DNA from: Leuctra nigra
Lineage: Eukaryota > Arthropoda > Insecta > Plecoptera > Leuctridae
Length of the DNA stretch: 64,000 bases
Assembly: GCA_934045905.1 (NCBI GenBank)
Contig: OW203768.1
Location: 12,304,316-12,368,315, forward strand
Direction: 5' to 3'
The position numbers were made by a program, and so were the translations under genes. Positions within the stretch are counted from its first letter, which is position 1. Each line of letters opens with the position of its first letter. Under the pieces are notes generated by a model that did not search any database, was not told the DNA's origin, and was given only the letters and a program-made list of their open reading frames with translations. Shown here piece after piece: positions 1-64,000 of this stretch.

Positions 1-567
1 TTTGACAAACAAAACGATATATATAAGAAAATATATTAGGTACATATATGTATAGAAGTAAATAATTAATTAAACTTAACAGAACTATTTATAGAAATTT
101 CTTATCTACAATTGTACCAACTTTCTTCACGAGAAAGAGTTGCAGTGAATTGCTTTGGTCCGCATAATGTTTTTGTGCTCTCAAATATGTTTCTGGACAG
201 GCCATGTATACCGAGAAGCTCTATTGATAGAGGGCTATAACTTAAAAGCATAATATTTTACATACTGTTAATTCAGGAGAAACACTCTAACGAAAGTCCC
301 AAAGATATTGGCCGCATTTGGGATAAGATCTAACCGATTAGCTCTAGAACAGCTCATTGCATCCTTAAGTAATCGAAACTCTTCTGTAGAAAAACACTAC
401 GTCTAAACAAAGCTGAGGGTGTGAGTCGGAAATCGGGAGGGTACCAGCTTACCTCGGGAACGGTTCACTGAAGGGGTTTGGAATGTCGAGCGATAATACT
501 GAGCAGGCGAGGCGAGTCAAGCGGGTTGGTATACATGGCGGTCGTCGCGACGGGGAGGAGGCGGAGC
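1..567 (-). other. ced-6: ced-6 3' untranslated region and downstream DNA
   Basis: This stretch follows the ced-6 stop codon (568-570 on the minus strand). It has no supported open reading frame on either strand. I did not find a convincing AATAAA at a sensible distance on the minus strand, so the 3' end of the transcript is not fixed and may lie outside the window. Confidence 0.5.
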
Positions 568-642
568 TTAGTTGCGCAGCGGATCGAGGCTCTCCAATGA
601 GAAGTCGTCGTTACCGATGGACAGACCTCTACTGAATCCAGC
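568..642 (-). CDS. ced-6: ced-6 last coding exon
   Basis: 75 bases including the TAA stop: [19 protein letters not shown], then DPLRN. The phase continues exactly from EMK of the previous exon. Acceptor TCTACAG. It resembles the conserved C-terminal block of Ced-6 (EMK-x-GFxxGL). Confidence 0.88.
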   Translation of the reverse strand, partial: AGFSRGLSIGNDDFSLESLDPLRN

Positions 643-3600
643 CTGTAGATGATGGAGAAGAATTAGAAACCAAGCGAAGACACTGTGCTATTATTATAGA
701 TCTAAATAACAATAACAAGCCAGATATCAAAACACAAAGAATAATCTGACACAATATTGGTTGGGGGCATACTCTCTGGGCTATTCAAGTTCTATCAGTA
801 CCAAAAGGAAAAGATTCCATGCGAAAAAGCTCCATATTAAGCTCCTTAATGTACTTCCATTCTCTTGAGGTACACAGCCAAGTCACAAGGAATATTTATA
901 ACTACCTACTAAATTCTAAAACAAGTTAACAATAAATTGCAGAAAAAATTTGTTTGCCACTTGCCAATATGCCATTCGTAGGTATGGTAACCTAACCAGT
1001 GGCATACAGTTAAGTTTAATAGTAGCCTTACATTTGGTAGAATAATATAACATTAATTTATTTCAAGAGATAAATTACAGAGAAGCATGGAATCATGCAA
1101 CAGGTATCATGAGTTGAACAAATCTGAAAGTATGTAAAGTCTGCGATGAGTAAGAGCACTGAGCAAATGATACAATGAGATCCCCTTAGAGGCAGGTTGG
1201 GCTGAAAAGGCCCGGGATGCGACAAGGTAAATGACCCGGATAAACTTGTGAAAGGGTCATAAAACAAAGACGAGACAAGAAAAAAAAATATGGATAAAAG
1301 AGTAAAAATGCTGGTAAAATATGAAAAAGACATATAAAATGTAAATTGGAGTCCGTAAAATATAAAAAGGGCCCACAACCGACCGGGACTGGGGATGAAA
1401 AATTCCGCCACTGCATCCCCTCGCACCCACCTTCATCTCGAGCAGCCGCTTGTCGAGGAACCCGATGGCGTCGCTCAGCTCCCGCTGACTCGAGTCGGCG
1501 CCGCCCGCCGGGCCGGCAAACTCCTCCATGCCGAACGGATCGGACGCGGTCGGACCGGGAGAGAACGGGGTCGAGCCGAAGAGGTCCTCCTTGAACGGGT
1601 CCGACGAGCCGTTGGTGTGAGAGTGAGAGCGTCGCGCAGTCTCTCGAGACACCTTCGGAGGAGGAGCCACTGAAAACAGAAGGAAGTCGTTAATACAGAG
1701 GTTATTTACTACATTCACTTTTGCAGAGATTTATTATAGTAGAAATTATTGTCCAACTTTCTCGATTTCTAAAAATACTTTGGGACAAAAATTTTTTGTG
1801 AAGTTTTGAATTGTATTGCAATAAATAATGCATATTATTCAAAAATTAAAAGACACACTCTCTCAGAGAAAACTAAATTAAAAATCTGCGTAACATGTGG
1901 ATTATGTGTGTAATTAAAGAAAGAGAGCAACATTTCATACAACTTATACTTGAACAACGAAGTAATAACTTAGTGATTAGGACACAATTCATAGTTCGGC
2001 AAAGGGAGTTTTCACATTGTGCAGTACTTACGCAGGGGTGGTGACGACGCCGAGCCGTTGGTCTGCGGGAAGAAGCTGTCCGTACCGCCGGCGTTGCTCT
2101 CGAACGCTCTCGGATTGAAGTCCTCCTCGAGCTCGTCCAGTAGAAGACCCTCGAGCTTGGTGCCTACGGCGGGCTGTTGGGCGGCCTCGAACGATCGCGG
2201 CGGCACGGGCGGCGGGGCAGACGAGAAGCCGTTGGACGACGAGTTGGAGCTCGTGCTCAGGTTCAACAGGTTGCCGTTCTCCTGGGACAGAACAACATCA
2301 TTAGGACTTACGTACAAACATCACATGACTTACACTTTCTACCAAATGTCAGTCTAGTGCTAATTAATACAATTCAATTTTTAAGGGCCAGTTTTACAAT
2401 GCTCTGTTAAAGTCATTACTAGTTAAGTTTAAGGTTCTCTGAAGGCCGCCATTTTGAAAATAACGGTGAATTTCGGGTTTTGCATTTAGTCCGGCTCAGA
2501 CCGTCTTAGAGAGTGGTCATGTTTCTCATCGCTCTGACCAGTTAATCAACCCCGTAAATGCAAGTTTTGCATAGAATCAGAGATTAAGATCTCGTCGCCC
2601 CTTCTCTCGACCTGTCAGCGCGAGCGACGGAAGTCAAACAATGGATGATTAGTCCCTCTTCTACCCTCTCTCTGAAAAGGTATGGATCTGTCAAATAGCT
2701 GACCATAAGTTTCTGATATTATTGTTACACAAGTGCCTCTCAGAATATGCGAAAAATATTTATGAATTGGTAATTAGAAATGCGATTGTGACATATGTTC
2801 GTTTTTTAATTTTTCTTTAGCGCAACTTTTGAGGGACCTATTATTAGAGATCCGATTATACCGGGTGGCGCCAAAAAAATCACCCTGTTTGAGAGTTCAC
2901 TATATCGAGACTATTATAGATAGGGTTCTGAAGTTTATACACCTATTAGAAAACATACCAATATTTCATATGTGCAAATTTCAAAAACATTACTATTGTA
3001 GGAAAAAAGTTACAGCTGTTCAAATTTGGTTGTCAAAAAATTGATTATACGGAGATCAAATAGCGCGCGTCCAGAAAACTCCAATGGCCGGGACGCTGTT
3101 TCTTCAAAACTATGTATGATCAAGCTGAAAATTTCAAATTATATTGAAAATAGATTAAGGTCGATTATGTAAATATTTCAATCAATATCAAAATATGGAA
3201 CGAAAGTTATTGAATCTTGAAGTTGATCTTGAAAACAGAATAGTGCACGGGAAATAATTAACTTTTATAACGTGTGTAATAAAAGTTTAGAAATAATCTA
3301 CATTCTGATTTTACGCTCGACTTCAAGATTCCATAAATTTCGTTCCATTCATTCAAATTGATTGACATTTTTTACACAATTGATCTTAATATATTTTCAA
3401 TATAATTTGAAATTTTCAGATTGATATCGTACAGGTATTGTTTTGAAGAAACAGAGTCCCGACCATTGGAAGTTTTCTGGATCAATTTTTTGACAACCAA
3501 ATTTGAACAGCTGTAACTTTTTTCCTACAATAGTAATGTTTTTGAAACTTGCACATATGAAATTTTGGTATGTTTTCTAATATGTGTACAAATTTCAGAA

Positions 3601-6600
3601 TCCTATCTATGAAAGTTTCGATATATCTAGTGACCTCTCAAACAGGGTGATTTTTTTTGCGCTTGCACCCGGTATGGTGATCGCGAAATTTTCAACGTGT
3701 TGTAAATGAAGATAAATGCGTTTCCACATGTTTCTGGCCCAAAAACTCTGGAATCTAGTTGCGACAAAACGCGAAATTTACCCTTAGCTTAACACCACCA
3801 AACTGACTAAATCGCGGAATATACTGCGAAATATCACCAAATTGAATATATTATTTCCTGTTATTTTGTAAATTTCGCAGTTACTTTTCTAATTTTTCTC
3901 AGGATCACCAAGGTAAACCCCAATGTTCAACTTTTTTTATTTCTATAATCAGTCAGTGACCCCCCCCCCCCCTTTTAGCGTAATTGACAGAAGAGCTCTG
4001 ACCTTGTAGAAAACTACTTGGGGAGTGTGAGTGGCAGTGACCTCGCATTATCACGTGAAAATAAGTTGACATTATGTCTTTTTACAGTCGCAATACATAA
4101 ACAAACATCATGAAATAGCTTATCATAATTTTATTTCTGATTTTGCATTGTGAAAAACCAAAGTGAACAGTCACATACAGCACTGGACCTAGGAGTTCTA
4201 ATACTCATAATCTGAAGTTTATCTGTATTTTTTAAAAACAAACACGAAATTGACAATTCTCAAAACCACAAAACGCGAAATTTCCAATTCTAAAAACGAA
4301 ATGTTGAAGTTTTTAAAACCATAATCGGATCTCTACCTATTATTTATTATTGGTCAATAAAATACCTTTGGAAACAATTTATTTTATTGATCTTATAACT
4401 GTCAGAATTATAGTTTAAATACGTTTAAATAGTTTAAATACGGAAATTAATGAAATTAAGTCTTAGTCATAGTCTTAGTCCTGATTTGATCATTTAAAAA
4501 ATTATTGACAATACGAAATAATTTATTTTTGAATAAAATGTAATTTAATTTACATTTACAGAATACTTACCTATCTAAAACCTTCTAAAACTCAGAAAAG
4601 ATACCATCCTCAAGCAAGATTGTAATCTTAGAAACAGGTTGTCACTGGCTGACAGGTATAATTGCCGAGCGACATTCTCACCCCATTCTCGTCCCCTTCA
4701 ACGCGACGAAAATATACCTGAATTCGGCTGACGTGACTTTAGCATGTTTAGTGGGCCGCCTGAATTGATACTACTTGCATTACACCTTACTAATCAATTA
4801 TTATATTAATATCTAATGATGTTATCGATATGAAACTCTTTTATATCCAGTAGACTATCATAATGCATCTTCAAAAAAAAAATCAGCCCTTTCGAGCCAC
4901 AGGATTCTGTTAAAATGCGTTTTTATTGAAAAATCGTCAAATTTGTGTCGATTTAATACGCATTTTCTCCAAAATTTGACGTAATACAATTTTGAAAATT
5001 ATTCCATTTAAAAGCCAGTAAAATTCCGCTGGATATAACACATTGTGTAAGTTCATCAGGCTTCTGAATGTGTAGCAACAAATGTTTAAAGTTGATATTT
5101 CCATTCATTGGGTTGACCTATTCAAACCACCTTAAGCAGTCATTCAAGGAATACCATTGGTTGTTGCCATGGCAACATAGTTCTAATCAATTGCTTTTTA
5201 TTAAGCAGAACATTGAAAAACTGGCCCTAAATCTGTACCATGAGCAAAAGTAAACAGAATCTACAGACACTTCTGTATTTTAACAGCTTTTAAGCAACTG
5301 GAAGCAGATTCGAAGGTTTACCTGACTTCAAAGTGGACTTATAGAAATGGTTCCTTTCCAAGAAATGGATTTCTCTTGTGGTCCATAAACATAAGTAAAT
5401 AAGTACTTCCTGTGGCATCAACTATGTAAACAAATATACTTGACAGAGCTTCAATGAAAAACTAATGATTGGATCATGGTCTGCGAGTGGAGCTCACCTG
5501 TTTGTAGGGGGAGCTGTATCCGGACGATGACGACGAGGGGGAGAATGTGGGGGAGCCCGTCTCGGAGTCCGACGACGCAGGGGGAGCCTCGAAGAAGAGC
5601 AGGTCCGGGAGGCCTTGACCGATCAGGTAGTCGTCAACGTCGGTCTGCAAGCGACAAGCCAATTAATATTCAATCCCTGATAATTAATTATCCATGAAAA
5701 TAATGATCACATACTTTTGAAACAATTTAATCAGTCAATTAGAAAATGGATCAAAGTAACATTTAGAGCCTGTTTTTCAATGCCTTGCTAACTTTTAAAC
5801 AGTCAATTAGGACTATATTGCCTTGGCAACAACCAATGACAATCCTCGAAAGACCGATTAAAACTTTACTACTAGTTTAGCAGACTATTAAAAGACCGGT
5901 CCTTAGAATGTTCTAATTTATTAATCAACAAATTATTTGCACAATCTTCTTAAATATGTAGCTTTTAAAAAGCATTGAATTCAAAACTGTAAACTCTGTC
6001 GTACTGGCGATGAAGTCTTGATTACATCAGGGCCCGAATTCACAAAGCTTTTCCCACTTAGGGAGCACCAAGAGGAAAAGCTTTGTGAATCTGGGTCCTG
6101 AGCAGTTTGAGTCCCGAGGAACAACATTGTCAATAAAAACCGTTCATTTGCCTCGACCCAGAGAGAAACCACAAGAACAGCCATTCTATTGGTTAGCAAA
6201 GACCGCATTTATGCAAAAAAAAAGAAAATCGCTCGGACATGAAAGAAACTTGAGTGAATCATTGTTTCCAGCTGACTGACCTTCCTGCACATCCTGGCGA
6301 CGTCCTGCAGCCTCTTCTCCAGCGCCGCCGTCTTCTCCTCGTGCCACTTGAGCTTCTGCTGGAGCTGGATGGCGCGCCGCTGAGCCTCCAGGTCCTTGTT
6401 CGACGTCTCCAGGAAGCGTCGGTACGCCAGGTCGAATGCCTGTCCGATCGTGAGCGTTATCTCTTCGGCCTGAGGTCCAAGTATGAGATTAGTCGATGTT
6501 CATAATGCTAACATTCACAACACATGATTGTAATAATAGTCATTCATGAAAAACTGTGATAGCGTATTTCTCTCAATTACACCAAATTATTAATAACGAT

Positions 6601-9600
6601 ACGTGCTTCTGTAAACTGCAATTATTACACAAATTGTAATTTTTTTTCAGAACACCCAAGCTAGATTTGCAGATAGATTTGTTTTGCCAACAAATTTGTT
6701 TTGTTTTGGTATGTAAACGAATTGATTAGGTTAGAAGAGGAGAGACGGACTGATAGATTAGATAATATTCAGGAAAGAGATCGAGAGTGCCAAGAACAAA
6801 TGGGGGAGAGAGCAAAGTTTGTTGGCAAGTGGCAAGATATTACAAATAGGTTAGAACAGTTAATGAATACAGTCAATGATAATCATAAAAAACATTATGT
6901 GGAGATGGCAGAGATCTTGACAACAGGCGGAAGCAGTGAAACGAGTATTCAATTGAACGTGCATAAAGAAAACCAACCACAAAGCAATGTTCAAGAAGTA
7001 AGTTCGTCGTGTGAATCATTGCATAAGCAAGATAAACATCAGCAAGAACAGCGACAGAAACAGAAGAAAGTGCAGAAAAGGAAAGCAGAACAAGAGAACA
7101 AAAATGAAGAAGAAAATAACATGATGATTGAGAACGATACTCAGGAAAAAGATGATCAAGATTATGAAGAGAAGTCCGAGAAGAGTCATTTGAAGAGGAG
7201 TGATGATAATCAAAAGTCGTTTGAAGAGAATAGAGCATTGGAAGATACAATTTTATTGATGGGAGATGTGAGTGGCAGTGAAGCCTGGGTTTTCGCGTTG
7301 GGTGAGGGATGTCATGTGAGAAGGGAGCCTGGAATAAAAATCAGGGAAATTACTGCAAGAATTGAAGATTTATCACAATAAATGAACATAGACTATTGAG
7401 AAATAGTATTTATTGACAACACTCCTGACAAGTACAATCGTCATGCTTCGGCATGATGGCTGACAACTGGTGCGTCGTATGCAACACAGCTCGTGTACTA
7501 CACATAGATATAAGAAGTCAGTGGTGCCAACATTACATCTTTAACATCCCCCCACTTATTTTTTTATGAAAGGACACTTGAATAATATAATCATGATTAA
7601 TACAATGTAAAACAATAGATTAAAACATTGCAATACACAAAGCTTAAGTTCAATGAATAATACTAAATATTAACAATCATATTAATTAGTATCATAATCA
7701 TCAAATTTCACTGGCTTCCTGATTACCCTTCCTGCTCGAGTAACTTGAGCTGCAACTGGTTTTTCTGATACATTGCATGGAACAGTATTCTCAATCTCAT
7801 CAGGAATGACATCTGGGCTATCATTTACTACATGTTTATTCTGCGACTTACGCAAAAACTTAGAATTTCTGCGAAGCACTCTACCTCCTGAATCAACAAC
7901 CATGTATGATCTTGGCTGCTCATGTTTGCATACAACTTGTCCTCGATCCCAACTTTTACCTTTCTTAATCAACACATCATCTTTATCTTCAAAGGGAGGT
8001 CTAGATTTCGCTGTACGGTCATAATACGCTTTCTGAAGAAACTGTTTAGTCTCCAGCCTCTCTTTAACACCGTCTTCCACCTTAGGTGTCAACAAGTTAT
8101 TCCTAACTGGAAGTCTGGTTCTAATCCTATAGTTGAGGAGCATCTGCGATGGGGACAAGTTTATTCCAGGTAACGGAGTGGATCTGTATTCCATCAAAGC
8201 GATTGAGTGATCATCTACAGATGATTTTTTAAGAATGGACTTGATAATTGCTACTGCGGCCTCAGCTTGTCCATTCGACTGCGAATAATGGGGACTCGAG
8301 GTCACCAACTGGAAATCCCATAGTTCAGCAAACTTCTTAAATTCAAAACTGTTAAACGGCATATTGTCTGACACGACAATCTCAGGAATGCCATACCTAG
8401 CAAAGATATATTTCAATTGGGTAATTACCTCAGATGCTGTTTTACAGGAAAGTGCTGGCATTTCTATCCATTTACTGTAGTAGTCAATGACTGCTAAGTA
8501 CGACTTGTTATGATACTCTAATATGTCAACACCAATTTTCTGCCATGGGCGCTCAGGCACCTGGTGCGGAATCATCGGTTCTTTTACATTACTTTTCCTG
8601 TGAAGTTCACACTTTGAACATTTTGAAACCATCATGTCTATGTCATTTGACATACCTGGCCAGAAGAGAAGTTCTCTGGCTCGTAGCTTACTTTTGTCCC
8701 TTCCCCAATGTCCCTCGTGAATAATTTTCAGCATCTCTTTCCGAAGGGAAGCAGGAACAATGAGTCTGTCACGAACAAATATCAATCCCTCTGAGACGTC
8801 AATGTCCTCCTTCATGGACCAATAATATCTAGCCTTGTCGGGAACCTGATGTCGGTGGCTAGGCCAACCCTGTTGATGTAAACGAATGACAGCTTGAAGA
8901 GTGTCATCTTGTTCGGTTTCCTTACGAAACTCTTCTTTACGCTGGACGGACACTGGAAGATATTTTTCAACTTCATGAACGACAACTAACAATTCAGGAT
9001 CATCATTAACTGGGTCAGGGAGAGAAGCTCGGGAGAGTGTGTCGGGTAAGTTTAGAAATTTACCAGGAACATAAGACACGGTAATGTCGTACTTTACCAA
9101 CTTCAGAAGTAGTCGTTGGATTCTGCCCGTTGACTTACAAATCTCTCTACTGCAAATTGTTTCTAGGGGTTTATGATCAGTGAATACCTGAACGTGATGT
9201 CCATAGGTCATCTGGTTGAATCTTTCTAGACCGAATGTTATGGCAAGTAATTCCTTCTCGATCTGCGCGAAGTTCTGTTCACTCTTGGTCAGCACTCGAG
9301 AAGCATACGCTACTGGATGGTCTTCTTGCAACAAACAAGCACCTAGCCCATCCTTAGAGGCATCTGTCTGAAGGACAATCGGTTTAGTGCTGTCAAACGT
9401 AGCTAGCACTGGGGCAGACATAAGCTGTTGTTTGAGCTTTCCCAAAGCAGCATCATGATTGCTATCCCAACACCAGGGTGTGTCTTGCTTAGTCAGTTCT
9501 CGCAATGGTGCTGTTAACTTTGACAAATTAGGTACAAATTGTGACACATACTTCACCATGCCCAAAAGTCGAAGAACATCAGATTTACATGATGGGACTG

Positions 9601-12600
9601 GCATTTCGGCAATGGCTGTCACATAACTTTGATCTACACCACAATGATTTTTGGAAATGATTCTACCAACATACTTCACTTCTGGGATTCTGTATTGAAA
9701 CTTATCCTGATTGAATTTAACACCAACCTGCCTTGCTCGATTCAGCACTTCGGCAAGCGCTCGATCGTGGTCCTCCTCGGTTTCTCCACAAATAATCAAG
9801 TCGTCAAAGTAGACTTCTACTCCGTGGATGTCTCCAAACAGCTTCTCATTGGTCTTTTGGAAGACTTCGGGAGCGGAGCTAATGCCATACGGGAGTCGCT
9901 TGAAGCGGTACCTACCGAAAGGAGTTTGAAAAGTGCAAAGATCTGCACTAGCTTCAGTAAGTGGCAAATTCCAGAATCCTTGGCGCATATCTAGAACACT
10001 GAAGAGACATTTATTCCTCAATCTAGACAAAATATCATCTGAGGTAGGGATAGGGTGGTGTTCTCGTTTTATTGCCTTGTTCAAGGGTCTCGGGTCAAGG
10101 CAGATCCTCAAATCACCATTAGGTTTCTCAACAAGCAATAAACTATTAACCCAGTCAGTGGGTTTTTCAACCTTGTCAATGATAGAATCTCTTTCAAGAC
10201 TATCTAGAGTCTCTTTTAACTTCTTCTGTAAGCTATAGGGTACTCGTCGGGGTGGACTAATGACAGGTTCAGCATCATTCGTCAAAACTATCTCATGCTG
10301 TTTTCCTATTTTGCCTACTCCTGTGAACACATCCTTGAAGGCTTCTACAATATCAGTTTTAGTCTGCCTAGAGCTAACGGAGTTCACTCTCTTAATTAGG
10401 TTTAAATCAATACAAGCTTTCAATCCAAGCAAGGGAGTTGACACATCACATACATCAAATTCAACATTCTTAGCTTTCCCTTTACGCGTTATACATTTCA
10501 ATTTAATGCTACCTATGGGAGTGATTACTACTCCTAAGTCTCCAAAGGGGACTAACTTGTTCTTTGATTTCACCAAATTAAATGAACCTTTCAACGATTG
10601 AAATACTTTCTGGGGCAAGATACTGGTCTCGGCAGCAGTATCCAATTTACAGCGCACAGGATGAGAGCCAATGCTTATGGTTTCAAACCAGGCTGTTTGA
10701 GTTTTAGTTTTAGTATTACCTGACTTCTTACTCCCTACATTGAGAATGAGTCTGTATTCCCGATTCTGATTGTTTTCGTCCTCACTTTCAACATCATCAT
10801 CGTCACTCGATGCACTTGACGCTTCGACGTCATTGACGGATTTCTTCTTGTAACCCTTCTTCACTTTTTCACAACATTTCGCAAAATGATTCAAATCGCC
10901 GCACTTTGCACAATTCTTTCCATATGCAGGGCAACGACCTCGCTTGTGATCGTAACCACATTTCTTGCAGTCGTAAATCTTCTCGGACGTCTTCTCTTGA
11001 GTCTTCTCCTCGGACTTCTTCTTCGTGAAGAACTGCTTCGATTTCACAGCAGCTACCGTGGTCGATGTTCGATTCGATTGTTCGCCGTTGTTCGATTCAC
11101 GAACTTCTAGAGCTTTTGCTTTACCTTCCTGGTAAATTCGACACAGATTAGCAGCTTTACTAAGATTCAGATTCGTCTCACTTAGCAAACGCTCTTGCAG
11201 CTTACTGTCTGCAATACCTAGCACAATCCTGTCTCTAATCAAACTGTCCTCTTGTTGTTCAAACTCACATGATCTAGCAGCATTCTTTAGTTCTGTGAGG
11301 AATTGATCAAATGGCTGGGATTCTCTTTGTTTGATTCCAAAAAACTTGAACCGTTCGAAAACAACATTCTTTTGAGGTGTGCAATACTTTTCAAATTCAT
11401 CTAACACGGTTTTCAGCACATTTTTATCCTCTTCCTTTTCGAATTTAAAGGTGTTAAATGCAGTTAGGGCTTCATCACCAATAAAGCTTAACAAAATTGC
11501 TACTTGCGTGTCTTGTTTCTCTGCGTTGGCTTTGGTTGCTTTCATGTAAATCTCAAATTTCTGCCGCCAACGTCGCCATTCTTCACAGACGTTTCCATCC
11601 AGTTTGAGCTCGGCTGGTGGTTTGTGTGCTGATGACGCCATCTTGATTCTTGATTTTACACGGCCAAGACGAAATTTCTTTTCGTCTTTACTTACGCGAC
11701 AACTTCGGTTGTAGATGCTTACTTTTCATTCAGCACGCGTGGTACACTTCTGACACCATGTTGGATTGGTACTTATCACAATAAATGAACATAGACTATT
11801 GAGAAATAGTATTTATTGACAACACTCCTGACAAGTACAATCGTCATGCTTCGGCATGATGGCTGACAACTGGTGCGTCGTATGCAACACAGCTCGTGTA
11901 CTACACATAGATATAAGAAGTCAGTGGTGCCAACATTACATCTTTAACAGATGTTATGCAAAACAGAGTGGGCTGAAGAAAGTAATTTTTCAAGTGGGAA
12001 ATAGGGAAGTTTGGAATCGGTTGGATAAAGACGAGATAATGAAAGATTTTGAGGATTTGATGCAAGTCTCTACAACCTTTTTTGGTCCAAAGATAAAAAT
12101 AGGTATTGTGGGTTTACTAAGTAATTACTCAGTAACTTTGAATGAAGGGTTGAAGAAGATGGCGAAAGAGAAAGAGGTGGAATATATTGAATTGGAATAC
12201 ACACCAGGATTCTTGATGGATAGAAGGAAGTGGGCCCGAGAAGTTGGAAGAAAATTGAAAATGAGGGTTGAGGAGAAGGTTGTTATTAACAAGAAGAATG
12301 TTTGGACTCAGTCGAAGCGGGGTTTTCGGACAAGTTGGGTTTCAAGGATAATATTATAGGAAGGAGAATGATGAAGTATGTGAAGAAAAGCAAGACTAAT
12401 AGGGAAGGTGGAGGTTACAGATATAGAAGAAGAGAAGTTATAAGGATGGGAACAATAAATATTGTCACGTTAAATGGGAAAATAGAAGAAGTGATTGATG
12501 AAATGAAAGAGAGAAAGATGCATGTGTTGGGTTTGAGTGAAACAAAATGGAGAGGAGAAGGGTATAAAGAATTGAGAGATGGTTATTGTATATATTGGTG

Positions 12601-15600
12601 TGGTGATAAAGAATGTAAATTTGGAGTTGCAATTATACTGTGTCAAGAAATGAAAAGCAAGGTTGTGCAAGTAGAGTACATCAATGAGAGGTTAATTAAA
12701 TTGAAATTGTTTTTCGAAGAAATGTTAGTAGAAATTTTACAAGTTTATGCACCTCAAGTTGGAAGGAAAATGGCTGAAAAAGAAACTTTTCTTGAGCTTG
12801 TAGAAGAAAATATATCTCTTGAAAGTACATTTGTAATGGGTGACTTAAATGCAAAGGTTGGAAGAGAAAGAAGAGGATTTGAAAAGGTTTTGGGAAAAAA
12901 TGGATATGGATCCAGGAATAAGGAAGGAGAAAATTTGTTAGAAGTTTGTGCAAGAAATGGATTGGTGATTGGAAATAGTATGTTTGAGAAGAATGAAAAG
13001 AATATGATCACGAGGTATGGTTGGGATGGGAGATCGAAATCGGTAATTGATTATATAATATACAGTGACGCACTTAGAAAAATGGTATTGGATGTAAAGG
13101 TTGTACTGCATGTGGCATTTGATGGTGATCATCGACTATTAATAGCGGATATACGAATGCCAAGAAAATGTGTTGAAAGAAGAAAAGCGAAGAGAAGAAG
13201 AAAATTGAAGGTATGGAGATTGCAGAATGATGAAATAAGAAAAGAATTTAAAATGGCAATAGAAGAAAATATGCCAGTTGGGGATCTTAATTTGGTAGAA
13301 GAGGAATGGATGAGTTTTAAAAATGCTATATTGACTATTACAGAAAATATATGCGGGAGGACAAAGGGATTGAGAAGAAGAAAGGAAACACCGTGGTGGA
13401 CAAATGCAATTAAGTGTGCAGTAAGAAAGAAAAGAAAAGCATGGGTTAAAAAAGAAGAGTGCAGAACAATATTGAATATAAATAAATATCAAAGGATGAA
13501 GAGATATGTTCACTTTTTGGTTTCAGAAGAAAAATCGAAGACAATGAACGCATTTGTTGAATGTCTAGAGAGGGACTTTGAGGCAAACAAAAAGATGTTA
13601 TATTCTGTAGTAAAATGTAAGAGGCAAGATAATAGAACAACTAATTATATGGTAAATGAAAGGGGATGCCTTACAAATGATGTGGAGGAAATACAAGATA
13701 TGTGGAAGCACTACTTTTCAAAGTTATTGAATGATGACAAAGGTGGTACTGAAGACAAGGAAATAAGTGAAGAGTGCGATAAATTGAATTGTCAAGATGA
13801 TATGGTAATGTTTGGGGAAGTTGAGGTGGCAGTAAAAGGGATGAAAAATGGAAGATCGCCGGGAGTGGATGAGATAAGTGTGGAAATGATAAAGGCAGGT
13901 GGTAAAGCTGGATTGGAGTGGTTTTACAGAGTTGTGGCATCGGCATGGATTCAAAAAACTGTACCAAGGGATTGGAGGAGAGGTGTTATTGTACCATTGT
14001 TTAAGAAAGGGGATCGCAAGAAATGTAGCAACTATAGAGGGATAACACTCATGAGCCAAGGAGCGAAGATATACGAACGAATTATAGAGAAGAGGATACG
14101 AAGTGTAGTTGAAGAGGATTTGAAAGATGAACAATATGGATTTAGAAGAAACAGATCTACGATAGACCTTATATTCGCTATAAGGACCATTATGGAGAGA
14201 AATTGGGAGATGGGAAAGGAAATATGGTTAGTGTTTCTGGATATTGAAAAAGCGTATGATCATTTGCCAAGGGATAGGGTGTGGGAGAGTTTAGAAAAGA
14301 GGGAAATAGACAAGAAGTTGATTGAAAGAGTACAGAGTTTGTATGTTGGATGTGAGAGTTGTGTGGAAACAGTGGGAGGAAGAACGGGCTGGTTTAGTGT
14401 GAGATCAGGAGTAAGGCAAGGCAGTGTGTTGTCACCTTTGCTGTTCATTATGGTAATGGATGATATAATTCGGGAGGTGGAAAGGAATGAAGATCTAGAT
14501 TCGCAAACTGGGGTATATGCGGATGATGTTGTAATTTGGGGAGAGACTGAAGAGTTGGTACAGAAGAAAGTGGATGTGTGGAACGAAGTGATAAAAAGAT
14601 ATGGAATGAAGATTAGTAGTGAGAAGAGTGAATATTTGGTTTTGGAGAAGAAGAAAAATGGGCTTGTAAGAAATGGTTTGAAATTGGATGGAAAAGATAT
14701 TAAACAAGTAGAAGATTTTAGTTATCTAGGAAGTTTGGTTACAAAAGACGGAAAGTGTTCGAAAGAAGTTAAAAGAAGAATACAGAAAGCAGACGGGTTT
14801 TATCAAAAAGTTAGAAAATTAGTATGGAATAGGGATTTACCACTTAAATTTAAATTAGTATTATACAAGCAATATTTTTTACCGATATTATGTTATGGGG
14901 CGGTGACGTGGAATTTGGGATGGAAGGAGGAGAGTATGGTACAAGCAGAAGAGATGAAGTTCGTGAGAGGAATGGCAAATATATCGATGAAGGAACATGT
15001 AAGAAGTATGGTGATAAGGAAGAAGATGGGTGTGGAGAGTGTTGGGTTCAAAATTGGGCGAGAAAGACTGAGGTGGTTTGGTAAACTTAAGAGAATGAAA
15101 GACAGTAGAAGAGCCAAAAGTGAATTTGGAAAGTATGTGGAAGGTAAAAGAAAAGTTGGGAGGCCAAGAGATAGATGGATTGAACAGGTGAAAAGAGATG
15201 TTGAGGAACGAGGTGAAAGATGGGAAGAAGTTGAAAGGAAACATTTGTGGGAAAATCAAGAATTATGGGAACAAATAGTTACTAAAGTGGAGGTAGTAGA
15301 GGAGGATGAGGATGAAGAAGAAAAAGACGGAGGAGAAGAAGAAGAATAAGAAGAAGGAGAAGAAGAACAAGAAGAAAAAAGGAAGGAGGGGAGGAGGATG
15401 AGAAGGAAGACAAATGTGACAGGCCTGGCTAGCCGGCATTACTAAATGTATTTAGCCTATAAGAAATTTTTACTCTACCTAGTGTGGAATTAAGTGTTTA
15501 TAAATGTAAATAAATATGTGATAATAAAAAAAAAAAAAAATACAGATTCACAACCTCCTGGAGGGTTATTCTAAATTTCCGTGTCGTCTCGAGTGCTATC

Positions 15601-18600
15601 TATTTAACATGGTAATGACGCTGTATCAATTGATACGAGACGACAAGGAAATTTAGAATAACCCACCTGAAGACCGAATAAAATAATTAACTGATTTAGC
15701 AGATTTAATGCCATTTCGCTCGGTCTGATATCACTTTGACTTTGACGTCAAGCTCGATCATACGAGCACTTCTTCAAAAGAGCAATGGAGATACGAATTC
15801 AGGTCACCTTTTCGAGAGTATTTCTAATGATTCTAAAATTCTCCTTTTATCGTTCCAGTTTCATTCCTATTAGTCTTCACAATTGAATGGTTTCGTTGCG
15901 GAATTATGAAAACAATGAAATGATCGTTTGGTACAATCTAGTCTCTCTAATTGGGCATATGCGAGAACTACATGATAACGCCTCAACGGGTGCGTTCTAA
16001 CCCCGCCATCATCGCGTGGACTGACCAGTTTATCGGAGACGAACACGAAGCAGGTGTGTTTCTCGCCGTCGCCCTCCTTGGCGATGAAACTGAAGAACCT
16101 CTTCTCCCCCTTGTCGTCGGCGCAGTACGAGATGCGGTGCAGCGGATACTGGTGCATGATCTGCTTCGTCTTGGGCTCTTGGATCGCGACGCCGTCGATG
16201 CTTATCGTCAGCTCCACCTTGCACAAGAAACAACGTCGTTGAAGAACATACTTGGCCATATGGGATGTTGGGTCACAGCAATATGCTCTGACAGATACTT
16301 CACCCTTATAGACATATGCTCCAATCCAAGTGTAATTTTCTACAATCTTAGAATTCTTCTACTTTTTAGTGAATCACATTGAAGATGAACCAGTATCATG
16401 TCTAATTGTGGTAATTGTAGGTACACTTGAATTATGAAACGAGAGATGTGGAATAAAATAGAAAGTCTTCATTTCTTAGATATTCAAAGACAATTAAAAA
16501 TATTGCAGGAAATGCATTAATAGCTGGGCAATGTCAGATGTAGTTGAGATCTGAAAATTTTAAAACTTGAAATTTTGGTAATTTTTACACAAAATTTTTA
16601 TAATACCATAGGTAATACAAAAAATATTTTTTATAATTTTTAACATATTTTTACCTTTCTAAAAAGCATTTAAATGTAAAAAACACATTAAAAGTCAACG
16701 ATTTTTTATTGTACTTTAATTTTATCTGAAACTATTTAAACTACTACCAATTTACTATAATTTGGAAGAAGAAAAATTGAAAAACGTATATTATTCAATC
16801 ACCATTAATTTTTTGAGATTTTACACGTTCATCAAGAAATGCTACAAATCTTCCAGCCAGCTTACCTTTGTTGTCTTATTTCCTTCCGCTTTACGGAGCT
16901 GCTGAGTGAACTGAAGCTTACGGATGCCCTCTTTGACCACCTCGATGCCCTTCGGTTGATCCACATTTGTGCTGCCCAAGAACTGCACAAAGACACAGAG
17001 CATCGTTAATATACAAAATTATTCAATATTTACAAGAACCAAATATTGAATAATAATTTTTAATTGAATACATTCATAGTTAATTATCCAAGTAACTGAC
17101 CCACTTTTATAATTTAAGCAATATTTTGTTAAAGCAACTTTTCATTTTCTGTTTCACAACATATAGACCATACTAAAGATCAAAATCAAATCACTAAGCA
17201 TAGACAATTAAAACAAATACTTAATATATTACAGACAATTTTATTAATGAATGCATTCACTGCAATAATTTGAAGGTTTCATTTTCATTTCATCAGATGA
17301 AACTAGAATCACGAACCATAACATCCAAACACGAATGGCTCTACAAATTTGATAATAATAACACTCCACACAAAAATATTTCTAGTGGTTACGAAAATCC
17401 ATCATCCACGAAGATGAAAACCATAAACCGGAACAGTGCAAACAATTCGGTGTGCCGACAAATTGGTCTGCATCGCCCTTGTCATGCCCTTGCTGATGTG
17501 GGAGGTACAGATTGGAGGCTGGATGGAGGAGCGATGTTCTCGCATCGGGTGATACAGCTCCAGTTCAACAACCTATGTGCTCTGTCACTGAGAGTTGCCG
17601 GCCGAAAACTGGGTTACAACAATGTGATAAATCAGATGCAACAATCGGGAATAAGTACGGAAATGATCGAAATGCAGCAATTGGGAATAGACTTGGACAT
17701 AAACGAAATGCAACAATTGGGAATTTACTTGTAAATAAACGGAATGACAACAATTGGTGGGAATATACTTTGTAATAGACGTAATAAAATAATTGAGAAT
17801 TTACTTGGAAATAAATTAAATCCAACAATTGGCAAAATAGTTGACAATAAGCTGAGTGCAACAATTGGGAATTCTGGAAATATATTTGGTAATAAACGGA
17901 ATGCAACAATGTCACAGATAAGATGCGACAATCGGGAGTATACACGGAAATAAAGGTAGGGCAACAATAAGGAATACGCGCAGAAATAAACGGAATGCAA
18001 CAATTGAGAATACTGGGAAATAAACGGAATGGAAGAATGTGGTAAATCAGACAATGCAACGCAACAATCGAGAGTTTAAACGGAAATAATCGGAGTGCAA
18101 CAATAGCTTATCAGATGCAACGATCGGGTTGTCTGTTAGTTTCTATCTCTATCTCTATCTATTTCTATCTTTGCCTGTTATTTTATTTATTGGAGGTTGA
18201 AGTTTTGTAATACTACACGACATTAAAAAGATCGTCAACAAACAAACATAAATTTTCATAATATTGCGAGTTCACTTCACAAAGTCACACATAAACCTAC
18301 CTCCAACCTATGTAACAATGCAATACGCAAGGGAGGAGCTCAACAATGTATAAACGCCGCATTGTCGTGATGTTTCTCGAACATTGCGAAGAGAGTGTAG
18401 CGAATTGTGAAATAGCGATACATGAGAGGTCAGGAGGTGCCCAGTAAAAGGCGTCTTGATCATGGTCTACCATGATTTCAGGACCAATTGTGTCGTTACC
18501 TCGGGTTTTTTGAAGGAAAATTACGTTTAGATAAAATTATAAAGATAAAGAGCATTGTGATAGCTTAATAAATTTGCATAGCTATCAGCTATACTAGATA

Positions 18601-21600
18601 AAGTTACTGACTAATGTCAGAAATTTTGTGCAAATAAGATAATTTAGGCTGCTCAACACTAAAAAAAAATGAACCTATGTGGTTACTCACCAAGGAAGAG
18701 TATAAATTTTATGATATTTTGAAGTACCCATTATATTTTTCTTTATTAGGTAATCAATAAGGTGTTAATACAGCACTAAAAAAGCATTACAATATTGTAA
18801 GCTATAAAAGCTAACATTTCATAAGGTAAATTATCACATGTGTGTAAATAAAAAAATCAAGTAATCCCTTACAATTGCACATCCTTGTGTTACTAATTTA
18901 ATTTCTCGTGGCTAAATAATTACATTCGCAGACAGCAAAGTGTTTCATAAATAGCTATTGCAATAATGTACTGAATCATTTCAGTAATAAAGCAAATTAA
19001 GGACTATATAGCTTATTACCTTCAAAAGAGGGTGAAAGTCCGCCCCTTGAGCGACCTAATAGTTATTTTATATAGATGTAGAGAGAAAGGATAAGTGTCT
19101 CCACATTATAACTCATTCGCATTCCCAAGGTCGACTTCAATTCATGCATTTTATCGCGATTTTAAAACATGATGATTCGTGATTTTATACTTTTACTCAT
19201 TTCCGTATGCCATTATCAGATCAGTAAGAACGAGATTATATTAAAAAAACGTCGAAACGAAAAAAAATATCTGGGAGATCCATCAACCAATTGACACCAT
19301 TGTATTTTGACACTTAAAATCCTATATTTCGTTCCATTTAATTTGAAATCGACGCGCCCACCGCCCCCTTGATTGACGATGCATCGGAAGTCCGTGATCT
19401 TGGCAACAAAACACAACCATAACCTCACTTTCTGGCCTAAATCCAACGTGTAAAGTGCGATGCCCCCGACATTCTGTTATCAATGATCCTTCACAGTTCA
19501 CTTCCTAGAGTCAATCTCTGGTATTTCATTCATTCAATAGGATTGATTGGTCACCAATTCGCCCCTCCTCCTACACACAAAAATAATAAATAACCATAAA
19601 ATACAAATAAATAAAACATTTAAATACATTATTCACTACAGTTGATTTTTTGTATGTATTCACTCTTTTCCACAAAAGTGGAAATGTTTATGGGATTTAT
19701 TCATTCTTTTTATAAATATTTAAAAGATAATTTGATTTTTTTCTTAAAAAACAAGAAATTGATCCCGTAAACGCCTAAACAAAAATTCCCCTACCCCCTC
19801 ACCCCACCCAAAAAAACAACAACAAATAAATAAAAAATCAACACACCACAAATAAAAACAACAATAAAAATAAAATTGCATTATTAACCCCCTGTACTAA
19901 GGAACATGGTGGGGGGGGGGGGGGGGGGGCAATATAATTTACCTTGACTAGATATGCAATGTGGCCGCGCTGTAAAGCATCAGGTGAGTGGATCCAGTTC
20001 CGGTTGCCTGAAAGGAAAAACGAGAATACATTATTTATTCATCAATTCATTATACACTTTTATAATCGGTTTTGAGTTTCGCTCTCATACGTTATGTGAC
20101 AAGTGGTTTTGTTTTGGCCACGCGTTTAGAAACGTATCTCTTATGTCCATGGTGGTGGGGGAGGGGGGGGGGGGGGGGATAAGTTGTTAAACTAACTTAA
20201 AATATGATGTATGAATTTTGTTTTGAAGCAACTAAAGGTACACAAATAAAAGCAATTGTAGTTTATGTATCAAGAGAAAAGGGATTTGGAATTTGAAAGA
20301 ACATGCTTCATTTCTTTGGAGCCCAAAGAAATTGCTTTTTAGTGTAAAAATAACTTGTTAATTTGTCACATGACAAAAGTTCACTTTGAAACGTATAAAT
20401 ATTCGATTTGCAAGCAAATTATTATATTATAAAGATTTTTTTAATAATAATTAGCTAAATCTGGTTTAAAAACCATATTTGTGGACACAAGCCCGTTATA
20501 ATGTAAATTTAGTAATTTTATCAAATTTCTTAGTTCTCAAAAATGCATCCGGTTTCTAAAAGTTCACAATCTAACAATAATCTCTCCTCTAAAACGTTCC
20601 ATACTTTGAAATACTTGAAAAGACGGTTATTACTTTTCCGCGTGATCGTTTACCTTGTTTGGGCCAAACCACTTGGCCACGAATTTGACCGAAATTCTCC
20701 TAAACCCATCTTGTTGCGGTCTAAGTGATGTCTGATCTTGCAAACACATCATAAATTCAAAATTCAATCACGCTTCTTTATGTACACTCGGCCAAACAAA
20801 AATTGAACGTCGACCAAATTTGAATGACTGCTGGTCATGTCCCATAACCAATCGAAGCTTGTTATTATTATTGAAATGTGAGGTCACCTACTAGAGTGAG
20901 ACAACGAGATCGCTTAGACTGACTTCTGATGGTGCGATCTTACGTATCAGTCAATCAGATTTATTGAACGTTCAAGTTTTGTTTGGCCAAGTGTACCACG
21001 ACAGCTGAATGAGATGGGTTAACATTTATTGATGTTATTTACGTTTGAACGCTTTCAGCTTGTCAAAACCGGAAAAACTGACAAGAACAAAGCTCTAAGT
21101 CGACTTTTGACAGCTTAAAAGCTGTAAAAAAAAAAAAGAACCCAAAAATATGGAGCTTGTTGATGTAGATACTAGATTATATTTCCTACATTCCGACACA
21201 GAAACAAAAGATCTCGGGCATGCAGGTTTATTAAACATTTTAATTTGGATTTTGGCGACGTAAAAACTTTTTAAACGTACACCCAACAAATCATAAAACG
21301 GTATTTGAAGGAACCGGATTGGCTGCTGGTCAGTTTCCTTCACAATCGATCCTTGTTCAATGAAATTGAAATCAGAGCTCATCTACTGGAGTTAGATGAT
21401 TGATGCGTTAGCATAGACTTACTTCATGGGATGATGCCATCACATTTATTTCAGCCAATCCGTTTCTTTAAAATACCGTTTTATCATTTGTTGAGTGTAC
21501 AAACTAAAAAATTTTGTCTTTAAATTTATTCCCCTTCCCTATTGGTAGATCGCAACAATATTGTAAAAACGACTTGTCACGCTTTTATAATGCGCCTAAC

Positions 21601-23964
21601 GTGAAAAGAAAATAACCAATTTTCACAAAAAGTAAGAAAAAAATTACAAATTTACCAACTCACAACAAAAATGTCAATCATTCCCAAACGCCGTTGCTGC
21701 AATAATCAGCACAATCAATATGGTTATGCTATTCTCCTCCTCCGGTTTGGAAATGGCACATCACATCCTACGCGTCAACTGTACAGCCAGTCTAGCACAT
21801 CCTCTGGCTTGCGGTGTAGAATCTCACAGCCCGAGCGCCGGTTAGGTCACCAGACGTGTACTTATCAGACCGTGTGATTCCTGTGGTCGATTCACATTCG
21901 CATTGTCCAGGATTTCATCAAGAACATCGCTCAAACTTAGCAAATACTCGCATTTGGATCGCAATCTCGACCGCTTTATTTTAGTGGCATTCCGCAGTGT
22001 AACCAGGCTAATTGTGATGGATGAGTGATTATGATGGTTGAGATGAATAGGGAAGGAGGCGGTCGTGGCCTATAAGCAGGAAACCTTCTCATTATTTGTC
22101 TCGCGACTGAGGGAAACCACTGAATGAATTGTCTAGTCAGGAAGGACGGCGCAGGAATCGAACCCGGGGCGAATATTTTTCTGCCAAAGACTTCGTAAAT
22201 GGGAGAAAAAATTATTTTTATAAAATTCAAGTTTGAACATTTTTGAAGTGAAATAAATCCCACTAGATTATGTTTTCAAATGTCATACACGATAGTTCTG
22301 GGATGAAATTGGGGTCGTGAAAACTCTCTTGAGTAAAAAATGTTCGATTTTTTATTTCGAAATTTAGAGCATATTTAGGTACTCTTTATCCTTCATTTTA
22401 CTGATGTAATAGCTGTCAGAACACAGTATGTATACAGATACTACACTTCTAAATCAGAGTTCTATTTGTATAAATAAGTTATAAGAGTTTTTGCCAAGGT
22501 CAATTTACGTCCCATTTACGAAGTCTTTGCCAGAAAAAATCTCGCAACCCGGGGCCTCAGGAGTGCAATTCCAGACGTTACCGCCTGAGCCAACTTGGGC
22601 CTTCAATATCTTCTAACTAGAAGATTTATTTAAAGAAGAAGATAGAATGGACATTTAATTTTCGTCATTTTAAAACATTACCTATAAATAACACAAGATT
22701 GTAGACGAAAAATTTCAAGGAGTTCCTTTGACTTCTGTTTTAGGACAACATTGAAGTAGCAGAATCATAGAATATTAAGATGTTGTTAACCTTAAATTTG
22801 TCCTACCTGAATAATGATCATCATCTTCTTTTGAAAATACTAATTTTGATAGAAGGCCGATCTAGACACATAAATTATAGTGTTTTCGAAACTTGGAGCG
22901 ACGATTTTAATAGCCTTCGACTTTCGAGACTTCGAGTTGATATAAAAAAAACATTCCAAACCCAGCCCTGATCTTACGATGTACAACGAGGAAAGTGTCA
23001 AATCTTAGAAAAAAGTTCGGCCATTTAGGTTTCAGACCAAATAAGTTTTGACAACCGATTTAAACGTATGAATACACGTCCCATGACTGGAGCCCATTTA
23101 CGTAGATTCCTGTCTTGCATAGAGCGAAGAGAACGTGGCAATATTGCACATGACTGCAACACGCTCGTGATAAGTACAATCATTTCCATGCGACTCGGAA
23201 AGTAAAAGTCCACGGGCTTGAAACAAGAACTCCATTTGCGAGTTCAACATCCTGTCCAGACTTCATTACTTCACTTATTAAACATTATCCAATAGCTTGG
23301 AAACCGAAAAGTACCGAGTTAAACGTCCAGGAAATACAGTCCAGTGTATTATTATTAATATTATCTCACTGCTCTAGGACTATTTGGACCAGCAGAGAAA
23401 GGGATAGAAGTTACACAGAAACTATTGATTCTTCGGGGTATGCATTCATTTTACAGCTTGTAGTTATCAAAAGTCCAAAAATTCTGGAAAAAAATCTAAG
23501 TCAATCGGCTAATTCTTAGGTGAAAATTGTATAAACGAACACATTTCATAAGAAAACGATACTTTTGCGTGTACCTCTTTCCAAGAATCGATTCTTGGAT
23601 GTATTGATTGGATTCATTAGCTCAATAAATTGTACAATTGTATTTGATCTATTCCCGGCAACTGTTAACCACAATGACACAGAGTATTTCAAAAATAGAA
23701 AATACGTACACTGATACGTATTGTGCTTATTTTTAAACGACTTACTAATAACCACAGACATTAGTCACCGGAATACCAAGCAATCTGACCTGTGGTCATC
23801 TTATCGCAAGCCGTTAATCATTGTGGTCGATTCGAATATACTCGTTATTAGATTCAAAATTTAAATTTTATGGAACGTATAAGAAGATGCTTACCACCAT
23901 TCTTGATGGACTGTTGGTTTTTGTTGTTTTGCGTCCATTTCAGAAGCGTAGAGTTCCTCATCAT
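568..23964 (-). CDS. ced-6: Ced-6/GULP1 engulfment adaptor, nine coding exons, complete
   Basis: Cytoplasmic adaptor that links engulfment receptors of the Draper/CED-1/LRP type to uptake of dying cells and to endocytic trafficking. I joined nine minus-strand exons: 23895-23964, 19943-20007, 16866-16982, 16026-16217, 6281-6469, 5498-5644, 2032-2281, 1431-1669 and 568-642. They total 1344 bases, 447 codons plus stop, and every junction keeps phase with GT and AG ends. Residues about 24-160 form the PTB domain ([59 protein letters not shown]). A coiled-coil stretch follows, then a Ser/Pro-rich tail with PPPVPPR (SH3-ligand-like) and two DPF motifs of the AP-2-binding kind. The protein ends DPLRN. 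It is longer than human GULP1 (304 aa), as fly forms are. The start is the first of two adjacent ATGs and has an in-frame TGA just upstream. Identification rests on remembered family sequence and is strong. Confidence 0.93.
643..1430 (-). other. ced-6 last intron
   Basis: AT-rich intron between the last two coding exons. Open frames here are chance or extensions of the neighbouring exon. I see no repeat or RNA gene. Confidence 0.6.
1431..1669 (-). CDS. ced-6: ced-6 coding exon 8 (DPF motifs)
   Basis: 239 bases, two bases completing a Leu codon plus 79 codons. Contains [10 protein letters not shown] and [13 protein letters not shown] is the alpha-adaptin ear-binding motif found in endocytic adaptors. 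Ends [10 protein letters not shown] at an AAG|GTGGGT donor. The segment is clearly GC-richer than the flanking introns. Confidence 0.88.
1670..2031 (-). other. ced-6 intron between coding exons 7 and 8
   Basis: Short AT-rich intron with GT and AG ends. Nothing else recognised. Confidence 0.6.
2032..2281 (-). CDS. ced-6: ced-6 coding exon 7 (proline-rich)
   Basis: 250 bases, 83 codons plus one base. Begins [12 protein letters not shown], then [13 protein letters not shown], an SH3-ligand-like proline run, then [18 protein letters not shown]. Donor CTGC|GTAAGT, acceptor TCCCAG. Confidence 0.88.
2385..2450. repeat. Fragment of AGGGCCAG-type MITE
   Basis: Partial copy of a dispersed family whose full form reads inward from both ends as AGGGCCAGTTTTTCAATGC...TCTGCTAAA. 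Here only one end is left (aagggccagttttacaat). Better copies lie at 5765-5904, 33845-33968, 48253-48385 and 60740-60882. Confidence 0.5.
2861..3672. mobile_element. 812-bp palindromic DNA transposon flanked by TA
   Basis: The two halves are inverted repeats over most of their length: left arm about 2861-3232, right arm about 3305-3672, ending CCGGGTG and CACCCGG. Each end is bounded by TA (2859-2860 and 3673-3674), as expected for Tc1/mariner-type integration. There is no transposase, so it is a non-autonomous fold-back element in ced-6 intron 6. The arms match well but not perfectly, so it is not brand new. Confidence 0.8.
3675..5084. other. ced-6 intron 6 remainder
   Basis: AT-rich, no gene seen. 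A poly-C run lies at 3961-3972. Palindromic fragments near 4660-4740 were not resolved into a named element. Confidence 0.5.
5085..5229. repeat. AGGGCCAG-type MITE, one clear end
   Basis: Right half reads ttgttgccatggcaacat, then attgaaaaactggccct, the reverse complement of the family terminus. The left end is eroded. The central GCCATGGC-containing palindrome is shared with the other copies. Confidence 0.55.
5498..5644 (-). CDS. ced-6: ced-6 coding exon 6
   Basis: 147 bases, 49 codons, phase 0. Begins [19 protein letters not shown], then a Ser/Pro/Thr-rich low-complexity stretch ending SSPYKQ. The LPDLLFFE segment resembles short acidic-dileucine or clathrin-box-like peptides, which would suit an endocytic adaptor; that part is inference. 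Confidence 0.88.
5765..5904. repeat. AGGGCCAG-type MITE
   Basis: About 140 bp in ced-6 intron 5. Starts agcctgtttttcaatgcc, has the shared core ttaggactatattgcc and ggcaacaaccaatgac, and ends with a mutated inverted copy of its start (aaaagaccggtcct). Confidence 0.6.
6030..6099. repeat. Short fold-back element
   Basis: Inverted repeat with arms GGGCCCGAATTCACAAAGC and its complement, about 22 bp each, around a short loop containing ttcccacttagggag. A longer hairpin at 48761-48888 also begins with GGGCCG. Confidence 0.65.
6281..6469 (-). CDS. ced-6: ced-6 coding exon 5 (PTB C-terminal helix and coiled coil)
   Basis: 189 bases, 63 codons, phase 0; begins [19 protein letters not shown], the PTB C-terminal helix, then a Lys/Glu/Gln-rich helical stretch ([20 protein letters not shown]) consistent with the leucine-zipper dimer region of Ced-6. 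It ends MCRK at an AAG|GTCAGT donor. Confidence 0.93.
7370..7546 (-). repeat. 3' LTR, 14 bp short at its outer end
   Basis: Identical over 177 bp to 11773-11949. It starts TGTTAAAG at 7546 and contains AATAAA (7408-7414 region, minus strand). The last 14 bp of the intact LTR (GTACCAATCCAACA) are missing at its LINE-facing edge. Confidence 0.88.
7547..7557 (-). promoter_or_regulatory. Polypurine tract of the LTR element
   Basis: Minus strand AAGTGGGGGGA directly abuts the TGTT start of the 3' LTR, the usual place for plus-strand priming. Confidence 0.8.
7682..11641 (-). CDS. Gag-Pol polyprotein of Ty3/gypsy-type element
   Basis: 1319 codons, one uninterrupted frame. In order: Gag-like capsid region (about 1-210); two Cys-rich zinc-knuckle-like stretches (about 222-262, [13 protein letters not shown] and [13 protein letters not shown]); aspartic protease with [13 protein letters not shown] (about 334); reverse transcriptase with [12 protein letters not shown] and catalytic VYFDDL (about 610); RNase H with [15 protein letters not shown]; integrase zinc domain (H-x2-H then C-x2-C, about 974-1017); and a DDE core with [15 protein letters not shown] and SNGQAEA (about 1030-1125). 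The RT-RNaseH-IN order is diagnostic of Ty3/gypsy rather than Ty1/copia. Gag and Pol are fused in one frame, with no frameshift signal needed. No envelope gene. No internal stop, so it may still be active. Confidence 0.93.
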   Translation of the reverse strand: MASSAHKPPAELKLDGNVCEEWRRWRQKFEIYMKATKANAEKQDTQVAILLSFIGDEALTAFNTFKFEKEEDKNVLKTVLDEFEKYCTPQKNVVFERFKFFGIKQRESQPFDQFLTELKNAARSCEFEQQEDSLIRDRIVLGIADSKLQERLLSETNLNLSKAANLCRIYQEGKAKALEVRESNNGEQSNRTSTTVAAVKSKQFFTKKKSEEKTQEKTSEKIYDCKKCGYDHKRGRCPAYGKNCAKCGDLNHFAKCCEKVKKGYKKKSVNDVEASSASSDDDDVESEDENNQNREYRLILNVGSKKSGNTKTKTQTAWFETISIGSHPVRCKLDTAAETSILPQKVFQSLKGSFNLVKSKNKLVPFGDLGVVITPIGSIKLKCITRKGKAKNVEFDVCDVSTPLLGLKACIDLNLIKRVNSVSSRQTKTDIVEAFKDVFTGVGKIGKQHEIVLTNDAEPVISPPRRVPYSLQKKLKETLDSLERDSIIDKVEKPTDWVNSLLLVEKPNGDLRICLDPRPLNKAIKREHHPIPTSDDILSRLRNKCLFSVLDMRQGFWNLPLTEASADLCTFQTPFGRYRFKRLPYGISSAPEVFQKTNEKLFGDIHGVEVYFDDLIICGETEEDHDRALAEVLNRARQVGVKFNQDKFQYRIPEVKYVGRIISKNHCGVDQSYVTAIAEMPVPSCKSDVLRLLGMVKYVSQFVPNLSKLTAPLRELTKQDTPWCWDSNHDAALGKLKQQLMSAPVLATFDSTKPIVLQTDASKDGLGACLLQEDHPVAYASRVLTKSEQNFAQIEKELLAITFGLERFNQMTYGHHVQVFTDHKPLETICSREICKSTGRIQRLLLKLVKYDITVSYVPGKFLNLPDTLSRASLPDPVNDDPELLVVVHEVEKYLPVSVQRKEEFRKETEQDDTLQAVIRLHQQGWPSHRHQVPDKARYYWSMKEDIDVSEGLIFVRDRLIVPASLRKEMLKIIHEGHWGRDKSKLRARELLFWPGMSNDIDMMVSKCSKCELHRKSNVKEPMIPHQVPERPWQKIGVDILEYHNKSYLAVIDYYSKWIEMPALSCKTASEVITQLKYIFARYGIPEIVVSDNMPFNSFEFKKFAELWDFQLVTSSPHYSQSNGQAEAAVAIIKSILKKSSVDDHSIALMEYRSTPLPGINLSPSQMLLNYRIRTRLPVRNNLLTPKVEDGVKERLETKQFLQKAYYDRTAKSRPPFEDKDDVLIKKGKSWDRGQVVCKHEQPRSYMVVDSGGRVLRRNSKFLRKSQNKHVVNDSPDVIPDEIENTVPCNVSEKPVAAQVTRAGRVIRKPVKFDDYDTN
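11745..11758 (-). promoter_or_regulatory. tRNA primer-binding site of LTR element
   Basis: Minus strand TGGTGTCAGAAGTG begins immediately after the CAACA end of the 5' LTR. TGG pairs with the CCA tail of a tRNA. I do not assign the tRNA species. Confidence 0.75.
11759..11949 (-). repeat. 5' LTR, full length 191 bp
   Basis: Runs TGTTAAAG...ATCCAACA on the minus strand, with short inverted ends TGTT/AACA. It holds a TATA-like CTTATATCTATG, an AATAAA and a 6-bp hairpin around TTCG/CGAA at 11844-11859. Confidence 0.88.
12302..15349 (+). CDS. LINE ORF2: endonuclease and reverse transcriptase, intact
   Basis: 1015 codons without a stop. Residues about 50-285 are an APE-like (EEP) endonuclease: LSETKW (Glu80), VYAPQ (Tyr149), MGDLNA (Asp181, Asn183), VIDYII (Asp250) and GDHR near residue 275. 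Residues about 490-780 are the reverse transcriptase: [65 protein letters not shown] and the catalytic VYADDV. A C-terminal block ([17 protein letters not shown]) is common in insect LINEs, and the protein ends in an acidic run. ORF2 nicks target DNA and primes reverse transcription there. It overlaps ORF1 by 58 bases, so translation probably re-initiates or frameshifts. The first ATG at 12302 is the longest choice; the endonuclease itself starts near MGTINIV (residue 49). Confidence 0.88.
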   Translation: MDSVEAGFSDKLGFKDNIIGRRMMKYVKKSKTNREGGGYRYRRREVIRMGTINIVTLNGKIEEVIDEMKERKMHVLGLSETKWRGEGYKELRDGYCIYWCGDKECKFGVAIILCQEMKSKVVQVEYINERLIKLKLFFEEMLVEILQVYAPQVGRKMAEKETFLELVEENISLESTFVMGDLNAKVGRERRGFEKVLGKNGYGSRNKEGENLLEVCARNGLVIGNSMFEKNEKNMITRYGWDGRSKSVIDYIIYSDALRKMVLDVKVVLHVAFDGDHRLLIADIRMPRKCVERRKAKRRRKLKVWRLQNDEIRKEFKMAIEENMPVGDLNLVEEEWMSFKNAILTITENICGRTKGLRRRKETPWWTNAIKCAVRKKRKAWVKKEECRTILNINKYQRMKRYVHFLVSEEKSKTMNAFVECLERDFEANKKMLYSVVKCKRQDNRTTNYMVNERGCLTNDVEEIQDMWKHYFSKLLNDDKGGTEDKEISEECDKLNCQDDMVMFGEVEVAVKGMKNGRSPGVDEISVEMIKAGGKAGLEWFYRVVASAWIQKTVPRDWRRGVIVPLFKKGDRKKCSNYRGITLMSQGAKIYERIIEKRIRSVVEEDLKDEQYGFRRNRSTIDLIFAIRTIMERNWEMGKEIWLVFLDIEKAYDHLPRDRVWESLEKREIDKKLIERVQSLYVGCESCVETVGGRTGWFSVRSGVRQGSVLSPLLFIMVMDDIIREVERNEDLDSQTGVYADDVVIWGETEELVQKKVDVWNEVIKRYGMKISSEKSEYLVLEKKKNGLVRNGLKLDGKDIKQVEDFSYLGSLVTKDGKCSKEVKRRIQKADGFYQKVRKLVWNRDLPLKFKLVLYKQYFLPILCYGAVTWNLGWKEESMVQAEEMKFVRGMANISMKEHVRSMVIRKKMGVESVGFKIGRERLRWFGKLKRMKDSRRAKSEFGKYVEGKRKVGRPRDRWIEQVKRDVEERGERWEEVERKHLWENQELWEQIVTKVEVVEEDEDEEEKDGGEEEE
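15563..15664. repeat. Hairpin just after the LINE poly-A
   Basis: Arms of 29 bp (15563-15591 and 15636-15664) match with one or two differences, starting GGGTTATTCTAAATTTCC. The loop is about 44 bp and holds a small palindrome (tatcaattgata). It may be a tiny fold-back MITE or the remnant of an element into which the LINE jumped. Confidence 0.7.
15665..16025. other. ced-6 intron 4, right end
   Basis: No gene. Contains the branch and acceptor side of no exon; it is donor-proximal intron for exon 4. Confidence 0.5.
16026..16217 (-). CDS. ced-6: ced-6 coding exon 4 (PTB core)
   Basis: 192 bases, 64 codons, phase 0 at both ends; begins [18 protein letters not shown] and ends FVFVSDKL. It contains HRISYCADD and FFSFIAK, the core beta sheet of the PTB domain. 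Donor CTG|GTCAGT, acceptor TGTGCAAG. The intron after it (6470-16025) carries the nested LINE and LTR insertion. Confidence 0.93.
16218..16865. other. ced-6 intron 3
   Basis: AT-rich, T/A homopolymer-like stretches, nothing recognised. Confidence 0.55.
16866..16982 (-). CDS. ced-6: ced-6 coding exon 3 (PTB domain)
   Basis: 117 bases, 39 codons, phase 0 at both ends; begins [16 protein letters not shown] and ends KAEGNKTTK. Acceptor TTTGTGCAG, donor AAAG|GTAAGC. It matches the first strand and helix of the Ced-6 PTB fold. Confidence 0.92.
16983..17609. other. ced-6 intron 2, proximal part
   Basis: A GC-richer patch at about 17450-17600 contains an open plus-strand frame continuing into the repeat below. 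I see no family in it and treat it as chance or as an eroded transposon piece. Confidence 0.4.
17610..18130. repeat. Degenerate tandem repeat, period about 35-45 bp
   Basis: About a dozen diverged units with core aaacggaatgcaacaatt and gggaatatacttggaaat, e.g. near 17655, 17700, 17735, 17860, 17895, 17985 and 18020. Units differ by indels, so this is an old minisatellite. It is followed by a TATCTC/TCTATC microsatellite. Confidence 0.75.
18141..18172. repeat. (TATCTC)n-like microsatellite
   Basis: Short pyrimidine-rich run tctatctctatctctatc at the end of the degenerate minisatellite. Confidence 0.7.
18173..19942. other. ced-6 intron 2, distal part
   Basis: AT-rich intron without a supported gene. 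Ends in a poly-G run at 19910-19929, beside the exon 2 donor. A-rich runs with C (19780-19870) look like simple sequence. Confidence 0.5.
19943..20007 (-). CDS. ced-6: ced-6 coding exon 2 (start of PTB domain)
   Basis: 65 bases, two bases completing a Gly codon then 21 codons: [21 protein letters not shown]. This is the conserved W-I/M-H-x-P-[DE]-A-L entry to the Ced-6/GULP PTB domain. Acceptor TTTCAG, donor AAG|GTAAAT. It is too short for an ORF scan and was found by looking for the missing piece. A poly-G tract of about 20 bases sits only about 10 bases from its donor side in the intron (19910-19929). Confidence 0.9.
20151..20179. repeat. Poly-G tract
   Basis: ggtggtgggggagg then an uninterrupted G run. 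It lies within 200 bp of ced-6 coding exon 2, opposite a second G run at 19910-19929, so the exon is bracketed by G tracts on the plus strand (C tracts in the transcript). Confidence 0.8.
20782..20996. repeat. GTACACTTGGCCAAA-type MITE, copy 1
   Basis: Ends gtacactcggccaaac and gtttggccaagtgtac. Internal text includes gaatgactgctggtcatg and accaatcgaagcttgttatt, shared in reverse orientation with 28567-28767. Confidence 0.75.
21277..21500. repeat. GTACACTTGGCCAAA-type MITE, copy 2
   Basis: Ends gtacacccaacaaatc and gatttgttgagtgtac-like, inner arms ataaaacggtatttgaa and its complement. Carries ggattggctgctggtcag and ttgttcaatgaaattg as in copies 3 and 5. Confidence 0.7.
21501..21990. other. 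ced-6 intron 1 segment
   Basis: No supported gene; contains a GC-richer patch near 21690-21890 without a recognised domain. Confidence 0.4.
21991..22203 (-). repeat. tRNA-derived SINE fragment
   Basis: On the minus strand it has the B-box-like GGGTTCGATTCC, followed by GCGCCGTCCTTCCTGAC and a body with GGTTTCCTGCTTATAGGCC. The same body occurs at 27779-27865 and near 45690-45735, which marks a dispersed SINE family. Confidence 0.6.
22512..22603 (-). repeat. tRNA-like SINE head
   Basis: Minus strand reads AAGTTGGCTCAGGCGGTAAC (A-box-like) then GCCCCGGGTTGCGAG (weak B box). The motif CCCATTTACGAAGTCTTTG is shared with the SINE piece at 21991-22203 but on the opposite strand, so the two fragments have been rearranged. 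Confidence 0.5.
22604..23894. other. ced-6 intron 1 remainder
   Basis: No gene supported. A short motif, rc of atctacgtaaatgggctcca, lies at about 23085-23110 and recurs at about 28300, 33052 and 49650. Confidence 0.45.
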
Positions 23965-23991
23965 TATTCAGGTGCTCGGCACCAGTGCATC
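23895..23991 (-). CDS. ced-6: ced-6 exon with start codon
   Basis: Coding starts at 23964 (two ATGs in a row, 23962-23964 and 23959-23961; a TGA lies in frame at 23968-23970). It encodes [10 protein letters not shown] then an Asn/Gln/Lys-rich stretch ending KNG. It ends in phase 1 at a GTAAGC donor and joins the exon at 20007 to make Gly-Asn-Arg-Asn-Trp. A good polypyrimidine tract and CAG acceptor end at 23992, so a spliced 5' untranslated exon must lie upstream. The start lies within reading frames unrelated to ced-6 on the other strand, so it is easy to miss. Confidence 0.85.
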
Positions 23992-24079
23992 CTGAAACAA
24001 GAAACAAACACGTTCCGATAAGAGACAGAAGAAACTACCATGTCTGTGGTGTAGCACACATTACGTCGAATCAAATGGA

Positions 24080-24440
24080 ACGAATTTGAATTCAAATCGA
24101 GAAGATTCCAAACGAGGGGGACATTTTGTAACGAGCGAAAGTAAGAATCAAATTATAGAAGGCAGTACGTGTTTGAATTTTCGAATTTTTTAAACGGTTT
24201 TTAATGGATAGCTATTTTATGAGTTTCATTTGAATCTGGAATATTCCAATCGAGGGGAAATACTGTAAGGAGAAATTAAGAACGCATAACTTTCGAGTAT
24301 TTTGAGCTTTGAAAAATCAACCTGTTGCACACGTTTCATTCCAATGAGGAATATTCCAAACTAGGGGACCATTGTAACGAACGTCAAGAAGTATCAACAG
24401 GCAGTGAACTTTAAATGTTCGAGTATTTGGAACGTTGAAA
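24080..24440. repeat. Degenerate repeat, about three units of 115-145 bp
   Basis: Three related blocks (near 24105, 24240, 24355) share gaatattccaa..gaggggacat..tgtaacgag and a following aacgtttcgagtatttgga-like stretch. Strongly diverged. Confidence 0.5.
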
Positions 24441-24879
24441 CGATTTTGAATACGACAAGACATTATAGATATTTTCTGGATTCTTGGGGAAAAAAAACTT
24501 CACTCAGCATAACATGAAAGATTCGAAATGAGATGTTGATCACTCACGCCCAATCAAGATGCACGTTCATTTGTATATTGAAGAAATACCACGAGAGAAG
24601 TGGAAGTATTGTCTACACAAAAAGGATCCATTTTTGGAATGTGTTTACAGTTTATTACAGCTTGAAAAGTGAAAAGTTCACTTCTGTAAAGAAGCATAAT
24701 TATTAACTCCCAATCAATCGCGCAGTATTCTGCGTACCCTCTATTTCTTCTCTGTTGGTAGGTACAGGTAGTTATAATATGTAAAGAGTAACTCAGCGTC
24801 TTTGAGCGAATCTTGATTTCGGGGAAAGTTCAAACGTGAAAAAGAAACACGACCTCCTGGCTTCAACACTGCATTGTTT

Positions 24880-25335
24880 CTAAGCCTTCTATACTTCGAT
24901 TAGAAAATTATTCAAAAATATATCAGACATTATCACGATGCACGTTCTTTTTGCAATTAAAGATTTTGAATGTTATTACTTTACCGAACTTTCGAAATGG
25001 AATATGAAATTAACGTGTTGAAAAAAACAGCTTTCTGGATTGCTCAACGTTTTTCTATACGATTTTCGAATAAAGTCAACGTTCGAAAATTATTCAAAAT
25101 TAAACGTGAAATAAATTAGCATGTGAAAAAACATGATTACTGATTAGACAACATATTTTCTACGCCTTCTACACTTGTAAAATTTTCTAACGATTCGGAC
25201 GTTCGAAAATTATAAACAACGTAAAAAACACGGTCAAGATTCACAAACAACATTGCTCTACGCCTTCCATAATTTCAAAACGATTTTCGAACGATTCAAA
25301 CGTTCGAAAATTATTCAAAATGAGATCAAACGCTG
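24880..25335. repeat. Degenerate repeat with core acgttcgaaaattattcaaa
   Basis: Four diverged blocks, each with a ctacgccttctacactt-like start and ending in cgttcgaaaattattcaaaa (near 24905, 25085, 25200 and 25305). The TTCGAA palindrome is kept in three of them. Confidence 0.6.
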
Positions 25336-27484
25336 TGAACATAACACATACGGCCCCTCTCTCTTGCCCCAGCACGATGCACGTTGCAATCAAAACCATA
25401 CCAATCAACACTTCGAAGAAGGTTATTTATCAATTAGGTCACATCTGCATTGTGATTGTGAGATGACACATGATTGGTCGGAGATCTCGGACTGGCCAAT
25501 TGTGTGGCTGGAGCTTTTCTTTGCGAGTTAACATGATTGCCGCGCACTAATGTGGTTAGATATGGTTTTAGCACACATGTCCCTCTTTTCCGTTGCTAGG
25601 AGAGCTTGGTGTGGCGAAATAGTCGCAAATTACTGTGAATTGGATGGAAATATGTTTCGACATAGTGAAGATGTGGACCTGTTTAGAATTTAGAACGTAT
25701 TGCTACAGAAATATTTGCATGACAATATCGCGGGATTGACAAATTCTGTCCGGTCTAAAAAAACATTTTGATTTTCATCTAAAATCTAAAATTAAAAATA
25801 CCACCGATTTTTTTTTATTTTATGGTTTTTGGAAATGATTTCTGCAAAATATATAACCATTGACTAGAACTAAGAATGTTGTAATTATAATTAGTTAGTT
25901 AAACATGGTTAAACATGAATCTCTATGGTTAAACAACATTAATGGGATATAGTACATGGAACATTTGAATTGATTAAGTTTAAACTGATTGTCAGTACTC
26001 CTAACGAAACGTATAGTAGATTACGTAAAATAAAATGTTATATAAACAAAAATATCTTCAAAACATACATAAAATTAAAAGTAACATTTTGATCAGATAA
26101 ATATTGTAAAAACACTTATCCCTAAAACCCAGAAAAAATCAAACTAGCATAGGTCTATAAGATTTTTTAAATCTCAACATTGTTGGTCCCAATCACCACG
26201 CATCATTTGAACTTGATCGCACAAGCGGTTCATTTTCCCATTCCAACCAATAAAAGGATTTTGCTCAAAAGCTGTAGAACCTACACGTACCTACACGTGT
26301 CATTACCGTGGTAACGCTCGCTTAATTATCAAAATTAATTCATTCCGAAAACTAATTTAATTGTACATTTGTCAATGGAGATAAGGCAGCACGTGGAAAG
26401 CGAGCGATAACACACGTGTGTGTATATTTAGCATGAAGGTTGCATTCGTTACAAATGGACATTTACCTGTCCGAAATTAGCCAAGGAAAACTTGATTTAG
26501 GACCTTGTATTAATTACTAACTGCCCAGACAAAGAGACTATGCCTCAAAACATCATATTGTACCTCTTCTAAGTATGTAAACAAAACGCTACAAATATTC
26601 AATGTGTCACATTCAAGGTTATAGTCAATAAGGGCGAAAGCTGTATTATAGAAGATACGATTTTCATCCTTATTGATGTTGACCTTGAACTTGGATACAT
26701 ACTAATTCTTTTAACCTTGATATTTACTAAATATTCATGTGAACGGAAAAGATTGATTAGTTTTTATTTCTCCAGCATTTCCAAATAAACTGTCAGTACC
26801 AGATTTTGCATCAAATAAAATGTCAGAAGTAGAATAAGACGGCATAAATCGCATAATCTTGTATCAGTTTAACGCAATGACGCAATAAATGATAGGTTAT
26901 GGTTGCGAGTGATCATCCAAAGAACAGAATCAAAAGTTATGGAAACATTTTGTCAGCTTCATGATCATGAATATCGGCCTATCTTCGATACGCCATGCAC
27001 CTTGGCAAAAGTAAACACGGGAAATATATCAGAATCAACGTCATACAATCAGATCGTATTGGGTAATTCTTAATCTAGTGGGCATCAATGAATGATACCA
27101 ATCAGTGGGCTATCGAACAAGACGCCTATTGATTAGGCACAGCATTTATCATTTGTTTGACATCATTACATGTTTAAGTTATCGTATAAGTACCAGCATA
27201 TTTACAATATTATGTATAACCATGAAAATATGCATTCAGGGTTACTCGGAGAAAAGGTAGAATTTTAGTTAGTTTTGTTTGAACTGTTCGTGATTGGAAG
27301 ATGAACATGTGAAGGGAAAAAAATGGTCGTTAATCAATGATACCTAAGAAATTGATACGACATTTTTAATATCCTTCAAAATCAAGGATTTTAAAAATTA
27401 ATTTAGCAGATTTTCAGCATTTACATAAACTTATTTTGAACTTTAAACTTCCAGATCAGTTAACAGCTCAAACATTAAAAAATT
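25336..27484. other. Non-coding region upstream of ced-6 start
   Basis: AT-rich, no supported gene on either strand. If the first exon at 44737-44879 is right, all of this is ced-6 5' intron. Confidence 0.45.
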
Positions 27485-27697
27485 TACACTCGAACAAATA
27501 ATAAACGGTACCCATTCCAAAGAAAAGTATTGTCTGATAAGGTTTGATGGCATCATCTCATGAAGTCTATGCTAACTCGTCACAACTCTTAGGTGAGCTC
27601 AGATTCCATTGATAATAACAAGGATTGGTTGTCAATGAAGCTGACCACCAGCCAATCAATTTTGTTCAAATACCATTTTTACTTGGTCCAAGTGTAC
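27485..27697. repeat. GTACACTTGGCCAAA-type MITE, copy 3
   Basis: Ends tacactcgaacaaata and ttggtccaagtgta. Internal gataataacaaggattgg and gaccaccagccaatcaa match other copies in reverse. Confidence 0.65.
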
Positions 27698-27778
27698 ACT
27701 TTGTCAGACACCCGTTTAATCGGTTTTCCAACAACTTCACCGACGGATGAATAACTTTGCGAAGATACTTCGGAGATC

Positions 27779-27990
27779 AGGTAAGGATGAACGGTTGGAA
27801 CGAGGCGGTCATGACCTACAAGCAGGAAACCTCCCCATCATTCGCCTCTCGACTGAGGGAAAACGAATCAACACCTGAGCCATCTTGTAATCGGCGATGC
27901 GTTGCCTACCTCACAGTTCAAGGTGTTGACCCGATTTCTCTCGCACACAGCCTCCCCCCCTCATGGACCACGTAGAAGATCACTCGGATC
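27779..27990 (-). repeat. SINE fragment
   Basis: gaggcggtcatgacctacaa and caggaaacctccccatcatt match the SINE body at 22045-22110. No clear B box remains. Confidence 0.5.
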
Positions 27991-28566
27991 CGCGAGTTTT
28001 CTCTTGGCTTACGCATTCCCCGCAACCAATATGTTTATTTATAACGTCACTTTCACCCGTCGAGAGAGAATTCTTCGGACATTGGCTTTTGCGTTGCGCA
28101 CCGATGAGATGAAATTCCAATCGGAGTTTTTAAAACTGTTCGACTCGAGTTAGTATTCCAGTAACTCTGTGGAATTCGACGACCATTCGGCGAATAGTAA
28201 AATAAAAGGAAAATATCTTAAATGGGGGTTTCAAAAAATTCAGAATGTCAATTATTTGGTCGCCCGTAGTACAATCTGCATCACGGAGATGGTGAGAAGA
28301 ATCGACGTAAGTAGGCTCCATTTCCGGGAGTGTTGATTAGTTTTAAAATAGGGTCAAAACACCAAACCTAAACGATAGAGTCTTGAAACAAAACTAGCGC
28401 CAATGGACTCACACAACCATTTATATGAAATACAGTAAAACTAAAAATATGCAGAAACACCATATATCATTTCACTCAAGAAAACGAGCATTTTTGTTGA
28501 ATATTCCCCTTCTTCCGTTCTGCAAATCTCCACATGACTTTTGAAAAATGATTTCTTACATTCAAG

Positions 28567-28767
28567 GTACACTTGGCACAACTAAAATTAATCATTGACT
28601 GAAAAATGTTAGATCGCTCCATCAGAAGTCAGTCCAAGCGATCTTCTAGCCTCACTCTAGTTGGTGACATCATATTTCAACGATAATAACAAGCTTTGAT
28701 TAAATGGAACATGACCAGCAGTCATTCAAATTTGGTCACCGATCAATTTCTGTTGTGCCGAGTGTAC
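28567..28767. repeat. GTACACTTGGCCAAA-type MITE, copy 4
   Basis: Reverse orientation relative to copy 1: gtacacttggcacaac at the left and gttgtgccgagtgtac at the right. It shares gatcgctccatcagaagtca with copy 1. Confidence 0.7.
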
Positions 28768-29067
28768 ATACACAATTTCAACCGCTGCATTTCAAAGATA
28801 ATTCACACTATTGTCTTTGTTATCTCGCACAAGATGCTTGGAATGCTGGACAGGATGCAAAATGCACAGAAGTAGAGAATAGAGGATTCATAGACGCAGA
28901 CCGCCAGCATAAAAATATGTTTTCTTTAGAATATTTACCTAAATTATAACTAGAACCGTGGTCATGACGAAACTGAAAGACAAGTGTAGAGGACCTACTG
29001 GGAATTCGGTGGCCGAGAGTTTTCCTTGCAAATAAAATCTTCACTTTCCTCTGACCTTGCTGCCAGC

Positions 29068-29448
29068 CATGGGCGCCCGCACGGGGGGGCAAGGGGGGGC
29101 GCTTGCCCCCCCCCCCCCTGGATGTCAGGAAAATATAAAAATTGTATGGGGTTTAACATATAGTATCATTTTGTAACCAAAGAACTAAAAAAAATTGATT
29201 TCACAGTGTAAAAAATCCAAAAAATGCCCTGCGGGGCAGTTTTGAACATGTCCCCCACCACCTCAAAGTGCAATAATTAAAAAATATTGAATATTTCAAC
29301 AAAATACACCTCAAAACGTCTCAAAATTTATTTCAAAGTGTCCAAAAACCAAAAAACGCTCTGCGGGGCAGGGCGACACCCCCCTTCCCGTAAAATATTG
29401 TTTTCCTTGACATGCCCCCACCTGGCAGAAATCCTGCGGGCGCCCATG
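29068..29448. mobile_element. 381-bp hAT-like MITE with 8-bp duplication CTGCCAGC
   Basis: Ends CATGGGCGCCCGCA and TGCGGGCGCCCATG, flanked by a perfect 8-bp repeat CTGCCAGC at 29060-29067 and 29449-29456. An 8-bp duplication and no transposase fit a non-autonomous hAT element. Internal modules ctgcggggca and aagtgtccaaaaaccaaaaa recur in 51745-52019. Confidence 0.85.
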
Positions 29449-29933
29449 CTGCCAGCTAGGGGTAAACCTCAAGAGAGATACCTACCGACCACAGCAACAA
29501 AACCAGTGTTTATATTGCAAGGGACTTTCCATTCGTTACTTGCCAGTCATAATTAGCCGAGCATACAAAGTCTCTGAATACAAGATGCAAAAGCATTTGC
29601 AATGCGGCCCGTATGACAACGTGGACGAAAAACACTATTTCAAGGTTATGTTATTCCGTATCGGTAATGATAATGGGTTTCCTACAGTAAAGGTCAAATA
29701 CCTGGCAATAGCTTTGAGTGGAATTACTTGAAAATTGGGTTTTATGTATGCAATTAGTAAATAATGCAGGATGTTGGAACATGAATATTTGAGCTGGATA
29801 GTTTTTTTCTTCCATTCAAGCTTTTAAACATTTTAGTTAATGATCACTGGTCTTGAAATCAGAATATTTGATAACTACGAGGGTGATTCCACGGTCACTT
29901 TCATAATTTCACTACATTCAGCTAGTGTTGGGA

Positions 29934-30152
29934 CTTAAAATTTTCAAATGAAAATTGTCATGAAAATTTTCATTTCATGAAAATTTTTCATGGAGGTGTG
30001 TTACATTATTATGTGTGATAGAAATACGTTTAAAAATGTTGGTGCAACTACCAGAAAAATAATTTAAAAAAAATACATTTCTCAGGACTGAAAACATTGA
30101 AAATGTTCATGAAAATTTTGACAAAAAAAAATTCGTGAAAAATCCCTACACT
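29934..30152 (+). repeat. AGTGTTGGGACTT-type repeat, copy 1
   Basis: Rich in aaaattttca palindromes. It begins agtgttgggacttaaaattt and ends aaatccctacact. The same sequence in reverse lies at 31341-31622. Confidence 0.65.
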
Positions 30153-30603
30153 ATACATTCAGCCCTAATTTCAAATGCATTTTATTATATTTCTTGATAT
30201 CTATGTACTACTGATATAACAATTAATAAAATATGATTAGGAAGGAACTTATAAATACTGATAATTATGAAATTACCAAAAAATAGAACGTGACCGATCA
30301 CTTTTATCGCATTTTGTCACATGAATGTAATTGAAGTGACCATGGAATCGCCCATAAACTGTTTTGGCCTACCACAAGAAACCGAGATTCTATTCCCTTT
30401 CTCTGATTACAAAATCATACGCATCTTTTTCGTCTCAATTAACATAAGTCCGTATTTTGTTTATAAAAACACAGATGATTTACGAGTAAAACGCTGACTT
30501 TCACCTTAGCGACCAGCGCATCACGATCTACTTCCAGTGCGTTCTGCGCAGCTACTAATGAGCATGAGAAGTGTCAATTGAAACAATGTCCTGGTGTTGT
30601 TAA

Positions 30604-31146
30604 GGAGGGATGCCCAAGTAGATTTTCCGAAAATATTTTTTGTTGAAATGTACGACTTTTATTAATTTTTTCAACATTTCAACTATATTTTTATGTAAAA
30701 GTTTCATCAAATGTCTTGTAACTTGCAACTCTGGAATTATATTGAGTTTTCAATATGATGTCTTCGGAAGATTAAGAAATTTTAACACAGGAGGTATAGG
30801 AAAATTATTTAGAATTTGGCGCCTAACTTTTAAAAACGTACGGCTAGGTGTATATATAAAAATCTTAATAAATACCTCTATGTCTAATACACATAATATT
30901 AGTTTTTGGAAAAAATCTATCGGTGGAAAATAGTTTAAATCTAATATTTACTAGGAAAATTACCGTGTTTTTTCGACTTACCATGTTAAAGATAGGGCTA
31001 ACTCAAATTTATAAAGTGATATATCTTGTAAATTAGTTCGGCTACCCCACTTTTTCTTGCGTTTATATGGTGCACAAGGAAATTATCTATTAAATAAGCA
31101 TATTAATTCAAATATCTATCGGAGACCTCTACTTGGGCATCCCACC
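30604..31146. mobile_element. 543-bp piggyBac-like MITE flanked by TTAA
   Basis: Inverted ends GG(A/T)GGGATGCCCAAGTAGA at both sides, directly bounded by TTAA at 30600-30603 and 31147-31150. TTAA is the obligate piggyBac target. The interior is AT-rich and its open frame (about 97 codons at 30640-30933) resembles no transposase I know. Confidence 0.8.
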
Positions 31147-31340
31147 TTAAGAGGCTGTAAAGAGAGATAAGGTAACAGCATCCCGGATACCAGGTGATGA
31201 CTGTCACAAGAAATACTTCACAGAGACAATGAACTATCCTGACGGCATTTCGCTAGGTTATACCATAGACATGTATATACACACTTAGAGTTAGGGCACT
31301 TCGTTCGTTATACCATAAAGTAAGAAGGGGCTTCAAAACT

Positions 31341-31622
31341 AGTGGTGGGATTTTTCATGAAAATTTTCAATGTTTTGAATCCTGAGGAAGGTAAATTTAC
31401 TTTTTTATTTTTTTTATTTTTATGGTAGGTGCACCGACATTTTTAAACGTATTTCTGTCACGCATAATAATGTAACACACATCCTTTAATACTTTACAAA
31501 ATAAAAAAATAAAAAATATGCTAAAAGGTCCTCTGTAATTGAGTATTTTCATGAAAATTTTCATAAAAATTTTCAACAGGTCTTGAAAATTTTCAATTTG
31601 AAAATTTTCAAGTCCCAACACT
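31341..31622 (-). repeat. AGTGTTGGGACTT-type repeat, copy 2
   Basis: Reverse-oriented copy: starts agtggtgggatttttcatg and ends ttcaagtcccaacact. It shares gtaacacacatc and acgtatttctgtcac with copy 1. Confidence 0.65.
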
Positions 31623-32700
31623 ATTTAAAACGCATGTACACTAAGTCAGCAGGGGTGATCTCAAGGTAGGGTTTTCAATATGGACATTTCAACATTTTCA
31701 CAACCTAGCTCGGTTTTTCCAATTTAATAAATGTAAGACCTAGAAAATATAAAAAAATATGAAAATAAAAATGCAATTGAAAATTTGTTTCCAAATATCA
31801 CCTGAAGAAGCTCGGTGAATACCGCTATGGAAATATTGGGCTATACATTTCAATAAATATAGTTTTTGCAAGCTAATGATTAATTAAAGTTAGAAGAGCA
31901 ACTGAAAATGTTTCACTTGCAACAATATCTCCCTCCCACCCCCCACTGGGGCCGCCACAGTCGCTAATGCACTTCAGGTGCAACCTCAACGTGGGTGGGA
32001 GATTTCGCAACCATCACGTCGTGAACATGCATCGGCATTATCTCAGCGAAACCAGAAGGCTGTGCTCATGTAGCCTTATAGAACAACATGTGGTGGGACT
32101 ACAGTTATATTCATTGAATCTAAATGAAAGAAAAATGGAATGTAATTAGTTTTAAATTGTACACGCGAAGTATGTTTACCCCACCACTTGAGGTTCGCAC
32201 AAAACAAAGAGGTAGTTACAAGGACCCAAGTACATTTACGGCTGTAACAAGGTAAATACGGAAATATGTTCTCATAGTTTTGACTCTCTTATGGTTGTTA
32301 CGCTATAAGGGTGAATTTCCAGCAACTTAGTATAGTAATATCGACCTTAGTCGACTACTACAAGGGAAGACAGAGAGTACTGGCAAACAAACAAATCAGT
32401 GCATCGAACTGCAACTGTAAATGCGCTTGACGCAAACAAGTCAAGCAGAAAGCAAGAGCTTATGTCCTGTGTAAATAATGCACTTTCATTGTCTTGCCAT
32501 CGCATCAGTCTAAAAGTTCGTAAAAGCTAAAGGCAATTATAAAATAATATAAATATATAACACTTCGGAATTATTTCAAAACTAGTATCAAAACAGAATA
32601 TTTCTTGGGATAATGTGCTCTTAGTATCCTGGAATAAAATCAAGTTATGACTTTAGCCAGTAAAAGGCGCAAAGTAAGTTTATAGGGGATATTCACTGCA
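31623..32700. other. Non-coding, nothing recognised
   Basis: No gene or clear repeat seen. Confidence 0.4.
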
Positions 32701-32710
32701 ATCGTCAACA

Positions 32711-32811
32711 GTCGATCGACAACTCTTATGGGAGAATAACATTGACATGTCATTGTCGATCGACTACATACCTCGAGTCAATGTTAATCTCTCATGGAGA
32801 TGTCGATCGAC
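32711..32811. repeat. Inverted repeat built on three GTCGATCGAC palindromes
   Basis: The perfect 10-bp palindrome GTCGATCGAC occurs at 32711-32720, 32755-32764 and 32802-32811. The outer two bracket inverted arms (gggagaataacattgac and its near complement), with the middle one near the centre. Likely the core of a small fold-back element, or a clustered binding site. Confidence 0.65.
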
Positions 32812-33844
32812 TATGATCGAGTTTCTGGAGGAGTTGTGGACAGGTGTGAAGCAACTCCTACCAGCCCTTTTTACAGGGTACCCAAAGAAAAACAAACGGC
32901 AAGTCGAGATTCAACAGTACGGAAGAACAAGTTAGATAAAATCAGAAGAATCTGCATAGCTTTGTACAGGAAGTGTAGAGGAAGCTTCCTGTCGGCGATA
33001 AAGAAAACCCATGAGGATAAAGGATGCAATAATAGCACTATGAGAATAGAATCCACGTAAATGGGCTCCATCTCAGAGGAAGGAATGTATAAGTTGGTCG
33101 CCACTGTCACGTAATACTCGTGCATCAAGTGGACTCAAGTAGCCTGAAAGAAGTTGTTAGCCACGTGGGGGACAAGAAGTGAGGTTAGGGATGAATCTGC
33201 AGTCTCCCACAGGATGTGGAGGCGGAGTCTTCCTGTCTAGAAACCCATGACGACACAGGATGCGAGCAGGATAGCGAATCACGTGCCCGGGTTGCATTTC
33301 AAGACGGAAATGATGTGCTAAGAACAGGACCTACCGCAAAATGAGGAGAACAGCTTCACTTTGCCGATTGATAAACCAAACGCGAGTTTACAACGGAAAT
33401 TGAACATTCCCTGGATACGACCATTGCACCTCACAGTTTCCAGCTAAATCGGGAATTTTTATGTTATAGAATAAGACCCCTTCGCATAGAGAGAAGGAAG
33501 TCAGGTGAAATCTAATAGAATTTGTTGTTTTGACCATTCTTCGTTTTGACCACTTGGTTTATTTTTTTCAATTTTCACCAACACTGTCAAATTGCGTATT
33601 ATACCCATACATTTCATCTCAATAGTCCCAAACAAACGTGTGTGTCTTACCATCCAAAAAAATAATTTGCACAAAAATAAAAGAAAACGTGCTTTGCAAG
33701 TTTGGTATCCTAAATTTAAGCAAAAAAATCTACTAAATTGAGCACTTTTCTGAAAATTATATTCCCCTTTTTTGCAGTACCGTTTAGTACTAAGCCTTTA
33801 TCAAATACATTAGTGTTCAGTGTATTATACCGAAATTCTTTCAG
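32812..33844. other. Non-coding, nothing recognised
   Basis: No supported gene. A short motif gaatccacgtaaatgggctc at about 33049 recurs elsewhere in the window. Confidence 0.4.
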
Positions 33845-33968
33845 CAGGGTAGATTATTCAATGTTCTGCTAAATTTTGAACAGTTGACTGCAACTGCCAT
33901 CTCAACAACCAACGACATTCATTGAACTACCACGTAACCATAACTACTGGTCCTGACAAACCGGCCCC
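33845..33968. repeat. AGGGCCAG-type MITE, diverged
   Basis: agggtagattattcaatgtt, then ctgctaaattttgaacagtt and caacaaccaacgacattc, ending with a diverged terminus ccggcccc. Confidence 0.5.
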
Positions 33969-34206
33969 GAGAAGCTGTTGGGAGACAGTTCAACAAATTA
34001 AGACATTCTAAAAAATGCAAATTCCCGTACAATGTGACATAATTTCAACGATTAAGATAAAGAAAGTCGGCTTGTAACGTGCGTAAGCGCGATAGGACTG
34101 GAAAGACAAATGATTTGTCAATGAATTGCACCGGAACTGAGTAATGAGCTTTCACTTTTGTTCCGAGTCGGAGCAGGAATAACTCGAGATCTGCTCAGTC
34201 GAGCAC

Positions 34207-34320
34207 GTCACAGAGTCATGTGACGGCCTGTGACGGCGTGTGACGGCGTGATGCAGGACTGTCACAGAGTCATGTGACGGCCTGTGACGGCGTGTGACGG
34301 CGTGATGCAGGACTGTCACA
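34207..34320. repeat. Tandem duplication, period 54 bp
   Basis: Two near-identical copies starting gtcacagagtcatgtgacgg, at 34207 and 34261. Inside each, TGTGACGGC(C/G) repeats three times at 10-bp steps, so this is a repeat within a repeat. Confidence 0.85.
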
Positions 34321-35336
34321 ATCAGGCGGAGTCGGGTAGTAGGAACGTAACAAAAGTAACTAGTCATATTTACTTTCTGGGTAACTTTTGGGATTATTAG
34401 TTACTTTTCATCCTCAGTAACATTGTGAGTCTCTTGACAGAAAATCCAAACCCAAGTTTTATTTTATTTTGTATTTATATCAGACACACTTTTACGGGGC
34501 GATCGGATCCTCGTTGGAGCCCGTGGCCAACCGACACGAACGTTTACCTAAGCCGTAGTATTGAAAAGTATTCGATTTTTCTAATTTCTATAATTTATAA
34601 ATCAAATAATTTTTTCTTCTTTTGTCTGATTTTGTCAGTTTTGTTCGTTTTATCAACTAATTTTTTAAAAAAATGAAACAATTTTGTACTAGTAAGCGTT
34701 GCAAAACACACACAAAAATATATGTCACTTGCTAATTTTACAAAATAAAATATGAAAAACAAAACTGAAAAAAAACATTGGCGGATAGAAATTAGAAATC
34801 GACAACAAAATTAAAAATCACGAAAATAAAAATAAAAAAGTAATATAAACATAGATAAATATATAATTAAGCTGTATTCGTCCACTAATTAGTAGAATAC
34901 ACATTAAATATTTAATTATCCCATCGGAGGTCAGCATAAAAAAAACGATCATCCAATAAGTGTTTATCAATGAAATGATCCAACGCAATGAAAGGGCGGT
35001 AAAATACAGACCCGGATTTCCTCAGTAAATATCACTCACGTTTATCTTGTTACTCAATAAAGATAAGGTTTATAATAGGCACTGAAATGTGGAACAATAT
35101 CATTACACTCTAAACGCCGTGCTTCAAACTGAACAATTAGTACGACAAATAAACCCGAATTTCATGAAGTACTTACAAGAGAACTCATTGTAATGCAGTA
35201 GTTACATCATGTACTTATGAACAGGCGTTTCTACTTTTCCAAGTATCTTTTTTGCGTTTGACTCGAATGTCTACGCCTATAGACTATTCCGTTTCCTTCA
35301 GCGTTCTACAATTTCCACAATCACGTAAAAGTAAAA
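34321..35336. other. Non-coding, AT-rich
   Basis: No gene or clear element. Confidence 0.4.
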
Positions 35337-35836
35337 CTATAAGGAGTATGCACGAGAAAGCTCACGGCCTTCTTAACCGCCTAAATTTCGCCATGACAGT
35401 CCCAAAAAAACAAAAGTCAAACGTGACAGCCAGTTTTTAAATTGTATATTTTAGTATTTGTCTACTCTTTTACGTCTGCTTTCTTGGTGAAATGTTATCC
35501 CTAGTGTTCATATTTAATGGTTAGACTATTCAATCAATGATAATGGATTTTGATTGATTCCAACATTACATTTTCCAGAAGATACGTTTCAAATTTCGCT
35601 GGCCATGCTGACCACTGTCTATTTTAAGAGGATTATCAATTAAATAAATGCCTGAATGTATGTTTGACATAAATGCAGACAAGCTGTAACATGAATAATG
35701 TCAAATATCACTGTCAGTTGCCCTAAAGATATAGCTTTTAAACTATTTAGACAAAATAAAGCTCTCGACAAGCTTGAGCCTACCCGTCATGGCGGCCAAA
35801 AATCAAAATCACAGATCACGTGCATACTCCTTATAG
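35337..35836. mobile_element. 500-bp element with 18-bp inverted ends
   Basis: CTATAAGGAGTATGCACG at 35337-35354 and its exact complement at 35819-35836. If TA at the extreme ends is the target duplication it would be a Tc1/mariner-type MITE. Further inside, gccatgacag / cgtcatggc also pair. Confidence 0.65.
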
Positions 35837-38800
35837 GACTATGAAAATTTAAAAATGTGTATGAAGCGTTGACAGATCAATTCATGGAATTTTTATGAGA
35901 TTGACATTCACAGTATTGCAATCAGATGTTTGTTATTGAATGAAGCGGATTCATTAATCATTATCCTTGACAAAACGACTTTTATCACAATCAATAATCG
36001 TTATAAATACGTGAATTACTGTATTATTTTGCTAGATGGATTCGAACTCAAAAACAGATGTTTTTTTTTAAATTTGAAATATCGTTCCAAAAATGTCATT
36101 GGAGTTGGCAAAAATATTGGTTCATTTCGACTTCAAAATTAAAACAATTTGGAATGTTTTAAAACATTCGTGTTATTAGATAGACCTACCAAATTACAGA
36201 GCTGTGAGTGTGAATATATCGATACTAAAAGGAAATTCGAATAAAAAATTCGAATGTTTTTGAATTTGAAAAATTGTTCCAGAATCACACACACACATAC
36301 AAAAGTGTCCTATTTTCCCTGAACTTGTACAGATTCAGTTGTGCCCCGACGTTCAAGGAAATGAGCTATCTGTTGGCAGGCGTGCTCCCCTAGGGCAGGA
36401 CCACGGTGATATGACGTCATACGATGGTAATTCTACCTGCTCTAGAGCCAGATAACAATTACCTCGCGATCAAGGTCACGTCATGTGTTCCTTTCAGTGG
36501 TGGCTCAGATTTGTTTACATCATGGAGAGCGCAAATCAAGTTGACAAGAGACTAGCCGAAAGTTCATGGAATCTTTTTCACAAGAGCACAAAGAATATTG
36601 CCTCAAATAATGCTTCCCTTTAGGGGACAATTGTTGTAGGTACAGGATGTCTGTGCCTCTAGAGAGAAGAGGAGTAGAACCTACAATTCGGGAGTATTTA
36701 TGAGTTTTTACTTGGCAAAAGTACTATGACGTTAGAATTCTAGTAGTTTTGTGTAGATTAGTTTCATTATCCAGTCTTACAAATAGCATACCACATAGAT
36801 ATCTTATATGACCAACTGTAAAAAATAGAATGTTGTTTTGAATTTGAAAAGGTAGTTAAAAACATCACACTTGTGATTGAGACAAAATTAAAACTGGAAT
36901 ATTATATTACATTTATTCAATAAGGTACCTACATTAGTGACGCAAAAGTAAATTAGAATAATAAATGCATTGCATTAAATACAAAAACAATTTGTGACTA
37001 CGTCCCAGAAAGAAACCCGATCAAATGATCATTTGGATCATAATACCGGATGTGCTCCTGAACTGCCAACAGCAGAACATTTTCAGAGAGATTAGAGGTC
37101 AAGGTGGTCCATAATCAATCAGTAGAAGGTAGGCTATTATTAAAGATAAAAAATGTTGCCCCATCTCTGTCCTCGTGCCCTCATCATGTAGTAAAGGATT
37201 AGAAATTGTTTTTTGACATCCCGCACATGATCAGTAATAGATGTGGATTTGATGGCTAAAGAATCAGGACCAATTGTATATCTCCAAGAACACAGCGGTG
37301 TTAGTTCACAAATGAGATAAGGTGGTGTTGCAGTCTGGTTTTCTGTCTTACTATTCTATAAGAAGATACACGCACGCTATTTACCATCTGATGTAGATTT
37401 TTTTTTAATTTTTTTTATATCAAACTCATTTTCGTCCAAAATGGAGATTCGTGGTCCTGATTCTTAGACATCGATATGATGATGAATGATGCAGTTTTTT
37501 AGACGACACGATTATAATTAACAGATTATCTTCTAACCGTCTATTAAGTTGAGTGACTATAAGAATCCAATTGTTAAGCCAGTAACAATAAATTTGTCAA
37601 TAAATTCCGGAAGTAAATTCTAGGGATAATATTTCGTGAACATCTGAATCATTAGAAATAATACGACGTAAATTTGTTCACCTTTTTTAAGTCGACTCCA
37701 GAAATATCTAGTACAAGCTATTTCACACATTTCTAAAAGTCGAATGCGTCAAGCTATGCTGATTATGGAATATCACAAGAAATCATCTCTCGGTATCCGA
37801 TCCAAACAATGCATTCCCGAAAGACAAGAAACGCGTTCCCTTCCCATAATTAACATAGATCTCCACTTCCTGGTGCAACAGGAACCACACGACTCAAGCC
37901 ACGCCCACTCGCATGCACACTGCATCAACCCACCCACACGTCAACCTTCATCAGCATAGAAACTGAACTAGAACTTTCCACATCCTTTCAAGAACCGATG
38001 CCAATACTTCCATTGAAGTGTTCCAACGATGACAATCCACTTCGGTTACATAATTGACATTCAAGACGCCAATGAGCACAAATAGTGATCATGATACTGA
38101 ACAACGTGCATTTAGAAGCATTATTACACACTGCTTTATAGTCACGACTTCTATTAGAAGAGAACTTGTAAACAATAAACAAGTCGCAAATTATCTTTTA
38201 TATCTGCACTTCAATCGGAGTTGCGAATGATGGTATTTATTTCTTGGAGCAGAAATGTAAAAAGTTTATTCGATCTAAGATTAATATTTCAAACTACTCT
38301 GGAGTCAAATTCGCACTTCAATGTAAATTTAGCGATCATAAAATAAATGTAATAAGGTGCGTGTAAAATATAAATTAAATTGTTCGTAAAAGTAATAAAT
38401 ACATTTTTGAATAATCATTGAGCGCAAATGATCAACACACTCAGAACTTGGACGCCAGTTTTTGTGCTGACACTTGTGGTGCTCAGCGAAGCAAGAAGTC
38501 ACGTAAACACAAACAGGTCAGTGCAAAAACTATTTGCACCTGTTGTCAAGTTCTTCCATCAAGAAAGGACTTGAAATTTTATAAAAGGCTACACAAAGAT
38601 AAAATCCACAAAAAATACTAAATTTAAACATTATGAACTGGGAGGTGTTAATAAGTTGAGATAAAAATGATTTTAAAAGTTTTCAAAACGTAAAAAAAGT
38701 TGGTTAAAAACTTCAAAAACGGCGAATCTTTGTGAAGATCCGTCTTTCCCCAGGTATATAAAGTGAAATCGTACTAATAGATGTAGATATCTTATTTTTA

Positions 38801-39570
38801 ACTCTACAACTTCCGATGAAAAGGCATCTAGCAATCAAGTCAGTTCCACGGAATCAGATAGTCGATTTCTATAATCAAATCAGTGCAATCATGCAGTAAT
38901 CACATCCATCTCCATCAACATGCACTTCTCATCCTCACATTCCGTGCGTCAAATGTGCAACGCTCGCCAGAAGTAACGGATGCAAGCGCCTATAACGCCC
39001 CCGGCGTAATGACGAGCTAAATTCAAATGCCATCATTCTCATCAATTATCTACTCAATAATGTTAAATTATACTTTACAAGCTGGATAAACCAGATTGTT
39101 TCGAATATAGAATAGAAAGGAGACTAAAAATAATCTGCTTTACATGACCAGAGGTAAGGATTTGCCGCGGGATGTGCAGTTTGTTGAAAATGTATGAATT
39201 TTTTTTATATGGCATCTATCTTCACGAAAAAAATGGAGTGGAATCTAAATAAACGGAATCCATTTATTGACAGTTTAAAGTTAAAATTATATTTGAATTT
39301 TGAAAATTAGCACGATTGCGAGACATTTTGTGGACATGTCTTTTGGCAATTTTTAGGTAAACTACCTAGTTTAACTTAATTTATCAATGATTGTATGTAG
39401 GTAATAGAAAAATATCTACCTATACCAATCACAAACCAGCAATAAATATGATAAATAAATTAAGGTTGGTTTATTTTTCTTTACAAAAATAAAATGTTTT
39501 CTCTCGAAACTGTCACATTTTTTTTTTTTTTAATTCCACTCACAAATTACCTTCCAATGATCTACATCAT
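35837..39570. other. Non-coding region
   Basis: About 3.7 kb without a supported gene. Open frames here are short and lack domains or codon bias. Confidence 0.4.
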
Positions 39571-39584
39571 CGCAAAGTACAGCT

Positions 39585-39780
39585 CTACTTCGAACTTGTG
39601 CAGCCATCGCCAGCACCCGAGCATGTGATGTAACTAGCCAACAACTGCAAGTAATCCACAACCACACCGGACGACCTTACAACGCGGCCCCCAGGCGTCC
39701 CCAGGGCCCCGCCCATCGACGTGGTGCCTGGCACAGACTGGTACCGCGATACACCTGTTGCATCATAGGCCACAACATGA
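39585..39780 (-). other. Isolated GC-rich patch with open minus-strand frame
   Basis: About 190 bp, much richer in GC than its surroundings, open on the minus strand for 62 codons (starts MAYDATGV, Gly/Ser/Val-rich). I know no family like it. It could be an orphan exon, a small CpG island or a retroposon scrap. Confidence 0.3.
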
Positions 39781-40042
39781 TAGATGAGCCGCTGTTTGCA
39801 TCTGTCAAGTATGAACTTGTGAAACGAATAAGTTTTGGAGTAATGTCATCAATTGCATTGCAATTTGACTGATGTCAACAACAGTTATTATTGAAGGTTC
39901 GATGAAGGTAGATTAATAGTTTTTGTGCTCGCCTCAAGAATCATTGACTACAGTGACAGAAATATGTTGTTATATAGTGGACTCTTTACGTGAATGGTGA
40001 ATTTCCGTCAATTTATTTTGATTAGTAGTAGAGGGTAGTAGC

Positions 40043-40684
40043 CCAGTAATTTAAAGCAAAAAAGAGCTGAACCCACCACTAATTGCAACAGGTTTCAATA
40101 TACCTATATGAATCGATTCAGAAAAATGTCCTTTACAACATATCCAAAATCCTCCCGAATCCGAGTGCCGGAAGTACTTTTTAATCACTTTTTAAGTTAA
40201 TTTCCCATGTTAATTCCATCTTCCACAAAAAAAAATTGCATACAACTCCGATTTTGACGAAACTTGGCAGAATTGTTCACCATCCTAAATGAACACAAAT
40301 AGCTCTCTTAGCGTTTTCCTCTAAAACTCATCGTTTGGGAAATATGGACGTCGCAAAACGTCAAATTATACACTCAAGCATAGAGCTCAAAGTGACCTAA
40401 ATCGTCGAAAACTGACTAAAATATTACTTTTCAATGGGCAATATTTCCCAAACAATGAGATTTAGAGGAAAACGAAGAGAGAGAGTTATTTGTGTTCATT
40501 TAGAATGGTGAACAATTCTGCCAAGTTTCGTCAAAATCGGAGTTACATGACAATTGATTAAAAAGACTTCCGGCACTCGGATTCGGGAGGATTTTGGATA
40601 TGTTGTAGAGGTCATTTTTCTGAATTGATTCATATTGAAACCTTCTGTTGCAGTTAGTGGTGGGTATAATCACAAAATTACTGG
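40043..40684. mobile_element. 642-bp fold-back DNA element
   Basis: Ends CCAGTAATTT and AAATTACTGG. The arms are long inverted repeats (ccaccactaa..tgcaacag, catatccaaaatcctcccga, tccgattttgacgaaacttg, aactcatcgtttgggaaata) covering about 300 bp per side with a short spacer. No transposase. No exact target duplication found. Confidence 0.8.
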
Positions 40685-43200
40685 ACTATAGTGGTGAATA
40701 ACAATTAGCACACTATGCGGGACATTTCATTTCCATGCTTTGCAAAACAGGTTGTAAATGAATCACAGAATCACTTTAGGTAGGTATTCAGTTTAAAAAG
40801 AAATACGCCAACTGGCTTGTTGGTTGAACTATCAACCTACCTAGATACAACTTTTATTGCCAAGGGTTCTCTTTTCACAATTTCAGTGGAGTTTTCTATT
40901 CTCGACTGAATTGCAGACAATAATTGTCTACTACGTTAAGACACATACAGCATTGCTTTCGTGTACGTATGGAAACACAACTATAGATAGTCACTTGACC
41001 ACGATCCTTTTAGCACCAATGTAGCAGCAGAATTATCACCAAGGAATTTATTATAAGGCAGGTGCTGTTGATAGCCCGTGTGACGTGATAGAATAAAACA
41101 AGAAAGCATTCCTTTCTTTGTTGTTTAGGTTGAAGGCGTAACATGTCTGTATAGGTATACGATAATTAATTAGTTAACGGCCTATAAAAGTTAACCTTTA
41201 GTCAATAAAGCACTTTATTGTGTGATTCACTATTTTTATGCATTTATACGTACCTAACTACTATATTTCCAGTGCTCGACCTTTTAAAATCAGTACAGGA
41301 ATACCTACGTTTCTTTGCATTACTAACACAAAAAACAGATCATATGTGAAATAATAGGCAGGTAATTGGTTAAGTTAATGAATCTTTAACTATAAAATAT
41401 TTATCAAATTTCCATTTGCCTTCAGTTAAACCTCTTCTATAAATTGCAGAATAAACACGTTTAAAAATGTAACATAAAGATGAACGTATTGAAATCGATT
41501 AAATTAGTAATCAATGTGATGGTAATAGGGCGTAATAAAGTGATTAAACGCAGTTTAGTAAAGCTGGGTGTTGCAGTCCCCAACGACCTCTAGAGTGATC
41601 GCATTGACATTGGCAACAAAAAGCCAACCACAACAATAGTCGAGAAAGTAACAATTCGAATCGAACATTTTTCGCATTGCACCGAGTTCATTTGTTAGCC
41701 GAGCTGCAGCCCAGGAATGATAGAGAAATTGTGCGAATCGAATGTGATGCAGAAATGTGATATTGTCACTAGATAAAAGAAAACTTACAGAACAGAAAAT
41801 CTGCATTAGGCAGAGTTCAAATTCCGCGCCATTACGATCCTGTAACCAGAATTATAATCTGGGCAAATGAAATGTAAATTTGAAATGAGCTTGAAGGCAA
41901 CTTGCATCGCATGCACATTGCACTGCACCTGCATACTAAATATTATTACCTACTCATTAAAATGTGAATAGTAAATCCTACACTTTTCAAGATTAGGTAC
42001 CTTACCTACGTGAATTAACTTGCCTCAGATATTTCACAGGAGATTATAGATCAAGTAGTAATTTGATCCGAAGAAAAGTTATTCCATGGAATCGCCCAGG
42101 GTCGAAATGTATCATTCATAATGCACATGAAACGGTATGTAGCATTGAATTAATATATTTGTTTATTAAGTATTTAACCACTTAAATAAAATAATAATAA
42201 AAAATAACTGTAATCTCATCCAAGGCAGAAATGTAAATATTAGTTTTTCAAATATAATTATTCTGTCTGTGTTGACAAAATAGTGAATATTTGCAGTAAT
42301 ATTTCAGCAGGCCCACACACTTGCATGGTCAATGACACGAGCAGTCAACAGGTGGTTTAGGTAACATACAAGAAATGACATCCAAACGAGCTTACTTCAT
42401 GTTGCATAAAGCTAGAGTTGTGACAAACGTTTTCACTTCATACCCCCGGAAACCAGATTAAAAACCACTGAGAGATTCGCGCTTTCTTCTATTACATTTT
42501 AAAGAATTCATTCAAACTTCTCACGGCCGCCTCAAATTATAATAATTTTCTTACCCAAAACTTTGAATATTTAATCCTTACGAGGATTCTAGGTAAATAT
42601 TCAAAGCCCAAAATGTTAACCTTCGAAAATGTACTTTATTAAAAAGGTCCTCCGGCGCTTGTTGGAGGGGGGGGGGGGGGTTCGGAGTCTTTTCAGACCC
42701 CCTTTATAACAGAACAGATGGTGTTAGCAACTTACCCAATTAAATTTTAAATATAAGCATAGCATGAAATTACAGATTTTGGAGATTCCCCCCTGGCAAA
42801 TAAATATTCTTTGATCATCTCTCGGCAACGAAAATATTGTTCGCCGCATAAGAAAACATTTCTGAGCTGATGAAATCTGAAATGCAGCATGTGAGCTGCG
42901 AAAGAGAAACCCAAGTGGCATCTGATCACGTCCGCGGCATAAGAGAGGATTTCCTCGGCTGTGCAGTGGGAAAGTAGTGATAGCTGTGCAAGTAGGCCAC
43001 ACAACTGTAGACATTATTACTGCCTGCGACGTTAGGTTCAGTCGGTACTTAGATTCTTACACCGTGAGAGAATAGGCAGTGGTGGGATACACCCACCCCG
43101 TACCACTTTCACAGGCATTTTGACATTTTATTTCGATTCTCTTTGTTTAAATTTGGTGCGAGAACAGTTTACGTCAATTTTTAACTCTTTTGGGGCCTCA
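40685..43200. other. Non-coding region
   Basis: No gene established. A minus-strand open segment 42736-43014 ends at a good donor (TTGG|GTAAGT at 42735-42730), so it could be an untranslated exon. A G run lies at 42668-42680. Confidence 0.35.
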
Positions 43201-43406
43201 TTACAATGTTGAACAAAACCATCAAAATGTACCAACTTCAGTTGAAGGCAGTTTCTATCATGTTCAAAGCTTCAATTATGCTTTAAAATGCTAAATTTTA
43301 AACAGTCAAATAACCAAATTGGTTATTTCATTGACAGGCGTAGATACGTATGGTTATTTGGTCCACCGTCCAACCATTGCCAACCAACCATTGGTTGGCA
43401 ACAACT

Positions 43407-43503
43407 ATAGACATTGTATAGCATTCTATACAATGTCTATGCAACAACCAATGTAAGGTAGTACAGGTAGTACCATAGACATTGTATGCTATACAATGTC
43501 TAT
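43407..43503. repeat. Two copies of a 30-bp palindrome
   Basis: ATAGACATTGTATAG and its complement form hairpins at 43407-43440 and 43475-43503, separated by 34 bp. Flanking ttggttggcaacaac / caacaaccaatg belong to the AGGGCCAG MITE core. Confidence 0.7.
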
Positions 43504-43574
43504 AGCTATTCCTTGAATGAAAAGTTCAACACAACCATCAAAATGTACTTCAGTTGAAGGCAGTTTCTGATATT

Positions 43575-43640
43575 CAAAGCTTCAATTACGACTATATTGC
43601 CATGGCAACAAGACAACCAATGAGATTCCTTGTAACAGAG
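43575..43640. repeat. AGGGCCAG-type MITE core fragment
   Basis: Only the core acgactatattgccatggca and caaccaatgagattcctt remains. Confidence 0.45.
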
Positions 43641-44736
43641 CAAACCTAATTTTTGCCAAACTTCAAGAAATTATTCAGATCATTCTCTCTTTGATTTGAA
43701 CACACATTTTAAAATAGGTTACTGTAAAACCTATACGCCAAAATAACTGAAAATACAACATTTTTAAACATCTATGAATACACATCCATTTGCTTAATTA
43801 AACCATGCTGTATCGAACGAACTTGCCAATGTGGTGCAGGGGCGAACGCCCCACAAACTCCACATGCCACCTTCCGCCACTGGCAGCCCATTGGCTCTCA
43901 AATCATGTCTTCTTCGTAATTAGACTTGCTTGTAACTTATAATTCCAAACAGCATAGCATTATGCAAAAACATGTTCTAGCATATTCAAGCAACATGCTT
44001 ACATACACTGGACAAAAGATGATCAAACGATAACATTACATTACTACATTTCACAGAAACGTAGTTTGACGATAACGAAACATCGATTGTTGTTCGACAT
44101 TTTGTGACCTCTCTATGTCGCACAATTTTACCAATTGGGGGGAGTCAACCATTCGTCTCTCTTCGGTTATGGTATCGGTTTACCGTTACTGGTGTGCTAG
44201 ATTTTCTGACTCATTGAAGAATTACCTCCCCCAGGTTCTACCGATCTGTGCTAGCCCAATTTACTTCTACAACGAAATAAATGATAATACGTTTACAACG
44301 TGTAGGTAAGTCAACCTTGTATTCAGCAAACGACATGACTGTATCATTCATTGTTATCGCTAGTTGTACATACATAATAATAGAGCCGAAGAAAACAATG
44401 GGAAAGTTTTGAAAAGTCGTAAGGAGGCATAACTAGTAAACACACCTGAATTGACTCATCAGGGTTATTTTACTACATACTGGACTTTATTCCTTTGTCA
44501 GTCGTGTTCTGGTTTAGCCTAGTCCCTAAGGCATGTTGCTGTTAGGGTTCAATTCATGTACCTACTCGTGCTTCAATCATGAATATTAAGTCTGCGATCA
44601 GTCGAAACGTCAACTAAAATCTAGGTTAGGTAGGTGAGAATGACCTGCGGATGAAGTCTTTTGAGCGAAGACGAGCGAAGAAACTCTGATGGTGTGGACA
44701 ATAATCTCGTAAGTAATAGTGTCTAATAAAACTTAC

Positions 44737-44879
44737 CAGTCAACACACGGCGGCGAATTTAATAATTCTGTCAAGGACCTCCTCGCTACCTAGTTTACGA
44801 AAACCACTTGTTGAGCTTGGCTCCACTGTCATTCAACACGAAATAACCAACCGCTCTAGCCTGCCTTCTAAACTCGACT
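44737..44879 (-). other. ced-6: Candidate ced-6 untranslated first exon
   Basis: 143 nt on the minus strand from a putative start at 44879 to a strong donor GACTG|GTAAGTTTT. It would splice over about 20.7 kb to the acceptor at 23992. It carries a complete 30-codon upstream ORF (start at about 44834, MTVEPSSTSG..., TGA three bases before the donor). Evidence is promoter motifs plus donor quality only; no transcript data. Confidence 0.4.
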
Positions 44880-44881
44880 GA
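44847..44881 (-). promoter_or_regulatory. ced-6: Candidate core promoter: Inr and DPE
   Basis: Minus strand TCAGTC (44881-44876) matches the insect initiator with A+1 at 44879. GGTTG at +28 to +32 (44852-44848) matches the downstream promoter element RGWYV at exactly the required spacing. Confidence 0.4.
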
Positions 44882-45555
44882 AGAAATTCCGTTCCGTTTC
44901 GTTTCATTCCATTTTCTCTTTTAATTCAAAATGGATAGTGCTGCTCTCTTGTAGAGAAGACTAGAAAGAAATGGACAGCGGTGGCTCTGATGGTTAACTA
45001 AATGGAACCGCTCAAACTAGATTTGATGACTTGTTGCCATCTAGCGGGACTAGTGGTAGGCTGTGGTTTTAACATTTCAGATCTCTTGATCTCTCTCATA
45101 TCTCTTGGAACTCGAAATAAATGTCCACTCAGTCAGAAGTTCCACTTTCTTCTTATACATTCATGACAATGTCATGACATGAGACAATGTCAGATATGTC
45201 TGTCAGAGTGCTGTGACCTCGGACACAACAAATAATTTTGTTATTTTATATATATTAAAAAATAAAATCATTGGATACCTATTTTTGTACTAATTACGTG
45301 GTTCTGATGACTGCAATACTCACGAAAATTGGTAATTATATTTTTAAGGATAGTAGACTTGCCCGAAGTCTTACATAATTATGACGGCCGATTTATTTAA
45401 TACTTGTAGATAATTTATTCAACATCAAGGATATTATATTATTTAAAAATTCGGATATTTGTATAAATCTTTCTAAATGAAATCTTGCTTGAAAACCATA
45501 AGAATAGCAACTTTCACACGAATATTAATGCGCATGTCGTTTGTTTAAACCAAAC

Positions 45556-45735
45556 GGAGCATGTTTGGTTCAGAAGCCACTCTCTGAACTTGTATTCCGG
45601 AAGTCCGGGGTTCGATCCCCACGGCCGTCGTTCCTGACTGGGTTCTTTTCGTAGTATTCCCTCAATCGACATGCAATCAAATGCTGGGATGGTACCCTAC
45701 TAAGAGTCCACGACCGCTTCCTTCCCAGTGGTCCA
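45556..45735 (+). repeat. tRNA-derived SINE
   Basis: A-box-like tggttcagaagcc near 45565, perfect B box ggttcgatccc at 45609-45619, then a body (ttcctgactgggtt, ccacgaccgcttccttccc) shared in reverse with 21991-22203. The Pol III boxes and body copies identify it as a SINE, not a working tRNA. Confidence 0.65.
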
Positions 45736-46604
45736 TTTGTAAAATAATAAGTGGCGGACGCTCAGCAATTTTCAGGTTTCATTTACAATGGGGGATTTGT
45801 TTGGGGGAATGCACACCGGGAAAATTTTGAATTTCATATGAACAAATTTGGTGCTTTCTTACGCGATTTGTACACAATTTTAAGCCGACTTTTACTTCCA
45901 ATGAAAAATAAGTGGGTGGACGGCGTCCACCTTGAAAAAAGATTGAGGGGACGCGTCCGTCGTCGTTCGCCCTAAATTAACTACTGCTCCTTCCCACCTA
46001 CTCTTCACCATCAGCTCCCAAGCATCATCATAATCATTCATCCGTCGCCATTAGCCTCGCTGCAGAACAGTGCGACGTTAAACACTACCTACTAAAAAAT
46101 ATAAGAGGCTATTTTGCTTTATGCGGTTTGCGTATTTGCTCAAAGTCCAGAAAACGCTCGCGGCGGACTTTTGTGATTGGACTAATAATATATCAAACTT
46201 TTCTTGCTTATGAACGCTTTACACAGAGCGTTTTCCTAGTGCACTTATTGAATATGGAACGTTATTCGAAAATAACTGAATCGCATAACATTCCAAGGTA
46301 TCAAGCAATATAAAATTTGGTATCTACCACAGCCACCTGAAAACGGTCAGTTTTGTTAGATTGTTCTTTCTAGATGTGCGTACAGTTTATAACTCCGTCT
46401 GCTGATATGGAAACGTAATATTTATTTTGAATTATCTACCCTTGTCTTGCATTAACTAAGTGTGTTTTGATACAACGAAGGACTACTAATCTACTCCAGT
46501 TCCAAGTCTTAATTTCTCAGGTTTGTTACGATCTCTTCGTTGACAAAATATAATGGGCTGGATCCCACACACCATCTTGATTGAATGTTCTCTTGACAGA
46601 TCAG

Positions 46605-47456
46605 ATGGAACCCGCCGCCCTGAGTGACCCAAACAACTGGGAAGAAGTAGTCCGACAACAGCTGGAATGCCCCGTCTGCTTCTACCTGTTCACGTCCCCC
46701 ATCTACATGTGCCCACGAGGTCATAACGTCTGCCATGAATGTAGAGAGCAACTTCATCACTGTCCAGTATGTCGTCTACACGGTGTCCCGTCAAATCGCA
46801 ACATCGCTCTCGAAGCCCTCAGTGAACACTTGTTTAATGTCCCTTGCAAGGATCAACCCAACAGGAGAGACATCGAAGATAGTCATACCACTTCCTTGGA
46901 TTATCATAAATGCCTCCTGTGTGGTTTTGTAGAAAGCCTACCGAAACTGTTACAGCATATTAAATGTCATCCAAGAAATGCAAATAAGAAACTCGGTCAT
47001 GAAATGGTCATCACTGACAACTGTGGTACGTATCCGTATGTTTTCCAATGTAGAACTGACAAGGAGTGTTTCTGGGTGATCTATAAATACAGTCCTGAGA
47101 CGATGGAGTTTTACTTCTACATGCGACACAACGGCGCGAAAGAAGAGGCTGGATTGTTCACGGTCACATGGAGCATATCTTCCGGGAAGGAGGAGATTCA
47201 TCTCACCAAACCACCGTTGCACTTATACGAGAAGTTCGTTGAAAGTGATTATGTGATAGTCCTGCCAAGGAGGTTTTGTTACTTCCCTACGGGAGAATGG
47301 AATCTGAAAGTAAAGTTCTTCTTGAAGCAAAATGCGCCCAGCAAACCAGGGAAAGATATGCAGTGTGGTGAAGCAGCTGTGAATATCATTCCGTGGAAAT
47401 TGATCAAATTGATTGCATGTTGTTGTATTATAAACATGATTTCTAAAATAAATTGA
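46605..47456 (+). CDS. SIAH/SINA-like RING E3 ubiquitin ligase
   Basis: 283 codons in one exon. SIAH-type ligases hand ubiquitin from an E2 to bound substrates in the cytosol and nucleus. RING ligands are all present: C22, C25, C36, H40, C43, C46, C53, C56 (LECPVCFYLF, PRGHNVCHEC, HHCPVCR). A Cys/His finger follows (C103, C106, H118, C121 or H122); the usual first SIAH finger is poorly kept. Residues about 135-255 fit the substrate-binding beta sandwich (GHEMVI, GTYPYVFQC, GEWNLKVKFF). The tail LIACCCIINMISK is Cys-rich and unusual. Length equals human SIAH1 (282). I start at 46605 because a CAG acceptor with a pyrimidine tract ends at 46599, so the in-frame ATG at 46581 is probably intronic. 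AATAAA overlaps the stop codon. Could be a retrocopy; no frame damage is visible. Confidence 0.85.
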   Translation: MEPAALSDPNNWEEVVRQQLECPVCFYLFTSPIYMCPRGHNVCHECREQLHHCPVCRLHGVPSNRNIALEALSEHLFNVPCKDQPNRRDIEDSHTTSLDYHKCLLCGFVESLPKLLQHIKCHPRNANKKLGHEMVITDNCGTYPYVFQCRTDKECFWVIYKYSPETMEFYFYMRHNGAKEEAGLFTVTWSISSGKEEIHLTKPPLHLYEKFVESDYVIVLPRRFCYFPTGEWNLKVKFFLKQNAPSKPGKDMQCGEAAVNIIPWKLIKLIACCCIINMISKIN

Positions 47457-47575
47457 AAATTCATTAAAACTTCAATTTCTTACAACAGTTACCTTGCTGT
47501 GTCCCCCCCGTGCCCCAACTTCCATGTCATTGTTCCTCCAGCAGCTCTCTCTCCTCATCGCCTCAACAACCTCTT

Positions 47576-47774
47576 CTTGCCATGAATTGGCAGTGGTGAC
47601 GGTTTGTTCCGATGAATGTGCTGGTGGCCCTGATAAGGGCCGTTCGCGACGTTTCGAAGCAGTCGCCGCCAGAAGATGAAGGAAGTAACTCCTTCGAAAC
47701 GTCGCGAACGGCCCTTATCAGGGCCACCAGCACATTCATCGGAACAAACCGTCACCACTGCCAATTCATAACAA
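47576..47774. repeat. Near-perfect 83-bp hairpin
   Basis: Arms 47576-47658 and 47693-47774 are complementary with about two mismatches, loop 34 bp. It is GC-rich, unlike its surroundings, and both strands read the same open frame (ELAVVTVCSDECAGGPDKGR), as a palindrome must. It lies about 120 bp after the SIAH-like gene, on the 3' side, and could be transcribed with it. Confidence 0.9.
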
Positions 47775-48252
47775 GATGGTTCCGAAAACGTCCACAATAT
47801 CATCTTCTTGCCATGCTCTCTCAGGACTTTCTCCTCCCGACAGGACTTCTACATTCTCTGTAGCCACGTGTCATCATCCGACGCTTGTGTCAATATCACA
47901 ACATCTTTCAATATTAATGAATACCTACTGGTGTTTAGTACATACCTTTTTAGTTTCTTGTTCCGGCACGTCTAAAAATTATATGTTTAATGTGTCCTTA
48001 ATTTTTTTTGAAATATATTCATAACAATTCTCATGAGAATTTATCATCCTAGAAGTTTCCCCAATCATCATTGAACTTAATCATCTTATTGAATTTAAGA
48101 ATGTAGTAAATGATGAGTTGAACAAGGGTCTATGTGATGGTTTTCGACAAGTTTCAGCAAAAATATGAAATTATAAAAGAGGGAGTATGAAACGTCATAG
48201 CTCTTGATTAAGTTCAGTTTGAGCTAGTCGAAGTTGAAGTGAGTAGTGACTC
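47775..48252. other. Intergenic, nothing recognised
   Basis: Between the hairpin and a MITE. No gene supported. Confidence 0.4.
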
Positions 48253-48385
48253 AGGGCCAGTTTTTCAATGCTCTGCTAAATTTTAAACAGTTGATTAGGA
48301 CTCTATTGCTATGGCAACAGCCAATTACAATCCTTGAATTACCGTTTAAACTTAATTACTACTTCTAGATTGAAATACTGTCCCT
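48253..48385. repeat. AGGGCCAG-type MITE, best copy
   Basis: Starts agggccagtttttcaatg, with ctgctaaattttaaacagtt, core ctctattgctatggcaac and cagccaattacaatcctt, and ends tactgtccct. About 133 bp. Confidence 0.7.
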
Positions 48386-48760
48386 AAGAGAAAAGCTGAT
48401 GAGAGAAGTTTGGTAGAAATATTTCAAGTGTAGGTATGTTTGTCAGACGAGAAAGTCAGTGGAGGAAAAGTATTCCTTTATTGGAAAGGGTTCTAACAAG
48501 GAAAGCAACAATCTTGGGGTCTTGAATGTCGAGATTGAGGCTGAAAAGGGTGGATATGAAGGCATTGGGTGATATTGCTCTGGGAAATATGAACAATGAT
48601 GGAGAGAAACTGTTAGGTACATAAGTGTAATAGAAAAACATTCACTAGAAATAGGTAATAGTTGGTTCAAGAAGAGGAGTCATCGAATCACAAGGAATGT
48701 TTATTGAAAAGATCGGCTAAATTCAATAATGGAATAATTTACCTATTGGGAAGGTATCTG

Positions 48761-48888
48761 GGGCCGTATTCTAGAACATTTTAATTCCCAATTCTGATGG
48801 AATCTGATTCGATGCAATGTTAATCCTTATGGCCGTGACCGGATTCCATCAGGAATGGAATTGGGAAAACGTTCTAGAATACGCCTCC
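48761..48888. repeat. Fold-back element, arms about 40 bp
   Basis: gggccgtattctagaacatt / gttctagaatacgcctcc and inner aattctgatggaatc / gattccatcaggaat pair. Same design as 6030-6099. Confidence 0.7.
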
Positions 48889-50346
48889 TGATGTGTGAGC
48901 CATAAATTCTCGGTGGGAAAATTTAGGATTTATAAGAGGAATAAGACGAAGAAGAAAGAAGAGAGATCATGATGGCAGTTCGGTTGAGGCAGCCAAAAGG
49001 AGAAGTTCTATGTTTGTACCTTCTATTTATTTATGCAATTATTCTTTTCATACATAAAACACTGTAAATAATCATATTAATAAAGCTATAGATAATATTC
49101 TGTGTTGTCATATTATTCTATTATTTATTTGCAATTAGAAGTAATTCATATATTTCCCAACATGCTCACTAATAACACCACATAAATAGTAATGTGACAT
49201 CGGTGTTATTTCTGTTCAAGTTGCAAGAAAGCCAGTCAAGTTTTTGCGTCAAGCAAAATGCACATTGTACCTGGAGGAAACGTTCACAAGTAATATGGCC
49301 TTTAAACTCATTCATAAGAGTTCCTTAGTCCTAAGGAAAAAGAAGCGAAATATGACGGTACATTTTATAAGTTTACGTATGTCTAAAAAAAGTAAGTCAT
49401 GGTTACTATTTTTCATTTGACGTACAGAGGATAGGAAAAATATCTCTGAATACACTTTTATAAATACTTTAAGCTCATGCAAACTCTTTCAAACTATAAT
49501 TATTCTAAATTCGAATTCAATACTCGAAATTCAAATATTCTTGCAAATATTCAAATCAATTCTTGCTACAGGAGTTTAATGTGAAACATTATTTATTTCT
49601 CTTATTTTTGTAGTACTATCTGTTCGACGAGTGAAGGATGTAATCTACATAAATATGCTCCATTTGTAGGGGAATGCGTGCGTTTTTACGGTTTTAATTT
49701 GTCAGTAGAACACTTTAAAGTCCGTCAAACGAAAATGGAGTAAAATATTTTGCTTCAAATTGTACTTTGACTTATAAATAACCCAATAGTACACAACATC
49801 GTGTTCATTTATATTTTGTTACACGAGAATTAAACATTCTTACAAAATGTACCGTTCTAAATCCGCTCAACAGCACACAAAAAGATAAGCCTAGAATACA
49901 AAACATTGTAACTACAACCTAAGCATTGAAGAGCAATAGAAGAAGTCTATTATGAATCCTTATCGACTAATAAGGACTATAATAGCGAATCCTCCGTAGT
50001 GTTCTTCGTCTGATGTGAACAGCGTCTGGTAGCAAGAGACGAGGGATGGACCGCAACATGCTCAGTGTACACTTTCAAACAAATTAATTATCTATACCTA
50101 CATTTTTTGTAATTCAGTTAAATCAGGAAAAATAAAAATTCTGACGATGTTTTAAAATAGAGGAACATCAAGTGTAAATTAAAATTGATACTATGTGTAT
50201 CATTTTTACAAATCAAAAAACTATCTAAAATTAAACAAAATTAAGAAAAGATAAGACAAAACTAATTTTTGTCATCAATTAATCGCAATGTATAGTTTGC
50301 ACGAACTTCTTATAATCAACATTGCAAAAATTGTATTTTCTCTGTG
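48889..50346. other. Intergenic, AT-rich
   Basis: No supported gene. Convergent space between the SIAH-like gene and the ZP gene 3' end. Confidence 0.45.
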
Positions 50347-50475
50347 GGCGGCCATTTTGTAGACACATTTGACAGGCAGATATATTTGGATAAGATACAA
50401 CATACTCGTACTACAACATATTACCAAAAACACAGAAGTGAAGTTATTCTGAAATGTGTCTACAAAATGGCCGTC
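50347..50475. repeat. Fold-back element with GGCGGCCATTTTGTAG ends
   Basis: Arms ggcggccattttgtagacac and its complement, about 25 bp, separated by about 75 bp. The ends carry a GCCATTTT core like YY1/Pho sites; that may be chance. Confidence 0.6.
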
Positions 50476-50601
50476 AACAGGAACTGACGTCACGTGAAAC
50501 TATGATTTTAGCAGTCAAACATAAAAAGCTACAAAAACAAAACAATAAATACAGACGAGACGTGTACACTAATTCATGCCGATTGTCAATCCCTCGGTAA
50601 G

Positions 50602-50730
50602 ATTCCATTGTAAATCATCAGTTGATACGTCCCTTGTGGGTCATATTCCACTGAAAATCATCAGTTGATACGCCCCTTGTGGGTCATATTCCACTGATAA
50701 TCATCAGTTGATACGACCCTTGTGGGTCAT
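50602..50730 (-). repeat. Three 43-bp tandem units over the ZP gene stop codon
   Basis: Units 50602-50644, 50645-50687 and 50688-50730. On the minus strand each reads ATGACCCACAAGGG...ATCAACTGATGA. The first transcribed unit supplies the last residues (MTHKGRIN) and the stop; the other two fall in the 3' untranslated region. Confidence 0.9.
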
Positions 50731-50864
50731 GAAACTCTTGTGGTCGAACCGAGCTTGCGGGTTATCAACTTCAGGCGCCATCTTGCATCGAGTTATACGT
50801 TTCATGCGGTAACACATGACGACCAGACAGAGTGATAATACTGATAACATCAAGCCGCCGAGAC
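50704..50864 (-). CDS. ZP gene last coding exon: membrane helix and tail
   Basis: 161 bases to the TGA at 50704-50706. Acceptor CTTGTCCTAG at 50866-50865. GT completes the Gly begun in the previous exon. It encodes a 20-residue hydrophobic helix ending CYRMKR (stop-transfer), then RCKMAPEVDNPQARFDHKSF and the array-encoded end. It was found by searching for the missing membrane anchor. Confidence 0.85.
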
Positions 50865-53800
50865 CTAGGACAAGAGACACGAGGATTATTGTAGAACAGA
50901 AGTGGAATGCTTACACACGAGTGCTGCAAGCGCGAGCGATTTTGCTGCTTTTTGTAGACACTTTTTGCGATACGATTGCAGACGAAATGGGTAGACCAAA
51001 TTATTTGAAATTTTAACCGTGATTAGATAAAAGACAAACTTAGGGTTATCCCTTGGTACATTTTTAATTTTTTGTTTCGTAATGAGTAATAATTAGTGGA
51101 TTTTTGGGGGAAAATTAGCAATTTTCTTGTCTCCCTGGGCGCCGTATAAAATTTAATTTAAAAAATGTGCCAAGTGATAACCCTAAGTTTGTCTTTCATC
51201 TAATCATGATTAAAATTTTAGATCAATTGGTTAACGAGTTTGGTCTCCAATCGTATCGCAAATTTCATATTAACTAATTAACATATTAGTTAATTTCTAA
51301 TTAACGATGCAATAAGTAAAAAGTAAAAAGTGATTCTAATATACGATAAGACTGATCATGTGAACATCCTGTAAAAGTTACACTTACTTATGAACCAATT
51401 TTTCTCTCTTAATTTTCTAAAACAGCTGAGCGATAGTATCACCTTAATTGTTTATAAATCTTTAGATGTAAATCTAGCCATCATAAGACGACAAACAAAT
51501 CAGGGGTGGATCCAAGGAGGGGCGGAAGGGGCGATCGCCCCCCCCCCCCATGATTCCTCCTCCACCTTCTATTAAGATCAGCAGGTTGATTTTTCATTTC
51601 GTCAAATTTACAAAAATATCGTAATCATGGCTTGTTTATTGGCAAGGATTAATCTTTGCTCTAAAAGTGCATTAAAACTAAATGTTTTCTTCAATATTTT
51701 CAAAAAAAATTTGCCAGAAAAGATAGGCCTTTGGCGGCTGAGAGCATGGGCGTCCACAGGGGTGACTGGGGGGCAAGGATGTAAGAATAGCATAAAAATT
51801 TTGTGGTGTTTTTGGTGGTCAAACCAAAAAAATACCCTGCGAGGCAAGGTGGGAGCACTCCTAACGTCTCAAATTTTGATTTCAAAGTGTCCAAAAACCA
51901 AAAACCGCCCTGCAGGGCAGTGTGGGGGGCTCGCCCCCCACACCCCCCTTAGCCCGTGGGACAATTGTTTTCCTTGCATTACTCCCACCCCCTGGCAAAA
52001 AAATCTGCGGACGCCCGTGGCTGGGGATAGGTACCCCTAGACCCCCTTCATATTTTCCAAAATCGCTCCCTCCATGACGAGTGGCTAGATCCGCCCCTGA
52101 AACAAATCAATCAAATTCTCACCGAAGAGCGCCGTGAACGCCCCCGTCTTGATGCACACACTGTTGGCGTCCAGGATGTGACGCGTGGTGGTGTTGGTGT
52201 CGTCCAGGATCTCTCCCTCCTGCAGGACTCTCAGTGACTGGAAGAGGTTGATGTTCTCCGACTGACGGTCCACCAGCTTGGGAGTTGCTGTGGAGTTGCT
52301 TCCGACAGACCGCTTGCTCACTGTCTTGGCGTTCCTCCAGTGACAAGGTTGACTCTGTAATACAAGACATTCAGTTCAGTGACTGGAAGAGGTTGATGTT
52401 CTCCGACTGACGGTCCACCAGCTTGGGAGTTGCTGTGGAGTTGCTTCCGATAGACCGCTTGCTCACTGTCTTGGCGTTCCTCCAGTGACAAGGTTGACTC
52501 TGTAATACAAGACATTCAGTTCAGTGACTGGAAGAGGTTGATGTTCTCCGACTGACGGTCCACCAGCTTGGGAGTTGCGGTGGAGTTGCTTCCGATAGAC
52601 CGCTTGCTCACTGTCTTCGCGTTCCTCCAGTGACAAGGTTGACTTTGTAATACAAGACATTCAGTTCAGTGACTGGAAGAGGTTGATGTTCTCCGACTGA
52701 CGGTCCACCAGCTTGGGAGTTGCTGTGGAGTTGCTTCCGACAGACCGCTTGCTCACTGTCTTGGCGTTCCTCCAGTGACAAGGTTGACTCTGTAATACAA
52801 GACATTCAGTTCAGTGACTGGAAGAGGTTGATGTTCTCCGACTGACGGTCCACCAGCTTGGGAGTTGCTGTGGAGTTGCTTCCGACAGACCGCTTGCTCA
52901 CTGTCTTGGCGTTCCTCCAGTGACAAGGTTGACTCTGTAATACAAGACATTCAGTTCAGTGACTGGAAGAGGTTGATGTTCTCCGACTGACGGTCCACCA
53001 GCTTGGGAGTTGCTGTTGAGTTGCTTCCGATAGACCGCTTGCTCACTGGCTTGGCGTTCCTCCAGTGACAAGGTTGACTCTGTAATACAAGACATTCAGT
53101 TCAGTGACTGGAAGAGGTTGATGTTCTCCGACTGACGGTCCACCAGCTTGGGAGTTGCTGTGGAGTTGCTTCCGATAGACCGCTTGCTCACTGTCTTCGC
53201 GTTCCTCCAGTGACAAGGTTGACTCTGTAATACAAGACATTTAGTTCAGTGACTGGAAGAGGTTGATGTTCTCCGACTGACGGTCCACCAGCTTGGGAGT
53301 TGCTGTGGAGTTGCTTCCGATAGACCGCTTGCTCACTGTCTTGGCGTTCCTCCAGTGACAAGGTTGACTCTGTAATACAAGACATTCAGTTCAGTGACTG
53401 GAAGAGGTTGATGTTCTCCGACTGACGGTCCACCAGCTTGGGAGTTGCTATTGAGTTGCTTCCGACAGACCGCTTGCTCACTGTCTTGGCGTTCCTCCAG
53501 TGACAAGGTTGACTCAGTAATACAAGACATTCAGTTCAGTGACTGGAAGAGGTTAATGTTCTCCGACTGACGGTCCACCAGCTTGGGAGTTGCTGTGGAG
53601 TTGCTTCCGACAGACCGCTTGCTCACTGTCTTGGCGTTCCTCCAGTGACAAGGTTGACTCTGTAATACAAGACACATCCTTTTCAGAACCAACGGCGTCA
53701 TTCTCGACAATTATTTTTAAAAAATGTTGTTTAATTAGTGTTTCATGACTGTTCATCCTCTATAAAGTGTCCGAATGACCATTTTATCGTTCTAATTTTC

Positions 53801-56800
53801 GTTCTTATTTTGATATTGCAGCGAGGTTATGAAGATTTATTTTTATCACGTGATATAGATAAGAGAAACTAACTACTCTTCATAAATTTCGGTTACTGGT
53901 TAATTTTATGTTTCATCAAACTTGCTGACAGCAATTATTATCCAAGAGTTGTACAAACACCTTGATCAACAGAAAAGAGTATGCTTCAAGACCTAAAGGA
54001 AGGGCCATGTAAATGCTAGTTCTTAGTTGGAGGAGAAGGACTGATCAGGTATTGTTCAATGATTGTTGCAATTTTTCATAATTATGTGCGTCTCTCTACG
54101 TTTATCTCTCTTATATCTACGTCATTTTGTGGACTAATGCACTTTCTCAAACACGCTATTCAATTTCGTACAGTATAGTTCGATGCACTCTGTTTTTGTG
54201 AAGTATGGGCCCTCACCAACAAGTTGAGTACAATACGTTTCTGTCCTCATGTAGTAGACTCTATCCTTGCATCTGATGAACCGATGTCAACCTATCTCAC
54301 CAATAGACTGCTACCTTGACGCAGTGGTGGGGCTTAAGGGGCCGCCTCACATTACGAGTTGGTCCCAACTAAGTGCAGTCCAGGGTCGACCTAGTCCCAT
54401 GCCCTCTCCAAATTCGCGGGCCACTCGGGCCGGCCTTCCTCCTAGAGATGGTTATCCTCCTGAAATCGGGTTCCACCGGCCCGAAGCCTCTCAATCTCAA
54501 CTGGCTTTCCCACCAGTTTTAGACTCCCCCGGATCGGGCCCGTTAGGTCGACCCCTCCCCATGTGCTCCACTTATGATTAACAAAGTTAAAAGTAAAAAT
54601 TATTGTGCTCATAACCTCGTCGTTGACGCGCTGTTATACCATGATAATCTATTCTGACATGTGGACCTACCGGACATCTGCCGTGGCACATGCGCACGTC
54701 GCACTCGATGTACAAGGCCGGTGACCCCGTGAACCTGAACGTCTTCATGTAGGCGAACACTTGTGTCTCGAACACTCCAGACTCGCTCCAGGAGCCACGG
54801 AATCTGCTGATCAGCTTGTCGTCCACAGGGCAGCTGGAGACAAGGGAGAAGAGTCTCAAAATACAGATGTGCTTTATTTCTTCAATACTTAGAATTGATT
54901 GAGGATCCAACCAATCGAAAAGCCGAAATCAATAGGATGCCGACATTAGGCCTGGCAGTACAGTTAAATTGTGTTGGACTATAACTTACTTTTGGATTCA
55001 AGTCAACTGTCTTTGTAATTTTGAAGTATCTGATTGACTGAAATTAACTCACCCATAAGCATCGATCAATTGGATTTTCTTTGTCGCTCCGTTGTGTGCG
55101 TAACAGTCGTTCACCACGATGTCGAAACCGTCTGCAAAATGTTTGAGTTTAAATAAAATTTAAATTCAATACTATGTATAAGAAAGGAACTGAAATAAGT
55201 GAAGATATCCATTAGAAAGGACACACCCCGACCCGATTTTAAAGCATTTTAGAGATGAGAGAAGCTGTGAAAATAGTATATAAACCATGGTATAAAGCAA
55301 CTTGGCTTCCACAATCAACATATACACTAGGCCAAAGTAAAAACGATATTTGAACGAAATGGATTGGCTGCTAATCAGGTTCATTTATAATCAATCCTTG
55401 TTATTATCAACGAAATCAGAGCTCACCTACCAGACCACCCCCCAAAATACCAGAATACCGTTTTAACTTTGGCCAAGTGTACGTACGTTACGTACACTTT
55501 CAAAACAAATGCAGTTCCTCTTTAGAACCAGCTGTCACATCTATATTATTGATATTATAAGTATTATTCTCACCGTATTTGCTTCTCATGTAAATGAGCA
55601 GTGTTAGCGGATCACCGACCCGCACCGGCCCGCCTACACGGTTGCCATTCGTGCCGTATCCGTGCCGTATCTCCATGTAGCATTCAGGAGGCGAGAGTGT
55701 AAACACCACTGGGTTGCCCGTGGCAACCCTGCAACACGATCACAACAAGATGGCGGTCAGGACATGCCATGGCATTATAGCTTCTTATTTTAATGTAACA
55801 AATTGAAAACCCGGCCCTAAAGTTTATAAGGACGAAATAACAAACTGAATGTACTGACGTTAGAATATATTAATCAAGTTTTGTAGGTTTGTTGATAGGC
55901 CTCCTCATATTTTCGTATATTATTTACTAGAGATTGATATCAGCGTGGAAAAGTATTAGAGGATAATCTTGTTGCCACTTTTAAATATTTAGCAAAGTTG
56001 CAGGAAAGACTAGAGATTGCAGAGCCATAAGTGGAAAGTAGGACACTCTGGCACAAAATACCTGCAAATAATTATTCCGTATCAAATAAAAATATGCTCA
56101 CATAAAGACTACAGTCGAAACATTTTTAAGAGCAGCGCAGTAGAAAAATTTATTTGAATACCTAAATTTGAATTTGTTTACTCTAATGTTAAAGTCCATA
56201 ACAACGGCTGCTACTGTCTTAAATTTTAAGATAAGAGAGTGAAAATGCGTGCAGGAATCACCCCCCCCCCCCCTGTTTAAATGAAAGTAATATATTCTTT
56301 GACCATGGTGGTTCTAGTTTTGACTTACTCTACGTCGAGAAAGGGGAACGTGACGGTCTTCCAGAAGTCGTAGCCGTACTCGCAGGTGACCTTGAAGTGT
56401 TCGTCCCACTCCTCCTCGATCAGAGGGTTGTATTGAACAGTCACTGTGTTCCACATGAAGTTCTTCTGCAGTGACAACAAGTACAAACATGTCAAGACAG
56501 CTTATTTATCAAGTTCAGAAGCTCTAAATAGAGATCTTTTAATTTCAAACTGTTAGGCACTACCTGTACACACATGTAACTAGGATATAATTTGATTTTG
56601 GGACTTATTCTGTTCGAAAAGTGTGGTAATGAAATAAATATATCAAATATTGATATGAAAATGTTAGAAGAATGTATTAACAACTTTTTATCGTCAACGA
56701 AAGTCGATTGACATAATTTACATGATTTCAGTAGAATGTGTGTCACTCTAGCACAAAATTTAACGAAGGTATCAGAATATATATCAATAGGAAATATTAT

Positions 56801-59800
56801 CTGTGTCAGTTTTATCACCGAAAAGGAGAATTAAATACATAAAAAGGCATCAATTCACGGTACATGGGTTCGTTTGTATAAAGTTTACAAGTGGAATGCT
56901 GGTTACTCAGATATAATTTTCATTACAGGGTAGTTGCATCACCTTGGTTCCTAGGTAACAGACCTCAATCTTGTTTGATGTCCTGGGGAACAAGCAATTT
57001 TTTAAAAGCTTCATCATATTTTAAATAGAGTTGTGAAAGAAAAAGATTAAAAAATAAATACGTAAATGGTACGTATATCATATAAAACATGGAAATTAAA
57101 TCAAGTTAGATTTTGGTCAGCAGTGACGTTGCAATTTCCCTATTTAAAGTAGTACCATCGATAGTCCACGTAATTCAAGTCAGTGACTTACAAATTAAAT
57201 TAGAAATCAATGAAAAAAATATTTTACAACTATATTTTGCATTGTTGATGAATATCATAAGATTACTTTGTAGAAATACGATATTTTATAAAGAATTTAC
57301 AATTATTTTAATTAATTTCATGCAGTATGCATTAAGTACTTGATTCGATTTTAAGCACTTTCTAGTAGAAACTGGCTAAATAAGGGTATTATTCTTGAAT
57401 ATCTCTTTATTTAATCCCGTACCCCCACATTTTTAAACGGCTAAAATATTGAAAAAAAATCGGCCTTTAAAATGAAATCAATATTTTTACTTTGTAGTTT
57501 CTATTACGATTTCTACAGAAGATATAAGTATAATTTTGAAGCTTCCCCATGTTATCTTATGGGAAATTTCAAGATTTCCTTTTAAGATATCTCTTAAATT
57601 AATCCCGTGACACATGTTTTTCTTTTCGTATTTGCAAATGGTATTGCTTGAGGCATATTTGAGGAAAATTTGAAGCATTTCTATTTAACAAGGACTTTTG
57701 ATGGAAGTACTTTAAGTAGAATGTGTGTAACTCCAACACAAATCTAATGAATTAAGTAGAATGTATAATGTGAGTAACTCGAGGAGCACAAATCTAAGCG
57801 ATGTAAGTAGAATGTGAGTAACTCTAGCAGCACAAATCTAAGCGATGTAAGTAGAATGTGAGTAACTCTAACACAAATTTAAGAAATGAAGTGGAATGTG
57901 AGTAACCCCGGCACATTACCGTCGGATTCTTCCTGCTGTCCTCGTTGTGTGTGTTCTTCCCGAGAGTCCCGCATCGGTTCAACTGGATGAAGAACTCGTA
58001 GTAGTCGCGTCCCGTGCCGTTGATGTAGACGCAGTCGGGGTCGTAAGCGTAGCCGCTGGAGTAGAGGAGGCCGCCGAACGATCCGTTGAAGCCGACGCGG
58101 ATCTTCATGTAGTCGTCCTGACACTCCGCCTCGATGTCTGTGGGGAGGACATGAGAGAAATTAAAAACATGAGAAGGAAAGGTTTTTAAGATGGGAGTTG
58201 ATTCTCCCCCCGGTCCGAACCCTCTCGCCTCCGGCTCGCCCCCATTCCGGTCTGATCCCACCATTGACGGACCCCCATGGACCGGTGCCTTCTGCGTTGA
58301 CTCTTTCACATAACCTCACTTATTATGAAAAAGATTGAAAAAATTAATTTCGGGAAATTACCTAGCTCACCAATATACACCTATACTGATAATACTAATT
58401 CTTTCGCCGTATACGATATCAGAAATTGCATATCAGCGGTCGCGTGTATAGTTATTTCCTCATTGGTTGAAAAGTTAAAGTAACCCGTTAGTCCGATCAA
58501 GTTCAAATGTTGTATCGTAATTGGTACCAACATTGGATCAAAGTTCAAAAATTTTCAAACGTATATGGTCAAGAAGTTGAAAATCGAACAACATTTTAGC
58601 TTATTTTGAAGGATTAGTCAAATTTGTTTCATCAAAAAGGAAGTACGGACCGCACCTTTCATCAATGATTAGGTTTGCGTTTACTCTGCTTCCAAGGAGT
58701 CTATAGAGCAACAACTTTTCTAATGAATGAGACTGCTTACGACACTTAAACAGAGCGCATTCCTAGATGCATTGAAATTCACTGAGAATGATATTTTGAG
58801 ACTAGTTTTGTTGAAATCTGAATAAAGTGCGTGCTCCTCGCTTCCACCTCCCGCTGTTTCTGCTCGACTGGGAATTGCAGTTCGATGCGCATGCGCTGAT
58901 AACTCATCGACAGAACAAAGGCAGACAAAGTGCGAAACATAAGCGTCGATTTCGTAACTTCGAACACCACGCGGAGATAAAGAAGTGTGAATAGAATCCA
59001 GCCCGGATGATTTACTAGGCATTGTTACTTAAATAGTGGAGTGGATAGAGTAAATGTTGAATTTTACATGATTTAAATTTGAATTGCCAACGTTTCAAAA
59101 AACAAATAGGAATTCAAGAAAATAAGGAACACGACTGACCTCTGGTGGATTCTTTGGTACTAGACATAGGGATGATCAGGGAGGACATCAGGGGGATATT
59201 TATATAAATAAATTATATTAAATTTGCTTTAGTTGTTTGTTATGGCTGAAAAAGTAAACTTGTAACTAAATTTAAATTTCAGTTGTTTCTCCTTTTTCAC
59301 CCTACGGAAAAACGAACTTCAAAATAAAAAAGTGAATCTAAAAAGTTTCCTGCCAGAAGTGGATCCATCACGTATCGCTTATTTGTTCGAATAATTTCGT
59401 CATTAAAACCTTAGAAAACTGACCAAAATATAAATGTATTTTTTAAATTGATACATAAAACTACTTGTTACGAATGTTAACTGATTTACTCTTTTCAAAA
59501 TAACGCTTTTTCCTAATTATTTAAAACATATTTTTATTATTTTCATGGTTAGTCATAATGTCAGGAAGAAGCGTCCTTCTCCACAATGTGTTCATAATAC
59601 AAGAACATAATTTATTGAACCACGAGAAAAGAGACATTTTTTAGAATCCTTTTTAGAATCCACAGAAAAAGGCTCAATTACTGGGATATTTTATAATTCC
59701 GCAGAAAGTCAAAGGTAACATGATGGGTTTACTTGAGAGTGGACTTCTCAATAACTTATAACAGCAACAACGCATATGTAGCCTCTTTGTGTGTATTCTA

Positions 59801-62056
59801 ATTCTCCCTTTCTACAGAAACTACAATAACCATGTTGCATTCATATTATATCAATATAATTACATAATGAAGTAAACAATTAATTTAATTCAATTATGCT
59901 GAATTATTCCACTTTTCTATTGATAAAATGTCTATGTAAATATGTTGTTTTTTAACAAAACATTTAACATTGAGGATGTGAAACTGAATTAAACCACCCA
60001 CGTAGTAAATCCCCCTCCCACCTCCACTTCGATCGAAAACCCACGAAAACATTTCGCAATCGAACAACCAAAACCCATGTAACTTCCTTCCTGCTCTGAA
60101 GAACTGGGTCATTAATCTGGCTCCTCGATCAGTAGCATTCACTGAGATGTTAATTAGACAATTAACCATCACTTTCACTCGGCGTGCGTCTTGCGAGGGG
60201 CAGGCGGCGCCCAACACTTTCCCCCTGGCGCCACGCCTGGCAGAGCGCGATGAGAGGGACGATTTGTAACGATTAGTTGATAAGAAATAAGATTAATCTA
60301 TTTTTACATTGAAAATACATGTATTTAGTTTTTCAATACTATTTAAAACAATAGTCAAGTTTAAACAGTCATTTAAGGAATGTTATCGGTGGTTGCCATG
60401 GCAATATACTCCTAATCAACTGTTTAAAATTTAGCACAGTATTCAAACAAAAAAGCGATACGTGATGGATCCACTTCTGGCAGGAAACTTTTTAGATGCA
60501 CTTTTTTATTTTGAAGTTTGTGTTTCCATAGGGCAGTGAAAAAGGAGAAACAATTGAGTTTAAATTTAGTTACAAGTTTACTTTTTCAGCCATAACAAAC
60601 AACTAAAGCAAATTTATTATAATTTATGTATATAAATATCCCCGTGATATCCTCCATTATCCCCCTTATGGCTAGTACCAAAGAATCCACCAGAGGTCAG
60701 GTGTTCCTTATTTTCTCGAATTGAAAAACTGGCCCTATAGATCAGTTTTTCAAGTCTCTGATAAAACCAGTATTTAAGTTTAAATAGTTATTCGAGGAAA
60801 ACCAGGCCATTGGTTGTTAACTCGGCAATGTAGTCCTAATCAACTGTTCATTATTTAGCGGAGTAGTGAAAAACTGACCCTAAAAAGACAATTCTGAAAT
60901 AGATAAATATAACAGCATCCGAATTGTTTTAGTACAGAAGCTTGGAGGTAGAAGCTGTAGAGACTGGAGAAAAAGAAGTAGAGAGGAAGAGCCTAAAGAG
61001 GAAGAGGCTGTAAAGGAAGAGATTAAGATTGTGCTTCAAGATTAGACCAACCTACAATCTGTATCAATTGAATTTATAGGCATAGGATTTATTTGTTGGG
61101 AAGTGTAACAACATTTAAGTTGTCAAAAAAGCTTGACCAATCGAGACTATGAGCATTAAAGTGGACTTTTGAATTGTAAAATTACATCCCAAGAAATGTA
61201 TATCTTCTGTGGATTCTTTTTGGGAAAGTAATGCAGAAAGTTCTACTTGAACTTTTGTAAATACGCATGCAACTGTTTGAATTTCTTAGTGCATAACGGA
61301 TGAAGATGAATTAACATTGAATGAATTAAAGACTTGACGTGATCTGCCAAATGTACATTTCCTCTGTCGGATTAACTTGAGGATTCTGTGTCCCTCTTCT
61401 CTAGATGAACCACGTGATATCAGCATGATGACGTCATAGGATGTCTCACTCAAGCCAGCATCATGACAAGTGCATTGTTAAACATTGCACACCCCGACAG
61501 TAATTCTCTTAATATCATTATCTTTTAAACCATTCAAAATATTCATAACGAGAAAAGTAGTTTCTTTCTATACGGAACTATTTCAGAAGCAAACACATTT
61601 TATGGCCTCGACGCATGGGTGAAAGAATAGACTTGAGAGCATTTTCGTGATTTAAAGTCACTTTCTTTAGAAACAACTAATATTTTCTGTAGTTTCTGTA
61701 TCAAGAGGTAGAAGGGCGGTAGTCAATTTTCTATATTTTTCGTTGCATACTTTTGAAATGATACTGGCCCTTCTATCTTTGAGGTACAGAATGATTAAAA
61801 AGTTATGACGCTATTTAGAAAATATTCACTTCAGCTTCGGGGTGCAGTACTATGTGACTGGGCCTTGTATGTAGGAGTAAGTCAGAGGTCCCGAAGGATA
61901 CTTACGATGCACTCTGGAAGAGTTGTTCCTGTATCGCGTGTAGTCCCTGTCCCAAGTCTCCTGGACAGCGTACCTGTCGTCGTGCCCGCTAGAGGGTCTG
62001 ATGGGCCGGGGAGCTCGCACGGGCACGTACCTCGTTCCGTCTGCCAGAAACTCCAC
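50704..62056 (-). CDS. ZP-domain transmembrane protein, last eight exons
   Basis: Apical extracellular-matrix protein with a zona pellucida domain, membrane-anchored and probably released by a protease. Exons: 61906-62056, 57920-58137, 56329-56465, 55574-55728, 55053-55131, 54671-54833, 52123-52354 and 50704-50864; 1296 bases, 431 codons plus stop. All phases agree. Residues about 52-345 of this part are the ZP domain with its paired Cys (AECQDD, PDCVYI, NRCGTL, VTCEYGY, PECYME, NDCYAH, GCPVDD, ECDVRMCHGRCP, QPCHW). A dibasic SKR/SV site follows, then a spacer, a helix (LGLGGLMLSVLSLCLVVMCYR, split at its start by an intron) and a 30-residue tail. It recalls the trynity/neyo/nyobe group of insect ZP proteins, from memory; N-terminal exons, perhaps with PAN domains, would lie to the right of the window. 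The acceptors of two exons have been tandemly amplified. Confidence 0.9.
50956..51267. repeat. Fold-back element, arms about 100 bp
   Basis: Inverted arms include gcgatacgattg, tagataaaagacaaacttag and ggttatccc..ggtacattttt on the left, with complements at 51157-51263. It sits in the last ZP intron. No coding capacity. Confidence 0.75.
51501..52099. mobile_element. 599-bp hAT-like MITE with 8-bp duplication AAACAAAT
   Basis: Ends CAGGGGTGGATCCA and the complement of CAGGGGCGGATCTAGCCA, flanked by AAACAAAT at 51493-51500 and 52100-52107. The 8-bp duplication and CAGGGG ends point to hAT. Its right end lies only about 24 bp from the ZP exon donor (52122-52121). A second element is nested inside (51745-52019). 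Confidence 0.85.
51745..52019. mobile_element. Nested CATGGGCG-type MITE
   Basis: Ends CATGGGCGTCCACAGG and TGCGGACGCCCGTG, the same family as 29068-29448, sharing aagtgtccaaaaaccaaaaa. Flanks gctgagag and gctgggga may be a decayed 8-bp duplication. Confidence 0.65.
52123..52354 (-). CDS. ZP gene exon: end of ZP module, cleavage site, linker
   Basis: 232 bases: SQPCHWRNAKTVSKRSVGSN..., ending VCIKTGAFTALF plus one base. Phase 0 after RCP of the previous exon. Its acceptor TGTATTACAG is the last of ten near-identical acceptors; the exon's first 121 bases are the repeated part, and only here does the reading continue as SLRVLQEGE. Confidence 0.88.
52233..53673 (-). repeat. 145-bp tandem array, ten acceptor-plus-exon units
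   Basis: Each unit on the minus strand holds a ttgtattacag acceptor and 121 bases of exon (SQPCHW...NLFQSL), then 24 bases of pre-acceptor intron. Acceptor-adjacent exon starts are at 52354, 52499, 52644, 52789, 52934, 53079, 53224, 53369, 53514 and 53659. Units differ at scattered single bases. In every unit but the last, the exon frame runs into TGA right after NLFQSLN. Confidence 0.93.
53700..54266. other. ZP gene intron
   Basis: AT-rich; nothing recognised. Confidence 0.5.
54280..54580 (+). other. GC-rich patch in ZP intron, possible retroposon scrap
   Basis: Isolated GC-rich stretch (tgacgcagtggtggggctta, gggccactcgggccggcctt) with an open plus-strand frame but no domain. A smaller GC-rich stretch of similar flavour lies at 58195-58300. 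It looks like decayed transposon sequence. Confidence 0.35.
54671..54833 (-). CDS. ZP gene exon: ZP-C region
   Basis: 163 bases: one base completing Gly, then CPVDDKLISRFRG...FRFTGSPALYIECDVRMCHG RCP. This is the most conserved ZP-C block. Acceptor CTCCAG, donor CCG|GTAGGT. Confidence 0.92.
55053..55131 (-). CDS. ZP gene exon, 79 bases
   Basis: Encodes GFDIVVNDCYAHNGATKKIQ and LIDAY, with split codons at both ends (Asp and Gly) that join correctly to the neighbours. Too short for an ORF scan. Confidence 0.9.
55132..55573. other. ZP intron with a GTACACTTGGCCAAA MITE
   Basis: The MITE spans about 55323-55481 (tacactaggccaaagtaaaa ... ctttggccaagtgta) and shares ggattggctgctaatcagg with the 21277 copy. 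The rest is AT-rich. Confidence 0.65.
55574..55728 (-). CDS. ZP gene exon
   Basis: 155 bases: VATGNPVVFTLSPPECYMEI ... DPLTLLIYMRSKY, linking ZP-N to ZP-C. Acceptor GTTGCAG, donor TACG|GTGAGA. Confidence 0.92.
55729..56328. other. ZP intron
   Basis: AT-rich; a C run at 56262-56273 and nothing else recognised. Confidence 0.5.
56329..56465 (-). CDS. ZP gene exon (ZP-N), NAGNAG acceptor
   Basis: 137 bases: (K)NFMWNTVTVQYNPLIEEE ... FWKTVTFPFLDV, ending GA. The acceptor reads CTGCAGAAG|AAC, so splicing can start at 56465 (with the Lys) or 56462 (without). Confidence 0.92.
56466..57713. other. ZP intron
   Basis: AT-rich; one stray copy of the ~50-bp unit (agtagaatgtgtgtcactct) at 56729-56765. 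No gene. Confidence 0.5.
57714..57915. repeat. ~40-50-bp tandem repeat beside the ZP donor
   Basis: Five variable units, each starting ag(t)agaatgtgagtaactc and followed by agcacaaatctaagcgatgt. The array ends within a few bases of the exon donor at 57919-57918. Confidence 0.85.
57920..58137 (-). CDS. ZP gene exon: start of ZP domain
   Basis: 218 bases: two bases completing His, then IEAECQDDYMKIRVGFNGSF, GLLYSSGYAYDPDCVYINGT, ending SRKNPT. Acceptor CCCCACAG, donor ACG|GTAATG. Confidence 0.92.
58138..59110. other. ZP intron
   Basis: A GC-rich scrap at 58195-58300; otherwise AT-rich. No gene. Confidence 0.45.
59111..60722. mobile_element. 1.6-kb element with 270-bp inverted ends
   Basis: Arms 59111-59380 and 60453-60722 are inverted copies with modest divergence (gacctctggtggattctttg, gttatggctgaaaaagtaaa, ggatccatcacgtatcgctt). 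The interior of about 1.07 kb has no transposase; its largest frame has no domain I know. An AGGGCCAG MITE (about 60327-60449) abuts the right arm. Confidence 0.8.
60740..60882. repeat. AGGGCCAG-type MITE
   Basis: Starts near gatcagtttttcaagtctct and ends aaaaactgaccct, with the core ccattggttgtta. It directly follows the large fold-back element. Confidence 0.55.
60883..61905. other. ZP intron
   Basis: AT-rich; nothing recognised. Confidence 0.45.
61906..62056 (-). CDS. ZP gene exon upstream of ZP domain
   Basis: 151 bases, phase 0 at start, one base over at the end: VEFLADGTRYVPVRAPRPIR, PSSGHDDRYAVQETWDRD, YTRYRNNSSRVH. Donor CATC|GTAAGT. The acceptor CGGACAG is preceded by a good branch-point match (CTCACTAAC) 24 bases upstream. 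Its first 82 bases are the unit repeated upstream. Confidence 0.82.
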
Positions 62057-63790
62057 CTGTCCGTACCGGAACGCAAGGTTAGTGAGCACATAAGTCTGTC
62101 ATCGTGCCCGCTAGAGGGTCTAATGGGCCGGGGAGCTCGCACGGGCACGTACCTCGTTCCGTCTGCCAGAAACTCCACCTGTCCGTACCGGAACACAAGG
62201 TTAGTGAGCACATAAGTCTGTCATCGTGCCCGCTAGAGGGTCTGATGGGCCGGGGAGCTCGCACGGGCACGTACCTCGTTCCGTCTGCCAGAAACTCCAC
62301 CTGTCCGTACCGGAACGCAAGGTTAGTGAGCACATAAGTCTGTCATCGTGCCCGCTAGAGGGTCTGATGGGCCGGGGAGCTCGCACGGGCACGTACCTCG
62401 TTCCGTCTGCCAGAAACTCCACCTGCCCGTACCGGAACGCAAGGTTAGTGAGTACATAAGTCTGTCATCGTGCCCGCTAGAGGGTCTGATGGGCCGGGGA
62501 GCTCGCACGGGCACGTACCTCGTTCCGTCTGCCAGGAACTCCACCTGTCCGTACCGGAACGCAAAGTTAGTGTGTACATAAGTCTGTCTTCGTGCCCGCT
62601 AGAGGGTCTGATGGGCCGGGGAGCTCGCACGGGCACGGTCCTCGTTCCGTCTGCCAGAAACTTCACCTGTCCGTACCGGAACGGAAGGTTAGTGAGAACA
62701 TAAGTCTGTCATCGTGCCCGCTAGAGGGTCTGATGGGCCGGGGAGCTCGCACGGGCACGTACCTCGTGCCGTCTGCCAGGAACTCCACCTGTCCGTACCG
62801 GAACACAAGGTTAGTGAGTACATAAGTCTGTCATCGTGCCCGCTAGAGGGTCTGATGGGCCGGGGAGCTCGCACGGGCACGTACCTCGTGCCGTCTGCCA
62901 GGAACTCCACCTGTCCGTACTGGAACACAAGGTTAGTGAGTACATAAGTCTGTCATCGTGCCCGCTAGAGGGTCTGATGGGCCGGGGAGCTCGCACGGGC
63001 GCGTACCTCGTGCCATCTGCCAGAATCTCCACCTGTCCGTACCGGAACGCAAAGTTAGTGTGTACATAAGTCTGTCATCGTGCCCGCTAGAGGGTCTGAT
63101 GGGCCGGGGAGCTCGCACGGGCACGTACCTCGTTCCGTCTGCCAGGAACTCCACCTGTCCGTACCGGAACGCAAGGTTAGTGAGTACATAAGTCTGTCAT
63201 CGTGCCCGCTAGAGGGTCTGATGGGCCGGGGAGCTCGCACGGGCACGTACCTCGTTCCGTCTGCCAGGAACTCCACCTGTCCGTACCGGAACACAAGGTT
63301 AGTGAGCACATAAGTCTGTCATCGTGTCCGCTAGAGGGTCTGATGGGCCGGGGAGCTCGCACTGGCACGTACCTCGTTCCGTCTGCCAGAAACTCCACCT
63401 GTCCGTACCGGAACGCAAGGTTAGTGAGTACATAAGTCTGTCATCGCGTCCGCTAGAGGGTCTGATGGGCCGGGGAGCTCGCACGGGCACGTACCTCGTT
63501 CCGTCTGCCAGAAACTCCACCTGTCCGTACCAGAACGCAAGGTTAGTGTGTACATAAGTCTGTCTTCGTGCCCGCTAGAGGGTCTGATGGGCCGGGGAGC
63601 TCGCACGGGCACGTACCTCGTTCCGTCTGCCAGAAACTCCACCTGTCCGTACCGGAACGCAAGGTTAGTGAGTACATAAGTCTGTCATCGTGCCCGCTAG
63701 ATGGTCTGATGGGGCACGGGCACGTACCTCGTGCCGTCTGCCAGGAACTCCACCTGTCCGTACCGGAACGCAAGGTTAGTGAGTACATAA
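61970..63790 (-). repeat. 122-bp tandem array, fifteen acceptor-plus-exon units
   Basis: Units begin (plus strand cgtgcccgctagagggtc) near 61979, then every 122 bp to about 63687; the last is 13 bp short. On the minus strand each has a CTCACTAAC branch site (CACACTAAC in a few), a CAG|GTGGAG acceptor, then 82 bases of exon (VEFLADGTRY...SGHDDR). Only the 61979 unit goes on into the rest of the exon. A GAG|GTACGT donor-like site lies 26 bases into nearly all units. 122 is not a multiple of three, so read-through shifts frame at each unit. Confidence 0.93.
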
Positions 63791-64000
63791 GCAGTAACCT
63801 ACTATACCGACATGTGATGGGATGTGAACTTCCTATCCTGACCATTCGAAAGCAATTCATAAGCGTGAATTGGTGGGAATTTACTAACTTTATTAAATTT
63901 CAAGCGTTGTTCTGAAAATGAACTTCACATTAATTATGCTTATTCTAGTCAAATAAATTGTTAAATATTGATTAACTAACAGAGTGTTAGACATTTTAGT
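63791..64000. other. ZP intron, window edge
   Basis: AT-rich sequence upstream of the array. The next ZP exon must lie beyond the window. Confidence 0.5.

Follow-up and report, generated by a model that had tools for sequence, protein, structure and literature searches.

Exon-edge minisatellites in a ZP domain gene and in P450 genes of the plecopteran Leuctra nigra

The question raised by this locus is why a single gene should hold two large tandem arrays, each covering a 3' splice site and the start of the exon that follows it. The original prediction saw in them a new acceptor-specific system, produced either by a process acting on acceptor and exon-start DNA or by selection on splicing. 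We analysed the window, i.e., the whole stretch of 64,000 nucleotides, within the genome to which it belongs (536 Mb in 144 contigs). The gene encodes a cuticle-type ZP domain protein, and its recovered part spans 62056 to 50704 of the minus strand. The window also holds a LINE-like element on the plus strand (12290-15349), whose 1019-residue frame has a reverse transcriptase domain and matches endonucleases weakly; a minus-strand frame of 1347 residues (7682-11725) that by eye resembles a Ty3/gypsy-type polyprotein; and a plus-strand frame, apparently of a single exon, with a Sina/SIAH-type RING finger (46608-47456). The minus-strand frame at 6209-6499 and those adjoining it are, by eye, what we take to be ced-6/GULP-like, and a Pfam search with one of them matched nothing.

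We recovered eight exons of the ZP gene, A to H (Table 1). All its internal exon edges have GT and AG ends and matching phases, giving a partial protein of 431 residues. Pfam identifies in this protein ZP-C (5e-12), CUT_N and ZP-N above the cut-offs, and CUT_C below its cut-off; a PDB sequence search with it matched nothing. We accepted the edges of exons A and G on the basis of splice signals, phase and homologues. The 5'-most exon or exons lie outside the window, and a comparison of the 20 kb past it with ZP homologues gave no convincing match for an upstream signal-peptide exon. Exon G contains a KR that by eye we presume to be a furin-like site, exon H has a hydrophobic stretch that looks transmembrane-like by eye, and THKGRIN is the C-terminal end in seven of eight aligned homologues. 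The protein search returned 308 relatives; the 120 listed are 64-81% identical, and all those with a species name are insects. In a tree of 37 rows, the protein lies inside an unresolved fork of 21 rows that gathers Orthoptera, Blattodea, Phasmatodea, lice, mayflies with a damselfly, and Hemiptera, the nearest by path being Anabrus and Timema. The host is an insect, with its nearest homologues in Orthoptera, Phasmatodea and Blattodea, and lies outside the cephalochordates, which are the reported host range of the arrays called mirages discussed below.

Table 1. Exons and arrays of the ZP gene (positions in the window) and coding-derived arrays of P450 loci (positions in each locus).
Feature	Position	Strand	Unit and copies	Description
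Exon A	61906..62056	-		151 bp; runs on from the most downstream unit of array 1; donor gtaagt; reading VEFLADGTRYVPV..., aligned to single-copy homologues
Exon B	57920..58137	-		Start of ZP-N/CUT_N domain
Exon C	56329..56465	-
Exon D	55574..55728	-
Exon E	55053..55131	-
Exon F	54671..54833	-		ZP-C domain ends here
Exon G	52123..52354	-		232 bp; runs on from the last unit of array 2; reading SQPCHWRNAKTVSKRS...
Exon H	50704..50864	-		C-terminus FMTHKGRIN, stop TGA
Array 1	61974..63791	-	122 bp x 15.0	TRF score 3258
Array 2	52231..53674	-	145 bp x 10.0	TRF score 2776
Stop-codon array	50602..50730	-	43 bp x 3	MTHKGRIN* in every copy
Intronic array	57714..57915	-	~44 bp x about 4-5	Intron after exon B
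L036	268-714		75 bp x 6	Across stop codon
L040	56-489		149 bp x 2.9	Across stop codon
L051	1465-1721		62 bp x 4.1	Across stop codon
L059 (L070+L066+L059, G000:C2:15662975-15665586)	offset ~437 to 1170		91 bp x 8.1	Across donor
L060			37 bp x 3.6	Across donor; degenerate
L056	571-768		45 bp x 4.3	Internal to CDS (P450 exon), in frame

The two large arrays are conspicuous in the TRF analysis, where the top score among 20 Markov shuffles of the window is 63. The unit of array 1 consists of 40 bases of intron end, with an ACTAAC motif and the acceptor, followed by the first 82 bases of exon A. That of array 2 has 24 intron-end bases with the acceptor and the first 121 bases of exon G. The number and size of the units and the length of their exon parts are those originally predicted, and so is the distance of about 10 kb between the two exons, since the acceptors are 9.7 kb apart. 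The outermost unit of array 1 has 109 bases instead of 122 (it lacks the first 2 bases and 11 bases of the exon part), which leaves 14 full-length units. Mean identity between units is 95.9% in array 1 (units 2-15) and 97.2% in array 2 (10 units), and units that are not neighbours share variants. In array 2, units 6, 7 and 10 are identical, and the functional copy is one of these three. A branch site and an acceptor had been announced for the units of both arrays. This is correct for array 1, where all 14 full units have the branch-like ACTAAC and an intact acceptor AG (also present, by eye, in unit 1), in the AG/GT context CAG/GTGG. It is only partly so for array 2, where the acceptor AG is intact in 8 of the 10 units and lost in the other two, and where no branch site is clear by eye within the 24 intron bases of each unit. 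The observation that only the copy farthest downstream runs on into a full exon is true of both arrays but uninformative, because the geometry of any acceptor-spanning array imposes it.

Two shorter arrays of the gene had been said to touch the stop codon and a donor. The former does, with its first copy alone in the CDS and the rest past the stop codon. The latter does not: it is intronic, begins at base 5 of the intron (base 1 is 57919), and includes neither exon nor donor GT. We examined 120 of the 308 homologues: segment A is matched by 107 of them and segment G by 119, and in none of the 120 is either segment present twice. Within the limits of these proteins, the two large arrays therefore probably originated in this lineage. 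A genome search with exon G and one unit of array 2, which scores the best candidates only (here one stretch), gave 10 matches, all within array 2, and showed no second haplotype of it. We rejected an origin of array 2 from a mobile element or a paralogue, since the matches among the best candidates scored are confined to the array itself. A frame read through the acceptor in array 1 (LTNLAFRYGQVEF) was also rejected: the eight aligned homologues are unrelated to it before VVFVADG.

We then predicted the products that the upstream acceptors would give. In array 2, all 9 acceptor positions upstream would lead to the same product of 343 residues (compared with 431 in the partial protein), which ends in ...NLFQSLN* at a stop formed by the unit junction and retains the ZP domain but not the hydrophobic stretch towards the C-terminus. 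The predictions for the 13 upstream acceptors of array 1 that were properly assessed (the outermost one, with the deletion, being left out) range from 41 to 101 residues counted from exon A. Among all acceptors properly assessed, the last one is alone in leaving the reading frame of the gene open. The exon that it defines is also the shortest, with 151 bp at array 1 and 232 bp at array 2; with the next acceptor upstream the exon would be at least 273 and at least 377 bp long. Judging from the sequence, the extra copies are probably removed by splicing, and the acceptor closest to the donor is probably preferred through exon definition. The predicted selection on splicing is not borne out, because the upstream acceptors of both arrays, where properly assessed, would truncate the protein, and two of the 10 acceptors in array 2 are broken.

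To put the arrays in their genomic context, we searched 18 evenly spaced stretches of 10 kb (17 of contig C1 and one of C4) for arrays with a period of at least 30 and a score of at least 150. We found 11 arrays in 5 of the 18 stretches, 9 of them with a score of at least 500. Their units have a mean G+C of 0.47, against 0.38 in the flanks, and exceed the flanks in 8 of the 11 cases. Given this density, the presence of two large arrays within 64 kb is not exceptional for this genome; where they sit is. The spaced stretches also contain two very long minisatellites, of 35 bp x 45 (L006, 1-1584) and 21 bp x 156 (L007, 1373-4647). The filter excludes the latter, as it does other arrays with shorter periods or lower scores, e.g., 29 bp x 4.9 (L023).

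We searched the same genome for P450 genes, which gave 98 matches, and analysed 40 of the matching loci together with flanks of 700 bp (80.7 kb in total). Coding-derived arrays are present in 6 of the 40 (three at stop codons, two at donors and one in frame inside the CDS), in a sample that is not random: the first 20 loci are matches listed without inner stops, and all belong to one family with clustered paralogues. Stretches L066 to L070 were fetched once the arrays were known and are counted outside the 40. TRF arrays with a score of at least 150 occur in L029, L036, L040, L051, L056 and L059, i.e., in 6 of the 40 loci; that of L060 is weaker (126), and that of L029 lies beyond the P450 stop codon and appears non-coding. 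Small TRF hits are also present in L028, L031 and L049. Each of the six pieces compared with Pfam matches P450, the L040-type tail doing so at 22.2 bits, just under the cut-off of 22.8.

In the three arrays at P450 stop codons (L036, L040 and L051), the first copy alone is in the CDS and the extra copies lie past the stop. The copy number of the L040 unit differs between close paralogues of the cluster on C3, being one in L067 and 2.9 in L040 and L068. These three loci have the same first stop (GIKPRT*) and C-terminus, and this tail was not seen in L069, the fourth stretch inspected. In L059 the unit extends from the final bases of the exon (LYPSVPFIMRTIEEDTPCG) across the donor into the beginning of the intron, and only its first copy is joined to the exon body. 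It is the mirror image of the acceptor arrays of the ZP gene. The other donor array, that of L060, is degenerate: its four copies all carry a donor-like GTGA, and the first copy includes 17 exon bases. The repeat inside the CDS of L056 (KKLTSNINGNVNGLD) adds residues to the encoded protein. No acceptor-spanning array besides those of the ZP gene was recognised among the 40 loci.

This makes nine coding-derived arrays, three in the ZP gene and six in P450 loci, of which eight are at edges and one is internal. Only one of the eight edge units (122, 145, 43, 75, 149, 62, 91 and 37 bp) is a multiple of 3 (75 bp), whereas the sole internal unit (45 bp, L056) is one. Even if the numbers are small, this is the pattern that survival under CDS selection predicts. 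Of the process proposed for acceptor and exon-start DNA, what stands is a recurrent DNA process; its specificity for acceptors does not, given the arrays at stop codons, at donors and in frame inside a CDS, nor does the idea of a new system in one gene.

The variants in the exon parts of the units lean towards synonymous changes. In the six sets that we pooled (ZP A, ZP G, ZP stop, L036, L040/L068 with L067, and L059, leaving out L051, L056 and L060), 18 of 35 are non-synonymous when 25.7 are expected (P 0.0045), a result to which we give little weight, since the variants are not independent events and the idea arose after seeing the data. For L036 we assigned the expected fraction manually (0.74). 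Arrays 1 and 2 of the ZP gene alone give 10 of 21 (P 0.016). These few and non-independent variants hint that variation passes through a translated copy. Exchange with the functional copy would explain the lean, as would translation of some of the copies.

In summary, we consider it quite likely that these arrays are exon-edge minisatellites of the mirage kind, made by a common, G+C-biased process and surviving where the copies are dropped. The starting point would be a genome that, as the spaced stretches indicate, is rich in minisatellites, mostly with more G+C than their flanks, and in which exons form G+C-rich islands. A short tandem duplication would happen to cover an exon edge and would then grow by unequal exchange or replication slippage. 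Arrays would persist at the positions where we observe them when the mature message omits the extra copies: the copy used would be the last one at an acceptor and the first one at a donor or a stop codon, and an array inside the CDS would have to keep the frame with its unit. Units and functional copy might in addition exchange sequence. Three observations count against this explanation. The synonymous lean is one, because untranslated copies need not show it. A second is the lack of any further recognised acceptor-spanning array in the 40 P450 loci. The third is that both large ZP arrays are on acceptors and none on a donor, which has a chance of 0.5% under uniform placement, or of 2.8-3.7% if only G+C-rich positions are used, when one unit of each size is placed within the ZP gene, a gene picked after the fact. 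A wider reading, which we regard as rather unlikely, is that a sizeable share of genes has minisatellites at acceptors, donors and stops (edge arrays were 5 among the 40 P450 loci sampled). The dropped copies would exchange with the functional exon, thereby forming a private template store for one exon end. New introns could be built from them as well, as could a membrane-free isoform in the case of the ZP gene.

Three other explanations deserve consideration. The arrays could be a selected splicing device, in which some tissue uses the upstream acceptors of array 2 to make a soluble ZP protein that ends before the transmembrane stretch. The identical product from all 9 positions, with its complete ZP domain, and the synonymous lean of the exon-unit variants would fit such a device. 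However, the same stop would follow from any duplication of the segment, 2 of 10 units have lost the acceptor AG, the products of upstream splicing in array 1 would be short and truncated, and the P450 stop-codon and donor arrays show the same habit without such a product, which makes the device improbable. We find equally little reason to favour a mutational process directed at acceptors, in which, e.g., R-loops or DNA made from spliced RNA would duplicate acceptor and exon-start DNA. Its appeal is that two unrelated acceptors of one gene are affected, at the low probability given by uniform placement. Yet this probability rises once G+C is allowed for, the same genome has donor, stop-codon and internal arrays as well as many arrays in the spaced stretches, and the array 2 unit matched only within its array, so no mobile source is seen. 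Finally, expansion from one or two copies during assembly is very improbable: tandem copy numbers are often wrong in assemblies, and an amphioxus array is described as aberrantly assembled in the available text of PMC3087553, but scattered variants distinguish the units, comparable arrays occur in several independent genes on several contigs, and 144 contigs for 536 Mb suggest long reads, one of which would span an array of less than 2 kb.

Among the matches listed in a search of the open-access literature, no title or start of abstract pointed to boundary arrays in insects, and we make no claim to a first case in an insect. Arthropod studies (PMC6286909, PMC7536079 and PMC3152781) reportedly deal with tandem repeats inside coding sequence or genome-wide. 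The original prediction knew of no named system of this sort, but mirages have been described in PMC3087553 and PMC3902484, and the two ZP arrays have their layout. According to the available parts of PMC3087553, mirages are minisatellite-like duplications of intron/exon boundaries in the amphioxus genes BflGb6 and BflGb9 (globins) and Adh3, with units of 10-160 bp and data that suggest undisturbed regular splicing. BflGb6 has an acceptor layout like that of the ZP arrays, at 150-160 bp, and the array of BflGb9 duplicates the 3' boundary of an exon. The ZP arrays resemble them in having units that cross the intron/exon boundary (40+82 and 24+121 bases), whose lengths fall within that range, and that are homogenised within each array. 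They differ in that the amphioxus arrays have a cephalochordate host and fewer copies, that haplotypes and RT-PCR were studied there, and that these parts of the paper mention no stop-codon arrays. In lancelet PGBD5, the available text of PMC3902484 reports 60-bp and 108-bp repeats at two exons; as in the ZP gene, there are two different splice-site arrays in one gene, taken as harmless to splicing, although the repeats are imperfect and have 2-7 copies depending on the assembly.

Other known cases are more distant. Human internal tandem repeats at exon-intron boundaries, counted in PMC2812944, were detected by comparing paralogues and have, in the part of that paper available, a mean unit of 30 bp and 4 copies. 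Intron gain through tandem duplication of AG/GT proto-splice sites, as presented in the accessible text of PMC2891723, shares with our arrays a tandem duplication that copies splice signals, but there one duplication makes an intron, whereas the ZP copies sit in an existing one. What seems new is an insect genome that commonly makes arrays of this kind, including at stop codons and donors. The arrays offer natural material on how the spliceosome picks among 10-15 near-identical acceptors and on whether introns come from such arrays. The rule that they suggest, namely that coding DNA can be freely amplified wherever the additional copies have no effect on the mature message, is a simple, countable prediction for long-read genomes. 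The ZP and P450 arrays extend mirages from amphioxus to an insect and bring stop-codon arrays under the same rule.
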